This document shows positions 1 to 64,000 of a stretch of 64,000 nt of DNA, in pieces (positions within the stretch are counted from its first letter, which is position 1; each line of letters begins with the position of its first letter). The position numbers and the translations under genes are program-made. Below the pieces are notes generated by a model. That model did no database searches and was not told the DNA's origin. It worked only from the letters and a program-made list of their open reading frames with translations. This stretch comes from Ensifer sp. Root278 (GTDB taxonomy: Bacteria > Pseudomonadota > Alphaproteobacteria > Rhizobiales > Rhizobiaceae), in assembly GCF_001429285.1 (NCBI RefSeq), contig NZ_LMJJ01000002.1, positions 727 to 64,726 of the forward strand. The letters are read 5' to 3'.

Positions 1-143
1 GACAGCGTGAAGTCGTCCGTGTGGCAGATGCCGGTGGCCTTGACCTCGATCAGCACTTCGCCGGCCTTTGGGCCTTCGAGTTGAACCGTCATGACCTCAA
101 GCGGCTTGCCTGCCTGAACGGCAACGGCGGCACGTACATCCAT
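1..143 (-). CDS. adhC: Class III alcohol dehydrogenase / S-(hydroxymethyl)glutathione dehydrogenase, N-terminal part
   Basis: The first 47 residues are visible; the rest lies beyond the left edge. The N-terminus MDVRAAVAVQAGKPLEV and the motif ATGICHTDDFTLS, with the Cys of GICHTD as a catalytic zinc ligand, are typical of class III alcohol dehydrogenases. The family oxidises S-hydroxymethylglutathione, the spontaneous adduct of formaldehyde and glutathione, in the cytoplasm. The ATG is preceded by AGGGAGAAATTAG. It follows the GST-like gene by 48 bases on the same strand. That placement fits disposal of the formaldehyde made by the demethylase genes just upstream. The family is clear; the role in this operon is inferred. 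Confidence 0.9.
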   Translation of the reverse strand, partial: MDVRAAVAVQAGKPLEVMTVQLEGPKAGEVLIEVKATGICHTDDFTL

Positions 144-191
144 CTAATTTCTCCCTAGTTTCCTTCGTAGGTGGTTCGTCATCTGGCGTTG

Positions 192-839
192 TTACGCAGC
201 TTTTGCCGGCCCGGCCGGAAACACCCCGGACATGACAATGAAGCCGTTGATGCGTTTGATGCGGTCGCACCAGCGGCGAATTGCCGGATAATCCTGCCTG
301 GAAATCCCGCCCTCCTCCGAAAGCATGATGTAGGGGAAGCAAGCAATATCGGCGATCGTCGGCTGCTTTGCCGAGCAGATCCATTGGCGTTCTTGCCGCT
401 CGCCGAACCAGAGATGTTCATCAAGGATCCGGAACAGCCTGTGAGCGCCGGCGCGCGCCGTATTAATGTCGAAGTCGTAAAACAGCGCGTCGTGCAGACG
501 GGCGGCCGACGCTGTGCTCGTAATGCCGTCGGCAAAGGCAAGCCACTGGCTGATCTCGCCCAAGAGCTCAGGATTATCGCGGGGATACCACGTTCCTGCT
601 GCGTCGTACTTCGCCGCGAGATAGACGAGGATCGCTTGCGCATCACGCAACACAAGCCCGTCATCGTCGACTACCGGCAATTGCCCGAGCGGGTTGAGCT
701 TCAAGAACCATTCCGACTTGTGTTCCCGGCCGGGATAGAAGTCGACGGGGACGGTCTTGTAGTCCACTCCCAGTATGCTCATAAGCAGCCGAAGCTTGTA
801 GCAATTGCCCGACAGTTCGTAGTCGTAGAGCTTGATCAT
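192..839 (-). CDS. Glutathione S-transferase-like protein (NdmE-like)
   Basis: A 215-residue protein with an N-terminal thioredoxin-like GST domain and a helical C-terminal domain. SGNCYKLRL near residue 10 is the usual active-site region, NPLGQLPVVDDDG contains the cis-Pro, and DAQAILVYLA is the glutathione-binding Asp/Ser-type segment. The start is the ATG at 839, preceded by AAGGA. It lies 11 bases downstream of the fused Rieske-reductase gene. In Pseudomonas putida caffeine degradation a GST-like protein, NdmE, is a structural partner of NdmC and NdmD. The same order here (GST, Rieske-reductase, Rieske-less oxygenase) suggests a similar structural role, though a true glutathione-dependent enzyme is possible. 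Confidence 0.85.
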   Translation of the reverse strand: MIKLYDYELSGNCYKLRLLMSILGVDYKTVPVDFYPGREHKSEWFLKLNPLGQLPVVDDDGLVLRDAQAILVYLAAKYDAAGTWYPRDNPELLGEISQWLAFADGITSTASAARLHDALFYDFDINTARAGAHRLFRILDEHLWFGERQERQWICSAKQPTIADIACFPYIMLSEEGGISRQDYPAIRRWCDRIKRINGFIVMSGVFPAGPAKAA

Positions 840-850
840 TTTCGGTATCC

Positions 851-2617
851 TTAGGCGTCGATCACGAGACGAGCTGATTTGCTGCGAGAGACACAGGTCA
901 TGATCTTTGTCCCCGAGGCACGCTCTGATGGGCTGAGATAGACATCCTGATGATCCGGCTCGCCTTCGATGACGGTTGCAAGACAGGTGCCGCAGGCCCC
1001 CTGTTCGCAAGATGAGGGAAGGTCCACGCCGGCATCGCGCATGGCTTCGAGAATGGATTGTCCCGCGCCCACCTTAATCGTCAGACAAGAACGCGCCAAG
1101 GCGACCTCGAAACTCGAGCTATCGTCAATGACGTTCGTGTTCTTGAAGTACTCGAAATGCACTGCTGCCTCGGGCCAACCTGCTTCGGCTGCCAGCGAGC
1201 GCGTCGACTCGAGCATCGGATTGGGTCCGCAGATATAGAGCTGTGTGTCCGGAAGATAAGGTGATAAAAGCCGGCGCAACTCGTTGACGGTGTCGCTGGG
1301 CGACAGCCCCAGATGGGGCATGACGGCATTGCCGAGTGCTTGCCTGCATTCGGAGAATGCGAGTTGCTGCTCGTTCTGCGCAAAGTAGTGTAGTTCGTAG
1401 GCGAGGCTCTGGTTGTTCAACGTCTGTGCCATCGCCAGCAAAGGCGTGACCCCAATCCCGCCGGCAACGAAGATAGTCTTCAATGCGTCGCGTCGAAGAG
1501 GAAAATTGTTCCTTGGCTCGGAGATAGCCAGTACGTCTCCTTCGCGCACGCTGTCATGAAGGCACTGGGACCCGCCCCTTGATGCAGGATCGAGCTTCAC
1601 CCCGATGGTGAATCGGTCCGTTTCACCGGGTCCATTGGTAAGCGAATACTGGCGGACAAGCCCGTTCGGAAGATGTACGTCGATATGGGCACCTGGCTGG
1701 AAGGTCGGAAGCAGACCTCTGATGGGCCGGAGTTCGAAGGCCATGATACCATCGGCAGTCTGCCACTTGCGCGCAACTTGCACCCGGATCGCGGCTTTGC
1801 GGCCACGACTGTCGAGTTCAGGCAAACTGGCGAGCTCTTCCGAGACCCGCTCGAAAATTGGTTCGATCGGTACGGGCACAGGCAGGGCCGCCGCCTCGCG
1901 CTCCAAGTCTTCGCGCAATTTGGAGAGCGCTTCATTGTGGTAGCGAAGCACCGCTGTCAGTTGAGCATCGTTCGGCCTGCCGCTGAGGACACCTCGGATT
2001 ACCGAGCGACCTGAATCGACCGGCTGGACGAAAAAAACGCCAAGCGTTTCAGCCCTGCCTTGGCAGCTTCTCAGAGCGACGGCCGCTTCAGTCGCTGCCA
2101 CCAGTTCAATGTTGGTGCCCGTTCCAGCAATCTCGCTGTTCGGCTGGAAGCGATAGGATTGCAACCTTTGAGCAACCAGTTCTGCCGACGCGTTGACCGG
2201 TATGGCGCGCAATACCAGGAGGTCATCTTCGCCAATTCCTTCCACCACGGGGAGATCGCCGCGCGGGTCCTCTGAGGACCACACCAAACCGTAGCGCTCG
2301 ACAGCTTGAAACGACCGGTTTGTAATGGTGCGCGCGGGCGCGTCTGCGGGGTGGGCCGGTATGTAGGTGCATCCGGCTGTGCGGTTCGAGTAACGCCACC
2401 CGTGATACTGGCATTTCAATTCCCGGCCGTCGTTGATGCCTATCGATAGCCGGACACCGCGATGCAGACAGCGATTTTCCCAGACGTTGACGTATCCATC
2501 GTCTGCGCGCCAGACAGCGAACTCTCGGCCAAGAAGTTGGCCATGGAACACATGCCGCAGCGGCAGATCGTCCGTTGCCGCGATCGGATGCCACCTAGTC
2601 CTCACATCTTCAAGCAT
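851..2617 (-). CDS. Rieske domain fused to phthalate-dioxygenase-type reductase (NdmD-like)
   Basis: A 588-residue electron-transfer protein. Residues 1-100 form a Rieske [2Fe-2S] domain with C50-x-H52 (CLHRG) and C69-x2-H72 (CQYHGW). A linker follows, then a flavin domain (RQYSLTNGPG), an NAD(P)-binding part (VAGGIGVTPLLAMA, YICGPNPML) and a C-terminal plant-type [2Fe-2S] ferredoxin (CEQGACGTC and a later Cys in IMTCVSRS). Ordinary reductases of this class lack the Rieske domain; NdmD of the caffeine N-demethylase has it because its partner NdmC does not. The neighbouring catalytic subunits here also lack it, so this protein probably feeds electrons to all three. The ATG at 2617 follows TTGGAGACCAAG; a TTG at 2629 is the less likely alternative. 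Confidence 0.9.
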   Translation of the reverse strand: MLEDVRTRWHPIAATDDLPLRHVFHGQLLGREFAVWRADDGYVNVWENRCLHRGVRLSIGINDGRELKCQYHGWRYSNRTAGCTYIPAHPADAPARTITNRSFQAVERYGLVWSSEDPRGDLPVVEGIGEDDLLVLRAIPVNASAELVAQRLQSYRFQPNSEIAGTGTNIELVAATEAAVALRSCQGRAETLGVFFVQPVDSGRSVIRGVLSGRPNDAQLTAVLRYHNEALSKLREDLEREAAALPVPVPIEPIFERVSEELASLPELDSRGRKAAIRVQVARKWQTADGIMAFELRPIRGLLPTFQPGAHIDVHLPNGLVRQYSLTNGPGETDRFTIGVKLDPASRGGSQCLHDSVREGDVLAISEPRNNFPLRRDALKTIFVAGGIGVTPLLAMAQTLNNQSLAYELHYFAQNEQQLAFSECRQALGNAVMPHLGLSPSDTVNELRRLLSPYLPDTQLYICGPNPMLESTRSLAAEAGWPEAAVHFEYFKNTNVIDDSSSFEVALARSCLTIKVGAGQSILEAMRDAGVDLPSSCEQGACGTCLATVIEGEPDHQDVYLSPSERASGTKIMTCVSRSKSARLVIDA

Positions 2618-2659
2618 CTTGGTCTCCAATTCATCATCAGTGTTTTGTTTTGGCGCAGT

Positions 2660-3565
2660 TCAATATGAAGCCGGGATGACCCCGTATCTGACGTCCTTCT
2701 GGCTCAGCCAGCGGCGATAGGCGATGGCGGACTTATCTGCCCGGATCGGCGTCTCGGCCCTGGGGTCGAGCGGCAGACGTTTGGGAAACTGGTTCTCCAA
2801 GATCGGCTTGTCCTGGCCGAAGATTGTCTGCTGAAACCGCTTGATCACCTTGTCTTCATTGTCCTCGTCGAGGATGCAAAGCATCATGTGCGCGCGGACA
2901 CTCTCCTGGCTGAGAGGCTGCATGAAAACCGCGATGACATCGTACCGGGCATCGTTGACCGGGCTCGATTTGTAGAGAACCGAGCAATAGGGGTGGGGCA
3001 CACGGAAGATATACTCGACCTCGGCGCCAGTCTCCGACGCACTCGATGCCAAAGGCTGGAAGAAGCGGCAGCGGGTTGCCAGGATCTCGTCCCGCTCCAC
3101 CGATATGTCGACGTCGTATTCCTTGACCTCGGTGTGCGGTTCAACGCCCAGGATATCCGTGTGGACATAGGGAAAATGGCCCATATCGAGGAAATTCTCG
3201 ATCGCGCGCGGCGCTGAGACATTGACGCCGAAGGTCGCTGCATTCAGTCGCCGCCGATCGGTTTCCTCATATTCAGGAATGGGAAAAAGCTCATCGGGTG
3301 GAGAGCCGAGGGAAGCCCAGAGATAGCCGAAGGCCACCTTCGCCGGCAGCGATTTGCTCACGGACGCCACATCGATTTTGTCGCCAGCGACAAAATCGGG
3401 GCAGGACCGCCAAACCGCAACCTCCCTGCCAAGGCCGACTGCGAGGCTGAGCCGTTCCTCCAGTAGAACGGTATCGACAACCGTATCGACCGGGAGCTCA
3501 ACCAACGCCCCGAGCGGGTGCCATAGGTTCAGGACGACGGGGTCCAAACATCTTGTCTTTGCCAT
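2660..3565 (-). CDS. Rieske-less non-heme iron oxygenase catalytic subunit (NdmC-like)
   Basis: A 301-residue member of the Rieske oxygenase alpha-subunit family. The mononuclear iron motif N124-x2-D127-x2-H130-x4-H135 (ENFLDMGHFPYVH) is intact and D252 in QDKPILENQ is the likely third ligand. The N-terminal region aligns with a Rieske domain (LGREVAVWR ... FGYLWASLG), but no C-x-H/C-x2-H pair is present, so no cluster can bind. NdmC of caffeine N7-demethylation has this layout and gets electrons from the Rieske domain of NdmD. The ATG at 3565 follows GGAGGAATCTCTT. The gene begins 36 bases after the stop of its paralogue and lies 42 bases before the reductase gene. The substrate is unknown; an N-methyl compound is the best guess. 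Confidence 0.87.
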   Translation of the reverse strand: MAKTRCLDPVVLNLWHPLGALVELPVDTVVDTVLLEERLSLAVGLGREVAVWRSCPDFVAGDKIDVASVSKSLPAKVAFGYLWASLGSPPDELFPIPEYEETDRRRLNAATFGVNVSAPRAIENFLDMGHFPYVHTDILGVEPHTEVKEYDVDISVERDEILATRCRFFQPLASSASETGAEVEYIFRVPHPYCSVLYKSSPVNDARYDVIAVFMQPLSQESVRAHMMLCILDEDNEDKVIKRFQQTIFGQDKPILENQFPKRLPLDPRAETPIRADKSAIAYRRWLSQKDVRYGVIPASY

Positions 3566-3601
3566 AAGAGATTCCTCCATGTTCATCTGAGCCGTCGTCA
3601 A

Positions 3602-4465
3602 TCAGACAGGGTACGCAATCGCGCCATACGTGACCGAGCGATCACGAAGCCAACGTCGATAATGGACGGAGACGGCATCGGCCCTGATCGGGGTTTCCGC
3701 ACGCGGATCGAGCGGCAGGCGTCGCGGGCGCTGGTTTTCGAGGATCGGCTTGTCCTGCGCAAATATCAGCTGCATGAAACTGCGCGCCGCCGCTGCCTCC
3801 AGGCCCTGCTTGAGGTAGCAGAGGTAGGAGTAAACGATGCAGTTCTCCTCATCGACCGGCTGGATGAACAGCACGATCAGATCCTTTCGGTCGGGATCAA
3901 GAGGATTGCTCTTGTAGAGTGCGACCGTATAGGGCCGGAAGACCTTGTAGATATAGTCGACCAGCATCGCCGCCCGTGCCGTTGGGGAGGCAAACGGCTG
4001 GAGAAACTTGCAATCGGTCGCCAGCACCTCATCTGCTGCCGTGATCGTCACATTGTAGGGCAGCACTTCCGTGTGCGGCTCATCGCCCAGCCAGCCCGTG
4101 TGCACGAAGGGAAAGTGCCCCATATCGAGAAAGTTCTCGACGGCTCGCAGACCCGACACTCTGACTGCGATGGAGCCGCCGCTCAACAAGTGGCGATCGG
4201 CCTCGTTCGTTTCGGGCAAGTATATGATGTCTCGTTCCGGCCGTCCGAGGCACGCCCAGATAAACCCGTATCGCGAATCTGAACAGACTTCTTCACCTGT
4301 ATCCAACTCGACCACTCGCAGGTTGTAGCGGCCATCGAGTGTGACCTGGAGGTCATGCCCCATCAGACGTGTGGTGAAAGCCGAATTCGACATCAGCGCA
4401 GACCGCTCGGCGACAACGTGCCAGTCGTTGAGAAGCGAACGATCGACGCAGCGAAACTCTCCCAT
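3602..4465 (-). CDS. Second Rieske-less oxygenase catalytic subunit (NdmC-like)
   Basis: A 287-residue paralogue of its downstream neighbour and first gene of the operon running to adhC. The iron motif is N111-x2-D114-x2-H117-x4-H122 (ENFLDMGHFPFVH), with D238 in QDKPILENQ. The Rieske region is shortened (residues 30-75) and has no cluster ligands. It is the most divergent of the three copies in its N-terminal half, which suggests a different substrate or a heteromeric partner role. The ATG at 4465 has GGAGG seven bases upstream; the frame is open 5' of it, but the upstream codons have no ribosome site. Function as an N-demethylase subunit is inferred from NdmC architecture and the adjacent NdmD-like gene. 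Confidence 0.85.
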   Translation of the reverse strand: MGEFRCVDRSLLNDWHVVAERSALMSNSAFTTRLMGHDLQVTLDGRYNLRVVELDTGEEVCSDSRYGFIWACLGRPERDIIYLPETNEADRHLLSGGSIAVRVSGLRAVENFLDMGHFPFVHTGWLGDEPHTEVLPYNVTITAADEVLATDCKFLQPFASPTARAAMLVDYIYKVFRPYTVALYKSNPLDPDRKDLIVLFIQPVDEENCIVYSYLCYLKQGLEAAAARSFMQLIFAQDKPILENQRPRRLPLDPRAETPIRADAVSVHYRRWLRDRSVTYGAIAYPV

Positions 4466-4873
4466 TGGCCCGCCTCCGGCGCGGTCGTGCATTGCTGCGG
4501 CGATGCCGTAACGATGCTGGTTAACTACCCGCAGAGTTTCATTTTCATGGCCAGGACGGAATGTCCCCCGTTGCCCCGCGCATACCCTCAATTAAGCTTT
4601 GTTCAAAACTCAATTTCGGAGACCACCCTATAAGAATCGCTACTTCAAACCGGGCAGTCACGCCGGTCAAAGGTTTGCCAATTGCCACCCGGAACCGCCT
4701 AATGGTCGAATTAAAATTCTTTTTTATCCGTACCTTAGGTGAAGATTATTACCTTCTGCGCAGACTGTCTCTCGCGTTCCCCCTAGGCACGACGACGCAT
4801 TGAGCCCAGCCGTGAAAGCTCATGCGGCTGGGCGCTGAAGTGCAAAAGCGGATGTCGTCACTTCATCTGTCCT
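4466..4873. other. Intergenic region between the importer operon and the demethylase operon
   Basis: A 408-base gap between the last permease gene and the first demethylase gene, both on the minus strand. It contains a perfect inverted repeat (4804-4833) just after the permease stop and an AT-rich stretch around 4600-4750, so it probably holds the promoter of the demethylase operon. I see no convincing open reading frame or a sure sigma-70 promoter. Confidence 0.5.
4804..4833 (-). terminator. Hairpin downstream of the importer genes
   Basis: GCCCAGCCG and CGGCTGGGC form a perfect 9-bp stem with a 12-base loop, 40 bases beyond the stop of the last permease gene. No T-run follows on the minus strand, so it may stabilise or weakly terminate the transcript rather than act as a classic intrinsic terminator. 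Confidence 0.5.
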
Positions 4874-5806
4874 TCATTCCCGGCGATAGGGAATTCCAAG
4901 CGCGACCGGCTGATGTGTTCGCGATCTCAGCCCAGCCAGAAGCACGAGTGAGGCCACATATGGCAATACCAGGAAGACGTGGTGCGGAATTGAAACCCCA
5001 ACGACCTGCGCATGAATTCCGATGGCTTCGAGCAACGCGAAAATGAAGATCGCTCCAACCACACGGAAAGGCATCCAGTTGCCGGCAATGATGGCAACAA
5101 CGACGAGCCAACCGCGACCGGCGATAAGATCTGGCACAAATCGGTCGGAATACCCCAGCATCAGGAACGCGCCCCCGAAGCCGGACATCACGCTTCCGAA
5201 CATGATCGCCAGGCATTGGCGGCCACCGACGCTTAGACCCTTGACGTCGAGCGCTTTCGGATTTTCCCCGACGCAGCGAACTTCAAGCCCGTATCGGGTG
5301 CGATAAAGAAAGAACCAGACCGCGAGCGGAAGGAGAAAGCTGACATAGGTTAGAACACGCTGGGAAAACAGCACCGTTCCAAGGACGGGAATATCCGATA
5401 AGTACGGAATCTCGACAGCTTCGAAGCCGGCGAACTTGGGAGGGTCGCGCCCGATGATATAGGTCTGGAACCAGAAGAGGGTCAGCCCAGAGGCAAGCAG
5501 GTTCAGGGCCAGACCGGCGATGAACTGCTCTGATTTGAGCACGATGGTGACAAAGGACAGGATCAGGCTCAAGAGCGCGCATGCCAGGACCGCCACAAGC
5601 AGGGCTAGCCACGGCGAACCTGTCGATGAGGCGATCACGTAGGCGACGACTGCGCCGAGCAACATCGTTCCCTCGACGGAGATGTTCCAGATACCGGCCC
5701 GTTGAGTGACGAGTTCGCCCATTGCCGAGAACAAGAGCGGCGTGGCAATCCGAACCATCGCGGCGAGAATGCTGATGAACAGCGGTCCCTGAAAAAGCTC
5801 AAGCAT
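4874..5806 (-). CDS. BMP-type ABC transporter permease, second subunit
   Basis: A 310-residue integral membrane protein of the branched-chain/ribose-type permease family, as found in nucleoside/purine importers with a BMP (PnrA-like) binding protein. It has about eight to nine hydrophobic segments and the family motif GELVTQRAGIWNISVEGTMLLGA near residue 32. A second typical motif, GENPKALDVKGLSV, precedes the cytoplasmic coupling loop. The ATG at 5806 overlaps the end of the first permease gene by 8 bases, so translation is probably coupled. With the ATPase and binding protein upstream it forms a complete importer. Confidence 0.9.
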   Translation of the reverse strand: MLELFQGPLFISILAAMVRIATPLLFSAMGELVTQRAGIWNISVEGTMLLGAVVAYVIASSTGSPWLALLVAVLACALLSLILSFVTIVLKSEQFIAGLALNLLASGLTLFWFQTYIIGRDPPKFAGFEAVEIPYLSDIPVLGTVLFSQRVLTYVSFLLPLAVWFFLYRTRYGLEVRCVGENPKALDVKGLSVGGRQCLAIMFGSVMSGFGGAFLMLGYSDRFVPDLIAGRGWLVVVAIIAGNWMPFRVVGAIFIFALLEAIGIHAQVVGVSIPHHVFLVLPYVASLVLLAGLRSRTHQPVALGIPYRRE

Positions 5807-6878
5807 GCGCTTCACTCCTGACGGTGATATGGACCCTGGTAGCCACGGCTGCGCACAGGAAGAAGAGCAGGACGAGCCCTTCCATGGCCGAGACGAGCCC
5901 GGCGGGAGTTCCGCTCTGCAAACGCATGTAAATCGCGCCGCTTTTAAGCGCGCCAAAGAAGAGTGCTGCAAGCATGGCACCGCTCGGTCGCAGCCCTCCC
6001 ACCATCGCAACGACGATGCCGGAACTGCCAATACCGAGCAGTGTTTCAGCGCGCAGGCGATGGGAGGTTCCAAATAGCTCGCCTGCGCCAGCGAGCCCCG
6101 CCAGCGCGCCGGACACAAGCATCACCACCAGCAAAAGGCGGCTGATATCGGTTCCGCGGAACCTCAAAGCAGTCGGATTGGAGCCGAAAGCGCGGATCTC
6201 GTAGCCAAGCGGCGTTCGCTCCAACAATAAAGCGGACAGCGCCGTGGCACCGAGTGCGAGAATGAAGCCGAAGTGCAGCTTGGCCGCGCCCTGGCCAAAC
6301 AGCGTCGGCCACTCCAGCATCGCATTGACCGGCGGCGACTGATGATAGGCGACGGTCGCCCCCGATTCCATCCAGGGCCCGCCATCAAGCAGGTAGGCAA
6401 GCAGAAAGATCACGATATAGTTCAGCATCACCGTCGAGATGATTTCGCTGGTGCCAAAACGGGTCTTGAGAACGCCGGCCAGGAGACCCAAGACGCCGCC
6501 ACCTGCCAGGCCGGCAAGGACCAGAACGGCAACCGCGATCAGATACGGCAGCGGTCCAATCCATAGGCTGGCCCAGTAGGCACACATTGCGCCGGCCAGA
6601 ACCTGCCCTTCCTGCCCGATATTCCAGATCTTCGCCCTGAAAGCGATGACGGTTCCAAGGCCGACAAGCAACAGCGGCGTCGCTTTGGCAAGCGATCCGA
6701 GCAGCGCCTTCTGGCTGCCGAAAGCTCCCACAATGAGCGAGGAGAACGCCTTCGCCACATCGCCTCCCGACAAATGGAGCAAGGCGGCCGCGGAAAAAAG
6801 AGCGCATACCATTGCCGCTGCATAGCAGGCGAAATTCCAGCTCAGGCTATTGCCTGAGCGCCTTTGAACTGAAATCAT
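5799..6878 (-). CDS. BMP-type ABC transporter permease, first subunit
   Basis: A 359-residue permease with about ten hydrophobic segments. FRAKIWNIGQEGQVLAGA and FGSNPTALRFRGTDISR are the two signatures shared with its partner permease. TSEIISTVMLNYIVIFLLAYLLDGGPW is typical of the nucleoside/BMP importer subgroup. The ATG at 6878 lies inside the end of the ATPase gene (32-base overlap) and follows GGTGGACAGGTCA; a TTG at 6893 is a weaker alternative. It would form the membrane channel with the second permease. The subgroup is known mostly for purine nucleosides and related ligands. Confidence 0.9.
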   Translation of the reverse strand: MISVQRRSGNSLSWNFACYAAAMVCALFSAAALLHLSGGDVAKAFSSLIVGAFGSQKALLGSLAKATPLLLVGLGTVIAFRAKIWNIGQEGQVLAGAMCAYWASLWIGPLPYLIAVAVLVLAGLAGGGVLGLLAGVLKTRFGTSEIISTVMLNYIVIFLLAYLLDGGPWMESGATVAYHQSPPVNAMLEWPTLFGQGAAKLHFGFILALGATALSALLLERTPLGYEIRAFGSNPTALRFRGTDISRLLLVVMLVSGALAGLAGAGELFGTSHRLRAETLLGIGSSGIVVAMVGGLRPSGAMLAALFFGALKSGAIYMRLQSGTPAGLVSAMEGLVLLFFLCAAVATRVHITVRSEAHA

Positions 6879-8397
6879 TGACCTGTCCACCAAGGTTGCT
6901 GGCGTTACCCGCCATCATCATTCCAAGCTCGAGGAGTGTCGTTTCCCCGGGCTGCACAATCCCCATGATCTTGCCCTTGAAGATCACGGCGATGCGATCA
7001 CAGAGACGCAAAAGGTCGTCGAGTTCCTCGGAAGCCAGAAGGACGGCGAAGCCCTCGGCACGCTTTTCCAGGATCTTCTCGTAAACGAATTCGGATGCGG
7101 CCACATCGAGCCCGCGCGTGGGCTGATTGGCAAGCAGCAGGCCCCTGGCGTGGAGAAATTCGCGTGCAAGAATGACACGCTGGGCATTGCCGCCGGACAG
7201 GCGCTCGACGGGCAGGTCCGCGGAGGCAGCCACGATCCTGAACTCATCGATCTTGTGCGCGGCCAAAGCGTTGATCTTGCCACGATCGAGGAATGGTCCG
7301 CGTCTGTATTCCGGCTTACGCTGCCACCCCAGTACCAGGTTCTCGGCAATTCCGAACTCCGGGATCAATCCTTCGCGGAAACGATCGTCAGGCACGAGCC
7401 CTACACCTCTGTCGAGCATTTCGCGCGACGTCGGTGCAACTATCGCCTCGCCGTTGAGGTGAAAGCCGCCCGAACTCAGCGTCCTCACGCCCATCAGGAC
7501 TTCGAACAGTTCTTTCTGGCCGTTGCCCGCAACACCCGCCAGGCCAAGAATTTCGTTCTCCGCGATGGTGAAGTTGACATCGCAAAGCACTTCTTCCCCC
7601 CACTCGCCAATGGCAACCGCGCGGTCGACGACGAGAACTTCGCGCCCCGGAGTGACCGATCTGTCACTGACGCGCTTCGTCACCTTGTGCCCGACCATCA
7701 GTGCCGTGATGGCTTCTGCCGTCGTGGTAGATGTCTCGACTGTGGCAACGACCTTGCCTTTGCGAAGGATCGTCACGCGATCGGACTGCATCACTTCCCG
7801 TAGCTTGTGGCTGATCAGGATGATCGACAGTCCCTGGCGCCGCATGCCATCAAGTATGACGAACAGCTGGTCGGACTGTTGCGGGGTCAGGACGGCTGTC
7901 GGCTCGTCGAGGATCAACAGTTCCGCGCCAAAGTACAGCGCCTTGAGGATTTCGACCCATTGCTGCTCACCAACCGAAAGCTGCCAGATCTCGCGATCGA
8001 GATCGAGCTCTATGCCGCATCGCAGACAGAGCTCCTCGACCTTTCGTCGCGCGGCTGACTTCGACAACAATATCCCGAGATCGGGGCTGCCTACGATGAT
8101 GTTCTCAAGGACGGTGAAGTTTTCAACAAGCACGAAGTGCTGGTGCACCATGCCGATCCCCAAGCGGAGCGCGTCTGCCGGTGAATTAAGCTCGGCAACC
8201 TGCCCCTTGAAGCGAATGACGCCACTGTCTGCGCGATAGTATCCGTAAAGACAGGCAGACAGTGTCGATTTGCCGGCGCCATTCTCACCGAAGAGACAAT
8301 GAATTTCGCCCTTGCGAACGTCGAGATCGACGTTGTCGTTCGCGGTAACGGCTCCGAACCGCTTGGTCAGGTTCTGTACGCTGAGAAGATTTTCCAT
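6847..8397 (-). CDS. ABC transporter ATPase with two nucleotide-binding domains (BMP/nucleoside type)
   Basis: A 516-residue tandem ATPase of the RbsA/nucleoside-importer type. The first domain has Walker A GENGAGKST, signature LSVGEQQWVEI and Walker B LLILDEPTAVLTP. The second has a degenerate Walker A (GVAGNGQKEL), normal for this family, with LSGGNAQRVILAREF and a Walker-B-like LLLANQPTRGLD. It energises uptake through the two permeases downstream. The ATG at 8397 lies 32 bases after the binding-protein gene. Intact motifs and overlaps with the permease genes indicate a working operon. Confidence 0.93.
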   Translation of the reverse strand: MENLLSVQNLTKRFGAVTANDNVDLDVRKGEIHCLFGENGAGKSTLSACLYGYYRADSGVIRFKGQVAELNSPADALRLGIGMVHQHFVLVENFTVLENIIVGSPDLGILLSKSAARRKVEELCLRCGIELDLDREIWQLSVGEQQWVEILKALYFGAELLILDEPTAVLTPQQSDQLFVILDGMRRQGLSIILISHKLREVMQSDRVTILRKGKVVATVETSTTTAEAITALMVGHKVTKRVSDRSVTPGREVLVVDRAVAIGEWGEEVLCDVNFTIAENEILGLAGVAGNGQKELFEVLMGVRTLSSGGFHLNGEAIVAPTSREMLDRGVGLVPDDRFREGLIPEFGIAENLVLGWQRKPEYRRGPFLDRGKINALAAHKIDEFRIVAASADLPVERLSGGNAQRVILAREFLHARGLLLANQPTRGLDVAASEFVYEKILEKRAEGFAVLLASEELDDLLRLCDRIAVIFKGKIMGIVQPGETTLLELGMMMAGNASNLGGQVNDFSSKALRQ

Positions 8398-8429
8398 CGA
8401 GTGAAACCAGTCCTGTTCTAGCGTCTGCG

Positions 8430-9449
8430 CTACTTCACCTCCGCGGTATTGAGGGGCACGACAAACTCGCCGGAAATGATCTTCTGTCTCGTCGCGGCGA
8501 GCTCCTCTTTGACGGCAACCGGCAACTTTGCATCAAAGTCGTGATAGGGCGCGATATCGACGCCGCCCTGGCTCATAGAGAACCATTTTGGCTCGGTGTT
8601 TCCATTGTACTGTCCACCAGCCTTGTGCTTGAGCCACTCCGAGATGATCCATTTGATATCCGGCTGCCAATCGATGATCGCACTCGATGCTATTGCGTCT
8701 GGCGCCAGCTTGCTTTGGTCGTTGATGTTGGCAAAGCACATGATCCGGTGTTCCTGGCAGGGCTTGAAGTTGTCCGTCAGCATGAACACGACATCCGCAC
8801 CCGACGCGATCTGCACATTGGCATGCTCGGCTGCCAGCGCATTGTCGGACCAGGAACCGATAAAGGAGACGCGGTGCTTCACGTCCGGTCTGACCGATCT
8901 CGCGCCATCGAGAAACGCATTGATCTGGTCGTTGACGTCGTCTGCCGCAAACGTCCCGACCAGGCCGATGACGCCAGATTTCGTTGTGCGGCCGGCCAGC
9001 ATGCCGAGCAGATAGGACGGTTCGTGTAGTCGTTTGTAGAGCCAGTATTGATTGGCCCCGAGAGGCAGGTTGCCCGATCCGGTTACCACAAACATGATGT
9101 CAGGGAATTCGGCGCTAAGTTTCTTTACCTGGTCCGAATATCGGCCGTGGGCCCAGATAATGTCGTACTCGCCGCCTTCGGCGTAGAAGCGCATGGCATT
9201 TTCCGCATCGTCGTTCCACAGCGGGTCCGTGTACTCCCACGATATGTCGAGCCCGTCTGGCCTCGCCTGCTTCACCTGTTCCAACGAATCCAGCAAGGTC
9301 CGCGTCCAGCCGATATCGGTGCGGCTCTCGAGAATAAGAGCGATCTTCAGTGAGGTTGGCCCTGCTGCAAAGGTTCGATCGACCGCCGAAAGCAGAAATG
9401 CCCCCATCGAACCCAGGATCGCGGTGCGGCGTGTGATGCTGATAGGCAT
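8430..9449 (-). CDS. BMP/PnrA-like periplasmic substrate-binding protein
   Basis: A 339-residue protein of the basic membrane protein family, the binding component of nucleoside and purine ABC importers. The start MPISITRRTAILG followed by a hydrophobic stretch and TFAAGPT looks like a Tat-type or long Sec signal. ILESRTDIGWTRTLLDSLEQ and the segment TGSGNLPLGANQYW fit the PnrA fold. The ATG at 9449 follows CAGGAGGAGTATCAT. It is the first gene of the importer operon and lies 246 bases after the third oxygenase gene. Its position between two demethylase-subunit loci suggests that it delivers the substrate, plausibly a methylated purine. Confidence 0.88.
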   Translation of the reverse strand: MPISITRRTAILGSMGAFLLSAVDRTFAAGPTSLKIALILESRTDIGWTRTLLDSLEQVKQARPDGLDISWEYTDPLWNDDAENAMRFYAEGGEYDIIWAHGRYSDQVKKLSAEFPDIMFVVTGSGNLPLGANQYWLYKRLHEPSYLLGMLAGRTTKSGVIGLVGTFAADDVNDQINAFLDGARSVRPDVKHRVSFIGSWSDNALAAEHANVQIASGADVVFMLTDNFKPCQEHRIMCFANINDQSKLAPDAIASSAIIDWQPDIKWIISEWLKHKAGGQYNGNTEPKWFSMSQGGVDIAPYHDFDAKLPVAVKEELAATRQKIISGEFVVPLNTAEVK

Positions 9450-9695
9450 ATGATACTCCTCCTGTTTCAACTTAGGACCTGGTTCGGTCGCTCGCAGGCG
9501 ATGCGCGGTATCGTCGCATCGACGCGAGAGCATCCGGGCCAACGGCTTCCCCCTTTGGTTTTTTGTCGCCGTTGACGTTGGATCTTTCAAATTGCTGTAA
9601 CAGGCTTTCATGAACTAGCCTGGGCAACAATGACTGCTATTTCGGCCTCGCATATCCCCAGTTAAGCTTGCGCGGTTTGTCGACGGCACCAGTCA

Positions 9696-10592
9696 TTAGC
9701 CGCTGCCTGTGACGACACCGTAGCGAAGGCCCCTTTCACGAAGCCATCGACGATAGGCTGCAGAGGCGGCGTCGGCGCGGATCGGAACCTCCGAGCGCGA
9801 GTCCAGTGGCAAGCGCTTGGGCACCTGATTTTCAAGAATGGGCTTGTCTTGCCCGAGAATGGTCTGGTGAAAGCTGCGCATCGCGGCCAGATCCGTGACT
9901 TCGTCAAGCAGACAGATAACGATATGCACGAGCACCTGGTCCTCGCCGACGGGCTGGCCGAAGAGCGCGATAACATCGCGCCGGTCCGGACGCGTCGATC
10001 CCGTCTTGTAAAGAACGGCACAAAACGGATGGGGTATTCTGTAGACGTATTCGGTATCTGCGCCCGTCTCCGAACCGGCATTGGCCTGCGGTTGGTAGAA
10101 CTCGCAACCGGTGACCAGAATTTCGGGTGGGTCGGAATAGACGTCGACCTTGTAAGGCTTGACCTCCGTATGGGGTTCCTCCCCCAGGATTCCTGTGTGA
10201 ACGAACGGGAAATGCCCCATGTCCAGGAAGTTCTCGACCGCGCGCGGCGCCGAGACACCGACGCGTGTGACGCCCTGAACGATGCGGCTGCGATCCGGCT
10301 CGTCGAACTCTGGTATTTCGAACAGATCGCGCGGCGGGTCGCCCAAGGTGGCCCAGAGGTAACCGAACCGCTGAATGGTTGGCAACTCCGTACCGGACGT
10401 CTGAGCGCCGCTCGGCTCGGCAGCGGCTTGCGGCTCACGCCATGCACCCAACCGATCGCCATGCCGGCCGATCAATATCCTCTGACCGAGAAGGACAGTA
10501 GAAAACATGCCGGTGGACGGAAGTTCCTCGAGTGAGGCGACGACATGCCATTCGTCGCGTGCAATCGGGTCGATGTGACTGAGGTTTTCCAT
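9696..10592 (-). CDS. Third Rieske-less oxygenase catalytic subunit (NdmC-like)
   Basis: A 298-residue paralogue of the two NdmC-like proteins nearer the left edge. The iron motif is N121-x2-D124-x2-H127-x4-H132 (ENFLDMGHFPFVH), with D249 in QDKPILENQ. The Rieske portion is replaced by a low-complexity Ala/Pro/Ser linker (residues 55-70) without Cys or His ligands. It resembles the protein encoded at 2660-3565 more than the one at 3602-4465. It sits alone between the araC-type regulator and the importer, about 7 kb from the only Rieske-reductase gene, so it would have to share that reductase. The ATG at 10592 gives the family-like MENLSHIDPIARDEWH; the ribosome site (GGGATTG) is weak. Confidence 0.86.
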   Translation of the reverse strand: MENLSHIDPIARDEWHVVASLEELPSTGMFSTVLLGQRILIGRHGDRLGAWREPQAAAEPSGAQTSGTELPTIQRFGYLWATLGDPPRDLFEIPEFDEPDRSRIVQGVTRVGVSAPRAVENFLDMGHFPFVHTGILGEEPHTEVKPYKVDVYSDPPEILVTGCEFYQPQANAGSETGADTEYVYRIPHPFCAVLYKTGSTRPDRRDVIALFGQPVGEDQVLVHIVICLLDEVTDLAAMRSFHQTILGQDKPILENQVPKRLPLDSRSEVPIRADAASAAYRRWLRERGLRYGVVTGSG

Positions 10593-10609
10593 ATCGCAAT
10601 CCCATGGGT

Positions 10610-10626
10610 GTTTGCTGCTAGCGAAC
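10610..10626. promoter_or_regulatory. GTTTGC-N5-GCGAAC inverted repeat upstream of the third oxygenase gene
   Basis: An imperfect inverted repeat lies 18 bases before the start codon of the oxygenase gene. Its GCGAAC half matches the arms of the repeat upstream of the AraC-type gene. It could be an operator for that regulator; with so few sites this is only a suggestion. Confidence 0.3.
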
Positions 10627-10776
10627 CGCGCACCCGCCCCTTGAGATGGAGGTGCTCTGGAAAATTGATGCATGAGGTTAAGGAAGACGACCATGCCTGC
10701 GCTTGGCGATTTAATACCGCTAGTTCGCCTGTCGTCGGATCGCTGGGGGATGTCGGGCACTGAACGCGCTGGAGGC

Positions 10777-11568
10777 TCAGCCGTTCAGCATTTTCTCGCG
10801 GAGCTCGGTCGGGGAGCAGTCGAAGGCCAGCTTGATCTGGCGCGAAAAATGATAGGGATTCTTGTAGCCGACCTGGTAGGCAATCTCGCTCACGGACAAG
10901 CCGCTGCGTTGCAAGAGGTGCGCGCCATAGTCCAGCCGACAGCGCCAGAGATACCGAGCCGGCGTCATGCCCAAGTGCTTCTTGAAGGCGGACACAAGAT
11001 ACTGTGGGCTTACACGAACCTGTTGCGCGACGCGCTCGATGGAAACGTCTGCGGCGAAGTTTTCATCAAGAAAGCGGCGCGCCTGCAGGATCGTCTGCGG
11101 GATAGGCCTTTCCTCCGCAACAACTTCCGCCTCGTAAATATAGGCGTTGAGGAGAGTGTTCGTCAGAGCTTCGCGCAAGCCACCACGACCATCGCGGTCC
11201 CCGATCCCGAGATCGACACCCAGTTGCATTAATGTCTGGACCTGCGTCGAGGCGTTAATGAAGGGCGCATATTTGTGGCGCTCCTTGTAGAGCCAAGCAG
11301 CATTTTGTGGTCGGCCATCGCACCAGCTGATGTGAGTTAGCGTCTCGGGAGCGATGGTCGTCAAATAGCGGTCCCTTGTCAGGGATAGCGCACACTGGCC
11401 CGCCTCCAGCTGCAACACTGTTTCATCGGCCTCGATCTTGAGCGATCCGAGATGCACGATGATGAAGGCAAGGTAATCCCCCCGGATGGGGCCATACTGC
11501 CCTCCGCTTTCGTAGGAGATCTCTCCGAACGTGTTTTCCCGACTGAGATCTATGGGCGGCAGTCGCAT
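10777..11568 (-). CDS. AraC-family transcriptional regulator
   Basis: A 263-residue regulator with an AraC C-terminal double helix-turn-helix (about residues 160-260). The first HTH lies around VSIERVAQQVRVSPQYLVSAF and the second around LSVSEIAYQVGYKNPYHFSRQ, ending with the family's FG-like CSPTELREKM. The N-terminal half is a cupin-like effector domain of the AraC_binding type. It sits between glyA and the third oxygenase gene, the natural control point of the demethylation cluster. An inverted repeat (11595-11626) upstream suggests autoregulation. The ATG at 11568 has AAGG upstream. Confidence 0.93.
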   Translation of the reverse strand: MRLPPIDLSRENTFGEISYESGGQYGPIRGDYLAFIIVHLGSLKIEADETVLQLEAGQCALSLTRDRYLTTIAPETLTHISWCDGRPQNAAWLYKERHKYAPFINASTQVQTLMQLGVDLGIGDRDGRGGLREALTNTLLNAYIYEAEVVAEERPIPQTILQARRFLDENFAADVSIERVAQQVRVSPQYLVSAFKKHLGMTPARYLWRCRLDYGAHLLQRSGLSVSEIAYQVGYKNPYHFSRQIKLAFDCSPTELREKMLNG

Positions 11569-11594
11569 CGAAGCCTTTCAAAGCACCTGACGGC

Positions 11595-11626
11595 AGTGTT
11601 CGCCAAGCGTTGGGTTAGCGAACACT
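11595..11626. promoter_or_regulatory. Inverted repeat between glyA and the araC-type gene
   Basis: AGTGTTCGC and GCGAACACT are perfect 9-bp arms separated by 14 bases, 27 bases upstream of the regulator's start codon and 82 bases after the glyA stop. It could be an AraC operator or a weak terminator. The absence of a T-run on the minus strand favours an operator. Confidence 0.45.
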
Positions 11627-11708
11627 TCTGATACTCGTGGTTATCGCGTGCGTGATCAAGCATCGAACACCGTGAGCATCCGATTCCCGATCGGAGCCAC
11701 GCTCTGTT

Positions 11709-12977
11709 TTAATGCCCCGCCGAGTAGATCGGGAAGGCCGCGCAAAGATCGTGGACCGACATTCTCGCGCGTCGCTCCTGTTCGGAACTTTGCTCGGTGC
11801 CAAGGGCGTCGAGGACGTCCGCGATCAACGCGCCAACTTCGTTGAACTCCGCTTCGCGGAAACCGCGGCTGGTGGCCGCTGGCGTGCCGAGCCGGATGCC
11901 GGAAGTTACAGCCGGGGGCGCTGGATCGAAGGGAATGCCGTTCTTGTTGCAGGTCAGCCCGGCACGCCCCAAGGCTTCTTCCGCATCCTTGCCGGAAACC
12001 CCTTTGCTGCGCAGGTCAACCAGGATCAAATGCGTATCGGTCCCCCCCGAAACGATATCGTATCCTCGTTCGGTCAGCGCTGAGGCGAGGGCCCGGGCAT
12101 TGACCACCATCTGGCGAGCGTATTGCCTGAAGTTGTCTTCAAGCGCTTCGCCCAACGCCACCGCTTTTGCCGCTATGACATGCATCAGCGGACCACCCTG
12201 CAATCCCGGAAACACCGCAGAGTTCACCTTTTTCGCTAAGTCCTGATTGTTGGTCAGGATCATACCGCCGCGAGGGCCGCGTAGCGTCTTGTGCGTTGTC
12301 GTGGTGACGACGTCGGCGATTTCAACCGGGTTAGGATGCACCCCTCCAGCGACCAGACCGGCAAAATGCGCCATATCGACCATCATGGCCGCCCCGACAG
12401 AATCTGCGATCGCCCGAATTCGCTTGAAGTCGATCAGACGCGGATAGGCCGACCCGCCGGTAATGATCAGCTTCGGCCGCGTCGCTATGGCCTTTTCTTC
12501 GAGCTCCTCATAATCAATGAGGCAATCGCTCTTCCGAACGCCATATTGGACGGCGTTGAACCACTTCCCTGACATGGTCGGCCGAGCCCCATGGGTAAGA
12601 TGGCCCCCGGCGGCAAGCGACAGGCCCATGAAGGTGTCGCCCGGCTTTAACAGGGCGAGCATGACGGCGCCGTTGGCCTGCGCACCGGAGTGCGGCTGCA
12701 CGTTGACGAACGATGCGTCAAACAGCATTCCAGCGCGTTCTATCGCAGCGGCTTCGACGAGATCGACATACTGGCATCCACCATAATAGCGGTGCCCCGG
12801 ATAGCCCTCGGCATATTTGTTGGTCATGACGGAGCCTTGCGCGGCAAGAACCGCTGGCGACACGATGTTCTCCGACGCGATCAGTTCGATCTCGGATCGT
12901 TGCCGCCCCATTTCGCGCGCGATCGCTCCGGCAATGACCGAATCATGCTTGAGCTGTCTTTCGAATAAACCAGGCAT
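11709..12977 (-). CDS. glyA: Serine hydroxymethyltransferase
   Basis: A 422-residue PLP enzyme that interconverts glycine plus 5,10-methylene-THF and serine plus THF. Family landmarks are [29 protein letters not shown], the PLP lysine in [15 protein letters not shown], and [13 protein letters not shown]. Length is normal and no key residue is missing. The ATG at 12977 follows CAGGAGAAAAATCG. It lies 76 bases after the hydroxyacid dehydrogenase gene in a run with purU, metF-like and gcvT-like genes. This looks like a second, pathway-specific glyA that assimilates C1 units onto glycine. Confidence 0.95.
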
Positions 12978-13053
12978 CGATTTTTCTCCTGTCGGACGAG
13001 CACGACGACCGCATCGTCTGCCCGCCGATTGAACTGCAACGGGATGTGAAGGA

Positions 13054-14010
13054 TTAGCAGACCGCATCAGGCGGCGAACGGCCGCTGAAAAACGCCTTCA
13101 GATTCTCGATGACGCGCATGCCCATGGCGACGCGGGTCTCCTTCGTCGCACTCCCCAGATGCGGCAACAAAACCACGTCCTGCCGCTCGGCCAGACGACC
13201 GGGAACACGCGGCTCGCTTTCGAAGACGTCCAGGCCTGCGCCCGCTATCCTCCGGGTTTCCAGCGCGCGGACCAGAGCATGTTCGTCCACGACGTCACCC
13301 CTGGCTGTATTGATAAGGAACGCTGACCATTTCATGCAGGCGAGCCGATCGTCGTCGATGAGGTGATAGTTTTCGCCTCCACCGGGGCAATGAAGCGAAA
13401 CAAAGTCGGCGACCGCAAGCACGTCGTCAACGCTCGGCAATTGGCGCGCGGGCACGTCAAGACCGGTAATCGGATGGCTGTCAAAGAAGACGACGTCCAT
13501 ACCGAAGCCAAAGTGGCACCGCCGTGCCATAGCCTGCCCGATCCGCCCCATTCCAATGATGCCGACGGTCTTTCCGGTGACGTGGGATCCGCAAAGATGC
13601 GTGGGACGCCAACCTGTCCATTTGCCGGCCCGCAGTTCCCTCTCCCCTTCCCCTGCGCGTCTCGCGCACATCAAAAGGAGGGTCATCGCCAGATCGGCGG
13701 TCGCATCCGTCAGCACGCCTGGCGTGTTTGTGACAACGAGTCCGGCCCTTGTTGCCGCCGCTACATCGATATGATTGAAGCCAACGCCGAAGTTACCGAG
13801 AATCTTTGCTCGAATACCCCCCTCGAGAATGTCGGCGCTGATCTTATCGGTTACGGTTGGCAGGACCGCATCGGCTTCTTCAAGCGCGGCTCGCAATTCA
13901 CGCCGATCCAAAGGCTGATCGGTTTCGTTCAGCCGCGCATCGAATTCTGCAGTCAACCGGTCTTCAACTTCCGTCGGCCAGCGCCGAGTTACGATGACCT
14001 TCGGTTTCAC
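13054..14010 (-). CDS. D-2-hydroxyacid dehydrogenase (glyoxylate/hydroxypyruvate reductase type)
   Basis: A 318-residue enzyme with the NAD(P)-binding motif [16 protein letters not shown] and the catalytic set NTARG (Arg), an Asp/Glu pair around LDVFESEP, and His in [13 protein letters not shown]. The family reduces glyoxylate or hydroxypyruvate. Next to a serine-glyoxylate aminotransferase, reduction of hydroxypyruvate to D-glycerate is the likely job. Two starts are possible: GTG at 14010, preceded by AGGAGGGACAGGATT and giving the family-like [12 protein letters not shown], or ATG at 14028, which overlaps the upstream stop as ATGA. I prefer GTG. Confidence 0.9.
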
Positions 14011-14024
14011 AATCCTGTCCCTCC

Positions 14025-15230
14025 TCATGCCGCACGTTCCTGAAGGTTGCGAGCGGCAAGTCCGATCTGCGAGCGATACCATTCCTGCGCCGCCGCAACG
14101 CCGGACCCGGCTTCGATCTTTGCTCCAGCATCACGCAGAGACATCTCGGCCGCCGCAAGCGCTGACAGACACATCACCTCGTTCAGGTCGCCGAGGTGGC
14201 CGATCCTGAAAACCCGGCCCGCCACCTTGCTGAGCCCGGCACCGAATGAGGTGCGGTACTTGGAATAGCCGTTCGCGATAACCTGCCTGGCGTCGATGTC
14301 CTCAGGGACCACGATGGCGGAGACCGTGTCGGACCACCACTTCTTCTCTGTGGCACAGAGGGTCAAACCCCAGGCATGAACACCGCGGCGAACGCCTTCC
14401 GCAAGGCGGTGATGCCGAGCAATGACTGCGTCCAATCCTTCCGCGAAAATCAGATCCAGCGATGCTCTCAGGCCAATAAGTAGCTGTGTCGGCGGCGTAT
14501 AGGGGAAGTAGCCGGTGGCTGACGGCGCTTTCATATCCTCGAAGCTGAAATAGCAGCGTTCGATCGTCGAACTCGCGTGCGCCTCAAGCGCCTTTGGGCT
14601 GACGGCGAGGATACCGAGGCCTGCCGGCAGCATCAGGCCCTTCTGCGAGCCGGTAACGGCGAGATCGACACCCCAGTCGTCCATCCGGAATTCGATGGAT
14701 GCTATCGAGCTGACCCCATCAACGAACAGCAGAGCTTTGTGGCCGGTATCGTCGAGTGCGGCCCGCACGGCGGCCACGTCCGAAGTCACGCCCGTCGCCG
14801 TCTCGTTGTGCGTGACAAATACCGCCTTGATCCGACGGTTCTTGTCGGCGTCCAAGCGCCGACGGTACTCTTCGACGGGAACACCCTCGCCCCATTCGAC
14901 GTCGAGGCATTCAACATCGAGCCCGAGACGGCTAGCCATGTCTGCCCAAAGATGGGAAAACTGGCCGAAACGAGACATCAGCACCCGATCACCACGGTTG
15001 AGGGTGTTCGATATCGCCGCCTCCCATGCTCCGGTTCCAGAACCCGGGAACAGGAAAATCGACCCAGTGTCAGTTCGGAAAACCCGCTTGAGATCGGCGA
15101 ACAGCGGCAGAACCAGGTCGGGAAAGTCCGGCGCCCGCATATCCTGCATGGGCACGTTCATGGCTCGACGTACCACATCCGGGATATTTGTCGGTCCGGG
15201 CACGAAGAGATGTGATGTTCCATTTCGCAT
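14025..15230 (-). CDS. Serine-glyoxylate aminotransferase
   Basis: A 401-residue class V aminotransferase of the SgaA type. It carries LFVPGPTNIPDVVRRAM at the N-terminus, FPGSGTGAWEAAISNTL, the PLP Asp in VDGVSSIAS and the PLP lysine in TGSQKGLMLPAGLG. Known members transfer the serine amino group to glyoxylate, giving hydroxypyruvate and glycine. With GlyA and the hydroxyacid dehydrogenase on either side this rebuilds the core of a serine-type C1 assimilation route. The ATG at 15230 follows GGGAGGACCATGCA. Its stop overlaps a possible start of the next gene. Confidence 0.92.
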   Translation of the reverse strand: MRNGTSHLFVPGPTNIPDVVRRAMNVPMQDMRAPDFPDLVLPLFADLKRVFRTDTGSIFLFPGSGTGAWEAAISNTLNRGDRVLMSRFGQFSHLWADMASRLGLDVECLDVEWGEGVPVEEYRRRLDADKNRRIKAVFVTHNETATGVTSDVAAVRAALDDTGHKALLFVDGVSSIASIEFRMDDWGVDLAVTGSQKGLMLPAGLGILAVSPKALEAHASSTIERCYFSFEDMKAPSATGYFPYTPPTQLLIGLRASLDLIFAEGLDAVIARHHRLAEGVRRGVHAWGLTLCATEKKWWSDTVSAIVVPEDIDARQVIANGYSKYRTSFGAGLSKVAGRVFRIGHLGDLNEVMCLSALAAAEMSLRDAGAKIEAGSGVAAAQEWYRSQIGLAARNLQERAA

Positions 15231-15323
15231 TGCATGGTCCTCCCATGATTTGAGGCACGACGGCCCGCAGCCGCCCGTGCATCGCTTCTCAATCAAATTG
15301 CAAGGCCGCACACGGCTGTCGCC

Positions 15324-16184
15324 TTAGGCGAAGACGACAGTCTTTCGGCCGTTGAGCATGACGCGTGCCTCAAGGTGCCGTTTGACAGCGCGCGCCAGAA
15401 CGCGGCTTTCGATGTCTCGGCCAGCTGCGACGAAATCCTCGACACTCATCGCATGTGATACGCGTTCGGTTTCCTGCTCGATGATAGGTCCCTCATCGAG
15501 GTCGGCAGTGACATAGTGTGCCGTCGCGCCGATCAGCTTGACGCCGTGCTCATGGGCCTGGTGATAGGGACGAGCACCCTTGAAGCTGGGCAGAAATGAA
15601 TGATGAATGTTGATGACCTTTCCGAACAATCGACCGGCGATATCGTCGGAAAAGACCTGCATGTAGCGCGCCAGAACCACCAGGTCGGCTTCCGTTTCTT
15701 GAACGATCGCGAAGATGCGGTCCTCTTGCTGTTTTTTGTTTTCCCGGTTGATCGGCAATAAATGGTAGGGGATGCCCGCCCACGCGGCCGTCTCGCGACT
15801 GTCGTCGTGATTGGAAATCACCGCCATGACCTCGGCATCGAGCCAGCCGACACGGATCTGGTAAAGCAGGTGCAGGAACGCATGGTCAAACCGCGAGACC
15901 ATGATGACAATTTTCGGCGCCTTTCGACAGTCGATCAGCCGCCCCTGCATCTCAAACTGTCCAAGGACTGGCGCCAGACCGCGTTCGATCCGATCAGCCG
16001 ACGTCTCGCCCGATGGTGTGAACGCGATCCGCATGAAGAAGCGGTTGGTGGCGCGGTCCCAATACTGGTTGCTTTCAACGATGTTGGTGCCGAGGACGTG
16101 AAGCTGCGAGGTTACTGCAGCCACGATCCCTGCCCGGTCATCACAAGTCAGAGTGAGAACGAAGGGCTGCGTCAGGCTGGTCAT
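15324..16184 (-). CDS. purU: Formyltetrahydrofolate deformylase
   Basis: A 286-residue enzyme with an N-terminal ACT domain (FVLTLTCDDRAGIVAAVTSQL) and a C-terminal formyltransferase-like domain. VISNHDDSRETA, the catalytic motif VINIHHSFLPSFKGARPY, and GATAHYVTADLDEGPIIEQ with the essential Asp are intact. It hydrolyses 10-formyl-THF to formate and THF, releasing C1 units and recycling the cofactor. Its ATG at 16184 overlaps the stop of the metF-like gene by 4 bases (ATGA), so the two are translationally coupled. Similar genes sit beside folate-dependent demethylases in other bacteria. Confidence 0.95.
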   Translation of the reverse strand: MTSLTQPFVLTLTCDDRAGIVAAVTSQLHVLGTNIVESNQYWDRATNRFFMRIAFTPSGETSADRIERGLAPVLGQFEMQGRLIDCRKAPKIVIMVSRFDHAFLHLLYQIRVGWLDAEVMAVISNHDDSRETAAWAGIPYHLLPINRENKKQQEDRIFAIVQETEADLVVLARYMQVFSDDIAGRLFGKVINIHHSFLPSFKGARPYHQAHEHGVKLIGATAHYVTADLDEGPIIEQETERVSHAMSVEDFVAAGRDIESRVLARAVKRHLEARVMLNGRKTVVFA

Positions 16185-17074
16185 CGCACGCCGGCCCGCA
16201 ACTGCCTGGCCTCCCGATAATCCCCGAGCCAGGTAAGCGTCTTCTCCCAACCACCAAAGGGAAAGAAATGAAGGTGCAGTGGCGTTACCGGATCAGGGTA
16301 GGCCGACGAAACCGCATCGATCACATCGGCCGGATTGCGGTCCGCGACGATGTTGAGAAGACCGCTCGCCGAGCGCCTTAGAGCAGCTATCGACGGCCCC
16401 ACACCGCACATCGCGGCAAAGCGGATGAGCTTCGTCAAACTCGTGACTCCGGCCAGCCCAACGTGAACGGGAACCTCAGGAAAATCGTCGTGCAATCGCT
16501 TTGCCCAGGCGCCGATCATCGCTCCGTCGAATGCGAACTGCGAAACGACGCGAGGTTCGAGCGACCGACGTGCGCAAATCTCAAGCTTGCGCTTAAGCGC
16601 ATCCTTGAGCCGAACCTCGGGAATGTTTGGATGTCCTTCCGGATAACCGGCGACAAAGGCGGTTCGTATCGAACTATCCGACAGCACCGGATGAGCGAGC
16701 AGTTCGGCAGATTCGCCGAGCGGCCCGGGGAAAAGCGCCGGGTTGCCGCCAAGGAACAGGACCTCGTCGATCCCATTGCGGCTATGGGCCTCAACGAGAT
16801 TGACGTAGTCCCTTTCCGTCTTGAAATTGCGGGCTGCCAGATGCGGCACCGCAACATAGCCCAACTCAGTAATGCGCGCCGCCGCCTCGACCTGAAGTGC
16901 TTCCGGCTTGCCGGCAAGATGCGTCAGAAACACCCTTGAGCCCAAGGGAAGCGTATCGGCTTGCGGTGCGAAATTGCGAACCTGCTCCGGCGCGAGTTCG
17001 ATCGATATGGTCGTATTGGCGCCGTCGCCCGGATGAACCCGTGTATCAGTGCATGCTTCAGCTGGATTGGTCAT
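16181..17074 (-). CDS. Methylenetetrahydrofolate reductase-family protein (MetF-like)
   Basis: A 297-residue flavoprotein of the MetF superfamily. SIELAP near the start corresponds to the N-terminal strand of the barrel, DEVLFLGGNPA to the folate/FAD segment, and VSQFAFDGAMIGAW to the region holding the conserved Gln/Phe. It differs from housekeeping MetF and resembles catabolic copies found with demethylase or glycine-cleavage-T-like genes, where it oxidises methyl-THF to methylene-THF. The start is uncertain: ATG at 17074 (GGGTGAGGCG upstream) or ATG at 17134. It lies 119 bases from the gcvT-like gene and overlaps purU. Confidence 0.85.
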   Translation of the reverse strand: MTNPAEACTDTRVHPGDGANTTISIELAPEQVRNFAPQADTLPLGSRVFLTHLAGKPEALQVEAAARITELGYVAVPHLAARNFKTERDYVNLVEAHSRNGIDEVLFLGGNPALFPGPLGESAELLAHPVLSDSSIRTAFVAGYPEGHPNIPEVRLKDALKRKLEICARRSLEPRVVSQFAFDGAMIGAWAKRLHDDFPEVPVHVGLAGVTSLTKLIRFAAMCGVGPSIAALRRSASGLLNIVADRNPADVIDAVSSAYPDPVTPLHLHFFPFGGWEKTLTWLGDYREARQLRAGVR

Positions 17075-17193
17075 CGCCTCACCCGGATTTTCAAGCAGGG
17101 CAGATCCGTTGGCCGCAGCGAGAGCAGCGACCATGGTCTGCGGAGCATCGATGGAGGGAGCCCGACCGCTTCAGCAGCCGGGCAACAGGGTAC

Positions 17194-18450
17194 TCAGTTG
17201 CTTGCGGCGCGTCGCAAGGAGTGGAACGGAAGAGCCACGACCCGGGCAGCAACGTCGCGCGTTGTGCCGTCATCCTCCCAACGCAGCGTCACCTGCGTCC
17301 CGACCTCCCCGAACGCCTGCTGCAGATGACCGAAGCCGATCAGCTTGCGAAGGGTGGGCGACCACGCGACACTGCTCGCGTGACCGACTTCAACGGAGCC
17401 ATCGAAGACAGGGACTGGGTACCATCGCACACGCCGCAGGTTTCCAGGTTCCTTGCTTTCCAGCCCACTGCCGGCGATCTGCTTCCAGTCGATTTCCAAC
17501 CCCACGAGCTGGCGATGTTCGCCATCTTTCGACATTCGCTCCAAGGCGGCCCTGCCAAGAAAATCGGGTTTCTTGAAATCAACGAGCCGGCCAAGACCGA
17601 GGTCAAAGGGGGAAGCGCGGAATTTGCCTGCGGCCTGAATGCCGGCGCCTCCGTGATCCGGTCCGGCACTGGTATAGTCGTAGCCGACGATCAGGAGGCC
17701 CGCCTCCAGCCGTGCGACGTCGAGTGCCCAGGCGCCCGCCGGACGAATACCGAAGGGGCGGCCGGCCGCTTCTACCGCATCCCAGACGATCGGCGCGTCA
17801 TCGGCCTTCACCCACAACTCGTAGCCATGCTCGCCGGTAAAACCCTGGCGCAGGATTTCGACTTGCCTTCCCGCAATGGTCACGACCGCAAGCCGGGAGA
17901 AGGGGAGCTCCTGAAAACCCGCCTCGGTCACTGCCTCGAGCACCTCGCGCGAACGCGGCCCCTGTAGCGTCAGAATGCCATAGGTGTCGGTGATGTCCGT
18001 AACCTCGACGTCGAGGCCCTCGGCGTGCTGCCTCCACCAGGTAAAGCCTGGGTCGGCCGACACGCGAAACGTATTCTCGTCCATTCGAAAGACGAGACCG
18101 TCGCCAACGACATGGCCGTTTTCATCGCACCAGGGCGCATAGTAGATCTGCCCGACCTGGAGTTTCTTGATGTCGCGCGGGATCAACTTGTCCATCATCG
18201 CTTCGGCGTCGGGACCTGCGATCACATACTTCGACAAGGGCGACATGTCTCCCATGGCAACAGCAGTGCGAATTGCCGAGAGCTCTGCGACCATGTCGGA
18301 ATAGGCATCAACGACCATGTTGCGGTCCCAGCGCATCCAAAGTGCGTTTTGGTTCAGCGGAGCCGTCCGTTCGACAAATGGCGTTCCGCGAAATGCAACG
18401 CGCGCTCCGTGAGCTTCCGTCAAACCGGTTGTGAATTTGATATCGTCCAT
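17194..18450 (-). CDS. GcvT-like folate-dependent aminomethyltransferase/demethylase
   Basis: A 418-residue member of the glycine-cleavage T-protein family. GDMSPLSKYVIAGPDA, VGDGLVFRMDENTFRVSA and GYELWVKADDAP are family signatures. The C-terminal beta-barrel has VDFKKPDFLGRAAL. No other glycine cleavage genes are present, so a stand-alone demethylase moving a methyl group to THF, as in LigM or DmdA relatives, is more likely than a role in glycine cleavage. The neighbouring metF-like and purU genes match the layout around such demethylases. The ATG at 18450 is preceded by GGAGGAGAGGGCGTATCA. It is the first gene of the C1 operon. Confidence 0.85.
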   Translation of the reverse strand: MDDIKFTTGLTEAHGARVAFRGTPFVERTAPLNQNALWMRWDRNMVVDAYSDMVAELSAIRTAVAMGDMSPLSKYVIAGPDAEAMMDKLIPRDIKKLQVGQIYYAPWCDENGHVVGDGLVFRMDENTFRVSADPGFTWWRQHAEGLDVEVTDITDTYGILTLQGPRSREVLEAVTEAGFQELPFSRLAVVTIAGRQVEILRQGFTGEHGYELWVKADDAPIVWDAVEAAGRPFGIRPAGAWALDVARLEAGLLIVGYDYTSAGPDHGGAGIQAAGKFRASPFDLGLGRLVDFKKPDFLGRAALERMSKDGEHRQLVGLEIDWKQIAGSGLESKEPGNLRRVRWYPVPVFDGSVEVGHASSVAWSPTLRKLIGFGHLQQAFGEVGTQVTLRWEDDGTTRDVAARVVALPFHSLRRAASN

Positions 18451-18710
18451 TGATACGCCCTCTCCTCCATAGCCGGACTTTCGAAGGTCATCCTTCGCAA
18501 GTGCACTGTGCGGCTGCCTAACTGAACTGGAGAAAAGCTTTTCATGGAGGGGCCAAAGCAGGAATGCCTGTCGTTGCGAACGACATACCCGCAGTTCAAG
18601 CAAGTGCCGAGAGATCGCAGGCGCTCTGATACCGCGAGACAAAATGCAGCAAGTGGCAATTGAGCTACCGAGATACGGCCAACTTGCGTCCGACCGTCGG
18701 CATCTGCCCC
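18451..18710. other. Upstream region of the C1 operon
   Basis: Non-coding region before the gcvT-like gene. It contains the palindrome at 18570-18584 and probably the operon promoter. I see no other gene in it. Confidence 0.45.
18570..18584. promoter_or_regulatory. Palindrome upstream of the gcvT-like gene
   Basis: GTCGTTGCGAACGAC is a perfect palindrome with a 3-base centre, 120 bases upstream of the gcvT-like start. It contains GCGAAC, the half-site also seen upstream of the araC-type and third oxygenase genes. Operator function is a guess. Confidence 0.35.
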
Positions 18711-18910
18711 TTACCTGGCCGGCCGCGCCAACGACCGGGCAATGTCGATGATGTCGTCGCGAGACGCCGTTGGATCCTCCTTGTTTCAGGCAAGACCAAG
18801 CCCGATCTTGAGATCGACGCCGCGCACGGGCTTGAGCTCGAAGTTGCGGTTCGGCAGATCCTTCGTCCATTCCGGCGCAAAGCCGATCCCGAGGCCCGCT
18901 GCAATGGTCA
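18711..18910 (-). pseudogene. C-terminal remnant of a LysR-family regulator
   Basis: The minus strand reads MTIAAGLGIGFAPEWTKDL and onward to IDIARSLARPAR, typical of the last 65 residues of a LysR effector domain. A TGA interrupts the frame after GLGLA where a Trp codon would be expected. Nothing matching the N-terminal two thirds is found upstream. It is a decayed fragment. Confidence 0.6.
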
Positions 18911-18919
18911 TGTGCGATC

Positions 18920-19099
18920 ATGACACCGCGTGATCTTTTGGCTTGGAACGTTCGGAAATTGAGGGTCAAGCGCGGCCTCTCACAGGAACGCCTTGCGCAG
19001 ATCGCGACGGTGCTCGAATGCAAGGTCTTCGAATTGTTCGTCGAGCCAAAAGTCGGCGAGGGAGCGCCCTCCAACCTGCCGCGGGGACGCAAGCCCTAA
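18920..19099 (+). pseudogene. XRE-family HTH protein with an internal deletion
   Basis: A 59-residue reading frame starting MTPRDLLAWNVRKLRVKRGL, the normal start of a common rhizobial XRE/Cro-type regulator of about 80-95 residues. After SQERLA the sequence jumps to QIATVLECKVFELFVEPKVGE, the usual C-terminus. The recognition helix of the HTH and roughly 35 residues are missing. Loss by recombination between two copies of an ERLA-coding segment would explain this. The product is unlikely to bind DNA. Confidence 0.6.
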
Positions 19100-19111
19100 T
19101 CTGCCAAGCAG

Positions 19112-19140
19112 AGTTCCGGTCGATACATTATGCGATTTCT
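19112..19140 (+). repeat. Dispersed repeat, copy A
   Basis: Contains the core CGATACATTATGCGAT (19121-19136) preceded by GTTCCGG. Related copies lie at 31500, 36456 and 40712, all in the same orientation. This copy keeps only the core. It lies just after the truncated XRE gene. Confidence 0.55.
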
Positions 19141-19393
19141 TGAGCGAAGTTTTGACGAAGCGCATCAGCGCCTCCCACGCTCCTCGATCACACGCAATTA
19201 AACTTTAAGCCTTTGGGAAGATCGTTACCAAACAAGCAGAACGTCTGGGTGCCGCAACGTCGCGGGAGCAAGTCGTGCCGCGCGTCCAGCTCGGTGCAAT
19301 CGCAAAGGAAGCGTCCGCCTCGGCGCAACCGAGGGAAACGCCGGAATTCGTCAGCACCGACGCGCTCCGAATGAGTGCGCAGGGGATTTCGAG
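19141..19393. other. Non-coding interval before the toxin gene
   Basis: About 250 bases between the dispersed repeat and the end of the PIN toxin gene. I see no recognisable gene or hairpin. Confidence 0.4.
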
Positions 19394-19789
19394 CTACTTT
19401 TGCATACAGCGAATGGGTGCTGGATACCGCCCGACCAGTTCATCGACGGTCAACAGGGTGACACCCTCCACGATCGATTGAGCGACTAAAATCCGATCAA
19501 AAGGGTCCCTATGGATCGCTGGCAGTCCATCCACCGCTACCGCGTGTTCGCTGGTGATTGGGAGCTCTTGGTAGCCGTTATCGATGAGACCGCGGCGAAG
19601 TAGGCGAGGATCCACGGTAAAATCGGCGCGGCCAAGCCCGCGCTTGATGGCCACCTCCCAGAGACTCACCGCGCTAAATAGCAAAACATTGTCGGTATTT
19701 TCGATTTCAGCCAGAACGGCGGGCGGCAGTTTCCCAGGCTCTCCCGCAGCCCAAAGCAGAAGATGCGTATCCAGCAGGAGTTTCATCAT
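19394..19789 (-). CDS. PIN-domain toxin (VapC-like)
   Basis: A 131-residue PIN-domain ribonuclease. Conserved acidic residues are D7 (LLLDTHLLLWA), E45 (SLWEVAIK), D95 (DPFDRILVAQS) and D115 (LTVDELVG). The ATG at 19789 overlaps the antitoxin stop as ATGA, so translation is coupled. In such type II systems the toxin cleaves RNA and is held inactive by the antitoxin. All catalytic positions are present and it looks functional. It sits among pseudogenes in a gene-poor stretch. Confidence 0.92.
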   Translation of the reverse strand: MMKLLLDTHLLLWAAGEPGKLPPAVLAEIENTDNVLLFSAVSLWEVAIKRGLGRADFTVDPRLLRRGLIDNGYQELPITSEHAVAVDGLPAIHRDPFDRILVAQSIVEGVTLLTVDELVGRYPAPIRCMQK

Positions 19790-20028
19790 TCGCCGCCAAA
19801 CAGTTTCTCGATATCTTCGCCACCCATCCGATCGAAGTCTTCCGGTACGGAAAACTGCCCCGCCATGAATCCGACGCGACGAGTTTCATCGGCGGCAGGG
19901 GCCTCGACCGCGACGACCTTCACCAACGGTTTACCCGATTTGGCAATTATAAAGGACTCGCCTTTCGCTGCCTTCTCAATGAGCCGGGACAAATGAGTTT
20001 TCGCCTCGTGAATATTTACAGTGTGCAT
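19786..20028 (-). CDS. Phd/YefM-family antitoxin
   Basis: An 80-residue antitoxin. The N-terminus MHTVNIHEAKTHLSRLIEKA is the Phd/YefM DNA-binding fold, and the C-terminal part (FMAGQFSVPEDFDRM) would bind the PIN toxin. It precedes the toxin gene with a 4-base overlap. A palindromic repeat pair 12-36 bases upstream of the start is the probable autoregulatory operator. Confidence 0.92.
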   Translation of the reverse strand: MHTVNIHEAKTHLSRLIEKAAKGESFIIAKSGKPLVKVVAVEAPAADETRRVGFMAGQFSVPEDFDRMGGEDIEKLFGGE

Positions 20029-20039
20029 GGCCCTACCTC

Positions 20040-20064
20040 GAACTTAGTTCTGTAAACTTAGTTC
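20040..20064. promoter_or_regulatory. Operator of the toxin-antitoxin operon
   Basis: GAACTTAGTTC, an 11-base palindrome, is followed after three bases by AAACTTAGTTC, nearly the same sequence. The pair lies immediately upstream of the antitoxin start (20028) and fits binding of two Phd dimers to repress the promoter. Confidence 0.6.
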
Positions 20065-20422
20065 AGTTTCGACCTGATAGCAAGCATGACCGCGCCGAAG
20101 TATCGACTTTGACGCCCAGCGGTCCAGAGGAGTAAGCAATGCAGGCAACTCGGCGACAGCAGTAGTTCGAGATGGCAGTAGCCATCGTCGCTGCGATGGT
20201 GACCCGGCCGGAAGATATCGCTCATCCGCGTCTTTCAGACAGGCGTGCGCGGACCGGTAATAGTCCGATCAGGGTCAGAAACGGCAACGCGCCCAAGAAC
20301 TGCGCCAAGATGGGGCGGAAATTCAGAGCTCCGCAGTCCGACGCTCGTCTAACTGCAAGTTTTTTGAGATATTGAGTACGGTAGATCACCCGATCTGCCC
20401 AATCAGCAAGGGAGGATGTACT
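20065..20422. other. Intergenic region between the TA operon and the GYD gene
   Basis: 358 bases between divergent genes. Apart from the promoter regions expected on both sides I see no gene or clear repeat. Confidence 0.4.
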
Positions 20423-20755
20423 ATGCCACTGTTCGTAACCACAGGGTGCTATACAGCCACGTCAGCGAAGGGAATGATTGATAGTCCATCGAATCGAGAA
20501 AAGGCAGCCCGTGACATCATGGAAGCAGCGGGCGGAAAACTGCATTCCTTCTACGTCACGACCGGCGAAACCGATTGGATGGCCATCACGGAATTCGACG
20601 ATGGCGCTGACCTGGTCCCCGCACTTCTCGTCGTTGGCGCATCGGGAGCCGTCTCGAATGTCAAAACCGTGCGAGCCTACACGGGCGCGGAATTCAAGGC
20701 TGCGCAAGAGAAGGCGGGCAAAATCGCATCTTCCTACAAGTCCCCGGTAAAATAA
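20423..20755 (+). CDS. GYD-domain protein
   Basis: A 110-residue protein of the GYD family: GCYTATSAKGMIDSPSNREKAARDI, LHSFYVTTGETDWMAITEFDD, and TVRAYTGAEFK at the end. The fold is a small ferredoxin-like domain and the biochemical role is not established. The ATG at 20423 follows GGGAGGATGTACT. It stands alone and is followed by a strong hairpin at 20778. Confidence 0.85.
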   Translation: MPLFVTTGCYTATSAKGMIDSPSNREKAARDIMEAAGGKLHSFYVTTGETDWMAITEFDDGADLVPALLVVGASGAVSNVKTVRAYTGAEFKAAQEKAGKIASSYKSPVK

Positions 20756-20777
20756 GCAGACCACTGGTTGAAACATC

Positions 20778-20806
20778 TCTGGCAGCGGACCGAACCTCCG
20801 CTGCCA
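20778..20806 (+). terminator. Strong hairpin after the GYD gene (repeat element)
   Basis: TCTGGCAGCGGA and TCCGCTGCCAGA form a perfect 12-bp stem with a 5-base loop, 22 bases after the stop codon. There is no T-run. The core and the sequence after it recur at 22608-22655, so it is also a dispersed palindrome. Confidence 0.55.
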
Positions 20807-21159
20807 GAAACGATGTGTTGGCGCGCGAATAGGCCTCGGAGACTCGGCCCATGGGGTGACGATCCTTCTGCATTAATGAGTATGGGAACATATCTAGAAA
20901 TATGATTTTATTGCGAAATTTAATGTTTTCGCAGAAAATACTTGTTATTTAACGACTGAAAAAACTTGCAAATGCACAGCATCATTGACTTGTCACACGC
21001 AACCCGCTCCGCGTCGATTTCCGGCACGCACGACGGATGGCCTACGGCTTCCGCGACACGCACAACAGCGCGCGAATAGGCATCTATGGGATGGTCAGCG
21101 GATGACCGTCATCAGAATGACTGTCAATTGGAAGTGTATCGAGCAAAATAAAAGCGCCT
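20807..21159. other. Non-coding region, AT-rich in part
   Basis: About 350 bases between the hairpin and the LuxR-type gene. The part around 20880-20985 is noticeably AT-rich. I see no gene. Confidence 0.4.
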
Positions 21160-21519
21160 TCACAGATGAATCACGCCGCGCCGTGCGGCGTGGGCGACCG
21201 CATCGGTGCGGCCGGTGGCATCAAGCTTGTCGATGATGCGGCCGACATGAAATTTCGCTGTATCGACAGAGATGCCGAGTTTGCGAGCAATCTCCTTATT
21301 CGAAAGGCCTTCTGCGAGAAGCGCCACGACTTCGCGTTCGCGGGAAGTCAGACCCGCCTCCTCCGTGGCGGCCCGCGCCGTGGAGAGGACCAGCTCGGAC
21401 ATCTCCCCTTCCGGCGCCAGACGCACCCAATCGACAGACGTAAGCAGCTCGCTCAACCGCTCCGCAAGCACCGGATCGTCGATGCGCACCGCGATCGTAA
21501 TAGGGCCCGTGTCACTCAT
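21160..21519 (-). CDS. LuxR-type HTH protein
   Basis: A 119-residue protein with a C-terminal LuxR/GerE DNA-binding domain ([43 protein letters not shown]). The first 50 residues form a short domain too small for a normal receiver and without its phosphorylatable Asp. The ATG at 21519 overlaps the stop of the pseudo-protease gene as ATGA. Coupling suggests that the protease-like protein controls this regulator. Confidence 0.88.
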
Positions 21520-22391
21520 CGGCGGGGTCGGGTCGCGATAGTGACCGCCGCCTCGACATCAGCGCCCGCACGCCTGATCCCCAAGGAGACCGATCTGCCA
21601 ATCGATTGATGATCAAGGGTCCGCACGAGCGCATTGACCGAAGGAACGGCCTCACCGTTCCAGTGGACGATGATGTCTCCTTGCAGGACCCCACCAATAG
21701 CGCCGGGTCCATCGGGGTCAACACTCATGACCATCGCCCCCTGGCCGCCACCGGTAACGGCGACCTGATGGAGCCCGAGGCCGAGATAGCCACGCGGGAC
21801 TTCGCCATGCGCCAGGAGGAGAGCCGCCGCGCGTTCAACGGTTGCAGAGGGGATGACGAGGGTTCGGCCCCGGGGGCCGCGCACCGCCATTCCAAAGACA
21901 TTGCCCTCCGCGCTGATCGCCAAGCCCCCCTCCGCGCGACGTCGCAATCTCACGTCTAGCTCGATACGTGCATCGATTTTCCCGCCGCGCATCGATCGCC
22001 ACGCAGGACCAACCGCGATCGCGCTGCCGAATGAAACAAGTGGCGCGCTCTCGGCGGCCGCGGCGACCACGACGAGTGCACCAGGTCGAGGCACCACTTG
22101 GTCGAGCACAGCCGACGGCGCGGGGGCTCCCTCGACTCGAAGCAGCGCAATGTCAGTCGACGGATCGCGCCCCACCAGGCTGGCTGGGTGTTGCGTGCCA
22201 TCCGAGAATTCGATGAGGATCTGACCTTCGTCGGAAAGAGCTTCATCTGCGGTGATGATGAGGCCTTCGCGCCAGACGAATCCGGTGGCGAGCGAACGGG
22301 TTGAGGCAATTTCAACAATGCTCGGCGCCACCGCAGCGGCGGCTTCGACGATCGTGGAAGATAATTGAGCGAGGAAACTAGGTTCAGTCAT
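21516..22391 (-). CDS. Trypsin-fold protein with PDZ domain, catalytic residues lost
   Basis: A 291-residue DegP/HtrA-like protein: trypsin-like domain (about residues 15-190) and a C-terminal PDZ domain ([12 protein letters not shown] ... [23 protein letters not shown]). Where active proteases have the catalytic His this has ITADEAL; Asp80 (STDIALLR) remains; the GNSGGP region reads AEGGLAI, so the Ser is replaced by Glu154. No signal peptide is obvious, so it is probably cytoplasmic. It looks like a binding or sensing scaffold rather than a protease. The ATG at 22391 follows AGGAGATCACCC. It is coupled to the LuxR-type gene. Confidence 0.85.
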
Positions 22392-22967
22392 GGGTGATCT
22401 CCTGTAAAGCCTAATGTGTGTCTCTACGGCGGTGATAGCCACTGCCCGTTCAGGTAGGCCGATCACGCTCGGCTTGCCCGCATCCCAACGCCTCGGCGCT
22501 CATCACTTGTCGACGTACGCGGCTAGCCTATTATTTCAACGCGATCTGGAAAGTCAGGATAGCGCCCGTGGCGTCGTAGCTGGGGAGGGAGTAATCTCGC
22601 TGAGAGAGTACAGCGGACCGAACCTCCGCTGCGAGAAGCGATGGTTGGCGTGCAAAGCGGCCGCGAGATGCTCGATTCGCTGGGGACCAATCGAACTGGT
22701 CGCGATCGCGAGGAGGCAGCGGCAAAGGCGCGCGAGGACGGCGATCCGGTTTCGCGTAAAGGAGTCCGTTACGCACAGGCGACCTCATGAACGCAGCAAT
22801 TATCCGTCCGTGCTAGTTCGGAATGACCTACAGGCCGACTTGCTCCATTCGTGTCGACCCGGCGTCAGGGGGCAAGCGGCTTGTCTTCCCGATTGCGAAA
22901 ACTGGCCCTCACCAGCCTTTGCACCGCACATGTAACGACGCCGGTTTGAAATGCCTGCTTTCCCGCT
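22392..22967. other. Intergenic region with a palindrome copy
   Basis: 576 bases between two minus-strand genes. It contains the second copy of the CAGCGGA/TCCGCTG palindrome (22608-22655) and presumably the promoter of the protease-like gene. I see no credible gene. Confidence 0.4.
22608..22655 (+). repeat. Second copy of the palindromic repeat
   Basis: Shares the stem and loop CAGCGGACCGAACCTCCGCT with 20783-20802, and the following bases are also similar (AGAAGCGATGGTTGGCG here, AGAAACGATGTGTTGGCG there). The two copies are 1.8 kb apart in the same orientation. Confidence 0.5.
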
Positions 22968-24362
22968 TCAGATTACCCGTGCTGTTACAGTGTGGATCGA
23001 GTTGTTGCCGTAGCCCAGCCGGTTCCACACGGCGTGTTCGGGTTGTGTCCGGCCCGCCGTGTCGGTGGCGCGCGCCCGCACGGAGAGTGGCCCCGTCTCC
23101 TCAAGTCGCGTGATCAACTCCCACCATTGCCACGCAGCCCGTCGTCGTTCGCCAACGAGCCGTGCCTCGCACCAAGGTCCGTCGTTCAGGCATACATCGA
23201 CCCTGGAGATGCTGCCGGCGCCCGACCATGCGACACCCCGGATCGCGGTCTCGCCGCGCGGCAGGTTCTCCCCCTCATCAGGCGAAGATACCAGCGCTCG
23301 CACATTCATCAGCTTCACCGGCGCGCGCTCGTCATGCCCGTTGCGCACCCAATGGTACCAGTACTTCTCCGCCTGATAGTACGCTTCACAGGGCTTGTCG
23401 GTAACGACGATCTCGGTCAGCCACTTGACGGACGCCACCGCATACCAACCGGGCACGATCAGCCGCAATGGATAGCCATGGGGCGGTGACAGTGGCTCGC
23501 CGTTCATCTCGTAGGCAAGAAGCGCATCCGTTTCACCGATTTGGTCCAAGCTTAAGCCACGTTCGAAACGAACCGGCGCGACGTGCCCGTCGACGACCCC
23601 GCTGTCGGCACCGCGGAAGGTGAGTTCCGTCGCCCCGGGTCGCAGGCCCGCGCGCTCAAGCACTTCCATCAGGCGAACCCCGGTCCACTCGGCGGTGCTG
23701 ACGGCGCCCAGTCCCCAGGCTTCGCCGGGTACGGCAGGATCGAATAGGCTGCGGCCGTTGCCGGCGCATTCCAGTGTCACCACGAGGCTCTCCGCATGAA
23801 GGTTGTGAAGCTCCCTCATGCACAGTTTCAGTGGCCGTTCGACCAGCCCGCCGATCGACAGCCGGTAGTTGTCACCGCCAAGGTTCGGAATATCGAAGTG
23901 GTTACGCAAGTAGAACCGACCGTTCGGCATCACGGCACCGCCTGCAAGGTCCGGCACCGAGGTCTCGCCATTCAACGGATTAACGCTGTGAATGAGAAGG
24001 CCAGCCTCGATGGCATCCTGGCACGCATCTGCGGGGTTGAGCACCTCTGCAGACACGTCCACCGGGCGCCCATCACAGCCGCCGCTCGAAACCATCGCAG
24101 CGCAGGTCATCGCTGCCGTCACTTCGACCTCGCCGGCTTGACGGAGAGGCGTCAAAAAAGCCTGAAGCACGGTCTCATCCGCTGCCTCGGCAATGAAGAA
24201 CAGTGAATGTGAGCCCTGCGCAACAGCTTCCCCCTTGATCAGCACACCGTGGCGGGCAGCGCTCGGCCGGCTCAAATGATTCAACAGCATCGCGCCCTTG
24301 GCCGGATCGCGCGCGGGACAGGTTTCGGGTGAGTGCCGATGGTGCACAATGAACAGAGGCAT
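22968..24362 (-). CDS. Sulfite-oxidase-family molybdopterin enzyme with an extra N-terminal domain
   Basis: A 464-residue protein. Residues 1-90 (MPLFIVHHRHSPETCPARDP and onward) form a small alpha/beta domain unlike the rest and possibly ferredoxin-like. From about residue 140 comes an oxidoreductase molybdopterin-binding domain; the Cys in VTLECAGNGRSLF is the expected molybdenum ligand, and GYPLRLIVPGWYAVASVKWL is a family signature. The C-terminus is the Mo-co dimerisation domain. There is no signal peptide. Known members oxidise sulfite or reduce other oxo-compounds; the substrate here is unknown. The ATG at 24362 follows AGGGAGTTTTCG. No cytochrome partner is adjacent. Confidence 0.85.
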   Translation of the reverse strand: MPLFIVHHRHSPETCPARDPAKGAMLLNHLSRPSAARHGVLIKGEAVAQGSHSLFFIAEAADETVLQAFLTPLRQAGEVEVTAAMTCAAMVSSGGCDGRPVDVSAEVLNPADACQDAIEAGLLIHSVNPLNGETSVPDLAGGAVMPNGRFYLRNHFDIPNLGGDNYRLSIGGLVERPLKLCMRELHNLHAESLVVTLECAGNGRSLFDPAVPGEAWGLGAVSTAEWTGVRLMEVLERAGLRPGATELTFRGADSGVVDGHVAPVRFERGLSLDQIGETDALLAYEMNGEPLSPPHGYPLRLIVPGWYAVASVKWLTEIVVTDKPCEAYYQAEKYWYHWVRNGHDERAPVKLMNVRALVSSPDEGENLPRGETAIRGVAWSGAGSISRVDVCLNDGPWCEARLVGERRRAAWQWWELITRLEETGPLSVRARATDTAGRTQPEHAVWNRLGYGNNSIHTVTARVI

Positions 24363-24636
24363 CGAAAACTCCCTGCTGGGGCTTCGTCGAACTGGCTGGT
24401 CGGTCTGATACGATCAGTGGTGGTCCTTCGGTCTCTTAGGCACCTGCATGATCAGATAGAACCGCACCGCCTCCCGGCTAGGATTAGACGCCGGATTTTT
24501 GGATGAACATGCCTTGTCAGCCGCGCTAGGAATAGGTTGGCGGTTGATGTTGTGAGGCTGAAGGTCCGCTTTAGACCGGAATCCGAGACACATCCGTTGC
24601 CTTGAAAGGAATCGAACTGTTGACTTCCAGAGACCT

Positions 24637-25161
24637 TCAGAGCGCCAAACTGTCAGCCCACACAAAGACGATATTTCGCGAGCGCCAGATCGGACCGGCA
24701 TCCGTGTATTCCCCGGCCCGCTTGCCGCCGAGCGCGTCGTAGAAAGCGATCGCAGGTTCGTTGCCGTCGACCACGCCCAGCCCAACTCCAGGAAATCCTC
24801 TCTCCCGCAAATGCAAAGCAAGCCTTGAGAGCAATAGGCGGCCGATGCCTTGGCGTTTGACATCCGGATCGACGTACAGGTTTTTGATCTCGCCGAGATC
24901 GCCAAAGACCCCGGCTGAGGGCGCGCCGGCGGCGCCGATCGCGACCGGCCTTCCCTCCAATTCGGCGAGAAGCACGATCTGGTCGGGATCGTTCGCCGTG
25001 AGCTTTTCGCGCCAGGTGCTACGGCGACGGGTTTCATCGAGCAGAGCGTAAACCTCCGGTGGGGCAAGACCACGATAGGTTTGCCGCCATACCCTCACGT
25101 GCAAATGCGCGATTGCATCCGCGTCGGCCGGGGCTGCTTGCCGTATCGTCACCTTTTCCAT
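24637..25161 (-). CDS. GNAT-family N-acetyltransferase
   Basis: A 174-residue acetyltransferase. VTIRQAAPADADAIAHLHVRVWRQTY is the N-terminal motif, IKNLYVDPDVKRQGIGRLLLSR holds the acetyl-CoA loop (RQGIGR), and GNEPAIAFYDALGG is motif B. The substrate cannot be inferred. The ATG at 25161 has GGGGAGCGGGCG upstream. It lies 11 bases after the LysR gene on the same strand and is probably co-transcribed. Confidence 0.9.
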   Translation of the reverse strand: MEKVTIRQAAPADADAIAHLHVRVWRQTYRGLAPPEVYALLDETRRRSTWREKLTANDPDQIVLLAELEGRPVAIGAAGAPSAGVFGDLGEIKNLYVDPDVKRQGIGRLLLSRLALHLRERGFPGVGLGVVDGNEPAIAFYDALGGKRAGEYTDAGPIWRSRNIVFVWADSLAL

Positions 25162-25172
25162 CGCCCGCTCCC

Positions 25173-26069
25173 CTATTCCACCTGTGTCATCAGCCAACGT
25201 TGGAACGCCTTGAGCGCCGATGAAGGCTTGCGGTCCGTTGGGGTGGTGAACCAGTAGGCGACCTTGGATGCGTAGCCAATCCCCCCGGGATTGACGAGGC
25301 TTCCGGCCCTCAGTTCCTCCTCGACGAGCTGTGGTGGAACGAGGGCCATGCCCTGGCCGGAGATCGCGGCGCGCAGGACGAGCGTATAATAGTCGAAGCG
25401 CATGACGCCCTGTGGCTCGAGGTCCGGTTTCCCATGTTCCGCCACCAGGTCGATCCAGCGCAGCGGAGTGCTCGGATGCTCGATGATGACACCGCGCGCC
25501 GCATCCTCGAGGGTTTCACAGGAGCCGAGCCGCGCGAGATAAGCGGGTGCACAAACGAGCCGGACATCCTCGCCGAAGAGGTAGACCGAGTGTTCGTTCG
25601 CGAATGGCCCACGGCCGAAGCGGAACACTGCGTCCGGCTGAGCCGCCGGGTTGTCGGTCGCGAAGGTGGTGTACTGAACGTCGATATCCGGGTGTTTCTG
25701 ATTGAAGTCGGAAAAGCGCGGCAAGAGCCAGCGGTCGCCGAGGATGGGCAACACCTTCAGCCGAAGCGTATGGGAATCGGGCTGCAGGCTCGCGGCGCGG
25801 AAGGCGGCCTCCTCCATCGCCTTGATCGCCACCTGCGCTTGTTCCAAATAGATGCGGCCGAGGTCTGTCGGCACCATGCCCGACGGCTTTCGCGTGAACA
25901 TCTGCGCGCCGAGAAGGTTTTCGAGGGTCAGCAACTGCTTGCTCACGGCGCTTTGCGACAGGTTGATGCTTTCCGCAGCCGCCGTCGTCGAGCCTCGCTC
26001 CGCAATCGCAAGCATCACGCGAAGGGCAGTCATCGAAGGCAGTGGTACGGAGGTATGAACCAAGGGCAT
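25173..26069 (-). CDS. LysR-family transcriptional regulator
   Basis: A 298-residue regulator with an N-terminal winged HTH (MTALRVMLAIAERGSTTAAAESINLSQSAVSKQL) and a GcvA-like effector-binding domain. It is divergent from the ArgH-type gene with 118 bases between them, the usual layout for control of the adjacent catabolic operon. The ATG at 26069 is the only reasonable start. Confidence 0.93.
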   Translation of the reverse strand: MPLVHTSVPLPSMTALRVMLAIAERGSTTAAAESINLSQSAVSKQLLTLENLLGAQMFTRKPSGMVPTDLGRIYLEQAQVAIKAMEEAAFRAASLQPDSHTLRLKVLPILGDRWLLPRFSDFNQKHPDIDVQYTTFATDNPAAQPDAVFRFGRGPFANEHSVYLFGEDVRLVCAPAYLARLGSCETLEDAARGVIIEHPSTPLRWIDLVAEHGKPDLEPQGVMRFDYYTLVLRAAISGQGMALVPPQLVEEELRAGSLVNPGGIGYASKVAYWFTTPTDRKPSSALKAFQRWLMTQVE

Positions 26070-26187
26070 TCTCTGGCAAGGGGCTAGTCGGTTTCGTCAT
26101 AACGGTATCGCTTTTTCGCGTTTGTGCAAGCGGTCCCTAAAAGGCAACCTCAACTCGGGAACATAATTACCGAGATGGGAGACTGTC

Positions 26188-27693
26188 ATGACAGAACAAG
26201 CGACATCGCTTTGGGGAGGCCGATTTTCCAGCGGTCCCTCTCCGGAACTCGCGGCGCTCTCGCGAAGCAATCCAAGCTTTTTCCGCCTGTCCCCCGAAGA
26301 CATCGCCGGGTCTCGCGCCCATGCGCGCGAACTTGCGCGCGCTGGCGTACTGAGCGAGGACGAACTGCCGCGGATGCTGCAAACGCTCGATACGATCGCG
26401 GCCGATGTCGCGGCCGGCCGCGAAAAGCCGAAAGCCTCGGATGAGGATCTTCACACCTTCCACGAGCGCCTGCTGATCGAGCGGCTGGGTGCCCTCGGCG
26501 GCAAGCTGCGTGCCGGCCGCTCGCGCAACGACCAGACCGCCAACAACACCCGGCTCTACCTTCGCCGCACGGCGCGGCGACTGGTGAAGCTGGTCCTTGC
26601 GGTGCAGGACGCACTCGCCACCCAGGCGAATGAGCATATCGAGACGGTCATGCCGGGCTTCACCCACCTTCAGCCCGCTCAGCCGATATCGCTTGGCCAT
26701 CACCTGATGGCGCACGCACAGTCGCTCAGCCGCGACATCGAGCGCTTCATCGACTGGGACCGCCGCTTCGACCGTTCGCCGCTCGGCGCCGCCGCCCTGG
26801 CCGGCTCGGCTTTCGCCCGCGATACCGAAAGCTCTTCGCGCGATCTCGGCTACGCCCGTCCCTGCGAGAATTCCATTGATGCCGTCGCGAGCCGCGACGT
26901 GGTCTCGGAATTCTTGTTCGTGACCGCGATGCTGGGCGTGAACCTCTCGCGTCTGTCGGAGGAGATTTGCATCTGGGCTTCGCGCCAGTTCGCCTGGGTG
27001 AAGCTGCACGATTCCTACTCGACCGGCTCGTCGATCATGCCGCAGAAGAAGAATCCCGACATCGCCGAGCTGACGCGTGGCATGTCGGGCACCATGATTG
27101 GCAATCTTGCGGGCATGCTCGCCACTCTCAAGGCGATGCCGCTTGCCTACAACCGCGATCTCGCCGAGGACAAGCGCGCGCTTTTTGAGACGATCGATCT
27201 TCTCGACCTGATCCTGCCTGCCTTCGCCGGCATGGTCGCGACGTTGACCTTCGACACCGAACGCATGGCAGCCGACGCGCCACGCGGCTTCACGTTGGCA
27301 ACCGAGGTGGCGGACTGGCTGGTGCGGCAGGGCATTCCTTTCTCGCATGCCCATGAGATCTCCGGCGCCGCCGTACGTTACTGCGAAGAGCGGGGCATGG
27401 AGCTTGACGGACTGACCGAGGCCGACCTGCCGAACATCGACGAAGCATTGACCCCGGATGTGCTTAAGGTGATCGACCCAGCCCGGGCGCTCGCCGAACG
27501 TTTCGGGCAGGGGGGAACCGCCCCCGCCCGTGTGCGCGAGCAGATCGCGGTCTTTGCCGGCACCTGCAAAGAGCAGCGTGCCTGGGCCGAACAGGATCTC
27601 TCGGGTGTTGAATACAAGGCGATCTTCGAAAAATATGGTCTCGCCGCCAGCACGCTCGACGGCGTGACGATCAACGGCGAAGCCGCAAAATAA
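26188..27693 (+). CDS. Argininosuccinate lyase-family C-N lyase
   Basis: A 501-residue member of the fumarase/aspartase superfamily closest to argininosuccinate lyase. LWGGRFSSGPSPEL and RAGRSRNDQ are ASL signatures, GFTHLQPAQP has the catalytic His, and the flexible loop GSSIMPQKKNPD has the catalytic Ser. Length is a little above normal ArgH. No other arginine genes are near. A LysR gene is divergent and an MmgE/PrpD gene follows, so a catabolic C-N lyase releasing fumarate from an N-substituted aspartate-like compound is as likely as arginine synthesis. The ATG at 26188 has GGGAG upstream. Confidence 0.88.
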   Translation: MTEQATSLWGGRFSSGPSPELAALSRSNPSFFRLSPEDIAGSRAHARELARAGVLSEDELPRMLQTLDTIAADVAAGREKPKASDEDLHTFHERLLIERLGALGGKLRAGRSRNDQTANNTRLYLRRTARRLVKLVLAVQDALATQANEHIETVMPGFTHLQPAQPISLGHHLMAHAQSLSRDIERFIDWDRRFDRSPLGAAALAGSAFARDTESSSRDLGYARPCENSIDAVASRDVVSEFLFVTAMLGVNLSRLSEEICIWASRQFAWVKLHDSYSTGSSIMPQKKNPDIAELTRGMSGTMIGNLAGMLATLKAMPLAYNRDLAEDKRALFETIDLLDLILPAFAGMVATLTFDTERMAADAPRGFTLATEVADWLVRQGIPFSHAHEISGAAVRYCEERGMELDGLTEADLPNIDEALTPDVLKVIDPARALAERFGQGGTAPARVREQIAVFAGTCKEQRAWAEQDLSGVEYKAIFEKYGLAASTLDGVTINGEAAK

Positions 27694-27701
27694 TCGCGGG
27701 A

Positions 27702-27725
27702 CGGCCCGGCGAGTATGCCGGGCCG
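27702..27725 (+). promoter_or_regulatory. Intergenic hairpin between the lyase and MmgE/PrpD genes
   Basis: CGGCCCGGC and GCCGGGCCG make a perfect 9-bp stem with a 6-base loop, 8 bases after the lyase stop and 29 bases before the next start. Without a T-run it may protect the upstream mRNA or reduce downstream expression. Confidence 0.5.
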
Positions 27726-27754
27726 CTCCCCTCGCCTGCCCGAACGAGGATATC

Positions 27755-29164
27755 ATGATGCCCAATGTAGCCCGAGGCGGCGTGCAAGCGTTGACGCATG
27801 TCGAGGCGCTTGCCGATTTCTGCGCCCGACTTGCGCCTGCCGATCTACCGGCCCGGATCGCCGCCCGTACCAAATCCCACTTTCTGGATACGCTCGGCGC
27901 AGCACTCGCTGGCACTCGCTCCATCGAATTCCGCAAGGTACGTGCGCTCGTCGCACCAGGGGGAACGACACCGCTTCTGGCCTCGCCACAGCGAACCGGA
28001 CCGCGCGACGCGGCCCTTGCCAACGGCGTGGCCACCCATGTCTTCGAACTCGACGATTCCGGCGGCTGCGATCACACCGGCGCCGTCGTTCTGCCCGCGC
28101 TACTGGCAGCTCTTCCGTCCTGCGAGGCCCCGATTTCCGGCGGCGATCTCATTTGCGCGCTGACGGCGGGTTACGAGGTCGGCCGCCGCGTGCTGGATGC
28201 ATCCGGCGGCTACGGCGTGCACAATGGTGCCGGTTGGCACTCCACCGGCACCTGCGGCACGCTCGCGGCCGCGGCAGCGGTCGCCCGGCTGCGCGGCTAT
28301 GACAGCGCCCTCTTTCGCCACGCCCTCACGCTGGCCACCAGCTTTTCCTCTGGCCTGTGGGCCTTCAATCATGATGGCAGCCAAGCGAAGAAGGTCCACG
28401 CGGGCCGGGCGGCTGAAGGCGGACTTCTCGCCGCCGATCTCGCCGGCGCCGGCTTTTCCGGTCCCTCGCAGGTGTTCGACGATGTCTGGGGCGGTTTCTT
28501 CCGCACCTATGTCCGGGATGCCGGGCATGCCGCCGAACTCTCCGCCGGGCTGGGCACGAACTGGAAGATTGAACGGGCCTCGCTCAAGCCCTACGCTGCT
28601 TGCCGCGGCGCGCATTCCGCCATCGACGCTGTCGGCGACATCCTTGCCGAGACCGGCCGCACTGCCGCCGACATCGCGCGGGTTGACGTCCGCCTCAGCT
28701 CCTTCCTGATGGACATGTGCGGCCGGGCGCGGCTGGAAACACTGGCGGGCGCACAAATGAGCCTCGGCTATGCGCTGGCGGCGCTCTTGGTCTTCGGCCG
28801 CGTCGACCTCGAACAGTATTCCGCCGCCGCCCGTGGAGACCCGCGCATCGCCGATGTTCTCGGCCGCTTCCGCTTTCATCCCGATGCGCAGATGCCGCAA
28901 ATGGCCGAGCCGGAGGTGACCGTCATCTTCGCTGATGGCGAAAGCAGGACGGCGATGGTGCCCCGCGCCACCGGCTCCAGCGAGCGGCCGATGAGCGACG
29001 CCGCCATCCGTGCCAAATTCGACGGCCTCGCGTCGATGGCATTGCCTGCGGCTCGTATCGCGGACCTCGCCGATTTCGTGGGCGTGCTGGAGGAACACGC
29101 GGACTGCCGGGGCCTTTCTGACCTGCTGGTCGCAGACGAACCCGAAGCGCCGGTCTTCATTTGA
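27755..29164 (+). CDS. MmgE/PrpD-family protein
   Basis: A 469-residue member of the family of 2-methylcitrate dehydratase, cis-aconitate decarboxylase and iminodisuccinate epimerase. TKSHFLDTLGAALAGT, GVATHVFELDDSG and LASFSSGLWAFNHDGSQAKKVHAGRAAEGGLLAA are signature stretches; KPYAACRGAHSAIDA contains the conserved Lys-Pro-Cys/His region. There is no propionate operon nearby, so methylcitrate dehydration is unlikely. Pairing with a C-N lyase points to an epimerase or dehydratase acting before the lyase. ATG at 27755 (or 27758) follows GAGGATATC. Confidence 0.88.
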   Translation: MMPNVARGGVQALTHVEALADFCARLAPADLPARIAARTKSHFLDTLGAALAGTRSIEFRKVRALVAPGGTTPLLASPQRTGPRDAALANGVATHVFELDDSGGCDHTGAVVLPALLAALPSCEAPISGGDLICALTAGYEVGRRVLDASGGYGVHNGAGWHSTGTCGTLAAAAAVARLRGYDSALFRHALTLATSFSSGLWAFNHDGSQAKKVHAGRAAEGGLLAADLAGAGFSGPSQVFDDVWGGFFRTYVRDAGHAAELSAGLGTNWKIERASLKPYAACRGAHSAIDAVGDILAETGRTAADIARVDVRLSSFLMDMCGRARLETLAGAQMSLGYALAALLVFGRVDLEQYSAAARGDPRIADVLGRFRFHPDAQMPQMAEPEVTVIFADGESRTAMVPRATGSSERPMSDAAIRAKFDGLASMALPAARIADLADFVGVLEEHADCRGLSDLLVADEPEAPVFI

Positions 29165-29176
29165 GAAGGAAGTTTC

Positions 29177-30046
29177 ATGACCTACGATCTCAGCCCTCGC
29201 CCACTCAACCCGGCGTCACCAGCCCCCGTTTTTGACTGGCCGTACGGCAAGAAGAGCGCCCTTTTTATCGGTTTCGACGTCGATGCCGAGACTGCCTGGA
29301 TCGGCAACAACCACGCCAATGTCGACCGGATGGTGACGACCTCACTCGGCGGATACGACGCCCGGGTCGGAATCACAAAGATCCTTGAACTGCTGGATAT
29401 GCTGCGCCTCAAGGCGACCTTCTTCGTTCCGGGCTGGACGGCCGAGGCCCATACAGCCGCGTGTGAACCGATTGTCGCTGCCGGGCACGAGATCGCCCAT
29501 CACGGCTACCTGCACAAATGCCCGGATCGCAACAAGCTGGACGAAGCAAAAGAGGAGATCGACCGCGGCCTCGAAGCGCTGAAATCCCGGCTCGGCGTCA
29601 CACCCGTTGGCTATCGCGCGCCATCCGGCGAGAATTTTCCCGAGCTTCTCGCCTATCTTTGCGAACGGGGCCTGCGCTATTCCTCATCCTTCCGCGACGA
29701 TATCCGCCCCTATCGTCACCGTCTGGCGGACGGCCGCCCGGGGCCGGTGGAAATTCCGGTCAACTACGCCTTCGACGACTGGAATTTCGGCATGACCGGT
29801 CGGCTGGATGCGCGCCCGCTCTTCGGGAGGGACGCTATCCTACCCATCTGGCGCGAAGAGTTTATCGGAACCCACGAGTGGGGCGGCGTGAGCACGCTTG
29901 TCTTGCATCCGCAGGTTTCCGGCCGGCCGATGCGGTGGCGGATTCTGCGGGATTTCCTCAGCGAGGTCGCCGCGCGTGACGACGTCTGGATCGCCACCGG
30001 CGCGGAAATCCTCGCGCACTACGAAGCCGAAACCGAAGCAGCATAG
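29177..30046 (+). CDS. Polysaccharide deacetylase-family hydrolase
   Basis: A 289-residue NodB-homology protein. The metal site is present: Asp in FDVDAETAW and the H-x3-H-type motif HEIAHHGYLHK. ATFFVPGWTAEAH and GYRAPSGENF are family motifs. There is no signal peptide. Cytoplasmic members near catabolic genes often act on amides or cyclic imides (PuuE-like allantoinase, imide hydrolases) rather than on polysaccharides. It follows the MmgE/PrpD gene by 12 bases, so it belongs to the same operon. The exact substrate is unknown. Confidence 0.88.
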   Translation: MTYDLSPRPLNPASPAPVFDWPYGKKSALFIGFDVDAETAWIGNNHANVDRMVTTSLGGYDARVGITKILELLDMLRLKATFFVPGWTAEAHTAACEPIVAAGHEIAHHGYLHKCPDRNKLDEAKEEIDRGLEALKSRLGVTPVGYRAPSGENFPELLAYLCERGLRYSSSFRDDIRPYRHRLADGRPGPVEIPVNYAFDDWNFGMTGRLDARPLFGRDAILPIWREEFIGTHEWGGVSTLVLHPQVSGRPMRWRILRDFLSEVAARDDVWIATGAEILAHYEAETEAA

Positions 30047-30260
30047 GGTCTCGCCGGTCGCCCACCAAACCCGCGCGAATGGACTTCAACCGTCTCCACA
30101 GCAGAGGCGACCCTTACGCAATATCGCCATCATGGTTCGTCACCGATGTCTACGGGCGCGGCCTTTCTCTTGCTTGAACACCGCCGGCCTTTGCGCTCGC
30201 CGGCACGGCGACCTGGCCACCGCCTCTGGGAGCCGCCGTCCATCAATGGCGATCGCAGTT

Positions 30261-31202
30261 TCAGTCCGCCTTCAACGCGGCCTCAATGGTCGCGAAGATC
30301 GTCTCGACCTCATTTTCACCGATGGTGAGCGGCGGCGACAACACGATCGTGTTTGCCACCGGACGAACGAGCACTCCGTGTTCGAAGCAGTGCTCGTAGA
30401 CTTTCCTGGCCATCGCCTTGCCGCTGACGGGATCCCCTCCAAGTTCGATGCCGGCGAGCAGACCGAGGTTGCGGATGTCGACGACCCCTGGAAGACTCTT
30501 GAGGCTGTGGGCGCATGTTTGCCAATGCGGCTCAAGCCGCGCTGCCCTTTCGAACAGGCCTTCGGAAACATAGACATCGAGCGACGCGAGGCCGGCTGCC
30601 GCTGCCAGCGGATCGCCGGAATAGGTGTAGCCGTGGGACAGTTCGACGGCACCCGAGGCCGCTTTCCCGGTGACCGTGTTGTAGATGACGCTTGAGGCGA
30701 TCACGCCGCCCATCGGAACCGCACCGTTGGTCATACCTTTCGCGACCATCAGGAGGTCGGGTATGACGCCGAAGCGGTCGGCCGCAAAGGGCCGGCCAAG
30801 CCGCCCGAAGCCGGTGACGACCTCGTCAAAGATCAACAGGATGCCATGGCGTGAGCAGAGATCGCGCAGCTGTTCGAGATAGCCGACCGGTGGTACGAGC
30901 ACGCCGGTCGAACCGGCGACAGGTTCGACGATAACGGCTGCGATCGTCGAGGCGTCGTAGGTCGCGATCATCTGTTCGAGTGCATCGGCAAGCTCTGCCC
31001 CGTGGCGAGGCTGACCGAGGCTGAGGGCGTTCCTTGCCGGATCGTGCGTATGGGGCAGGTGAACTGCGCCCGGCAAGAGCATGCTGAACTGCTTCTTGTG
31101 CGGCCCCATTCCGGCCGCCGACAGGCCCCCGAAACCAACACCGTGATAGCCGCGCTGGCGCCCGACGATACGTTGGCGCTGCCCCTCCCCCCGTGCGTGA
31201 TG
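30261..31202 (-). pseudogene. Class III aminotransferase, N-terminus missing
   Basis: Homology runs from HHARGEGQRQRIVGRQRGYHG to the C-terminus, with the PLP-binding lysine in MVAKGMTNGAVPMGG and the Asp in LLIFDEVVTGFGRLG. About the first 115-130 residues of a normal 440-residue enzyme are absent. Alignable sequence ends at about 31202, right beside an XRE gene on the other strand, and there is no plausible start codon with a ribosome site. A deletion or recombination endpoint is likely. Before truncation it was of the omega-amino-acid:pyruvate type and may have belonged to the operon at 26188-30046. Confidence 0.75.
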
Positions 31203-31217
31203 AAAAAAGAAAGTTTC

Positions 31218-31478
31218 ATGCTCAAGCCACCTCAATGCCGGGCCGCCCGGGCTCTACTTAACTGGACGCAAGCAGAGCTTGCTGACCGCACTGCGATCAG
31301 TGCGGTTTCCATCTGAGCGTTCGAAAAGGGTGGTGAGATGCGTGAGAGCAACCTCCGCCTAATCAAACTGACGTTTGAGACTGCCGGCGTCGTTTTCCAG
31401 GACGAAGGCGAGCTTATCAGTGGTGGTCTGGGCGTACGCTTCCGTTCTTCATCCGCTGCAAATGATTCGCGCGGGTAA
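31218..31478 (+). pseudogene. XRE-family HTH gene interrupted by a stop
   Basis: The frame reads MLKPPQCRAARALLNWTQAE and continues to TAISAVSI, then TGA (31314-31316), then AFEKGGEMRESNLRLIKLTF in the same frame to a stop at 31478. This matches a common short rhizobial XRE regulator in which the stop codon replaces the residue before AFEKG. The gene is therefore nonsense-mutated or a sequencing variant. It lies at the breakpoint of the aminotransferase fragment. Confidence 0.65.
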
Positions 31479-31499
31479 TCGCGCAGCCAACAGATCGCA

Positions 31500-31580
31500 G
31501 TTCCGTTCGATACATTACGCGATCCTCGTGGCCCAGAGGGTGAACATCACAGCAACAAGGCTTGCAGCGCTCGTGGAAGC
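31500..31580 (+). repeat. Dispersed repeat, copy B
   Basis: Core CGATACATTACGCGAT (31508-31523) followed by GGCCCAGAGGGTGAACAT and AGCAACAAG. It resembles copy D (40712-40797) over some 80 bases by eye, and copies A and C over the core. Confidence 0.6.
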
Positions 31581-31947
31581 ACAGTTCTGTCCGGCCCGTA
31601 AGGCGCGTCCACGCTTAAGTCTGCAAACGACAGCATTGCGCCCTCATTTTGGTCACTCACACCACCCGCGCGAGATCCTGGAAGCCGGCGGTCTGCTTCG
31701 CCAATGGTCGCGTCCGGAAGGCGCCCGACGAGAACATGTTGGAGGACGCTTGGCAGACTGGATTTTCGCGCGTTACGAATTTCGGCATCGGACACACTCC
31801 TACCGTTGCGCTTCTGAGTTTGCCGGGGCTTTCCGCGAGAACGCTTCCCAGAACCGACTTCCATCCTCCGAGTGGGAAGGCTTGAGTTCTGGTTCTTCGG
31901 TTCCATTTGATTGCCGACAGGCTCAACATCATGAAGGAGGTGGTCGA
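31581..31947. other. Non-coding interval before the esterase gene
   Basis: 367 bases. Some frames are open but none shows recognisable protein features or a good ribosome site. It may contain decayed coding sequence. Confidence 0.4.
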
Positions 31948-32679
31948 ATGACGCGGAACATCATGGCACTGGCTTTCACGGCCGTAATCGGAATGTGTAG
32001 TGCAGGCGTGGCGCATGCCGAGCAGTTGGCAGCCAGATCGAGCGCCAGCATACAGAATGATCTCAACTATCTGATGTACACGCCCGACGACTATGCTTCG
32101 TCCAGCAACGCGTATCCGCTTGTTGTGTGGCTACACGGCGGCGATCAGGGCGGGACCGATATCGAGAAAGTCAAATCGAGTGGCATTCCGAAACTGATTG
32201 AGGATGGAAAGACATTCCCCTTCCTAGTGTTTTCGCCTCAGAATCCGAGTGAAGAACTGCTTTATCCGATCGAGAAAGTGGAGGCGGCACTCGATGAGGT
32301 TATCTCGAAGTATCGCGTAGATCGCACGCGTGTCTATGTCATGGGGTTCAGCCGCGGGGGGTTCGGTACTTGGGCCATGGCAGAACAGTTTCCCGAAACA
32401 TTCGCCGCTGTCGTTCCGATCGCTGGTGGCGGTAATCGCCACTACCTTAGCAGGACAAATGAAAAGGCAGCTTTCTGGGTGTTCCACGGCACGAACGATG
32501 AAGTCATCCCTTTGTCGGATTCGGTCGTGCTGTACGAGCGCCTCGTGGGTCTAAAGCGTAATGCTCGTTTGAGTGTTCTGGAGGGCGTGGACCACTCGGG
32601 CGTCGAACGGGCCGCCTTAAATGATCCCGAGCTTTGGGATTGGCTTCTGAAACAGCGCCTTGAGGTCGCGCCCGAGTAA
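31948..32679 (+). CDS. Secreted alpha/beta hydrolase (esterase-like)
   Basis: A 243-residue protein with a Sec signal peptide (MTRNIMALAFTAVIGMC, cleavage near AHA|EQ). VVWLHGGDQGG is the oxyanion region, GFSRGGFGTW the nucleophile elbow (Ser), HGTNDEVIPLSDS the acid region and GVDHSG the His. It resembles PHB-depolymerase/phospholipase-type esterases. The ATG at 31948 follows AAGGAGGTGGTCGA. It stands alone in a mosaic region; the substrate is unknown. Confidence 0.88.
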   Translation: MTRNIMALAFTAVIGMCSAGVAHAEQLAARSSASIQNDLNYLMYTPDDYASSSNAYPLVVWLHGGDQGGTDIEKVKSSGIPKLIEDGKTFPFLVFSPQNPSEELLYPIEKVEAALDEVISKYRVDRTRVYVMGFSRGGFGTWAMAEQFPETFAAVVPIAGGGNRHYLSRTNEKAAFWVFHGTNDEVIPLSDSVVLYERLVGLKRNARLSVLEGVDHSGVERAALNDPELWDWLLKQRLEVAPE

Positions 32680-33095
32680 CCTTTCAATCCTCTACGCGTA
32701 CCGCGGAATGCGAACGGCGTCTGCTTAGCGCGCCCTCATGTCGGTCGTAGAGGTCGTCATCGCGCGCGCCCGAAAGCGGACATAGCTCCGCGGCCGCGTC
32801 ATGTCTCCTGCGCGCCAATAGTGGTCGCCGAGGCAAGTCCAACAATCCTACAGCCGAGACAATCTGCCACAAGATGTGTTTGGTATGGTTCACGCGTAGT
32901 GGTTGGCGTTCGCGTCGAGCTTGACACGGGCCACGTACAGGGCAATTTCATGCCTAACATAATGGCACCTCAATCTGGCCTGCTCTCCAGATTACTCAAG
33001 CTTTGGTATAGGGACAAATGCGGTCCAAACCGGGCGGTGAACCAATTTGCACCGAAACGCTGCGGCGCATACATTGAGAGCATCAGGACATCACA
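32680..33095. other. Non-coding interval
   Basis: 416 bases between the esterase and PhzF genes. I recognise no gene, repeat or strong hairpin. Confidence 0.4.
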
Positions 33096-33938
33096 ATGAG
33101 ACACACAAAATTTTCATTCCAGCAGGTTGATGTCTTTTCCTCCAAAGTTTTGCTAGGCAATGCGCTGGCGGTTGTCATTGGAGCAGATTCTTTAACCGCA
33201 TCGGAGATGGCTGCTTTCGCGCGGTGGACGAACCTTAGCGAAACGACTTTCCTTCTACAGCCGAACTCGGCAGATGCCGACTACCGCGTTCGCATCTTTA
33301 CACCTGTTGCTGAGTTGCCCTTCGCGGGCCACCCCACTTTGGGGAGCTGCCACACATGGCTGTCTTCTGGTGGAAAGCCAAAGAGTAGCGAGATTGTCCA
33401 GGAGTGCGAGGTGGGACTAGTCCACATTCGGCGCAACAATGGACGACTTTCCTTCGAAGCCCCCGAACTGCGCCGATCAGGCCCGGTGGAAATCGACACA
33501 CTGAAGCTAGTACTCAAAGGCTTGCGGTTGACATCCGATGACATCGTCGACGCCAACTGGGTGGACAATGGCCCTGGCTGGCTCGCTGTCCAACTGCGCT
33601 CCAGGGCTGACGTCCTCGCGCTTCGTCCGGATTTCGCCATCCTTTCCGGATTGCGGGTCGGTGTCGTTGCCCCCTGGGATCCAACAAAGGATGGGCGGGA
33701 AGCGGATTTCGAGGTGCGTGCCTTTACCGCGGCCGGTTTTGAAGACCCGGTAACCGGCAGCTTAAATGCAGGCATTGCTCAATGGTTGATTGGTAACGGC
33801 ATCGCTTCCTCATCATACATTGCCAGCCAAGGTACCGTCCTTGGACGGGAAGGACGTGTTCATGTGGAGTTGGTCGAAGATCAGATTTGGGTCGGTGGCG
33901 ACGTTACAACTTGCATCGAGGGCGTCGCAGCCTTTTAA
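33096..33938 (+). CDS. PhzF-family isomerase
   Basis: A 280-residue protein of the PhzF/diaminopimelate-epimerase fold. QQVDVFSSKVLLGNALAVV is the N-terminal signature, NLSETTFLL contains the catalytic Glu (SET), TPVAELPFAGHPTLGS and FEDPVTGSLNAGIAQWL are the two conserved loops. Some members make phenazines or isomerise other small molecules. No phenazine genes are nearby. The ATG at 33096 has AGGA upstream. It converges with the isochorismatase-like gene. Confidence 0.92.
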   Translation: MRHTKFSFQQVDVFSSKVLLGNALAVVIGADSLTASEMAAFARWTNLSETTFLLQPNSADADYRVRIFTPVAELPFAGHPTLGSCHTWLSSGGKPKSSEIVQECEVGLVHIRRNNGRLSFEAPELRRSGPVEIDTLKLVLKGLRLTSDDIVDANWVDNGPGWLAVQLRSRADVLALRPDFAILSGLRVGVVAPWDPTKDGREADFEVRAFTAAGFEDPVTGSLNAGIAQWLIGNGIASSSYIASQGTVLGREGRVHVELVEDQIWVGGDVTTCIEGVAAF

Positions 33939-33954
33939 AGTGCTGGTTGTAAGA

Positions 33955-34497
33955 CTAGCTGGCCGCCACGATCGCATCGCTATCGATGATTTCCGCAAAG
34001 TCGGATTTGAGATGGGCTATCGTTACATCGAAAATCGCACGCGCGGATAGCTGCTCGTCCGGCATATCAAAGCCCATGACGGCATCACGGACGACGATCA
34101 TCCTAAAGCCGAGGTCCGATCCAACTCGAACTGTGGTATTGATGCAAAAACCTGCAACTGCGCCCGTCACGACGAGGGTGCCGATGCCATTGTCGCGGAG
34201 ATATTTTTCCATCCCGGTGGAAGCAAATGGCGAAGAAGTCGTCTTGACGAAAATCGGTTCGTCGTCGAGCGCTTCTGCGCAGGGCATCACCTGTTGAGCG
34301 GGTGAACCAAGGTGCATCGGGGATGTTGGATCAGGGTCGCTGTGGCGAACGTGGATCACCCTTTGTCCAGCCCTGCGGAATTCAGCAGCTAAGGCGGCGA
34401 TCTTGGCCGGAGCATCACCGTGGACGTGATCGCGCCCTGCATCGAGACGATGCTGCATCAGCATCTGCATGTCGATAATTACAAGCGCTTGTTCCAA
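33955..34497 (-). CDS. Isochorismatase-family cysteine hydrolase
   Basis: A 180-residue cysteine hydrolase. The catalytic triad is visible: Asp9 (VIIDMQ), Lys in FVKTTSSPF and Cys in GAVAGFCINTTVR. The cis-peptide before the Ala of GAVAGF is typical. Start is a TTG at 34497 with AGAGG eight bases upstream; it gives the usual MEQALVIIDMQ. The substrate could be a nicotinamide-like amide, an N-carbamoyl compound or an isochorismate analogue. It ends 16 bases from the stop of the PhzF gene. Confidence 0.88.
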   Translation of the reverse strand: MEQALVIIDMQMLMQHRLDAGRDHVHGDAPAKIAALAAEFRRAGQRVIHVRHSDPDPTSPMHLGSPAQQVMPCAEALDDEPIFVKTTSSPFASTGMEKYLRDNGIGTLVVTGAVAGFCINTTVRVGSDLGFRMIVVRDAVMGFDMPDEQLSARAIFDVTIAHLKSDFAEIIDSDAIVAAS

Positions 34498-34718
34498 TTT
34501 CCAATCCTCTCAGGCCCCGTTAGGCGACGAAAGGTGCCTACCATGGGCCAATCATGTCCGCAAAGGGCCGCTGCTCGGTCGTTCAGATCACTCGACGACC
34601 GGAAGCCGGCAGCACGGATGTCTCCTATCCCTCGCTTTGAAGGGATTCGAATCGCGGCCAATGCGCCCGCAGGCTCAATGTCGCGTCGTTGTCCGTATCG
34701 CGGCAGATCGGGGATCGC

Positions 34719-35100
34719 TTGGGCATGGCGCTGCTTCAACGCGAGGGTCATCGCCTCAAACTGACGGCCGCCGGCGAAATCCTTCACCGGCAGTCCGTCG
34801 CGTCGCATCACCTCTCGAAGTGGCGGTGTCCGAGCTCGACATTCTCAGGGGCTTGAAGACGGGGACCGTCGAGAGCGTCGGGCTGTCCTTCCTGCCTTCG
34901 CTGATCGCGGAGTTCTCGCGGCGCCACCCGACGCTGCATCTCGATGTCGAGGTCACCTGGTCTTCCGATGTAATCCAGCGCCTGATCGACGAGACCGCCG
35001 ATGTCGGCTCCGGCTTCCTCACGACATTGGCGCGCGACATCCATCGGGATAGGATTGCCTCCTATTGCCCTCGTAGCGCGAATAAACGGTTGCCCGCCCC
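34719..35100 (+). pseudogene. LysR-family regulator, frameshifted and truncated
   Basis: LGMALLQREGHRLKLTAAGE, a LysR HTH-to-linker segment, is in one frame. From about 34815 the continuation (SELDILRGLKTGTVESVGLS and LIAEFSRRHPTLHLDVEV) is in another. The start and the last third of the effector domain are missing. It is a decayed regulator gene upstream of the MFS gene it may once have controlled. Confidence 0.65.
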
Positions 35101-35208
35101 TCGGGCGATGCATAAGCTCCCATCGCGGCGCGCCGCGTTCTACCGATGACGGTCGGATGCCGCTGCAAGCCGCCTCCCCAAATTTCCCAAGGGCCAAGAA
35201 CAACAATC

Positions 35209-36417
35209 ATGACTGTCGCCATTCCCACCATGACGCGTCCCAAGACGCATCTCGCTGTGCTGGTCATTCTGGGTCTCACCCATCTCCTCAATGACCTGAT
35301 GCAGTCACTGATTCCGGCGGCCTATCCGATCCTGAAGGACGCCTATGCGCTGGATTTCGTGCAGATCGGCTTGATCACCATGACCTTCCAGATCGCCGGG
35401 TCGCTGCTGCAACCGGTAATCGGCATGGTGACGGACAAACATCCCGCGCCCTATTCACCGGTCGTGGGGATGATGTTTACACTCTCTGGCTTGGTTAGCC
35501 TTGCCTTCGCCCATAGCTACGCGGTGATTCTAGTTTCAGTTGCGCTGATCGGCATTGGATCGTCCATCTTTCACCCGGAAGCGACGCGCATGGCGCGCTA
35601 TGCCGCCGGCGGGCGCCAGGGGTTGGCGCAGGGACTGTTTCAGGTCGGCGGTCAGGCGGGCGGCGCGCTCGGCCCGGTCTTCGCTGCGCTGATCATCGTT
35701 CCCTGGGGACAGCCGAGCCTCGCCTGGTTTGCCGTTCTCGCATTGATGGCCATGGCACTTCTTGTATGGATCGGTAGCAAGCAGCGGGAGATCGGCGCCG
35801 CATTCATGGCGTTGCGGGCAGACGGCAAGAAGGCGGGCGGCGCCGTTCGTCACGCGCCAGCGACGATCGGGGTAGCCCTGGGGGTCCTGACGCTGCTGAT
35901 GTTTACTAAGAACGCCTATGGCGAGAGCTTCCGCTCATTCTACACCTTCTATCTCATTGAGAAGTTCGGCCTCTCGATCCCCTCCGCACAGATGATGCTG
36001 TTCATCTTCCTACTGGCTTCGGCCGCGGGCGCGCTGATCGGCGGCATCGTCGGTGATCGCATCGGGCGTTATCGTATCATCTGGATTTCGGTTCTGGGGC
36101 CGCTTCCGCTGACGCTGATCCTGCCACACGTCGACCTCCTCTGGACCGGCGTGCTGACGGTGATGATCAACCTGATCATGGCGAGCGCCTTCGCCTCCAT
36201 CCTGATCTACGCAATCGAGTTGCTGCCGCACCGGATAGGACTCATTGGTGGGCTGTTCTACGGTCTGAATTTCGGCCTTGGCGGTATAGCCGCAGCGCTT
36301 CTCGGAATATTGGCCGACAGCTATGGTGTCGGAACGGTTTACTACGTCTGCTCCTTCCTCCCGCTTGCGGGGCTTCTCGCGTGGTTCCTTCCGAGGATTG
36401 AAGAGGGCCACGCTTGA
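35209..36417 (+). CDS. MFS transporter of the Fsr (fosmidomycin resistance) type
   Basis: A 402-residue protein with about 12 hydrophobic segments. LTHLLNDLMQSLIPAAYPIL is the N-terminal signature of the Fsr group, followed by GMVTDKHPAPYS (the MFS loop 2-3 motif region) and IFHPEATRMARYAAGGRQG. Known members export fosmidomycin or similar compounds, but substrates are usually unknown. The ATG at 35209 has only a weak upstream AAGAA; ATG at 35230 is an alternative. No intact regulator lies beside it. Confidence 0.9.
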   Translation: MTVAIPTMTRPKTHLAVLVILGLTHLLNDLMQSLIPAAYPILKDAYALDFVQIGLITMTFQIAGSLLQPVIGMVTDKHPAPYSPVVGMMFTLSGLVSLAFAHSYAVILVSVALIGIGSSIFHPEATRMARYAAGGRQGLAQGLFQVGGQAGGALGPVFAALIIVPWGQPSLAWFAVLALMAMALLVWIGSKQREIGAAFMALRADGKKAGGAVRHAPATIGVALGVLTLLMFTKNAYGESFRSFYTFYLIEKFGLSIPSAQMMLFIFLLASAAGALIGGIVGDRIGRYRIIWISVLGPLPLTLILPHVDLLWTGVLTVMINLIMASAFASILIYAIELLPHRIGLIGGLFYGLNFGLGGIAAALLGILADSYGVGTVYYVCSFLPLAGLLAWFLPRIEEGHA

Positions 36418-36455
36418 AGACATCGGTCCTATGGCCGGATGCCCCGTGGTAATAA

Positions 36456-36508
36456 GGTCCAGTCGATACATTATGCGATCTTCAAAGTCCAAAACATCAA
36501 CATAGGCA
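36456..36508 (+). repeat. Dispersed repeat, copy C
   Basis: Core CGATACATTATGCGAT at 36464-36479, identical to copy A, with weaker similarity to copies B and D downstream (CCAAAACATCAACAT). It lies 40 bases after the MFS gene. Confidence 0.55.
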
Positions 36509-36632
36509 GAATTCCGCCCTTACATGGGCGACCCTTGCCACTTGGCCTCGAGCAAATACACCTCGTTGCTAAGCAGGACGCTATTTAATCGCGAGACTGT
36601 GCCTCTAATATTTTCAACAACATAGCACGCCA

Positions 36633-36816
36633 CATTATTTGAGATTAAGCAGTTAATTTGAGATTTTGGCTCGTGAGCTGGCACCTAATTTGAGATTTTC
36701 CACAATGGCAGCAGCGTCATATCTTCGGAGATGACCCCCCGCTAAACCCGCATGTTTACAGATGTTTAAACCCTCAAATGTCCAATGATGCGTGGGCATG
36801 CGATCTCAAATTAACC
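36633..36816. repeat. IS-end-like repeat cluster
   Basis: TTTGAGATT occurs three times in one orientation (36638-36646, 36657-36665, 36689-36697; two of them as TAATTTGAGATTTT) and once inverted as GATCTCAAATTA (36802-36813). Repeated short motifs at both ends in opposite orientation are typical of transposase-binding ends, notably in IS21-like elements. Only about 100 bases lie between the halves and no transposase is present, so this would be a deleted element or MITE. Confidence 0.45.
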
Positions 36817-37141
36817 GCCAAAAGCTGCCGCAACGAACGCAATCTAACGGATCACTGCCAAACGACATCTACGCCAAGGCCCTGCCGATGGAGGAATTCA
36901 GGCCTTCTATCGAAGGGGCTCCGCTCGAAATGCGTCCTGACGCAGGACCAGAGCAGTTCGGGGACGTTTTTCATATTCGAGAAAGGCACGGACGCCCTTT
37001 CGTAACCGACCATCCTTTCCTGCGTGAATCTGCCGTAGCGGCGAATTTTGTAAGAAGATGCAGCGCCTTGCGGAGTTTACGTTATGGTGGCAGGGCGTCC
37101 TGTACCGGGATATCGCAACGGCCATGAAGAAGGTAAGGCAG
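36817..37141. other. Upstream region of the NUP gene
   Basis: About 325 bases with no recognisable gene. The promoter of the NUP gene is probably here. Confidence 0.4.
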
Positions 37142-38140
37142 ATGAGAAAAATTGCGCTGATTTCGTTGACACTCGCATTCCCGATGGTCGCGCATGCCGA
37201 AATCGTCACCCCCAAAGTTTTGGTGATCACCATGTTCGGGGAAGAAACCAAGCCCTGGCTGGAAAATCTGCAATTGCGCAAGCGCATCGCGGTGACAGGG
37301 CTGCCGAAAAGCGCTCCCGACGTCGTCTGCAACGAGGATCTCTGCGTCATGACGACCACGATGGGTTTTGCAAATGCGGCCGCGTCCACAGCAGCGGTCG
37401 CGCTTTCGGACAAATTAGATCTGTCGAAGACCTATTTCATCATCGCAGGAATAGCCGGAATCGACCCTTCGAAGGGCACGCTCGGCTCGGCTGCCTGGGC
37501 CGATTATGTCATCGATGGCGGCCTTTTCCATCGCATGGCCACGTCCGAGGCGCCGGCAGAATGGAAGTCGACCGTCGTCGAGCTTGGTGCAGGCGTGCCT
37601 GGAGAAAAGCAGGCCTGGGGCGCCGGAACCGAGGTGTTTGAAATGAACAAGCCGCTGCTCGAGGCGGCGCTTGCGGCGAGCCGGAATGTCACGCTGGCCG
37701 ACGGCGAGACCGCAACCGCCTATCGCGCACTCTATTCGCAGCCGGCCGCCAAGGCCAAGCCGGGCGTAACGAGCTGCACGACCATTTCGGCCGATACCTA
37801 TTGGCATGGCGCGGGCGTTGCTACGGAACTCGCCGCGCACGCAAAGGTCCTCACCGATGGAAAGGCGGATTACTGCACGAGCCAGATGGAGGACAACGCC
37901 ACCCTGACCGCTCTCAGCCGCGCCGCGGATGCCGGGCGACTGGATTTCGGCCGGATCGCCGTATTGCGCACGGCATCCAACTTCGACCGTCCGCATGACG
38001 GCCAGAGCACGGCGGAGTCGCTGGCGGCGAAGTCCGGCGGCTTCGGCCCGGCAACCCAGAACGCCTTCCTCGTCGGCAATGCGCTCGCCGAAGACATCAT
38101 CGCCCATTGGAGCCGCTATGAAGCAGGGCTGAAAAACTGA
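37142..38140 (+). CDS. NUP-family purine nucleoside protein
   Basis: A 332-residue protein with an N-terminal signal (MRKIALISLTLAFPMVAHA|E). PKVLVITMFGEETKPWLENL, TTTMGFANAAASTAAVALS, FIIAGIAGIDPSKGTLGSAAWADYV and TYWHGAGVATELAAHA are hallmarks of the family called purine nucleoside permease, which has a nucleoside-phosphorylase-like fold. The signal peptide suggests a periplasmic protein, possibly a nucleoside hydrolase or binding factor rather than a transporter. ATG at 37142 (GAAGG eight bases upstream) is preferred to ATG at 37124. Its purine theme matches the importer at the left but it is unlinked. Confidence 0.88.
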   Translation: MRKIALISLTLAFPMVAHAEIVTPKVLVITMFGEETKPWLENLQLRKRIAVTGLPKSAPDVVCNEDLCVMTTTMGFANAAASTAAVALSDKLDLSKTYFIIAGIAGIDPSKGTLGSAAWADYVIDGGLFHRMATSEAPAEWKSTVVELGAGVPGEKQAWGAGTEVFEMNKPLLEAALAASRNVTLADGETATAYRALYSQPAAKAKPGVTSCTTISADTYWHGAGVATELAAHAKVLTDGKADYCTSQMEDNATLTALSRAADAGRLDFGRIAVLRTASNFDRPHDGQSTAESLAAKSGGFGPATQNAFLVGNALAEDIIAHWSRYEAGLKN

Positions 38141-38307
38141 CCGGAAGTTGGCGCGGTCGCAATTGTCCGCGTCTGGGTCTGTGAATCGGCGTTAAGTTTC
38201 GGCGCCTGTTGGCAGAATAGCCTAGCCGACTGCTATAGAGAGGACGATGCACGCAAGCTCCCTTCATCAGCCGGCGTCCCGCATCGAGTACTTGAGGAGG
38301 ACGCGCC

Positions 38308-39408
38308 ATGGAAATTCCGGGCGACGACGAACAATCTGGAGGCGAACGGGCCGCGCAGATCCGGCCGTTCAGCGTGCGCTCGACGTCTCACAACCATGCC
38401 TCCAACTTTGCTGACACATCGGTCGCGGATGGACCCGATCCCCGCGATTGGCTGGCCGCAATAATCGAAGGCTCCGACGATGCGATTGTCAGCAAGGATC
38501 TGCGAGGCATTATCCAGAGCTGGAATCCCGGCGCGACACGCTTGTTCGGCTATCGGGCCGAAGAGGTCATCGGAAAGTCGATCACCATCTTGATTCCGCA
38601 GGACCGACTGGATGAGGAGCCGGCGATTATCGCCGAAATCCAACGCGGCATGCGCGTCGAACACTTCGAGACACTGCGGCGACGCAAAGACGGATCATTG
38701 GTCGATATCTCGCTGACCATCTCGCCGATTCGGAATGCGGACGGCGTGATCGTCGGCGCCTCGAAAATCGCGAGAGACATTACTGAAAGACGCGTCGCCG
38801 AGGAGCAGCAGCAGCTCTTGATGGGCGAAATGCGGCATCGCGTGAAAAACCTCTTTGCACTCGCTTCCGCGATCGTCTCGATCAGCGGCCGGTCGGCCAG
38901 CGATATCGACAGCCTCCTTGCGACGATCCAGGCGCGGCTATCGATGCTCTCCCGCGCCCATGAACTCACCATGTCGGATTGGCAAAACGGAACCGGAAAC
39001 ACGCAGACGATTTCGCTGCACGCACTGATCAGAACGATCCTCGAACCGTATGCGGCAGAAGAGAGGATAACGATCAGCGGTCAAGATCGTGTTGTGGGAG
39101 GCCAGGCGATGACGCATATAGCGTTGTTGCTGCACGAACTTGCGACCAATGCCGCAAAGTATGGGGCGCTCTCCGTGACAAACGGTCATCTCGATTTGAG
39201 CATCCGGGAAGAGAACGACTGGACGCACCTTGTCTGGCGCGAAATGGGAGGGCCAAAGCCGGCGCGCGAACAGCACATGGGGTTCGGCAGCCGCCTGGAA
39301 AGGGGGTTGGCAAGCGCACTGAACGCGACGATCGACCGTGATTGGCGAGAGACGGGGCTTGTCGCGTCGATCGACGTCCCGACTGAGATGCTCGCCGCTC
39401 GCGGCTAG
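38308..39408 (+). CDS. PAS-domain HWE-family sensor histidine kinase
   Basis: A 366-residue soluble kinase. A PAS domain (about residues 45-160; IIEGSDDAIVSKDLRGIIQSWN, ARDITERR) is followed by an HWE phosphoacceptor/ATPase domain. MRHRVKNLFAL has the phospho-His, LLHELATNAAKYGAL is the N box and LVWREMGGP the W-x-E of the family. The PAS domain could bind flavin, but I do not see the GRNCRFLQ motif of LOV sensors. There are no membrane segments. The ATG at 38308 has GAGGAGG upstream. No response regulator is adjacent. Confidence 0.93.
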   Translation: MEIPGDDEQSGGERAAQIRPFSVRSTSHNHASNFADTSVADGPDPRDWLAAIIEGSDDAIVSKDLRGIIQSWNPGATRLFGYRAEEVIGKSITILIPQDRLDEEPAIIAEIQRGMRVEHFETLRRRKDGSLVDISLTISPIRNADGVIVGASKIARDITERRVAEEQQQLLMGEMRHRVKNLFALASAIVSISGRSASDIDSLLATIQARLSMLSRAHELTMSDWQNGTGNTQTISLHALIRTILEPYAAEERITISGQDRVVGGQAMTHIALLLHELATNAAKYGALSVTNGHLDLSIREENDWTHLVWREMGGPKPAREQHMGFGSRLERGLASALNATIDRDWRETGLVASIDVPTEMLAARG

Positions 39409-39496
39409 GTGTTCAGGGCCGATTTTGTAACTATGCCGTTGATCGCCCTGCCGACAATCCGCATCACGGGCTGGCTATCTCGTCGGCAGCCAAGAG

Positions 39497-39985
39497 ATGA
39501 ACAAGAAGCCTCTTCCGCCCAAGGCCGAGATGGCCTGGTGGTATCAATTCTACTTCGCCACTGAGCGCGGCCGGCTCGGCTACCAGGCCAATACGCGCGA
39601 TTTCGTTCGTCTGATCTGGGAGACCGCCTCGCCGACCTGGCAATTCGACGACGCGATCTTCGCGCGTTCGGCCACGGCGTTCGAAAATCCGGACCATGTC
39701 GCTATCACCGTCCATAATTATCGCTGGCGGCTGGGGCTGGTCGAAGGCGAATCCCGCTTCGACGCATTCGAGGAAATACTAGCCAAGAGCCCGTTGATCA
39801 CGATCCCGACGATTACGCTCGAAGGCGACCAGAATGCCGCGCCGCATCCCGAGCCTGAAGCTTATGCTGGCATGTTTTCCGGCAAGTATCAGCATCGCAA
39901 CATCACTGGTGGCATCGGCCACAACCTGCCGCAGGAAGCGCCGGAAGACTTCGCGCAGGCGATCATCGACGTCGACCGCCTGTGA
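39497..39985 (+). pseudogene. C-terminal half of an alpha/beta hydrolase
   Basis: 162 residues matching the C-terminal half of epoxide-hydrolase-like enzymes: WYQFYFATERGRLGYQANTR, SPTWQFDDAIFARSATAFENPD, VHNYRWRLGL, and the catalytic His region GGIGHNLPQEAPEDFAQAII. The nucleophile elbow and oxyanion region are missing, and no matching sequence is found in the 90 bases upstream. It starts MNKKPLPPKAEMAWW by chance or recombination and is probably non-functional. Confidence 0.7.
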
Positions 39986-40711
39986 AAGCGATGGCGTATT
40001 GATCAACCGCGCTGCCCGCAAGGCGCGCTGAAGGTTATGCCACAGCTGGTGCCGCCGACATCGAGACGGTGCGGTCGTTTGGCGCAGGTATCGTCGTGGA
40101 CTTCCACAAGCAGTGCTCGGCGGATCATGGGCGCGAGTGGATGCCGTGATCGACCTGCAAGCATCGGATCTTCCGATGTCCGAACGAATGTCAGGGCGGC
40201 TGATCGAGGATCTAGATTCAAGGCTGAGGTCTGCGATTCGAGCGGAACTTTGCTTATGTTGATCGATTTTTGCAATAGAAAGCGCGAGCAACGATCCGCG
40301 GATGCGCTTCCTCGAAATGCGCCCTCTGTTGGAAAAGAAAGCCTGACGCTGATGCATCAGCGACAGGCTATATCGGGACGCGATACCCGGCGATGCGCTT
40401 GGGAGGAACGGCATCGCATAACTGTCGTATAATGCACAGTTGCCCAAAAATAAAGCAAAATCACACGTGCATAATCTGTCGGCAATCATCCAGGCCGACC
40501 GCGGCCAGCACGTCGTCACCTGCACCCGAACTGGCACCCAGAGCCGCGGCCCGTGGGGCAACGGTCTCGCCGTATCGCCATGGCCAGGCTTGGGGTTTAA
40601 AGGCCAACCCCGTTTGTCGCTCGCTGTTTTGGTCAGAGGGGGAAGTTGGCCGTTAATTCAACACCCGCTCCGCTCGTGTCGGAAGACGCTGGCATGCGGT
40701 GCGTGCGCCTT
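39986..40711. other. Gene-poor interval
   Basis: About 730 bases without a credible gene. Several short open frames exist but show no family features. It ends at copy D of the dispersed repeat. Confidence 0.4.
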
Positions 40712-40797
40712 GGTTCCACCCGATACATCATGCGTTCTTTTGGCCCAGAGCGTGAACATGCTCGCAACAAGCCGTGCTCGGGGCTCGTGAAGAACGG
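40712..40797 (+). repeat. Dispersed repeat, copy D
   Basis: Core CGATACATCATGCGTT (40721-40736) followed by GGCCCAGAGCGTGAACATG and GCAACAAG. It is the closest relative of copy B over some 80 bases. Confidence 0.6.
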
Positions 40798-40889
40798 CTC
40801 CCTTCGGGCCGAAACGACCTTCGAGCCACGGTTCATGTCGCCACGAGCCTCCGAGCATATCTCAGCAACGCGGTCAAAGGTTGTGGATA

Positions 40890-41387
40890 TCAAGCGCCTT
40901 TGCCCTTGAGATGCTCGGTTGGTAGCGCCGTCGTGTACTTGATCTGGCTCAGTGCAAAGCTGGACCGGATATTGGCGACACCGGGAATGAGCGTCAGAAA
41001 ATCGACTACCAGCGCCTGGAATTTTGCAAGATCCTCGACGACGACGCGCAACATGTAATCCGCCTCGCCGGTCATCAGATAGCACTCGACGATTTCCGGT
41101 TTGGTGCGGATCGCCGCGTTGAAGATGTCGAGGGACTGCCGATCCTGCTGCTTCAGCGAGACCTGAACGAAGACGTTGACCGCCAGGCCAAGCGAAGGCG
41201 CGTCGACCAGCGCCACCGTCCCCTTGATGACGCCGCTTTCCTTGAGATCATTGACGCGTCGCCAACAGGGCGAGGCCGATAGGCCGGTCGCTTCCGCCAG
41301 CTCCGAAATGCTCCGTTCGGCGTTCTGCTGAAGGAGATCGAGGATGCGGATAGTGGCGGAATCCAGTGAAGGCTTCGACTGAGACAT
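40890..41387 (-). CDS. Lrp/AsnC-family regulator
   Basis: A 165-residue regulator with an N-terminal HTH (ILDLLQQNAERSISELAEATGLSASPCWRRVNDL) and a C-terminal RAM ligand-binding domain (VECYLMTGEADYMLRVVVEDL). It is divergent from the AceE-like E1 gene with 126 bases between. In Pseudomonas putida the Lrp-type MdeR sits beside mdeB, an E1 paralogue, and mdeA, and controls methionine breakdown. A similar amino-acid-responsive role is plausible here. The ATG at 41387 is the clear start. Confidence 0.93.
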   Translation of the reverse strand: MSQSKPSLDSATIRILDLLQQNAERSISELAEATGLSASPCWRRVNDLKESGVIKGTVALVDAPSLGLAVNVFVQVSLKQQDRQSLDIFNAAIRTKPEIVECYLMTGEADYMLRVVVEDLAKFQALVVDFLTLIPGVANIRSSFALSQIKYTTALPTEHLKGKGA

Positions 41388-41390
41388 GAT

Positions 41391-41459
41391 TGACCTAAGA
41401 ATTCCACCCTTGAGGTTAGATCTTTCGCATCTCGCGAAAAATCCGTCAACTTAGGTCAG
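41391..41459. promoter_or_regulatory. Lrp-type operator between divergent genes
   Basis: TGACCTAAG (41391-41399) and CTTAGGTCA (41451-41459) are perfect 9-bp inverted repeats about five helical turns apart, between the Lrp-type gene and the E1 gene. Both lie close to the start codons. The spacing suits wrapping by an Lrp octamer and control of both promoters. Confidence 0.6.
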
Positions 41460-41513
41460 ATTTGCCGATATCTCCGAGTTAGCCTGTCGGTGGGAGCATG
41501 AGGGAGGATATTC

Positions 41514-43916
41514 ATGACGGAACCGGCTTTGACGCCCGAACGCTTGGCGCATCTCAAAAGCCTGGAGCGACAGGTCTTGTGGCACGCCTGCTGGATGATC
41601 CACAACGCCAATCACCTGCGCGAGAAGGGCGAGGTGAAGGTTGGCGGGCATCAGGCCTCCTCGGCTTCGCTCGCCTCGATCCTAACGGCGCTCTATTTTC
41701 ATGTGCTGCGGCCGGAAGACCGCGTGGCGGTAAAGCCGCATGCCTCGCCGGTCTTCCATGGCATCCAGTATGTCATGGGCAACCAGACCAGGGAGAAGCT
41801 GCAGAATTTCCGCGGCTTTGGCGGTGCGCAATCCTATCCGAGCCGCACCAAAGACATCGACGACGTCGATTTTTCCACGGGCTCCGTCGGCCTCGGCGTC
41901 GCCATCACCGCCTTCGCCTCCATCATTCAGGATTATATCACCGCCAAGGGCTGGTCGAAGCGCCCGGACGGCCGGATGATCGCGCTGGTCGGCGATGCGG
42001 AGCTCGACGAAGGCAATATCTATGAATGCCTGCAGGAAGGCTGGAAACACGACCTGCGCAACACCTGGTGGGTGATCGACTATAACAGACAGAGCCTCGA
42101 CGGCGTCGTGCGCGAGGGGCTGTGGCAGCGCATCGAGGGCATCTTCACCGCCTTCGGCTGGAATGTGAAGGTGCTGAAATACGGCGCACTTCAGGAGGCC
42201 GCCTTCCGCGAGCAAGGCGGCGAAGCGCTGCGCGGCTGGATAGACCGCTGCCCCAACCAGCTCTATTCGGCGCTCACCTTCCAGGGCGGCGCCGCCTGGC
42301 GCAAGCGGCTGGTCGACGAAATCGGCGGCGAACCAGGCGTCGCCGACCTCCTTGCCGCACGCAGCGACGACGCACTTTCCGACCTCATGAACAATCTCGG
42401 CGGCCATTGCCTAGAAACACTGATCCGCACCTTCGAAAGCATCGACGATGACCGGCCGACCGTATTCCTCGCCTATACGATCAAGGGGTGGGGCACGCCG
42501 CTCGCCGGTCACAAGGACAACCATGCCGGCCTGATGACCAAGGCGCAGATGGAGGTGTTCCAGACGCGCATCGGCGTCAAGCCTGGCAGGGAATGGGAGA
42601 CGTTCAGTGCGATCCCCTCGGCAAAGCCTGTTGAGGATTTCCTGAAGACCGTACCGTTCTTCACCGAGGGTACCCGACGCTTCGCCTCGCCCGCCGTGTC
42701 CTCGGCAGGTCCGGTCTTCCTCGACGATCGTGAACTGTCCACACAGGCAGGCTTCGGCAAGATCCTCGATGCACTTGCCCAGCGTGACGATGCGCTGTCT
42801 GCCCGCATCGTCACCACAGCACCCGACGTCACCGTCTCGACCAATCTCGGTCCCTGGGTGAACCGCCGCGGGCTATTTGCCCGCGAAAAGCTCGCCGATA
42901 CGTTCCGCGACGAGCGCGTGCCCTCAGCGCAGAAATGGGAATTCGGGCCATCCGGCCAGCATATCGAACTTGGCATTGCCGAAATGAACCTCTTCCTGCT
43001 GCTCGGCGCTGCGGGCCTTTCCCATTCGCTGTTCGGCGAGCGGCTCATCCCCATCGGCACCGTCTACGATCCCTTTGTCGCTCGCGGCCTCGATGCGCTG
43101 AATTACGCCTGCTATCAGGATGCCCGGTTCATGATCGTCGGCACGCCCTCTGGCGTCACGCTGGCGCCGGAGGGTGGGGCGCATCAGTCGATTGGCTCGC
43201 AGCTCATCGGCATGAGCCAGGATGGTCTTGCAAGCTTCGAGCCCGCCTTCCTCGACGAACTCTCCGTCATCATGGACTGGTCGTTCGACTACATGCAGCG
43301 CGACGGCGAGGCAACGCATGACACACGCACCTGGCTGCGTGACGAGACCGGTGGCTCGGTCTATCTGCGCCTGACGACACGACCGCTGGAGCAGATCGCA
43401 CTTAGGCGTGAAAATCCCCTTTTCCGGCAAGGCGTCATCGACGGCGCCTACTGGCTGCGCCCACCATCCGCCCGCACCCGCATCGTGCTCGCCTATCAGG
43501 GATGCATCGCGCCGGAAGTCCTGATGGCCGCCGGGCGGCTTGCCGAGCGCCACGGCGACATCGCCGTTCTGGCGGTGACCTCGGCCGACCGCCTGAACGC
43601 CGGCTGGACCGCGGCGCAACGCGCCCGCCGCCACGGCAACGGCGCGGCCCGGAGCCATGTCGAGGCGCTACTTGGGGCCGTGCCGCAATCGGCAAACCTC
43701 ATCACCGTCACGGATGGGCATCCGGCGACCCTCGGCTGGTTGGGCTCGGTCGAGGGACATCGCACGGTATCGCTCGGCGTTGAGCATTTTGGCCAAACCG
43801 GCACGATCGCCGATCTCTATGCCCATTTCGGCATCGACACACAGGCCATTATGGAAGCCGCGGATTCGTTTGCCCGCACCGGCACCGCCCCGCCCATGCG
43901 GGTACACACGGCCTGA
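41514..43916 (+). CDS. Homodimeric 2-oxoacid dehydrogenase E1 (AceE/MdeB-like)
   Basis: An 800-residue thiamine-diphosphate enzyme of the AceE/transketolase type. GGHQASSASLASILTALYF, FRGFGGAQSYPSRTKDIDDVDFSTGS, and the TPP motif GDAELDEGNIYECLQEGW ending in DYNRQSLDG are present, as is the AYTIKGWGTPLAGHKDNH segment. It is shorter than AceE (about 890) and matches the alpha-ketobutyrate dehydrogenase E1 (MdeB) group, which shares E2 and E3 with pyruvate dehydrogenase. No E2 or E3 gene follows. Control by the divergent Lrp gene supports oxidation of a 2-oxoacid from amino-acid breakdown. The ATG at 41514 follows GAGGGAGGATATTC. Confidence 0.88.
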   Translation: MTEPALTPERLAHLKSLERQVLWHACWMIHNANHLREKGEVKVGGHQASSASLASILTALYFHVLRPEDRVAVKPHASPVFHGIQYVMGNQTREKLQNFRGFGGAQSYPSRTKDIDDVDFSTGSVGLGVAITAFASIIQDYITAKGWSKRPDGRMIALVGDAELDEGNIYECLQEGWKHDLRNTWWVIDYNRQSLDGVVREGLWQRIEGIFTAFGWNVKVLKYGALQEAAFREQGGEALRGWIDRCPNQLYSALTFQGGAAWRKRLVDEIGGEPGVADLLAARSDDALSDLMNNLGGHCLETLIRTFESIDDDRPTVFLAYTIKGWGTPLAGHKDNHAGLMTKAQMEVFQTRIGVKPGREWETFSAIPSAKPVEDFLKTVPFFTEGTRRFASPAVSSAGPVFLDDRELSTQAGFGKILDALAQRDDALSARIVTTAPDVTVSTNLGPWVNRRGLFAREKLADTFRDERVPSAQKWEFGPSGQHIELGIAEMNLFLLLGAAGLSHSLFGERLIPIGTVYDPFVARGLDALNYACYQDARFMIVGTPSGVTLAPEGGAHQSIGSQLIGMSQDGLASFEPAFLDELSVIMDWSFDYMQRDGEATHDTRTWLRDETGGSVYLRLTTRPLEQIALRRENPLFRQGVIDGAYWLRPPSARTRIVLAYQGCIAPEVLMAAGRLAERHGDIAVLAVTSADRLNAGWTAAQRARRHGNGAARSHVEALLGAVPQSANLITVTDGHPATLGWLGSVEGHRTVSLGVEHFGQTGTIADLYAHFGIDTQAIMEAADSFARTGTAPPMRVHTA

Positions 43917-43938
43917 GGCTGTACGGAAAGGCCCGGGC

Positions 43939-43968
43939 GGAAGGGCGACGCGACGTGCCCGCCCTTCC
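43939..43968. terminator. Bidirectional terminator between convergent genes
   Basis: GGAAGGGCG and CGCCCTTCC form a perfect 9-bp stem with a 12-base loop between the stops of the E1 gene and the PRAI-like gene. It can serve both strands. Confidence 0.6.
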
Positions 43969-43984
43969 TAGCTTTCTGCGACGC

Positions 43985-44662
43985 TCAAGCCGTCCTTGCC
44001 GCCTTCACGAAGGCGGCGATCTTGTCGATGTCCTTGCGGAAGCCACCTTCCGGCAGCGGCTTGTTCGTATGCGTCAACGAATCCACCGCCCAGGGCTGCA
44101 CGGCGGCGATGGCTGCCGCGACGTTGTCCGGGCCGAGACCGCCGGCGAGGATGACCGGCAACTTGCTGCGCTTGACGATTTCGCGGCTCAGCGACCAGTC
44201 ATGCGTGACGCCCGCCGCGCCAATGCCGCCGATGTGGGCGGCAACCGAATCGAGAATGAAAATGTCCGAATAGGGCTCGAAGGCAGCCGCATGGTCGAGC
44301 GCCTCCGGCCCCGTCATCGGAATTGCCTGCAGGATACGCAGGTCCGGATAGAGCGGCACGAGCCTCTCGCGCAGCGCCCTCACCTGCTCTGGCGTCACCA
44401 ATGAAATATTACCGCATAGGTGCAGAACGTCCGGCTGGACCGCGGCCACCATGTCGGCAATAGCGTCGAGGTCGCTCTCAACCGACAGAGCAACCCGCTG
44501 TGCCTTGCCCTTGAGTGCGTCCGCAATCTCGCGGGCGGTCGCAAAATCGATCTCGCCTGGCAGGCCACGATTGGACGGGGTCAGGCCGAGATAGTCGACG
44601 CCGGCAGCGGCAGCGGCAAGGGCCTCGGAAACGGTCTGCATGGTGTAGATCTGGACTTTCAC
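43985..44662 (-). CDS. Phosphoribosylanthranilate isomerase-like TIM-barrel protein
   Basis: A 225-residue (beta/alpha)8 protein. KVQIYTMQTVSEALAAAAAGVDYLGLTPS is the N-terminal PRAI strand with the catalytic Cys position changed (usually KICG), and VILAGGLGPDNVAAAI near the C-terminus is the phosphate-binding loop. D-x5-HT (VDSLTHTNKP) replaces the usual VDVSSGVE. No trp genes are near. With an RpiR gene upstream on the same strand it is probably an isomerase or aldolase for a sugar phosphate in this catabolic cluster. Start is GTG at 44662. Confidence 0.8.
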   Translation of the reverse strand: MKVQIYTMQTVSEALAAAAAGVDYLGLTPSNRGLPGEIDFATAREIADALKGKAQRVALSVESDLDAIADMVAAVQPDVLHLCGNISLVTPEQVRALRERLVPLYPDLRILQAIPMTGPEALDHAAAFEPYSDIFILDSVAAHIGGIGAAGVTHDWSLSREIVKRSKLPVILAGGLGPDNVAAAIAAVQPWAVDSLTHTNKPLPEGGFRKDIDKIAAFVKAARTA

Positions 44663-44683
44663 GGCACTACCTGTGTCTGGGTA

Positions 44684-45538
44684 CTAGATGGATTTCGGCA
44701 GGATGGCGTTGACCATCCGCTCTTCGGTGAGTTGCGCCCGTTCGGCATTGCGCGCGACGAGCGCCGAATAGAGCGCGTCGATCAGTGCCATCTGCGCGAT
44801 CTGGGCGGCCATCGGCTCGCTGCCTTGCTCATGCGAGACGCTGACAAGCGCGACATCGGCAAGGCGCGCCAGCGGCGATGCGCTGTTGCCTGTAATACAG
44901 AGCGTCGCTGCCCCGCGGGATTTGGCTTCCTGCAGCACGAGGACCGGGTCGCTGGTAATGCCGGAATAGGAAATTGCGACGACGAGATCATCAGGTCCGG
45001 TCAGTGCCGAATGCATGATCTGAAGCTGGGAATCGATCGGCGCATCGCAGCGCAGACCAAGACGGATGCAGCGCTGGTAGAAGGCTTGCGCTACGATTCC
45101 GGACCCGCCGACGCCACCGACGACGATGTGCCGCGCGCCTGCAATCAGATCGAGCGCCTTTGCAAAGGTTGCTTCGTTCAGCACGCCTTGCGTATCGCTG
45201 ATCGCCTGCGCCACGGCGCGAAAGAGGCGGTTGGCCGCCTGCAGATCGCTCGCTTCCGGATCGCTCGCCGTCTCGGAACGGCCACCGCGTGGCTCCTGCG
45301 CCAGCGCGAATTTCAGGTCAGTAAAGCCTTCGAAACCAGCCGTGCGGCACATCCGCAAAACCGTCGTGTCGCTGACATCGGTCGCCTGGGCGATGACCGA
45401 CATGGAATTGCGGATCGTCGCCTCGACATTTTCGAGAACCCACAAAGCGACGCGGCGCTCCGAATCCGACAGCTTCGGCAGGACGCTGCGCAACCGGCTG
45501 CTGGCCGGGCCTACTGTAGCGCGCGGGTCGACACTCAT
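44684..45538 (-). CDS. RpiR-family transcriptional regulator
   Basis: A 284-residue protein with an N-terminal HTH (LSDSERRVALWVLENVEATIRNSMSVIAQATDVSDTTVLRMCRTAGFEGF) and a SIS sugar-phosphate-binding domain (VVGGVGGSGIVAQAF, ISYSGITSDPVLVLQEAKSRGA). It is divergent from the ABC importer operon with 146 bases between, and co-directional with the PRAI-like gene. It probably responds to a phosphosugar made by the PfkB kinase. The ATG at 45538 has GAGAG upstream; an upstream in-frame start at 45613 is less likely. Confidence 0.93.
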   Translation of the reverse strand: MSVDPRATVGPASSRLRSVLPKLSDSERRVALWVLENVEATIRNSMSVIAQATDVSDTTVLRMCRTAGFEGFTDLKFALAQEPRGGRSETASDPEASDLQAANRLFRAVAQAISDTQGVLNEATFAKALDLIAGARHIVVGGVGGSGIVAQAFYQRCIRLGLRCDAPIDSQLQIMHSALTGPDDLVVAISYSGITSDPVLVLQEAKSRGAATLCITGNSASPLARLADVALVSVSHEQGSEPMAAQIAQMALIDALYSALVARNAERAQLTEERMVNAILPKSI

Positions 45539-45684
45539 GAACGGTTCTCTCGCTGGCAAACGCTTTCCGTGAATGAAGCTAACATGGCGATGTTGTGGTG
45601 TCACTATGGACACATGATTTTTGATGTGGCATCACTACATGAATGCAGCTGGAGGTGCTGCACAAGCTTTTTGGGGAGGAAACC

Positions 45685-46938
45685 GTGAAGCTGAAGTCTG
45701 TTCTCATTGCAGGCGCATCCTTGGCGCTGTCGACATTTCCGGCAACGGCCGGCGAGCTTACCTTCTGGCACGCCTATGCCGGGCAGCAGGATAAGGTCGA
45801 TTTCATCAACTTCGCGTTAGAGGCCTTCGCCAAGAAGCATCCCGACATCACGCTCGATGTCGTCGCCGCCGAACAATCGGCCTACAAGACGAAGCTGAAC
45901 ACCGCGATGGCCTCCGGCAATCCGCCCGACGTGTTCTATACCCTGCCCGGCGGCTTCCTGAACGCCTTCGTCAAGGGCGGCCAGATGTACGCACTCGACC
46001 AGGACCTCGCCAAGGACGGCTGGCGCGAAAGCTTCCTGGAAAGCGCCATCGCTCAAACGAGCAAGGACGGCCATACCTATGCCGTGCCCGTCGACGTCGA
46101 TTCCGTCGTCTTCTGGTACGACAAGGCGCTGTTTGCCGAAAAGGGCTGGACGGTCCCCAAGACCTATGACGAGCTTATGGCGCTTGCCGAGAAGATCAAG
46201 GCCGACGGCCTCGTGCCTTTTGCGCTTGGCAACAAGGATTCCTGGCCGGCAACCTTCTGGTTCCAGTACATGGAAATGCGGCTCAAGGGCTCCGGCGTGG
46301 TCGCCTCCTTCGTCAATGGCGACGCGAATGCCTCGCTGGGCCCGGAAGGCGAAAAGGCCTTTGAAAAGGTCGCCGAGATCGCCAAAAGTGAATACTTCCC
46401 AACCGGCTTCAACGGAATGAGCGACCAGGAAGCAAACATGCTCTTCCTGAACGGCCAGGCCGCGATACTGCTCAACGGCACCTGGCAGATCGGTGCGTCC
46501 GCCGACGCGCCGGAAGGCTTCGATCTCGGCTACTTCGCCTTCCCGACGGTCGCGGGCGGAGCCGGCGACCAGAGCGACGTGCTGGCCGGCGTTGCTGCCT
46601 CCTTCGGCATTTCGGAAAAGGCCGAGAACAAGTCCGATGCCGTGACGCTCCTGAAGTTCCTTTCCTCGCCCGAGGTGATGACCAAGTATGTCGAGCTGCG
46701 CAAGACGATGGTTACCGTGAAGGGCGCCACGACGGAAGCGGCCGCCGGCCCCGTGCTCTACGGCATCAGCAACGACCTGATGAATGCTGCTGGCCATCTC
46801 GATTCCTTCTACGACACGGCCATGCCGCCGGCTGCGACCAACACCTATTACACAGCACTGCAGGGTGCACTGGATGGGTCCGTGACGCCGGCTGATGCCG
46901 CCAAGCGCCTCGAGGGCGCCCTGAAGGACAACAAGTAA
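45685..46938 (+). CDS. Sugar ABC transporter substrate-binding protein (family 1)
   Basis: A 417-residue periplasmic protein. The signal peptide is VKLKSVLIAGASLALSTFP, cleaved near ATAG|E. ELTFWHAYAGQQDKVDF and GNPPDVFYTLPGGF are typical of family-1 carbohydrate-binding proteins, as is LNGTWQIGASADAPEGFDLGYFAFP. Start is a GTG at 45685 after GGGGAGGAAACC. The two permeases follow, but no ATPase gene is present. A hairpin after its stop should protect its mRNA, giving the excess of binding protein usual for such operons. Confidence 0.92.
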   Translation: MKLKSVLIAGASLALSTFPATAGELTFWHAYAGQQDKVDFINFALEAFAKKHPDITLDVVAAEQSAYKTKLNTAMASGNPPDVFYTLPGGFLNAFVKGGQMYALDQDLAKDGWRESFLESAIAQTSKDGHTYAVPVDVDSVVFWYDKALFAEKGWTVPKTYDELMALAEKIKADGLVPFALGNKDSWPATFWFQYMEMRLKGSGVVASFVNGDANASLGPEGEKAFEKVAEIAKSEYFPTGFNGMSDQEANMLFLNGQAAILLNGTWQIGASADAPEGFDLGYFAFPTVAGGAGDQSDVLAGVAASFGISEKAENKSDAVTLLKFLSSPEVMTKYVELRKTMVTVKGATTEAAAGPVLYGISNDLMNAAGHLDSFYDTAMPPAATNTYYTALQGALDGSVTPADAAKRLEGALKDNK

Positions 46939-46951
46939 ACCTTCGAAAGCC

Positions 46952-46976
46952 GCAGTCGCCGGCCTCCGGCGGCTGC
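46952..46976 (+). promoter_or_regulatory. mRNA-stabilising hairpin after the binding-protein gene
   Basis: GCAGTCGCCGG and CCGGCGGCTGC pair over 11 bp (one G-T) with a 3-base loop, between the binding-protein stop and the first permease start. Such hairpins raise binding-protein mRNA relative to permease mRNA. Confidence 0.6.
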
Positions 46977-47002
46977 GCGCATCTCCAGACGCCGGCGGAA
47001 TC

Positions 47003-47896
47003 ATGAGCACGGACATCGGCCTAGCGAAAAGACACAATCGGGCGACACTGCTCTTCCTGGCGCCGGCCTTGATCTTCGTGTGCGCCTTTGTCGCCTATCC
47101 GGTGGTCTATGCCGGCTGGCTGTCGATGTTCGAGTGGGATGGAGCGTCCGACCCCGTCTTCGTCGGCGCTGGCAACTTCCTGAAGCTTGCCGCCGACCCC
47201 GTTTTCTGGGCATCGCTCGGACGCAACCTCCTGGTCGCCCTCTCCGCCATCGTCTTCCAGGTCTTTCTCGCGCTCGCCATCGCCTATTGCCTGGTGCGCA
47301 TCGTCCCGGCCTTCAGTCGCATCTTCCTGTTCTTCTATCTCGTGCCTGTCATGGTCAGCGAGATCTGTATCGGACTGCTCTGGCGCTTCATGTACAACCC
47401 CTATTTCGGGCTGGTGAACGCGGCGCTCAAGGCCGTCGGCCTCGACAGCTTGAAGCGCGGCTGGCTGGGCGAATCCGAAACGGCGTTCCTCGCTGTCGTC
47501 GTGGTGATGAGCTTCACTTACCTCGGCCTCTATGTGCTGCTCTTCACCGCAGCCGTGCGCAGCGTACCGGAAAGCGTCTACGAGGCCGCCGAGCTCGACG
47601 GCGCGGGCGATTTGCGAAAGTTCTTCTCGATAACCGTGCCCATGGTTTGGGACGCCGTGCGCGCCAATTCGCTGCTCGCCATCATCGGCTCGCTGAAGAC
47701 CTTCTCGCTGGTCTTCGTCCTGACCAATGGCGGCCCTAGTCACGCCAGCGAGGTCGTCTCCACCTATCTCTACAAGATGGGTTTTGCCAGCTTCCAGATG
47801 GGCTATGCGGCAACCATTGGCTTCGTACAGATGGCGTTGACAGCGCTTGCCGCCTGGGTCGTCTTCCGCTTCCTTCGCCGGAAGGGGGACACATGA
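47003..47896 (+). CDS. Sugar ABC transporter permease (MalF type)
   Basis: A 297-residue permease with about six membrane segments (LLFLAPALIFVCAFVAYPVVYAGW first). The EAA motif that contacts the ATPase reads YEAAELDGAGDLRKFFSITVPMV, intact. It partners the second permease, with which it overlaps by 4 bases. ATG at 47003. Confidence 0.92.
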   Translation: MSTDIGLAKRHNRATLLFLAPALIFVCAFVAYPVVYAGWLSMFEWDGASDPVFVGAGNFLKLAADPVFWASLGRNLLVALSAIVFQVFLALAIAYCLVRIVPAFSRIFLFFYLVPVMVSEICIGLLWRFMYNPYFGLVNAALKAVGLDSLKRGWLGESETAFLAVVVVMSFTYLGLYVLLFTAAVRSVPESVYEAAELDGAGDLRKFFSITVPMVWDAVRANSLLAIIGSLKTFSLVFVLTNGGPSHASEVVSTYLYKMGFASFQMGYAATIGFVQMALTALAAWVVFRFLRRKGDT

Positions 47897-48729
47897 GCGC
47901 CGTCCGCCGCTGGAACCGCACAAGCACGATCGTGCTTATCGTGCTCACTTTGCATGCGCTGATGGTGATCTTCCCCTTCGTCTGGATGATCTACAGCACG
48001 TTCAAGACCAACAAGGAGTTTATGCGCTCGGTCTGGTCCTTTCCGACGAGCCTCAATTTCGATGCCTATATCGGCGCCTGGAGCGGCGGCGCACTCGGAA
48101 GCTACGCGGTCAATTCGCTCATCATCATGGCTGGCGCGACCATCATCACGGTGCTTGTCTCGACGCTCGCCGGCTATGCACTTGCCATTTACCGTCCGCG
48201 CTGGATGCCGGCGGTGGAGCTGTCGCTGACGGCGGCCATGGCCATCCCTGCCTATGTCGCGCTGGTGCCGCTGGTGGTAATGCTGCGCACGGCAGGCTTG
48301 CTCGATACACATCTCGGCGTCATCCTGCCGACCGCCGCCTTCAACGTGCCGGTTTCGATCTTCATCATGCAGGCGTTCTTCAACACGCTGCCGCGCGAGC
48401 TTTTCGATGCCGGCCGCGTCGACGGCGCCTCCGAATGGATGATCTTCCGTGTCATCGCCCTGCCGATCGCCCGGCCCGCCATGTTCACGGTCGGCATCGT
48501 CAACATGATCTGGGTGTGGAACGACTTCCTGTTCCCGGTCGTCTTCATCAACAATCCCGCCCGCAAGACGCTGCCGGTCGGCCTCACCGATTTCGTGGGC
48601 GAACATGTCACCAACTATCCGGTCATGCTTGCGGCAATCCTGATGGCCGCGATCGCGCCCCTCATCCTCTTCATCTTCTTCGAACGCCAGATCACGGCCG
48701 CGCTCATCGGCGGCGCCGTGAAGGAATGA
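47893..48729 (+). CDS. Sugar ABC transporter permease (MalG type)
   Basis: A 278-residue permease with about six membrane segments. Its EAA-type loop is LFDAGRVDGASEWMIFRVIALPIARPA. The ATG at 47893 overlaps the first permease's stop and follows GGGGGAC. It completes the channel; the ATPase must come from elsewhere, probably a shared MsmX/UgpC-type protein. Confidence 0.92.
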   Translation: MSAVRRWNRTSTIVLIVLTLHALMVIFPFVWMIYSTFKTNKEFMRSVWSFPTSLNFDAYIGAWSGGALGSYAVNSLIIMAGATIITVLVSTLAGYALAIYRPRWMPAVELSLTAAMAIPAYVALVPLVVMLRTAGLLDTHLGVILPTAAFNVPVSIFIMQAFFNTLPRELFDAGRVDGASEWMIFRVIALPIARPAMFTVGIVNMIWVWNDFLFPVVFINNPARKTLPVGLTDFVGEHVTNYPVMLAAILMAAIAPLILFIFFERQITAALIGGAVKE

Positions 48730-48749
48730 TCTTTTCAGGAGAAACGCCT

Positions 48750-49961
48750 ATGTCCGACACCTCTTCCAAATCCCTCGAATTTGCCAGCCGCGCCGTCTTC
48801 TACGAGCCGGAGGAGCATTCCCAGTCGATCAGTTACCCGATCTACATGTCGGCGAATTTCCAGTATGGCGGCGATATCTATGACCAGATCGTCGCCGGCG
48901 CGCGCAAGGAAGTGAACATCTATTCACGCTGCGGCAACCCGACTGAGTACAAGCTCGAAGAGCATATCGCGCAGCTGACCGGCGGAACCGCATGCCTTGC
49001 AACCGCCTCCGGCATGGCCGCAATCTCACACGCCCTTTTCGGCATCTTGAAGGCCGGCGATCACATCGTGGCCGACCTCACCACCTATTCCTCAACCCAC
49101 GAATTCTTCGACCACCGCGCCCAGGATTTCGGCCTCAAGGTCAGCCTCGTGGACTGCTCGGACGTGCGCGCCGTCGAAAACGCCTTCACGCCCGAGACGA
49201 AGGTCCTCTATGTCGAGGCCATCGCCAACCCGACGATGAAGGTTCCGCCGCTCAGGAAACTTGTCGAGATCGCTCACGCGCGCGGCATCGTCGTCATTTG
49301 CGACAACACCTTTGCCTCCCCCGCCGTCTGCCGCCCGCATGATTTCGGCGTCGACGTCGTCGTTGAAAGCGCAACGAAGTTCATCGGCGGCCACAACGAT
49401 GCGGTCGGTGGCGTCATTACGCTGAAGTCCGATATCCTGCCAAAGGACTGGCTGGAGGACGTGCGCTGGAACACGCTAAACAAGCTCGGCGCGCCGCTAT
49501 CGCCCTTCAACGCCTGGCTCTTGCTGCGCGGCGCGCAGACACTGGCGCTGCGCCTGGAAAAGCAGTGCGCCAACGCGCTGGCGCTCGCCAAACACCTGGA
49601 GGCCCATCCGGCCGTCAAGCGTGTCTTCTATCCCGGTCTGCCGTCCCATCCGAATTATGCCTCTGCCTCGGAACAGCTCATCGGCGGCGGCGCCATGCTC
49701 TCCTTCCAGGTGGATGACGAAGCCTGCGGCGTGCGGCTTCTGAAGCGCCTGCAGCTCTGCTCGTTCGCGGCCAGCCTCGGAGGCCTTCGCACCACCACGC
49801 AGGTGCCCGCCACCATGGCCTTCCTCGATATTCCGAGCCAGGAACGCGAGGCGATGGGCGTCGTTGACGGCCTCGTGCGTTTCTCGGTCGGCATCGAGCA
49901 CATCAACGACATCATCGCCGACGTCGACCAGGCCATCGCCCTCATGCACGTAGAGCTGTGA
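48750..49961 (+). CDS. Cys/Met metabolism PLP enzyme (gamma-lyase/gamma-synthase family)
   Basis: A 403-residue fold-type I PLP enzyme related to cystathionine gamma-lyase, methionine gamma-lyase and O-acetylhomoserine sulfhydrylase. YSRCGNPTEYKLEEHIAQLTGG, ATASGMAAISHALFGILKAGDH and the PLP lysine in ESATKFIGGHNDAVGG are present. C-terminal SLGGLRTTTQVPATMAF and RFSVGIEHINDIIADVDQAI are family motifs. The exact reaction cannot be read from sequence. Its place between a sugar importer and a PfkB kinase, and near an MdeB-like E1, suggests elimination from a sulfur amino acid. The ATG at 48750 follows CAGGAGAAACGCCT. Confidence 0.88.
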   Translation: MSDTSSKSLEFASRAVFYEPEEHSQSISYPIYMSANFQYGGDIYDQIVAGARKEVNIYSRCGNPTEYKLEEHIAQLTGGTACLATASGMAAISHALFGILKAGDHIVADLTTYSSTHEFFDHRAQDFGLKVSLVDCSDVRAVENAFTPETKVLYVEAIANPTMKVPPLRKLVEIAHARGIVVICDNTFASPAVCRPHDFGVDVVVESATKFIGGHNDAVGGVITLKSDILPKDWLEDVRWNTLNKLGAPLSPFNAWLLLRGAQTLALRLEKQCANALALAKHLEAHPAVKRVFYPGLPSHPNYASASEQLIGGGAMLSFQVDDEACGVRLLKRLQLCSFAASLGGLRTTTQVPATMAFLDIPSQEREAMGVVDGLVRFSVGIEHINDIIADVDQAIALMHVEL

Positions 49962-49969
49962 GGCGGGAT

Positions 49970-50914
49970 ATGGCCGCCATCGTCCTTCTAGGCGATATCA
50001 ACATCGATCTCGTGCTCGCCATTCCCGCCTATCCGGGCGAGGGTGGCGAGGCGATCGCTACCGGCCAGACCGCGATGATCGGCGGTTCGGCGACGAACAC
50101 TGCCATCGCACTTGCCAAAGCCGGGCACGATTGCCGCTTTATCGGCAGGGTGGGTGTCGACTCCTGGGGCCACGAGGCATTGTCCGAGCTTACCGCCACC
50201 GGCATTTCCACGCGCTGGATCGGCCGCGACGACCGGGAGCCGACCCAGATCAACGTCATCACCGTCAGCCCTGCCGGCGAGCGTACGATGTTCGCCTACC
50301 GCGGCGCAAATGCACGGCTTTCGGCCGCAGATGTCGATCCGGCAGCCCTTGCCGACGCTCAGCTGTTCCATCTTTCCGGCTACGCCCTGCTCCAACCGCG
50401 CCAGACGGAAGCAGCCCTCGCCGCCATAGACCTTGCCGTCGGTGCGGACATCTACGTCACCGTCGACATTCCCGGCGGCGTGGTTGCCGCCATCGCTGCG
50501 CAAGTAAGGGCGCTCCTTCCCCGGATCGACACGATCGTGCTCGGCAGCGCCGATCTCCCTGGTCTTTTGGAACAACCGAAAGAAACGGACGAGAAAAAAC
50601 TCATCGGAATGCTGCTGGAGAGCGGCGTCCGTCGGGTGGCGGTGAAGGGGTCCGGCGGAACGGCATCCGTCCTCTATCAGGTCGGCAGCACGGACAGCGC
50701 GCCGTGGTTCCCCGTGGAAGTGGTCGATACGATCGGCGCGGGAGACGCCTTCGCCGCTGGCCATATCCATGGCCGCGTCACGGGCCTGTCCGGCCCCGAT
50801 TGCTGCCGTCTCGCCAATGCCTACGGCGCGCTCGCCGTCACGCGCAAGGGCGCCGGGCGGGCCATGCCCTCTCGAGACGAGGTCTTCGCCTTTCTAGAGA
50901 AGGTCGAGAACTAA
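49970..50914 (+). CDS. PfkB-family carbohydrate kinase
   Basis: A 314-residue ribokinase-like kinase. IGGSATNTAIALAKAG is the substrate-binding region, GRVGVDSWGHEAL is PfkB signature 1, and VDTIGAGDAFAAGHIHGRV is signature 2 with the catalytic Asp. ATG at 49970 has GAGGCGGG upstream; a GTG at 49958 overlapping the previous stop is an alternative. It is the last gene of the importer operon and would phosphorylate the sugar part of the imported compound, yielding the RpiR effector. Confidence 0.92.
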   Translation: MAAIVLLGDINIDLVLAIPAYPGEGGEAIATGQTAMIGGSATNTAIALAKAGHDCRFIGRVGVDSWGHEALSELTATGISTRWIGRDDREPTQINVITVSPAGERTMFAYRGANARLSAADVDPAALADAQLFHLSGYALLQPRQTEAALAAIDLAVGADIYVTVDIPGGVVAAIAAQVRALLPRIDTIVLGSADLPGLLEQPKETDEKKLIGMLLESGVRRVAVKGSGGTASVLYQVGSTDSAPWFPVEVVDTIGAGDAFAAGHIHGRVTGLSGPDCCRLANAYGALAVTRKGAGRAMPSRDEVFAFLEKVEN

Positions 50915-51232
50915 AAAGCGGGTTTTCCGCAGGCTCCGGCAATCCCTTCGGCGCAATCGGATAGCGCGGGTTGCCTCCGCCCGCTCCGCTCGTCAGACGG
51001 CTCGCTCCGGCCGCTGACGCCCCGTATCACGGGGCCGTGGCTGGAAAACCTTGCATCTCCATCTGCAAAAATTAGGCCCCGTGTTCGACGGGCCCGAGCA
51101 TGCATTGCAACGGGCTCCACTCCAATGGGGACAGAACAATGAAGCCCCGCCTTGATCCGCAGGGGTGTGGATCGTTGGCGGTATCAAAACCGCTATCGAG
51201 GCAGAATGTTCCCCGTTGCGGTGGTGTGGCGT
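50915..51232. other. Non-coding interval after the sugar operon
   Basis: 318 bases with several short GC-rich inverted repeats (for example CCCCGT ATC ACGGGG near 51020) but no clear terminator or gene. Confidence 0.4.
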
Positions 51233-51733
51233 TTATGCGTCTGGGCGGTATCGGGCGGCGTCGGTATTCTTCTCCAGCCACATGGCGTTCTCGAAAAGCG
51301 CTGCCTCGTCGCTCAATCCCTTGCGGAATTGATCGGTGATATGCCGGGCTAGCCGATCGGCGCGCTTGCCGTAGCGCGGGATACTGCACCAGATGCATAC
51401 TCGATCGAAGGTCCGTTGAAGCATGTCGAGCTCATCCGGGCTGATCTGAGCGCCCTTCTCTCGTGAAATATGCAGTATTGAGACCTCCTCGACGAGTGGG
51501 CGCGCGCTCTGCCAGGGGCGACTTGCTACCGGCTCGTCGAGATAGGCCAGGTACCTGAGAGCAACGCTCTCGCGGACGCCGCTTAGGTAAAGATCCATAA
51601 GTCGTTTTGCGATCGCTTCGGCCGACTTGCACTGCCGAGTCAATCCGCGTTCGCGCAGGACTTCTCCGAAGATCTGTTCGATTTGATTCATTTCGTGAGG
51701 GAGAAGGACCGTTTGGTTCGTCGCGAGGTACAT
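51233..51733 (-). CDS. Hypothetical protein with two copies of a helical domain
   Basis: A 166-residue protein I cannot assign to a named family. Residues 15-65 and 102-153 are similar: F-x2-V, a central AEAIAKRL/ADRLARHI helix, a G-x(1-2)-E/DE turn and a final AL helix. It therefore looks like an internal duplication of a roughly 50-residue all-helical unit. No signal or membrane segments. The ATG at 51733 has GGAGG seven bases upstream, so it is probably real. It lies near CsbD and other stress-type genes. Confidence 0.7.
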   Translation of the reverse strand: MYLATNQTVLLPHEMNQIEQIFGEVLRERGLTRQCKSAEAIAKRLMDLYLSGVRESVALRYLAYLDEPVASRPWQSARPLVEEVSILHISREKGAQISPDELDMLQRTFDRVCIWCSIPRYGKRADRLARHITDQFRKGLSDEAALFENAMWLEKNTDAARYRPDA

Positions 51734-52228
51734 CGCGCGACCTCCGGAGTTGGGGCGAAAGCGCGATGATCTTCCAGCCGCCGGGGCCCGTAGCAACCGC
51801 CCAGCGATGGCGCAGTATGCGCCAATCCATGGACAAAACAAAGCACGCGCGAGGTAGCCTGCAGCGGGTCCGCGGTTACTGGCGTCGTGTTAGTGCCGTG
51901 TAATCGGCCAGTTGATGTCGGCGAACCTGCCGATCGACCGGAGGTAGTCGATGGATCTCCAATTTCAGAGGATCGCGGTCGCCGTACTTCCCTCCTGGGG
52001 TCAGGAAAAGAAATGGCCCTCCGGGAGCGGGGACGGAGGGCGGCGTTGCGTGAAAGACTCCAATCGGCGGGACCTATCGATGGAGCTAAGCCGCGATCCG
52101 CGGGGGCATGCGTCGGCTATCAAGAACGCGTTCTGACAGCGAAAATTCCCGGAACTAAGCGTCACCACGGCGGTTGGAGTGCGGGCTCTAAAGAGAGCCG
52201 CTAGGCCCTCTTTGAAAGGAGACTCACA
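51734..52228. other. Intergenic region upstream of the CsbD gene
   Basis: 495 bases. A hairpin GCCCTCCG/CGGAGGGC lies at 52016-52041 and a short AAAGAG/CTCTTT repeat just before the CsbD ribosome site. Short open frames exist but I cannot support a gene. Confidence 0.4.
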
Positions 52229-52432
52229 ATGGACTGGGATCGTGTTGAAGGCAACTGGAAGCAGGTAAAGGGTATGATCAAGGAACAATGGGGGCGTCTG
52301 ACGGACGACGATTTGGATGAAATTGCTGGGAGGCGCGACCAACTCGAAGGCAAGATCCAAGAGCGGTATGGGATTGAGAAGGATCGCGTGCGCCAGGATA
52401 TCGACGATTGGTATTCGCAACAGACGTGGTAG
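52229..52432 (+). CDS. CsbD-family stress protein
   Basis: A 67-residue protein: MDWDRVEGNWKQVKGMIKEQ, WGRLTDDDLDEIAGRRDQLEG, ending in YGIEKDRVRQDIDDWYSQ. This is a complete CsbD domain, found in small general-stress proteins of unknown biochemistry. The ATG at 52229 follows GAAAGGAGACTCACA. Confidence 0.93.
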   Translation: MDWDRVEGNWKQVKGMIKEQWGRLTDDDLDEIAGRRDQLEGKIQERYGIEKDRVRQDIDDWYSQQTW

Positions 52433-52937
52433 CCCACACCGCACTCCACATGTCCTCCTTAGCTACCGCCACGTGGGGCGGCACTGGAAACCGCACGACA
52501 ACCCGGTCGCCGCCCCTCAAGGCGGAACCCGGAGACAATACCCTTAAGGGCGATGTGGCGAACGATGCGACGAACCAAGGGCGGAGCGATTCCTGGCCAT
52601 CGCGGTCGTTGAACAAATAGGACAAGCAGCAGCACATAATTCAGGGCCGCGAGAAGACTTCGAACGCGGGCAAGGATTTCAATGCCGAGGCGGACCTCAA
52701 GCGCTCCGACGCGCTGCGTAAGGCCCAGGGCGATGGACAGGACCTGGGCACGGCGCATGCAGATGCGTGTGAAGACAATGAACGCAAAATCGTGAGAGGC
52801 GAAAATCAGGAAAGCAGACACCACAAGAAGAGCGGCAATAGTCCAGGGTGAACACGTCGCCTGCAGCATTTTACGGAAAGGAATGATTGATCAAGAACGC
52901 GACGGCCGTCGCTAACCAGGAGAGCCTTAAGAGCACG
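52433..52937. other. Interval without a supportable gene
   Basis: 505 bases. The minus strand has an open frame (52459-52869) with hydrophobic segments, loosely like a decayed TerC-type membrane protein, but key acidic residues are absent and there is no good start. I leave it unassigned. Confidence 0.4.
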
Positions 52938-53742
52938 ATGACTGACCACGAGAACATTGTGACGGTGTTCGGCGGAACGGGGTACCTTGGACAGCGGATC
53001 GTAAGCAGGCTTCTCGACAAGGCTGTCGATGTTCGTGCCGCCTCGCGTCATCCGCACAAAGATTTCGGGCGGCGCATCCGGCAAGTGGCCATTTCAGCAG
53101 ATCGAGGCGGACATACTAGATCCATCCTCGATCGCCGCTGCCGTGGTGGGATCTCGCGCGGTGGTGAATGCGGTCAGCCTCTATGTTGAGCGCGGTGAGC
53201 AGACCTTCGAGCGCGTCCATGTCAAAGCTGCGACCGATCTGGGGACCGCATCGCGCGATGCCGGCGCCGAGAGGTTCGTCCAGATTTCGGGCATCGGCTC
53301 GGATCCGCAGTCCCGTTCTAACTACATCCGCGCCCGGGGCCGCGGCGAGGAGGTTGTGAAGGCGGCATTTCCAGGCGCGATCATCGTCCGTCCCGCTGTC
53401 ATGGCCGGCCCCGGTGACACATTCATCACAACGATCGCGAGGCTGGTACGCCTCCTCCCGATTTATCCGCTGTTCGGCGACGGCCGCACTCGCTTGCAAC
53501 CGGTTCATGTCGAGGACGTGGCGGAGGCCGCGAGCCGCTTGGCCGCGGGGCAGAATGCCACGAGTGCTTCGATCTTCGAGTGCGCCGGTCCGCGCATCGT
53601 AAGCGGTGTGCCGGACGCTCCTGGTCTTGCCGCGGGGAACCTTCAGAGCAATCTCGACGAGCTTGCCAATTTTCCTCTGCGCTCTGAAAGCTCGCGATAT
53701 CGATTTGCTAAACGGGAACGTCATATGCTGGCTTTCAATTAG
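52938..53742 (+). pseudogene. NAD(P)-binding (NmrA/NDUFA9-like) protein, frameshifted
   Basis: MTDHENIVTVFGGTGYLGQR starts in one frame and reaches ASRHPHK (about 53060). The rest (FQQIEADILDPSSIAAAVVG, NYIRARGRGEEVVKAAFPGA, PVHVEDVAEAASRLAAG) is in the next frame. After FECAGPRIVSG the normal C-terminal third is replaced by unrelated sequence ending at 53742. At least one frameshift and a C-terminal alteration make a working SDR unlikely. Confidence 0.72.
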
Positions 53743-54120
53743 CGTTGACAAGAATCTTAGAGCTTTGGACCGGTTTGAAATGTTTCTATCTGAGCCGGAG
53801 GCCCTGCGATCGAAAAAGCACCGCCAGCCAGTGTTTTCGAGGGCGCGGGAAAGCCCAGATTGATCTGCCGTTATCGATCGGATGGATGAGGTCGCCGGTC
53901 GCAGCGGTAGTTGGCGCTAGGAATGCGGGCATGACGTTGGTCGGGCGGCCCAGACGGTTACATCCGGATCGAGTTTGCCTCTTGCTAGCACCACAGCGTT
54001 GCGCGTCGGTCGAGTGCCCAACATTGCCGAAAAGCCGAAGCACCGGCAGTAATGTAATCGGCGGAGCCGGACCCATCCAGGAGACATTAGTCGGACCGGC
54101 AGCTCTCGGGACGGCCCTCA
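53743..54120. other. Non-coding interval
   Basis: 378 bases after the frameshifted SDR gene. I see no credible gene or clear repeat. Confidence 0.4.
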
Positions 54121-54288
54121 TTAATTGTCTTCTTCCAATTGTCCCGAACCGGTGGACGCCGGTTGGTTGTCGATTGCACCCGGCGTCCAAAACACCACGT
54201 AGATGCCGGCTAGCAACAAGGCAATTGCCGAGATTGTTACGACGAAGCCGCTCATGTTGGCCTTGGCTTTTCGGTCTGTGTCTTTCAT
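54121..54288 (-). CDS. Small single-pass membrane protein (55 residues)
   Basis: Reads MKDTDRKAKANMSGFVVTIS with a hydrophobic helix (about residues 13-35, ending GIYVVFWTPGA) and an acidic tail GSGQLEEDN. A charged N-terminus, one membrane span and a short polar tail are typical of small stress-type membrane peptides in rhizobia. The ribosome site is weak and I know no named family, so the call rests on composition and the intact frame. Confidence 0.5.
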   Translation of the reverse strand: MKDTDRKAKANMSGFVVTISAIALLLAGIYVVFWTPGAIDNQPASTGSGQLEEDN

Positions 54289-54739
54289 ACGTTGCGAACC
54301 ATTCAGTCTAGATTAGGTTCCATCCGCTTAACGCCTGAACTCCGCCGGTCAGGTCTCCGAATAGCCGGTCGTTGCCAGAGATGTCTTGAACCCAGCAGGC
54401 TTCTCTCGCGCCGTCAGCAGGGATGCCGCGATTTCCTTGATGGCGGCAATGTCGTCAACGGGCTCAGCGGTCCGCTCCTCAAGCTTTGAGACCGCGTATT
54501 CTCAATGGAGATCGCTTTTTTCCTGAGCAGATTGCGCGCTCAGCAAGGCATGCCGCATTGGTAGAGGCACTCGTGGCGGCAAGCTTTGATCGCGCTTGCT
54601 TGTCGGGGTTCCGCTCGTGGACGGTGTGGATCTTACTCCGCTGGTCGCGACCTTTATTGGTGGCGATCCAGCCAAGCGCGACGCGAACAGTTCCCAGCAG
54701 GGCAGGCAAGTCGCTCCTCCACCCAAAACATAGGATCAT
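54289..54739. other. Non-coding interval
   Basis: 451 bases. Short open frames on both strands have no family features. I see no RNA gene. Confidence 0.4.
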
Positions 54740-55660
54740 CTAGTCGCAAGAAACGCACGCTTGTGCTTGCCCTACCAGCAGTTCCGACAAGAGCTTTGCA
54801 TTTTTGATCGCATGACCATCACGGTCATTGTTGAAATAAGCCCAAATAGTTTTCGCTCCGCATTGACGTATGCGCTCGGCCCAAATCATCAATTCAGCCT
54901 CGCTGTAGTCATGTCGATACCATTGGTGGGTCCCGTGAAACCGCACGTAGATATCATCGGACGTCTTCACCAGTTCGTCGGGCAGCCGAGGGCCACTGCA
55001 AGAGCAGAAGATAGTTCCCGTTTTCTCAAAAGCGTTGAAGACGTCCTCGTTCCACCAACTCTTGTGGCGGAACTCCACAACGTTTCGACGGCGAGGTTCA
55101 AGCTGAGCTAGGATAACGTGGAGCATCTCGTCGGAGTACCGAACGCTCGGCGGCAATTGAAACAGAAAGCAACCCATCTGGGGGCCGAGCAGTTCGGCTA
55201 TGTAGCCGAAGTCACTGACCAAGGTGCCGGTGTCGTCGAAGCGCCTGACGTGGGTAATGAGCTCGCAGACTTTCACTGTGTAAACGAAGCTGGGTTCTGC
55301 TTGTCGCAGCCATGTTTTCACCGTGGCGATTGTGGGCCAGGAATAGAACGGCGCGTTGAGCTCCACCGTCTTGAACTGTTGTGCATAGATGGAAAACCAC
55401 TGGCTCGAAGGTACATCTGCAGGATAGAACTGCCCCTTCCAATGCCAATAATACCAACCCGAGCAGCCGATATGGAAGCCATCCGACGGAGTCCGGGCAG
55501 CGGTGACCGAGCCACCATTCACCTCATGCACAAGTCTCGCCGCATGCATCTTCTCGGCGCGCTCGATGTTCGCAAGCCGCTGTTTTTGTCTGCGCTCCGC
55601 ACGCAGCGCACGACGTTTAGCAAGATCTTCTGGAGAGCGTTCCACCACCTGACAACCCAC
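54740..55660 (-). CDS. DUF72 (YecE-type) protein
   Basis: A 306-residue protein. A basic, coiled N-terminal extension (AKRRALRAERRQKQRLANIERAEKM) precedes the DUF72 TIM barrel: FHIGCSGWYYWHWKGQFYP, FKTVELNAPFYSWPT, GCFLFQLPPSVRYSDEML and TIWAYFNNDRDGHAIKNA. The family's activity is not well defined. Start GTG at 55660 keeps the whole extension; the Met at 55549 is an alternative. Confidence 0.85.
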   Translation of the reverse strand: MGCQVVERSPEDLAKRRALRAERRQKQRLANIERAEKMHAARLVHEVNGGSVTAARTPSDGFHIGCSGWYYWHWKGQFYPADVPSSQWFSIYAQQFKTVELNAPFYSWPTIATVKTWLRQAEPSFVYTVKVCELITHVRRFDDTGTLVSDFGYIAELLGPQMGCFLFQLPPSVRYSDEMLHVILAQLEPRRRNVVEFRHKSWWNEDVFNAFEKTGTIFCSCSGPRLPDELVKTSDDIYVRFHGTHQWYRHDYSEAELMIWAERIRQCGAKTIWAYFNNDRDGHAIKNAKLLSELLVGQAQACVSCD

Positions 55661-55755
55661 CGCGTTTCATGGTCGCAAAGTTTTCGAGGGCGGTATTTGT
55701 TCCTTACCGGCTGTTGACCATCGAACCCTGTCTTCACGGTTGAACCCACTCTCTT

Positions 55756-58071
55756 TCACGACACATGTGACGCACGCGTGTCTCGCGAAAAAATATCGTG
55801 TTTGCTCTCAATCTCTTTCAGGAAAGCCTCGATCGTTTTTACCTGACTGTCCAACTGATCGGCTAGCGGCTGATAAACCTCGCGAAAAGATGGCGTGGGC
55901 TCCGCTGATAGCAGGCCGTTCTCGCAGGGCCGATCGTCGTCCCACCCTGCATGGTTTGCAATGGGGTAAAGACACACAGCCTCTATCGGCACTCCCCACT
56001 TCATCGCAGCCCTCACTTCTTCCCCCACATACGCCAGCCAATCGGACCGGCGATCGCCTTCGATACCCGTCTCTGCGATCAGCATCGGCCTTCCATATCG
56101 AGCGTAGGTTTCGACAAGAATTTTGCGCAATGGTTTGTAGAGGGGGTGCTCGACGTCGATCGTCGGGCCGCCGTGGATCCACTGATTGTTATGGTAGTAG
56201 TTGACGCCGATGATATCGAGATACTTTTCCGCGCCTCCTAACTGGGGCCACAAGCGTCCCGAAATCATGTCCCAAGCCTGATATTGTGCCAATCGGTGGC
56301 CTTCAGCAGCAGGTCGGTCGGCTGGACGCTCGGGATCGACAACAACATTGATGGCGGGTTCGCAGTGGACAAATCGGGAACGAGGCTCGACCTCCAGAAT
56401 GGCATCCATCGCAGCGATCGAGGCGCGCGCAAGCTGCGCTTTCAGCTCGAAGCCTCGGCGCCCCGCCCATGGATTAAGGTAACCCGCGTCTCCGCCCGCC
56501 CATGAAAGGAACGAAATTTCGTTAACAGGCACAAAGAACGGCGGATTGTTGATTTCGCTTCGCAGGAGTTTCGCGGCAGCACCGGCAAAACGCGAAAACC
56601 GTCTTACAAATGAAGGCGACCATATATCGATATCATCAGGCCAGCCGTAGTGCAGCAGATCCCAGATGACCTGCGTGCCCGTCGTCCGGGCCGCGCGTAT
56701 CAGGGGTAGAACGCTGTCCCAGTCATATGCTCCGGGTAATCGCTCGACCAGATGCCAGCGGAAACCGTCCCTTACACTGCTGATATAATGGCTCGCCAAC
56801 TGACGGTAGTCATTCTCTGCATGCTGCTCGTGTTTTATCGAGGCTATCATGTCCAGCCGCCGACCAAGACCCGTGCCGCCCGGTGGTCGGATTCGGTGCG
56901 TCGAGCATTCAAATCCGCCGAGGAAGAAAGATTGAAATAGCCCGGTCGGACCGCATGGCGCTCTTTCCGTAAGGACCTCATCAAACAGCGCCTCCCATTG
57001 CGGAACGACCGCTTCGACGCTGTAATTTTCCTCTACGTGCCTGCGCAACTGTAGACCGAGGCTGGCGCGCAACTCCGGCGAGCCGGCAAGCAATGTGATG
57101 GCGTCCGCAACTGCCTGCGGATCGGCATGTCCTACAAAATAGCCCGAGAGGCCATGTTTGATTTGTTGTCTCGAACCGTTGTCGGCCGTTGCAATCACTG
57201 GAAGGCGGGCGGCCCCGGCCTCGGAAATGACATGGGGCATGCCTTCGTCCCGGGACAGCCAGACAAACACGTCGAGCGCTGCAAGCAGATCCGGAACATC
57301 GGCGCGGTCGCCGAGGAAGCTCAAGACAGCATCCAGTCCACGCTCGTTACAGAGAGCATTGAGTTGCAGCGCATATTGCGGCATGAAGGCATCTGGTCCG
57401 CCAACGATCACAAAGCGCATGCCCCCATCTTCGGCATGTATGATCGAGGCCGCCTCGATGAAAGTCTCCACATTTTTTTTTGCGTCGAGGCGCCCGACCC
57501 AGCCGACCAGGATCGTATCATCGGAGATGCCAAGCTGCCGGCGCATGGCACGCCGCCGGCTCGGCTGGAACTCCTTGAGATCGACCATTGAGGGAATTTC
57601 TCTGGCGTGAGATTCCCGCCCGGGCATTCGGGAGGCGGCTGCGTCGCGAATGGAGCGACAGACACCGACGTAGCGACTGGTAAAGTGTTTTGGGCCGCTC
57701 AGAGCTTCCAGGACCAGACCACCATGTTCGATCAACGGCGGACGAATGTGCAGTCGTTCGAGTGCCGGATAGATGTCGGCAACGTTCTGGCACGAAACCA
57801 CCACGTCATAAGCAGGGATCTTGTCGGCGAGATAGGCAACGGTTTCTTCCAGGGACATCGAATAGGGTGCAATGTCCACCTCGATTCCCAGAGCCCGCAG
57901 CTGGTCATGCGTCTGCACGGGCATGGTGTCCTTGCGCAGACAAGCAACCACATCGATCTTGTAGCGGGAACGGTCGATGTTGGCAGCAAGCAGACGGACC
58001 TCCGTCTCCTCTCCCCCAACGACCAACCAGCCGAAGACGAAGAGGACGGTCTTGGGGCTCGGCACCGTCAT
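55756..58071 (-). CDS. GT4 glycosyltransferase fused to a clan-A glycoside hydrolase
   Basis: A 771-residue two-domain protein. Residues 1-395 are a GT4/GT-B transferase (VGWVGRLDAKKNVETFIEA; the E-x7-E motif EGMPHVISE). Residues 400-760 form a GH1-like beta-glucosidase barrel: FLGGFECSTHRIR, VIWDLLHYGWPDD, acid/base E518 in VNEIS and nucleophile E667 in IAETGIEG. A transferase and a retaining hydrolase in one chain is uncommon; the hydrolase could trim, proofread or transglycosylate the product. The ATG at 58071 overlaps the stop of the upstream dehydrogenase gene as ATGA. It is the last gene of the glycan operon. Confidence 0.85.
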   Translation of the reverse strand: MTVPSPKTVLFVFGWLVVGGEETEVRLLAANIDRSRYKIDVVACLRKDTMPVQTHDQLRALGIEVDIAPYSMSLEETVAYLADKIPAYDVVVSCQNVADIYPALERLHIRPPLIEHGGLVLEALSGPKHFTSRYVGVCRSIRDAAASRMPGRESHAREIPSMVDLKEFQPSRRRAMRRQLGISDDTILVGWVGRLDAKKNVETFIEAASIIHAEDGGMRFVIVGGPDAFMPQYALQLNALCNERGLDAVLSFLGDRADVPDLLAALDVFVWLSRDEGMPHVISEAGAARLPVIATADNGSRQQIKHGLSGYFVGHADPQAVADAITLLAGSPELRASLGLQLRRHVEENYSVEAVVPQWEALFDEVLTERAPCGPTGLFQSFFLGGFECSTHRIRPPGGTGLGRRLDMIASIKHEQHAENDYRQLASHYISSVRDGFRWHLVERLPGAYDWDSVLPLIRAARTTGTQVIWDLLHYGWPDDIDIWSPSFVRRFSRFAGAAAKLLRSEINNPPFFVPVNEISFLSWAGGDAGYLNPWAGRRGFELKAQLARASIAAMDAILEVEPRSRFVHCEPAINVVVDPERPADRPAAEGHRLAQYQAWDMISGRLWPQLGGAEKYLDIIGVNYYHNNQWIHGGPTIDVEHPLYKPLRKILVETYARYGRPMLIAETGIEGDRRSDWLAYVGEEVRAAMKWGVPIEAVCLYPIANHAGWDDDRPCENGLLSAEPTPSFREVYQPLADQLDSQVKTIEAFLKEIESKHDIFSRDTRASHVS

Positions 58072-59171
58072 GGCTGCACCTTAAAGACGATCTGCAGGAA
58101 CTCAAACCGCCTCTCCAGCAGGTCTGAAAGGAACTCCGGTGCACCCTCAAAGGGAACCACGTGGGTGATCATGTGCTGTTTGATCAGTTCACCTTGGAGA
58201 AACAAGAGTTCGATTGTCTCGCCCGCAAGCCGGCGTCGGCTCCAATGAGGTGAGAGACCGCGCGGAACGCGATTGATCTGCGCGCAACGGATGTTGAGGC
58301 CATTGTGGTGGAATTCCTCACCCAATCTCAGTCTGTCGGAACCATCCTGATAAAATGCCAGGTCAATGACGCTCCCCTGGGGGCGCACGGCCTTGAGCGC
58401 GACGTTGAGGCTTTCCAAATGCGCTCTAGTTTGAAAGACGAGATCGGCCCCGCGGTTGGCCACGCCATCGTGCCAGTGCGCCTTGGCATGCTGCCACGCG
58501 TGTTCCTCGGTCATCGCAAGAATGCCCATCGCCTCTGCCTTGTCCCGGCGGAACTCTGAAGGATCGGCGATGACGACTTGCGTAGCGCCGACGGTCTTGG
58601 CAAAGAGCGCCGTGAGCAAGCCCACAGTCCCGGCTCCGATAACGAGCACGCGTCGACCGATGACCCCGCATCCCAGGAACGACACTGCCGGTCCGAACGC
58701 ATCCGCATCGGCATGGAGGATGCCATTCGCCGCGATCGGGCCCATCTGTGCGACAAAGATACCCAGCACGGGATCGATCGTGACGGGAAGCGGGACGAGA
58801 AGATCGCGAAACGGGTCGGCCAGGTGGCCGGTCTTATGCGCATAGGTCGCCGCAACGATATCGTTTGTTTTATAGCCAACGGCGCTTGTGTGAGCGACCC
58901 GCGCCACCTCCATGTAACCGAGAAACGGTATGGGGTAGGTTAGGTCAGGCTCCTTCTCGATGAAAACGCCCCGCTCGTTGTCGAAACGTGAGCGAAAATA
59001 TGGATTGGTGTTTTTGAGGAACGTTAACTCGGTCCCGGCTGAAAACCCGGTAAAGAGCGTGTCAAGTTGTACCTGGCCATCGGTTGGCGCTTCCTCATCG
59101 TAATCCAAGAAGTACATTTTTCCGGGGCGTTCCACGCCGAGTGATCTTATGGTGCGGCTGGACATCGGCAT
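58068..59171 (-). CDS. MDR-family dehydrogenase (zinc-type alcohol dehydrogenase-like)
   Basis: A 367-residue medium-chain dehydrogenase. The cofactor site is VLVIGAGTVGLLTALFAKTVGA. The usual catalytic zinc Cys (GICGTD) is replaced by TGFSAGTELTFL and the structural zinc cysteines are absent, so zinc-independent chemistry is likely. In a glycan operon it may oxidise or reduce a sugar intermediate or nucleotide sugar. The ATG at 59171 has AGGA upstream. It lies 6 bases after the GT-oxidoreductase fusion and overlaps the GT-hydrolase gene. Confidence 0.83.
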   Translation of the reverse strand: MPMSSRTIRSLGVERPGKMYFLDYDEEAPTDGQVQLDTLFTGFSAGTELTFLKNTNPYFRSRFDNERGVFIEKEPDLTYPIPFLGYMEVARVAHTSAVGYKTNDIVAATYAHKTGHLADPFRDLLVPLPVTIDPVLGIFVAQMGPIAANGILHADADAFGPAVSFLGCGVIGRRVLVIGAGTVGLLTALFAKTVGATQVVIADPSEFRRDKAEAMGILAMTEEHAWQHAKAHWHDGVANRGADLVFQTRAHLESLNVALKAVRPQGSVIDLAFYQDGSDRLRLGEEFHHNGLNIRCAQINRVPRGLSPHWSRRRLAGETIELLFLQGELIKQHMITHVVPFEGAPEFLSDLLERRFEFLQIVFKVQP

Positions 59172-59177
59172 AACTTC

Positions 59178-61259
59178 CTAAAAGTTGTGGAGGTCGATCG
59201 GCTGACCGGTTTCGGCAGACTTGGTCAGGGCCAGTGCAATGCGGTGGGTCGCGAGCGCTTCGTGGTAAGGACAGCGGATGCGACTTTCGCCGCCCCGCAC
59301 CGCATCAACAAAGTCGCGATCCTCCAGCCACACCGGGTCTCCTTCCGCCCGGCGAACAGGCCTCCCTGCTCCGACGTCTACCATGATGTCATGGTCTGTC
59401 AGTTCGATCGCCAACCCATCGGCAAAGATGTTCAATCCGACATGATGCCCCCACCTCAGGGCACAGGTGGAGGCGATGTTTCCGATTGCGCCGGTTGCGA
59501 ATGAAAGACTGGCCGTGCTCGATGTGGCGACATCAAGATCAGGAAAATCATCCCTTCTTCTATGGGTAGTCTGGCCGAAAACGCGGGTGATATCGCCGAC
59601 AAGGTAACGCGCGAGATCGACGATATGCGTCGTCTGCTCCACCGTTTGCCCCCCTGAGGTATCCTTCTTCCACCACCATCGCGGCGGCGGGGTCTGATCG
59701 AGCCAGTACCCCGAGATGAGCTGCGCGGGGTTCTCCGCCAGGTGTTGGCGGGCTTCCTCAACGATGTCGAGGTATCTCCAATGGTAGCCCACCGCGGTAA
59801 TCAGACCGGCCGTGGCAATTGCGGCGGCGAGCTCTTGTGCGAGATCAAGATGCAGACTGACAGGCTTTTCGACAAAAAATGGAATACGCTTGGCAATAAG
59901 CTCCCGCTCGACATCGCCATGTGCAAACGGGGGAACGCAAATATAGGCGGCATCAATTTCCAGTCCGTCCAGCATCTGGACGCAGGAACTGAAAGCTCTG
60001 GCGCCAAAGCGGCCTGCCGCGTGCCTGGCGCGTTCCATGTCCGGATCGGCAAACCCCACAAGTTCCACGTCGTCGAATCCCGCCAGAATATCGAGATGGC
60101 GGGTCGCGATCCCGCCCGCTCCAATAAAACCGATGCGCGTGCGTTCCATGGCTGGGTGCTCTCTTTCGTTGCCGACCCCCGCATGGAGAACGGCTCGGTA
60201 AATTTCCTCGGTTTCCTCGACCATCCGCCTTGCGGTGAAGTGTTGTTTGAACCTCAGCCGCTCCGCCTCTCCTGTGCGAGCGGCCGCTATCGGATCGCCT
60301 AGGACGGCGATAATTCCCTCAGCAAGTGCTTCCGGACTACCCGGTTCGACGAGGAAGGGGTGATCGTCACCAAGAGCGTCAGTCGTGCCTCCGATGGCGG
60401 TCGCAACAACTGGCACTCCAATGGACATCGCCTCAAGAACAGCCAGTGGCAGCCCCTCGAAAAGCGAGGCGAGAACGAAAACATCCGCTGAAGCCAACAA
60501 CGAAGCTATGTCGTTGCGCTGCCCCGCGAACAGCACCGCCTGTTCAATCCCGAGCCGCACGACCAGGTCCTTCACAGCGGTGACCTCAGGACCAGTTCCA
60601 ACCAGCAGCAACACCGCATCCGGGAATTGTTCCAGGACAGTGGGCATCGCCCTTACCAATGTCGGATGATCTTTCTGCGGTGTAAAACGAGCAATCGAGA
60701 TGAGGGTGTTTGCTCGTTGGCCACCCCACTGCGACCGCACGCGGATTCCCTCGGGAAGCCGTGGAATTCCGTTGCGGACAACAGAGATCTTCTTTGGATC
60801 GATGCTCTCCCTCGAGAACGTCAACTCCGCCGTGCGGGAGACGACGATTAGCCGCTCTACGGAGCCGAGGCCCTCCCGAAAAGTCGCCTTCTGATCCTCG
60901 TCGGTGAGGAGAAACGGCAAGTGTTCCGTTCGGATAACTGGAACACCAGCGGCTTTTCCGGCGTGCGCAAGCCCATGCCCCTCCCAGCCAATGCCAGCGT
61001 GCACATGGAGGAGATCGGCGTCAAACGACTGCAGCCACAAGCCGCACTCTGTGATGTCGTTGAACTCTTTGACGGCCAGGCCGAGCGCGAAGGCTGTCGA
61101 GGTAAGATTGCCTTCGCACCCGCGCGGCACAGCTACCGTAACCTCAAAGCGATCGCGCAAACACGCGCCGAGAACAAGCATATGAGCGCCCATGCCAGAT
61201 GCGTCAGAGCTATCGGTCGCAAGGATGAGTTTCCGCTTTGGCTCAAGGGGCGGGGTCAA
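59178..61259 (-). CDS. GT4 glycosyltransferase fused to a Gfo/Idh/MocA oxidoreductase
   Basis: A 693-residue fusion. Residues 1-360 are a GT4 transferase (ISIARFTPQKDHPTLVRA; E268-x7-E276 in FEGLPLAVLEAM). From residue 371 (MERTRIGFIGAGGIATRHLD) comes a complete NAD(P)-dependent Gfo/Idh/MocA oxidoreductase with the EKPV motif (FFVEKPVSLHLD). The frame is continuous and an internal start at 60149 has only a weak ribosome site. The start is uncertain: TTG at 61259 overlapping the upstream TGA is my choice. It may make a modified sugar and transfer it. Confidence 0.82.
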   Translation of the reverse strand: MTPPLEPKRKLILATDSSDASGMGAHMLVLGACLRDRFEVTVAVPRGCEGNLTSTAFALGLAVKEFNDITECGLWLQSFDADLLHVHAGIGWEGHGLAHAGKAAGVPVIRTEHLPFLLTDEDQKATFREGLGSVERLIVVSRTAELTFSRESIDPKKISVVRNGIPRLPEGIRVRSQWGGQRANTLISIARFTPQKDHPTLVRAMPTVLEQFPDAVLLLVGTGPEVTAVKDLVVRLGIEQAVLFAGQRNDIASLLASADVFVLASLFEGLPLAVLEAMSIGVPVVATAIGGTTDALGDDHPFLVEPGSPEALAEGIIAVLGDPIAAARTGEAERLRFKQHFTARRMVEETEEIYRAVLHAGVGNEREHPAMERTRIGFIGAGGIATRHLDILAGFDDVELVGFADPDMERARHAAGRFGARAFSSCVQMLDGLEIDAAYICVPPFAHGDVERELIAKRIPFFVEKPVSLHLDLAQELAAAIATAGLITAVGYHWRYLDIVEEARQHLAENPAQLISGYWLDQTPPPRWWWKKDTSGGQTVEQTTHIVDLARYLVGDITRVFGQTTHRRRDDFPDLDVATSSTASLSFATGAIGNIASTCALRWGHHVGLNIFADGLAIELTDHDIMVDVGAGRPVRRAEGDPVWLEDRDFVDAVRGGESRIRCPYHEALATHRIALALTKSAETGQPIDLHNF

Positions 61260-63607
61260 CGGACACCCAACCCGACCTGCGCCGTCTCCCTGGCCTGAAA
61301 TCGACTGAATGTCGAAAGTGCCTGACCGACGACTTGGTCCATGTTGTAATAGCGGTAGCTCGCCAGCCTTCCGACGAAGGTTACATCGCTGCGCGAGCGA
61401 GCAAGAAGCGCATACTGGTTGTAGAGCTCCTGATTTTCCGGTCTGGGTATCGGATAGTATGGGTCGCCTTCCGAACAGGCGAACTCGTGACAGATGCTCG
61501 TCTTGGGGTGGACTTGCCCCGTGATGTGCTTGAATTCGGTAACCCTCGTATAGGGGACCTTCTCCGAGGGAAAGTTCACGACCCCAACGGGCAAAAGTCG
61601 CCGCCGGTCGTAAGTCGTGTGTTCGAACCGCAGACACCTGTAAGGGAGCCGGCCGTACTGATAATCGAAAAACTCGTCGATCGGCCCGGTGAAAATGATA
61701 TGCGCGTCGGGGAACTGTTCTCGGACATCCCGAAAGTCGGTATTGAGCCGGATGTCGATGTGATCGCTATCCAGCATATTTTCGAACATTTTCGTGTAGC
61801 CATCCTTCGGCATCGCCTGGAATGTGTCCTGAAAATAGCGATCGTCTGTGTTCGTACGGGTCGGAATGCGCGCGGTAACGGCCTTGTCGAGTTGGGAAGG
61901 ATCCAATCCCCATTGCTTGCGGGTGTAGCCCTCGAAAAACGTCCGGTACAAATCCAGTCCGACCTGCGCGACAACGACATCCTTCGAAGTGCGTATCCGA
62001 TCCATCGGCCGCGCCTTGGAGGCGAGATATTGGGCAGCCGCGGCGTCGTCCTTAAGTTCAAGTCCGTAAAGTCCATTGAGGGTTGTGCGGTTGATCGGGA
62101 TCGGCAAGAGTTTACCCGCCACCTGTGCAAGCACGCGGTGTTCGTAAGGCCTCCAAGCAGTAAAGCGCGACAGATAGTCGAAGATCATTTCGCTGTTGGT
62201 GTGGAAAATGTGCGGGCCATACTTGTGAACAAGAATGCCGTGCTCGTTGTAGAAATCGTACGCGTTGCCACCAATGTGGGATCGTCGATCGCAAATAAGG
62301 ACATGATGCTTGCCCTCATTTGCCAGCCTCTCGGCAAGGACAGATCCCGCAAAGCCGGCACCGACGATTACAAAATCATAGGTACGGCGTTTCGACGTCG
62401 ATTTTGCCGTCCTTCGCGAGGCGGGGGCAACCGGCGGACGCGCGTTTGTTTCAGCCGCCTCCTGCACCAGTCCGTTCATTCGCCGGTGCGTCTCGTCCCA
62501 GGAAAACGTCGACAGCAGTTCGTCCGCGCCCGTCAGCCATTTTCCTGACCTGGGCTTGAGTTTGAGAGCGGCTTCGCATGCCTCTACGAATTTACCCGCA
62601 TCAGACGCGAAGAATATGCCGCTGATGTCTGCGTATTGGCGCATGACATCAACGATCGGCGTGGTGACCACGGCAAGCCCGGCGGCCAGGTATTCCGGCG
62701 TTTTTGTGGGGCTGATGAATCGGGTTGCTTCGTTGAGGGCAAACGGCATCAGAGCCACGTCCCAACCGGAGAAGTAGGCAGGAAGGTCCGCGTAGTGCTT
62801 CTGGCCCAGATAATGGATGTTGGGTGCGCGTGGCAGGTCCTCGACTTTGATCTTGGCCACGGGACCAATGAGGACGATTGACCAGTACGGCCGGTGATCT
62901 GCCAAGGCTCTGATCAGTTCGAGATCAAGACGCTCGTCGATGACGCCGCAAAAACCGAGGACCGGGCCAGCGAGGTCCGCCTGATCCGGCGGATTGATCG
63001 GCTGCTTGCGTGCCGACCGGAAATGCCGCACATCCACGCTGGACGGAAAGGGATGAATGTTGTCGTGCATGAGGCGTTTGGCGTCGTAGAGGCTATGGCC
63101 GCCCGTGAACACCACATCAGCCCGTTGCATCAGCTCACGCTCCAGCCCCCCGATATTTGCCGGAGCAAATCTGAAGTTGGCGAGCTCGTCCATGGAGTCA
63201 TAAACTATTGCGGCCGCATCGATATGCCGGGCGAACGGAAACATCATCGGCGTGTAGAACCACAAGATTGGCTTGCGATGACCTGCAAGCTCGAGAAGCT
63301 CGTCAAGCAGTCCCGCCAAACCGGAGTTTCGTTGCGCCTCGGTCCATCCTCTGGGGATTCGGGGTCTAACGGCTTTTACGGTCGTGCCCGCGAAAGAATG
63401 GATCTCCAGGTAGGCAAGATGGTGATCGGTCGGAATGACCTCTTCAAAGAAGTATACGCGCCGCTCCCGAGCAAAGCGCTCCATGAGGTGTTGTGGCCGC
63501 TGCACGACAAAATCCCAGCGCAGGTGTGAAAAACAAATCACCGGTGCGCAAGCATTGCTGGAATTGTCGTTGGTCTTTGGAACTGCAGTTAGAATATCCA
63601 TACTCAT
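61256..63607 (-). CDS. GT4-like glycosyltransferase fused to UDP-galactopyranose mutase
   Basis: A 783-residue fusion. Residues 20-385 form a GT-B glycosyltransferase-like domain (SHLRWDFVVQRPQHLMERFA; TKTPEYLAAGLAVVTTPI). After a basic linker (about 390-408) a full UDP-galactopyranose mutase starts at YDFVIVGAGFAGSVLAERLA, with RRSHIGGNAYD, YGPHIFHTN and the C-terminal FVGRLASYRYYNMDQVVG. The mutase makes UDP-galactofuranose, so the transferase domain may be a galactofuranosyltransferase. The ATG at 63607 lies 33 bases after the upstream GT gene. Such fusions are known in other alphaproteobacteria. Confidence 0.88.
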   Translation of the reverse strand: MSMDILTAVPKTNDNSSNACAPVICFSHLRWDFVVQRPQHLMERFARERRVYFFEEVIPTDHHLAYLEIHSFAGTTVKAVRPRIPRGWTEAQRNSGLAGLLDELLELAGHRKPILWFYTPMMFPFARHIDAAAIVYDSMDELANFRFAPANIGGLERELMQRADVVFTGGHSLYDAKRLMHDNIHPFPSSVDVRHFRSARKQPINPPDQADLAGPVLGFCGVIDERLDLELIRALADHRPYWSIVLIGPVAKIKVEDLPRAPNIHYLGQKHYADLPAYFSGWDVALMPFALNEATRFISPTKTPEYLAAGLAVVTTPIVDVMRQYADISGIFFASDAGKFVEACEAALKLKPRSGKWLTGADELLSTFSWDETHRRMNGLVQEAAETNARPPVAPASRRTAKSTSKRRTYDFVIVGAGFAGSVLAERLANEGKHHVLICDRRSHIGGNAYDFYNEHGILVHKYGPHIFHTNSEMIFDYLSRFTAWRPYEHRVLAQVAGKLLPIPINRTTLNGLYGLELKDDAAAAQYLASKARPMDRIRTSKDVVVAQVGLDLYRTFFEGYTRKQWGLDPSQLDKAVTARIPTRTNTDDRYFQDTFQAMPKDGYTKMFENMLDSDHIDIRLNTDFRDVREQFPDAHIIFTGPIDEFFDYQYGRLPYRCLRFEHTTYDRRRLLPVGVVNFPSEKVPYTRVTEFKHITGQVHPKTSICHEFACSEGDPYYPIPRPENQELYNQYALLARSRSDVTFVGRLASYRYYNMDQVVGQALSTFSRFQARETAQVGLGVR

Positions 63608-63640
63608 TCCGCGCTGAGCTGTTCGTAGGCTGGAACAACT

Positions 63641-64000
63641 TCAATTGCCGCGCGCCTCCTTCTTGGCTGACTGTTCGGCTCGAATTAGCTGGCGAAGTTT
63701 CTTGATGGAGTGGGGCCAAGTCCAAGATCGAAGGACTGCGGCGCGTGGGCTGAAGTCCGCAAGCCGCGACAACATCCCGGCAATGCCGATGTGAAACTTG
63801 TCCGACTTTGCGGTGGCCCCGGTTTGCGGAGTGATGTATTGCTGGCCGCATCGCAATTCGGCGTTGACGAGCACCGGCAAGCCCGCGAGCATGTATTCGG
63901 TCAGGACCGCCGGCGCCCCGTCATCGACACCGCACACCACTCCCATCCGAGCGAGGTTCATCAATCTGTTGACCTCCCCGAAGGAGACGCCAGGAGGTCC
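63641..64000 (-). CDS. Glycosyltransferase, C-terminal part
   Basis: The last 119 residues of a gene running off the right edge. VDDGAPAVLTEYMLAGLPVLVNAELRCGQQYI matches the nucleotide-sugar-binding end of GT4 transferases, with a Glu in LTEYML equivalent to the second E of E-x7-E. It is the first visible gene of the glycan operon. Confidence 0.75.
   Translation of the reverse strand, partial: GPPGVSFGEVNRLMNLARMGVVCGVDDGAPAVLTEYMLAGLPVLVNAELRCGQQYITPQTGATAKSDKFHIGIAGMLSRLADFSPRAAVLRSWTWPHSIKKLRQLIRAEQSAKKEARGN

Follow-up and report, generated by a model that had tools for sequence, protein, structure and literature searches.

The window, a 64,000-nucleotide stretch of contig NZ_LMJJ01000002.1 from Ensifer sp. 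Root278, begins with minus-strand genes for three cluster-less oxygenase subunits (A, B and C), a Rieske-reductase-ferredoxin fusion, a GST-like protein, an ABC transporter and C1 enzymes:

1-143, minus: FrmA-like S-(hydroxymethyl)glutathione dehydrogenase, start only
192-839, minus: GST-like subunit (NdmE homologue), 215 aa, Pfam GST_N/GST_C_2
851-2617, minus: NdmD-like fusion, 588 aa
Fusion residues 9-90: Rieske domain
Fusion residues about 120-245: apparent vestigial catalytic domain
Fusion residues about 280-495: FAD/NAD reductase
Fusion residues 512-578: plant-type ferredoxin
2660-3565, minus: cluster-less catalytic subunit C, 301 aa
3602-4465, minus: cluster-less catalytic subunit B, 287 aa
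4874-5806, minus: ABC transporter permease 1 (BPD_transp_2), 310 aa
5799-6893, minus: ABC transporter permease 2 (BPD_transp_2), start codon uncertain
6847-8397, minus: ABC transporter ATPase
8430-9449, minus: BMP/PnrA-type substrate-binding protein (Pfam Bmp, E 2e-25)
9696-10592, minus: cluster-less catalytic subunit A (third paralogue), 298 aa
10777-11568, minus: AraC-family regulator
11709-12977, minus: serine hydroxymethyltransferase, match above cut-off
13054-14010, minus: D-2-hydroxyacid dehydrogenase, glyoxylate/hydroxypyruvate reductase-like, below cut-offs
14025-15230, minus: BhcA-like glyoxylate aminotransferase (598.7 bits, cut-off 650)
15324-16184, minus: formyltetrahydrofolate deformylase PurU, above cut-off
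16181-17134, minus: methylenetetrahydrofolate reductase-like protein, weak match
17194-18450, minus: stand-alone GcvT-like folate-binding protein

The interval 851-4465, which an earlier note on this DNA had marked out, coincides exactly with the fusion, C and B. The remainder of the FrmA-like gene falls within contig bases 1-726, ahead of the window, where the contig end truncates it.

Each of A, B and C retains the iron-site motif N-x2-D-x2-H-x4-H, as NFLDMGHFPFVH or NFLDMGHFPYVH, together with a downstream Asp, and none has a C-x-H or C-x2-H upstream of that motif; subunit A has no Cys at all ahead of it. Pfam at E 0.001 finds no Rieske domain in the three, the only matches being VanA_C and, for C, KshA_C as well. 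The fusion carries C50-x-H...C-x2-H, the Rieske motif, and C537-x4-C-x2-C, and matches Rieske, NAD_binding_1 and Fer2. These scans confirm what the earlier note had read here: two adjacent oxygenase subunits (B and C) that keep the iron motif and lack the Rieske cluster motif, followed by a gene that places a full Rieske domain ahead of a flavin/ferredoxin reductase and then by a GST-like gene, whose product is 67% identical to NdmE. In a canonical Rieske oxygenase alpha subunit a single chain holds both the Rieske cluster and the mononuclear iron, whereas each chain here has the motif of one site only. The set corresponds to the NdmCDE type, in which a catalytic subunit with the mononuclear iron motif and without Rieske ligands accompanies a Rieske domain fused ahead of an FAD/NAD reductase and plant-type ferredoxin, with a GST-like NdmE adjacent. 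At the level of sequence, then, the putative iron-site subunits are without Rieske ligands and the fusion has them, next to an apparent catalytic-domain remnant that lacks iron ligands; the predicted fold points the same way, less firmly.

The model symbiont S. meliloti 1021 carries the same cluster on pSymA, with the same arrangement and proteins 89-98% identical one by one, and the cluster spreads across Rhizobiales and beyond. In the collected loci the iron motif is present in 142 of 145 NdmC-type catalysts and the Rieske motif in none of the 145, while all 79 fusions have the Rieske motif and none the iron motif. Because S. meliloti 1021 shares the arrangement and no NdmC-type catalyst has the Rieske motif, the arrangement is neither chance nor a local sequencing fault; loss of the Rieske ligands through sequencing error is ruled out, since the relatives are equally without them. 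In 72 of 76 loci the GST is better conserved than either C or the fusion, and a full-length fusion is missing, within the stretch covered, from 7 of 81 (L045, L046, L064, L066, L072, L075 and L076).

In the tree, the NdmC-type subunits fall together, separated from the cluster-bearing oxygenases by a branch with values of 100/98 (five outgroup rows, with a long-branch warning; 47 of the 145 cluster-less rows left out, comprising 3 fragments and 44 from loci thinned as near-duplicates). A placement far from NdmC, which the earlier note had named as grounds for abandoning its proposal, is thus not what the phylogeny gives: A, B and C join NdmC and stand apart from the cluster-bearing oxygenases. 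The nearest solved structures are SxtT/GxtA, for B by sequence and for C by fold; the predicted model of C, unsure at 132-144, where the second iron His sits, aligns with them over ~330 columns at a query TM-score of 0.72-0.78 and with NdmA over ~330 columns at 0.66-0.70, with an rmsd of about 6-7. As SxtT/GxtA are described as hydroxylating enzymes, and as the catalytic domain matches Pfam VanA_C, one may postulate a vanillate-demethylase-type O-demethylase or a ring hydroxylase, with the C1 genes serving methoxyl groups. The VanA_C match is uninformative on substrate, however, since a distant NdmC-type subunit (L118) gives it as well, and with the grouping of A, B and C with NdmC and the purine neighbours of some relatives also against it, we consider such an enzyme improbable.

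What would pass for a linker in the fusion resembles the remains of an oxygenase catalytic domain. Pfam at E 10 detects nothing in it; in hhalign it scores 44.2 against the catalytic domain, compared with no more than 20.1 over 60 column shuffles, 12.8 when reversed and at most 16.3 for nine unrelated families. Ten stand-alone Rieske proteins, taken alone, score 46.1, their 50 shuffles reaching 18.1 at most. The matches to the remnant span few columns (41 and 26), and the linker by itself has no match to the cluster-bearing oxygenases of the collected loci (score 15.9). The fusion model (pTM 0.50; pLDDT below 50 at residues 50-99, the Rieske loops) aligns with SxtT/GxtA over 279-307 columns, with a Foldseek rmsd of 7.6-11 and a target TM-score of about 0.5, residue ranges not being given. 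On the hhalign scores, the stand-alone Rieske proteins and the fold alignment, we rejected the possibility that the linker is unrelated sequence. If it is a dead catalytic domain, catalyst and electron donor would be two copies of a single alpha subunit, each half dead and each complementing the other. The vestigial domain suggests a duplication whose two copies each gave up the metal centre that the other kept, a history that would explain the split and yields a structural prediction. In distant relatives, L118 among them, the Rieske half is encoded as a separate small protein and the reductase is separate too. A single origin of the fusion is unsupported, as the Rieske tree needs two changes and a single change is found in only 8% of bootstrap trees.

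The three paralogue clades differ at the residue changed in an NdmA selectivity mutant, which is His in A, Met in B and Gln in C (His242, Met231 and Gln245 in the window). Counted over all 145 cluster-less rows, this column holds His in 5 of 5 close A rows, Met in 38 of 41 B rows and Gln in 85 of 85 C rows. The clade-specific residue lends support to the earlier suggestion that the paralogues act on different positions. One could argue from the presence of three paralogues beside one reductase, and from the hydrophobic residue at B's selectivity position, that a single subunit is active and the other two are pseudo-subunits, either decaying or regulatory; yet none of the three has lost the iron-site motif or the Asp downstream of it, and among 81 loci B and C occur together in 35 and A, B and C in 4, B never being found without C, so that this explanation has very little to recommend it.

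The neighbouring genes bear on the substrate. The nearest NCBIfam models for the transporter are B6 transporters, all below cut-off, and the best match of the GcvT-like protein is a TMAO demethylase model, in its C-terminal half and also below cut-off. Among 80 relatives' loci, a FrmA-like gene is present in 16 (in L009 and L089 it also follows the GST gene) and a FghA-like gene in 8, with fghA coming after frmA in L009; purine-catabolic genes, encoding guanine deaminase, xanthine dehydrogenase, allantoinase/OHCU decarboxylase or xanthine permease, lie beside the core in 4 (L030, L033, L039 and L049), and in L121 as well. Relatives flanked in this way include Mesorhizobium, Rhizobium and Nocardioides; the nearest relatives (L009, L036 and L089) have no match to XdhA, XdhB, guanine deaminase or allantoinase-OHCU queries. 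These flank counts leave out a 27% FrmA match in L085 and 27-31% Xdh-like matches in L048, and 25 of the 80 loci, being under 20.8 kb long, show their flanks in part.

Our preferred interpretation, to which we give a rough probability of 0.68, is that the cluster encodes an NdmCDE-type split Rieske oxygenase that N-demethylates methylated purines imported by the BMP-type ABC transporter. The enzyme is probably NADH-dependent and would release formaldehyde from what we infer to be a methylpurine. The earlier proposal of a rhizobial N-demethylase is supported indirectly, by the adjoining formaldehyde dehydrogenase and, in a minority of relatives, by the purine-catabolic neighbours. The rarity of those neighbours (4 of 80 loci), the lack of purine-gene matches in the nearest relatives and a BMP-type transporter whose closest models are B6 transporters speak against methylpurines. 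A different substrate, with enzyme and electron path unchanged, is conceivable though unlikely: a non-purine N-methyl heterocycle or betaine, such as trigonelline, proline betaine or other legume compounds. The orthologous cluster's position on a S. meliloti plasmid, BMP-type uptake as opposed to the NCS2 permease of Pseudomonas-type clusters, and annotated genes of the trimethylamine methyltransferase family and a glycine betaine ABC transporter some 8-15 kb from the core in L090 would fit it, whereas the purine genes flanking some relatives, and the description of NdmCDE as specific for 7-methylxanthine in PMC10380055, would not. Among the matches listed, literature on S. meliloti locus tags, trigonelline and the transportome, as excerpted, makes no assignment to the cluster, and the matches listed for homarine/Rieske and methylguanine/Rieske hold nothing relevant.

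Under the methylpurine interpretation, electrons would pass from NADH to the flavin of the fusion, its ferredoxin cluster and its own N-terminal Rieske cluster, and from there to the mononuclear iron held by a different protein, which may be A, B or C. At this iron O2 would hydroxylate the N-methyl group, which would depart as formaldehyde. The dead alpha-like half of the fusion may lie beside the catalytic subunit in the way that adjoining subunits of a Rieske trimer do, with the GST holding the two together, and A, B and C may favour different methyl positions or bases. Formaldehyde could go to FrmA and, via the GcvT-like protein, to folate; glyoxylate from purine breakdown could be handled by the aminotransferase together with serine hydroxymethyltransferase. 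A more speculative extension, whose parts are doubtful when taken jointly, is that complementary half-dead alpha paralogues reconstitute the alpha-ring between different proteins. In that ring the fusion's dead domain would fill a place, bringing the fusion's Rieske cluster opposite the iron of a neighbour (a distance of about 12 A in complete Rieske oxygenases, according to PMC12445004); A, B and C would alternate in or share the ring with one reductase and one GST, stripping methyls from different positions of methylguanine-type purines, and the stand-alone Rieske form of distant relatives would be the unfused version of the same machine. The purine genes beside the cluster in some lineages hint at a general route for methylated purines, possible sources of which are RNA, DNA and plant alkaloids, and one reductase with three catalysts would be useful for position-selective N-demethylation.

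Comparison with NdmCDE, the 7-methylxanthine N7-demethylase complex of P. putida CBB5, made through the homologous cluster on a plasmid of P. putida MT178 (L091; its NdmA and the solved NdmA share 92% identity across 208 residues), bears out the architecture claimed in the earlier note: A, B and C are 43-45% identical to NdmC (E 5e-80 to 5e-89) and group with it, the fusion is 37% identical to NdmD across its full length, the GST is NdmE-like, and formaldehyde genes lie nearby in both clusters. According to PMC4408171 and PMC10380055, NdmCDE acts on 7-methylxanthine in a pathway that gives formaldehyde, and the latter describes a 3:3:3 complex whose catalytic subunit is soluble only with reductase and GST. 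SxtT, GxtA and NdmA, whose solved structures resemble the predicted fold of C, are complete Rieske oxygenases with the cluster within the same chain, which A, B and C lack. The P. putida system has one catalytic subunit, unlike the three paralogues in separate clades found here; its cluster contains cluster-bearing NdmA and NdmB, whereas the fusion gives the window's sole Rieske match; Pseudomonas-type clusters have the NCS2 permease in place of a BMP ABC transporter; and the folate/serine C1 genes of the window set it apart from the NdmCDE cluster. NdmCDE homologues of Sinorhizobium and Mesorhizobium, of the same architecture and genera, are already in print with function unknown (PMC4408171), and the window very probably belongs to this group. 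The passage on them is without paralogue structure, vestigial domain, neighbourhood or substrate; new here are the vestigial domain, the separate Rieske protein of distant relatives, the clade-specific selectivity residue and the adjoining C1 genes.

The gene cluster at one end of the window encodes three paralogous oxygenase-like subunits (A, B and C), a fusion of Rieske, FAD/NAD reductase and ferredoxin parts, and a GST-like protein, arranged as follows.

from 143, directly past the GST-like gene: FrmA-like formaldehyde dehydrogenase, extending off the contig end
192-839, minus strand: GST-like gene
851-2617, minus strand: fusion, 588 residues (Pfam Rieske, NAD_binding_1 and Fer2; a DmmA-like match is sub-threshold)
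2660-3565, minus strand: subunit C (Pfam VanA_C and KshA_C only)
3602-4465, minus strand: subunit B (Pfam VanA_C only)
4874-9449, minus strand: ABC transporter of four genes, BMP/PnrA binding protein included, between B and A
9696-10592, minus strand: subunit A, beyond the transporter (Pfam VanA_C only)
upstream of A: AraC regulator, then serine hydroxymethyltransferase and hydroxypyruvate-reductase-like enzyme genes
further upstream: BhcA-like glyoxylate aminotransferase, PurU, MTHFR-like protein and stand-alone GcvT-like protein

The three subunits are 43-50% identical to one another, and each retains the mononuclear iron motif N-x2-D-x2-H-x4-H with a downstream Asp; a motif check found Rieske ligands in none of them. 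The contig (C2) ends within the frmA-like gene (bases 1-869, i.e., window 1-143 and before), and similar pieces on other contigs are possibly the cause of this assembly break. Elsewhere, window 22968-24362 encodes a SorA/SorT/SoxC-like sulfite dehydrogenase with NCBIfam scores well under cut-off.

It is nearly certain that this system is of the NdmCDE type, the 7-methylxanthine N7-demethylase of Pseudomonas putida CBB5. Using NdmA-E from a P. putida plasmid (L091, located via an NdmA fragment from a PDB alignment) as reference, NdmC is 43-45% identical to A, B and C, NdmD 37% identical to the fusion over its full length, and NdmE 67% identical to the GST-like protein, which bears out the architecture that the earlier note had claimed. 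An NdmC-type profile matched 158 sequences in the collected loci; the Rieske motif is absent from all 145 that score above 150 bits and present in 11 of the 13 below. In a tree of 103 rows, for which the tree tool issued a long-branch warning, a 100/98 branch separates 98 cluster-less rows from the outgroup of five. C, B and A form separate clades and NdmC yet another, placing the subunits on the NdmC side, as the earlier note had proposed to check.

The catalyst and the fusion are likely complementary half-subunits. Every full-length fusion carries the Rieske motif (79/79) versus none of 145 catalysts, while the iron motif occurs in 142/145 catalysts and D-x2-H-x3-5-H at positions 101-290 in 0/79 full-length fusions. 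Profile alignment matched the interval between Rieske and reductase parts (fusion 115-285) over 41 columns to the catalytic domain's C-terminal half. The score was 44.2; 60 column shuffles reached 20.1 at most, the reversed control 12.8, and nine unrelated families 16.3 at most. The linker alone did not match the cluster-bearing oxygenases of the collected loci (score 15.9), and Pfam found no catalytic domain in the interval at E 10. Ten stand-alone Rieske proteins from distant relatives, taken alone, match the same stretch (26 columns, score 46.1; at most 18.1 in 50 shuffles). In an AlphaFold model of the fusion (27 sequences; pLDDT 77, falling below 50 in the Rieske loops at 50-99; pTM 0.50), residues 169-243 are predicted as four strands plus a long helix; in that of C (23 sequences, pLDDT 81.7), residues 160-256 form five strands plus a helix. 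The Foldseek alignments of this fusion model with SxtT/GxtA span 279-307 columns, counting gaps, out of 311-329 residues (rmsd 7.6-11, target TM-score about 0.5), a length that would exceed expectation for a Rieske domain alone. Given the motif counts, profile alignments and predicted fold, we read the interval as a catalytic-domain remnant, one copy having lost its cluster loops and the other its iron site.

The stand-alone Rieske proteins (197-256 residues, counted from a guessed start) belong to ten loci in nine genomes (L117-L126), each with a cluster-less catalyst and a GST. The three genes adjoin in nine loci and are spread across 9 kb in L117; L121 has a second cluster-less gene. In L118 a separate reductase of 351 residues, matching fusion 277-587, lies alongside; in the locus stretches covered for the other nine, a search at E 1e-8 with the reductase part of the fusion found nothing. 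The small Rieske proteins share the fusion's probable vestigial tail.

A pattern scan found at least 538 encoded relatives, from which 80 loci were kept for comparison; of 385 genomes drawn evenly from the window's class, 8 matched at E 1e-40, the window's own among them. The whole GcvT-to-GST cluster occurs on S. meliloti 1021 pSymA at 89-98% identity. Pseudonocardia dioxanivorans encodes a C-type cluster-less subunit (L046:9899-10903, 63% identical) whose flanks, over the stretch covered, had no match to fusion or GST queries. Cluster-bearing Rieske oxygenases adjoin BMP transporters related to the window's in L016, L061, L087 and L088, accompanied by a plain reductase in L016 and L088. A kombucha-tea Komagataeibacter plasmid (L093) carries ndm-like genes with Rieske and reductase annotated separately, plus an additional divergent cluster-less subunit and surrounding transposases; a Klebsiella pneumoniae plasmid from a urine isolate (L094) carries an ndmCDE-like set and an NdmA/NdmB-like gene.

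The alignment of all cluster-less rows contains just three columns with 85% or higher conservation inside every group (A with 5 rows, B with 40, C with 83, NdmC with 4) and at least three residues between groups. One corresponds to an NdmA position where Asn is replaced by Gln in the 'QL mutant' (6icp/6icq); an excerpt of PMC8055839 describes two NdmA mutations that shift N1 to N3 demethylation. With all rows assigned by nearest identity, this column is His in 5/10 A rows (Gln or Glu in the other five, at most 45% identical), Met in 38/41 B rows (otherwise one gap, one Ala, one Ile), and Gln in 85/85 C and 9/9 NdmC rows. Across 81 loci, C occurs alone in 42, with B in 35 and with A and B in 4, L089 besides. 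A, B and C might serve different methyl positions, perhaps within a mixed ring.

The reaction is likely N-demethylation with formaldehyde, judging from sequence; FrmA-like (16/80) and FghA-like (8/80) genes in relatives' loci fit formaldehyde release. Within the flanks covered, purine genes occur in 4/80 loci: L030 and L039 have guanine deaminase directly past GST, L033 has an allantoinase-OHCU decarboxylase fusion with XdhAB, and L049 combines a xanthine permease-OHCU fusion with guanine deaminase and xanthine dehydrogenase. In 43 genomes searched whole, guanine deaminase or over-cut-off XdhB lay within 20 kb of a cluster in the same four, among matches listed, against a chance expectation of ~0.7 genomes; this is a rough estimate that assumes two or three such genes per 6 Mb, not a value computed by a tool, and L030 and L039 are related. 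Among the unfused loci, L121 has guanine deaminase and OHCU decarboxylase above cut-offs, and L117 (xanthine-dehydrogenase-like) and L119 and L120 (8-oxoguanine-deaminase-like) have proteins below them. The flank search found no purine genes in most of the 80 loci, including L009, L036 and L089. The substrates are more probably methylated purines than not, and the deaminase neighbours would be compatible with methylguanine and methylxanthine alike.

Compared with the window's proteins, GST is better conserved than both C and the fusion in 72/76 loci (median identity 76% for GST, 64% for C and 60% for the fusion). This is consistent with the structural role suggested for NdmE in an excerpt of PMC10380055, which describes NdmCDE as a 3:3:3 complex. 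We found no description of the unfused Rieske/catalyst/GST set in the open-access literature searched. The NdmCDE architecture itself is already known in rhizobia, since an excerpt of a review (PMC4408171) places ndmCDE homologues, whose function it gives as unknown, predominantly in the genera Sinorhizobium and Mesorhizobium.
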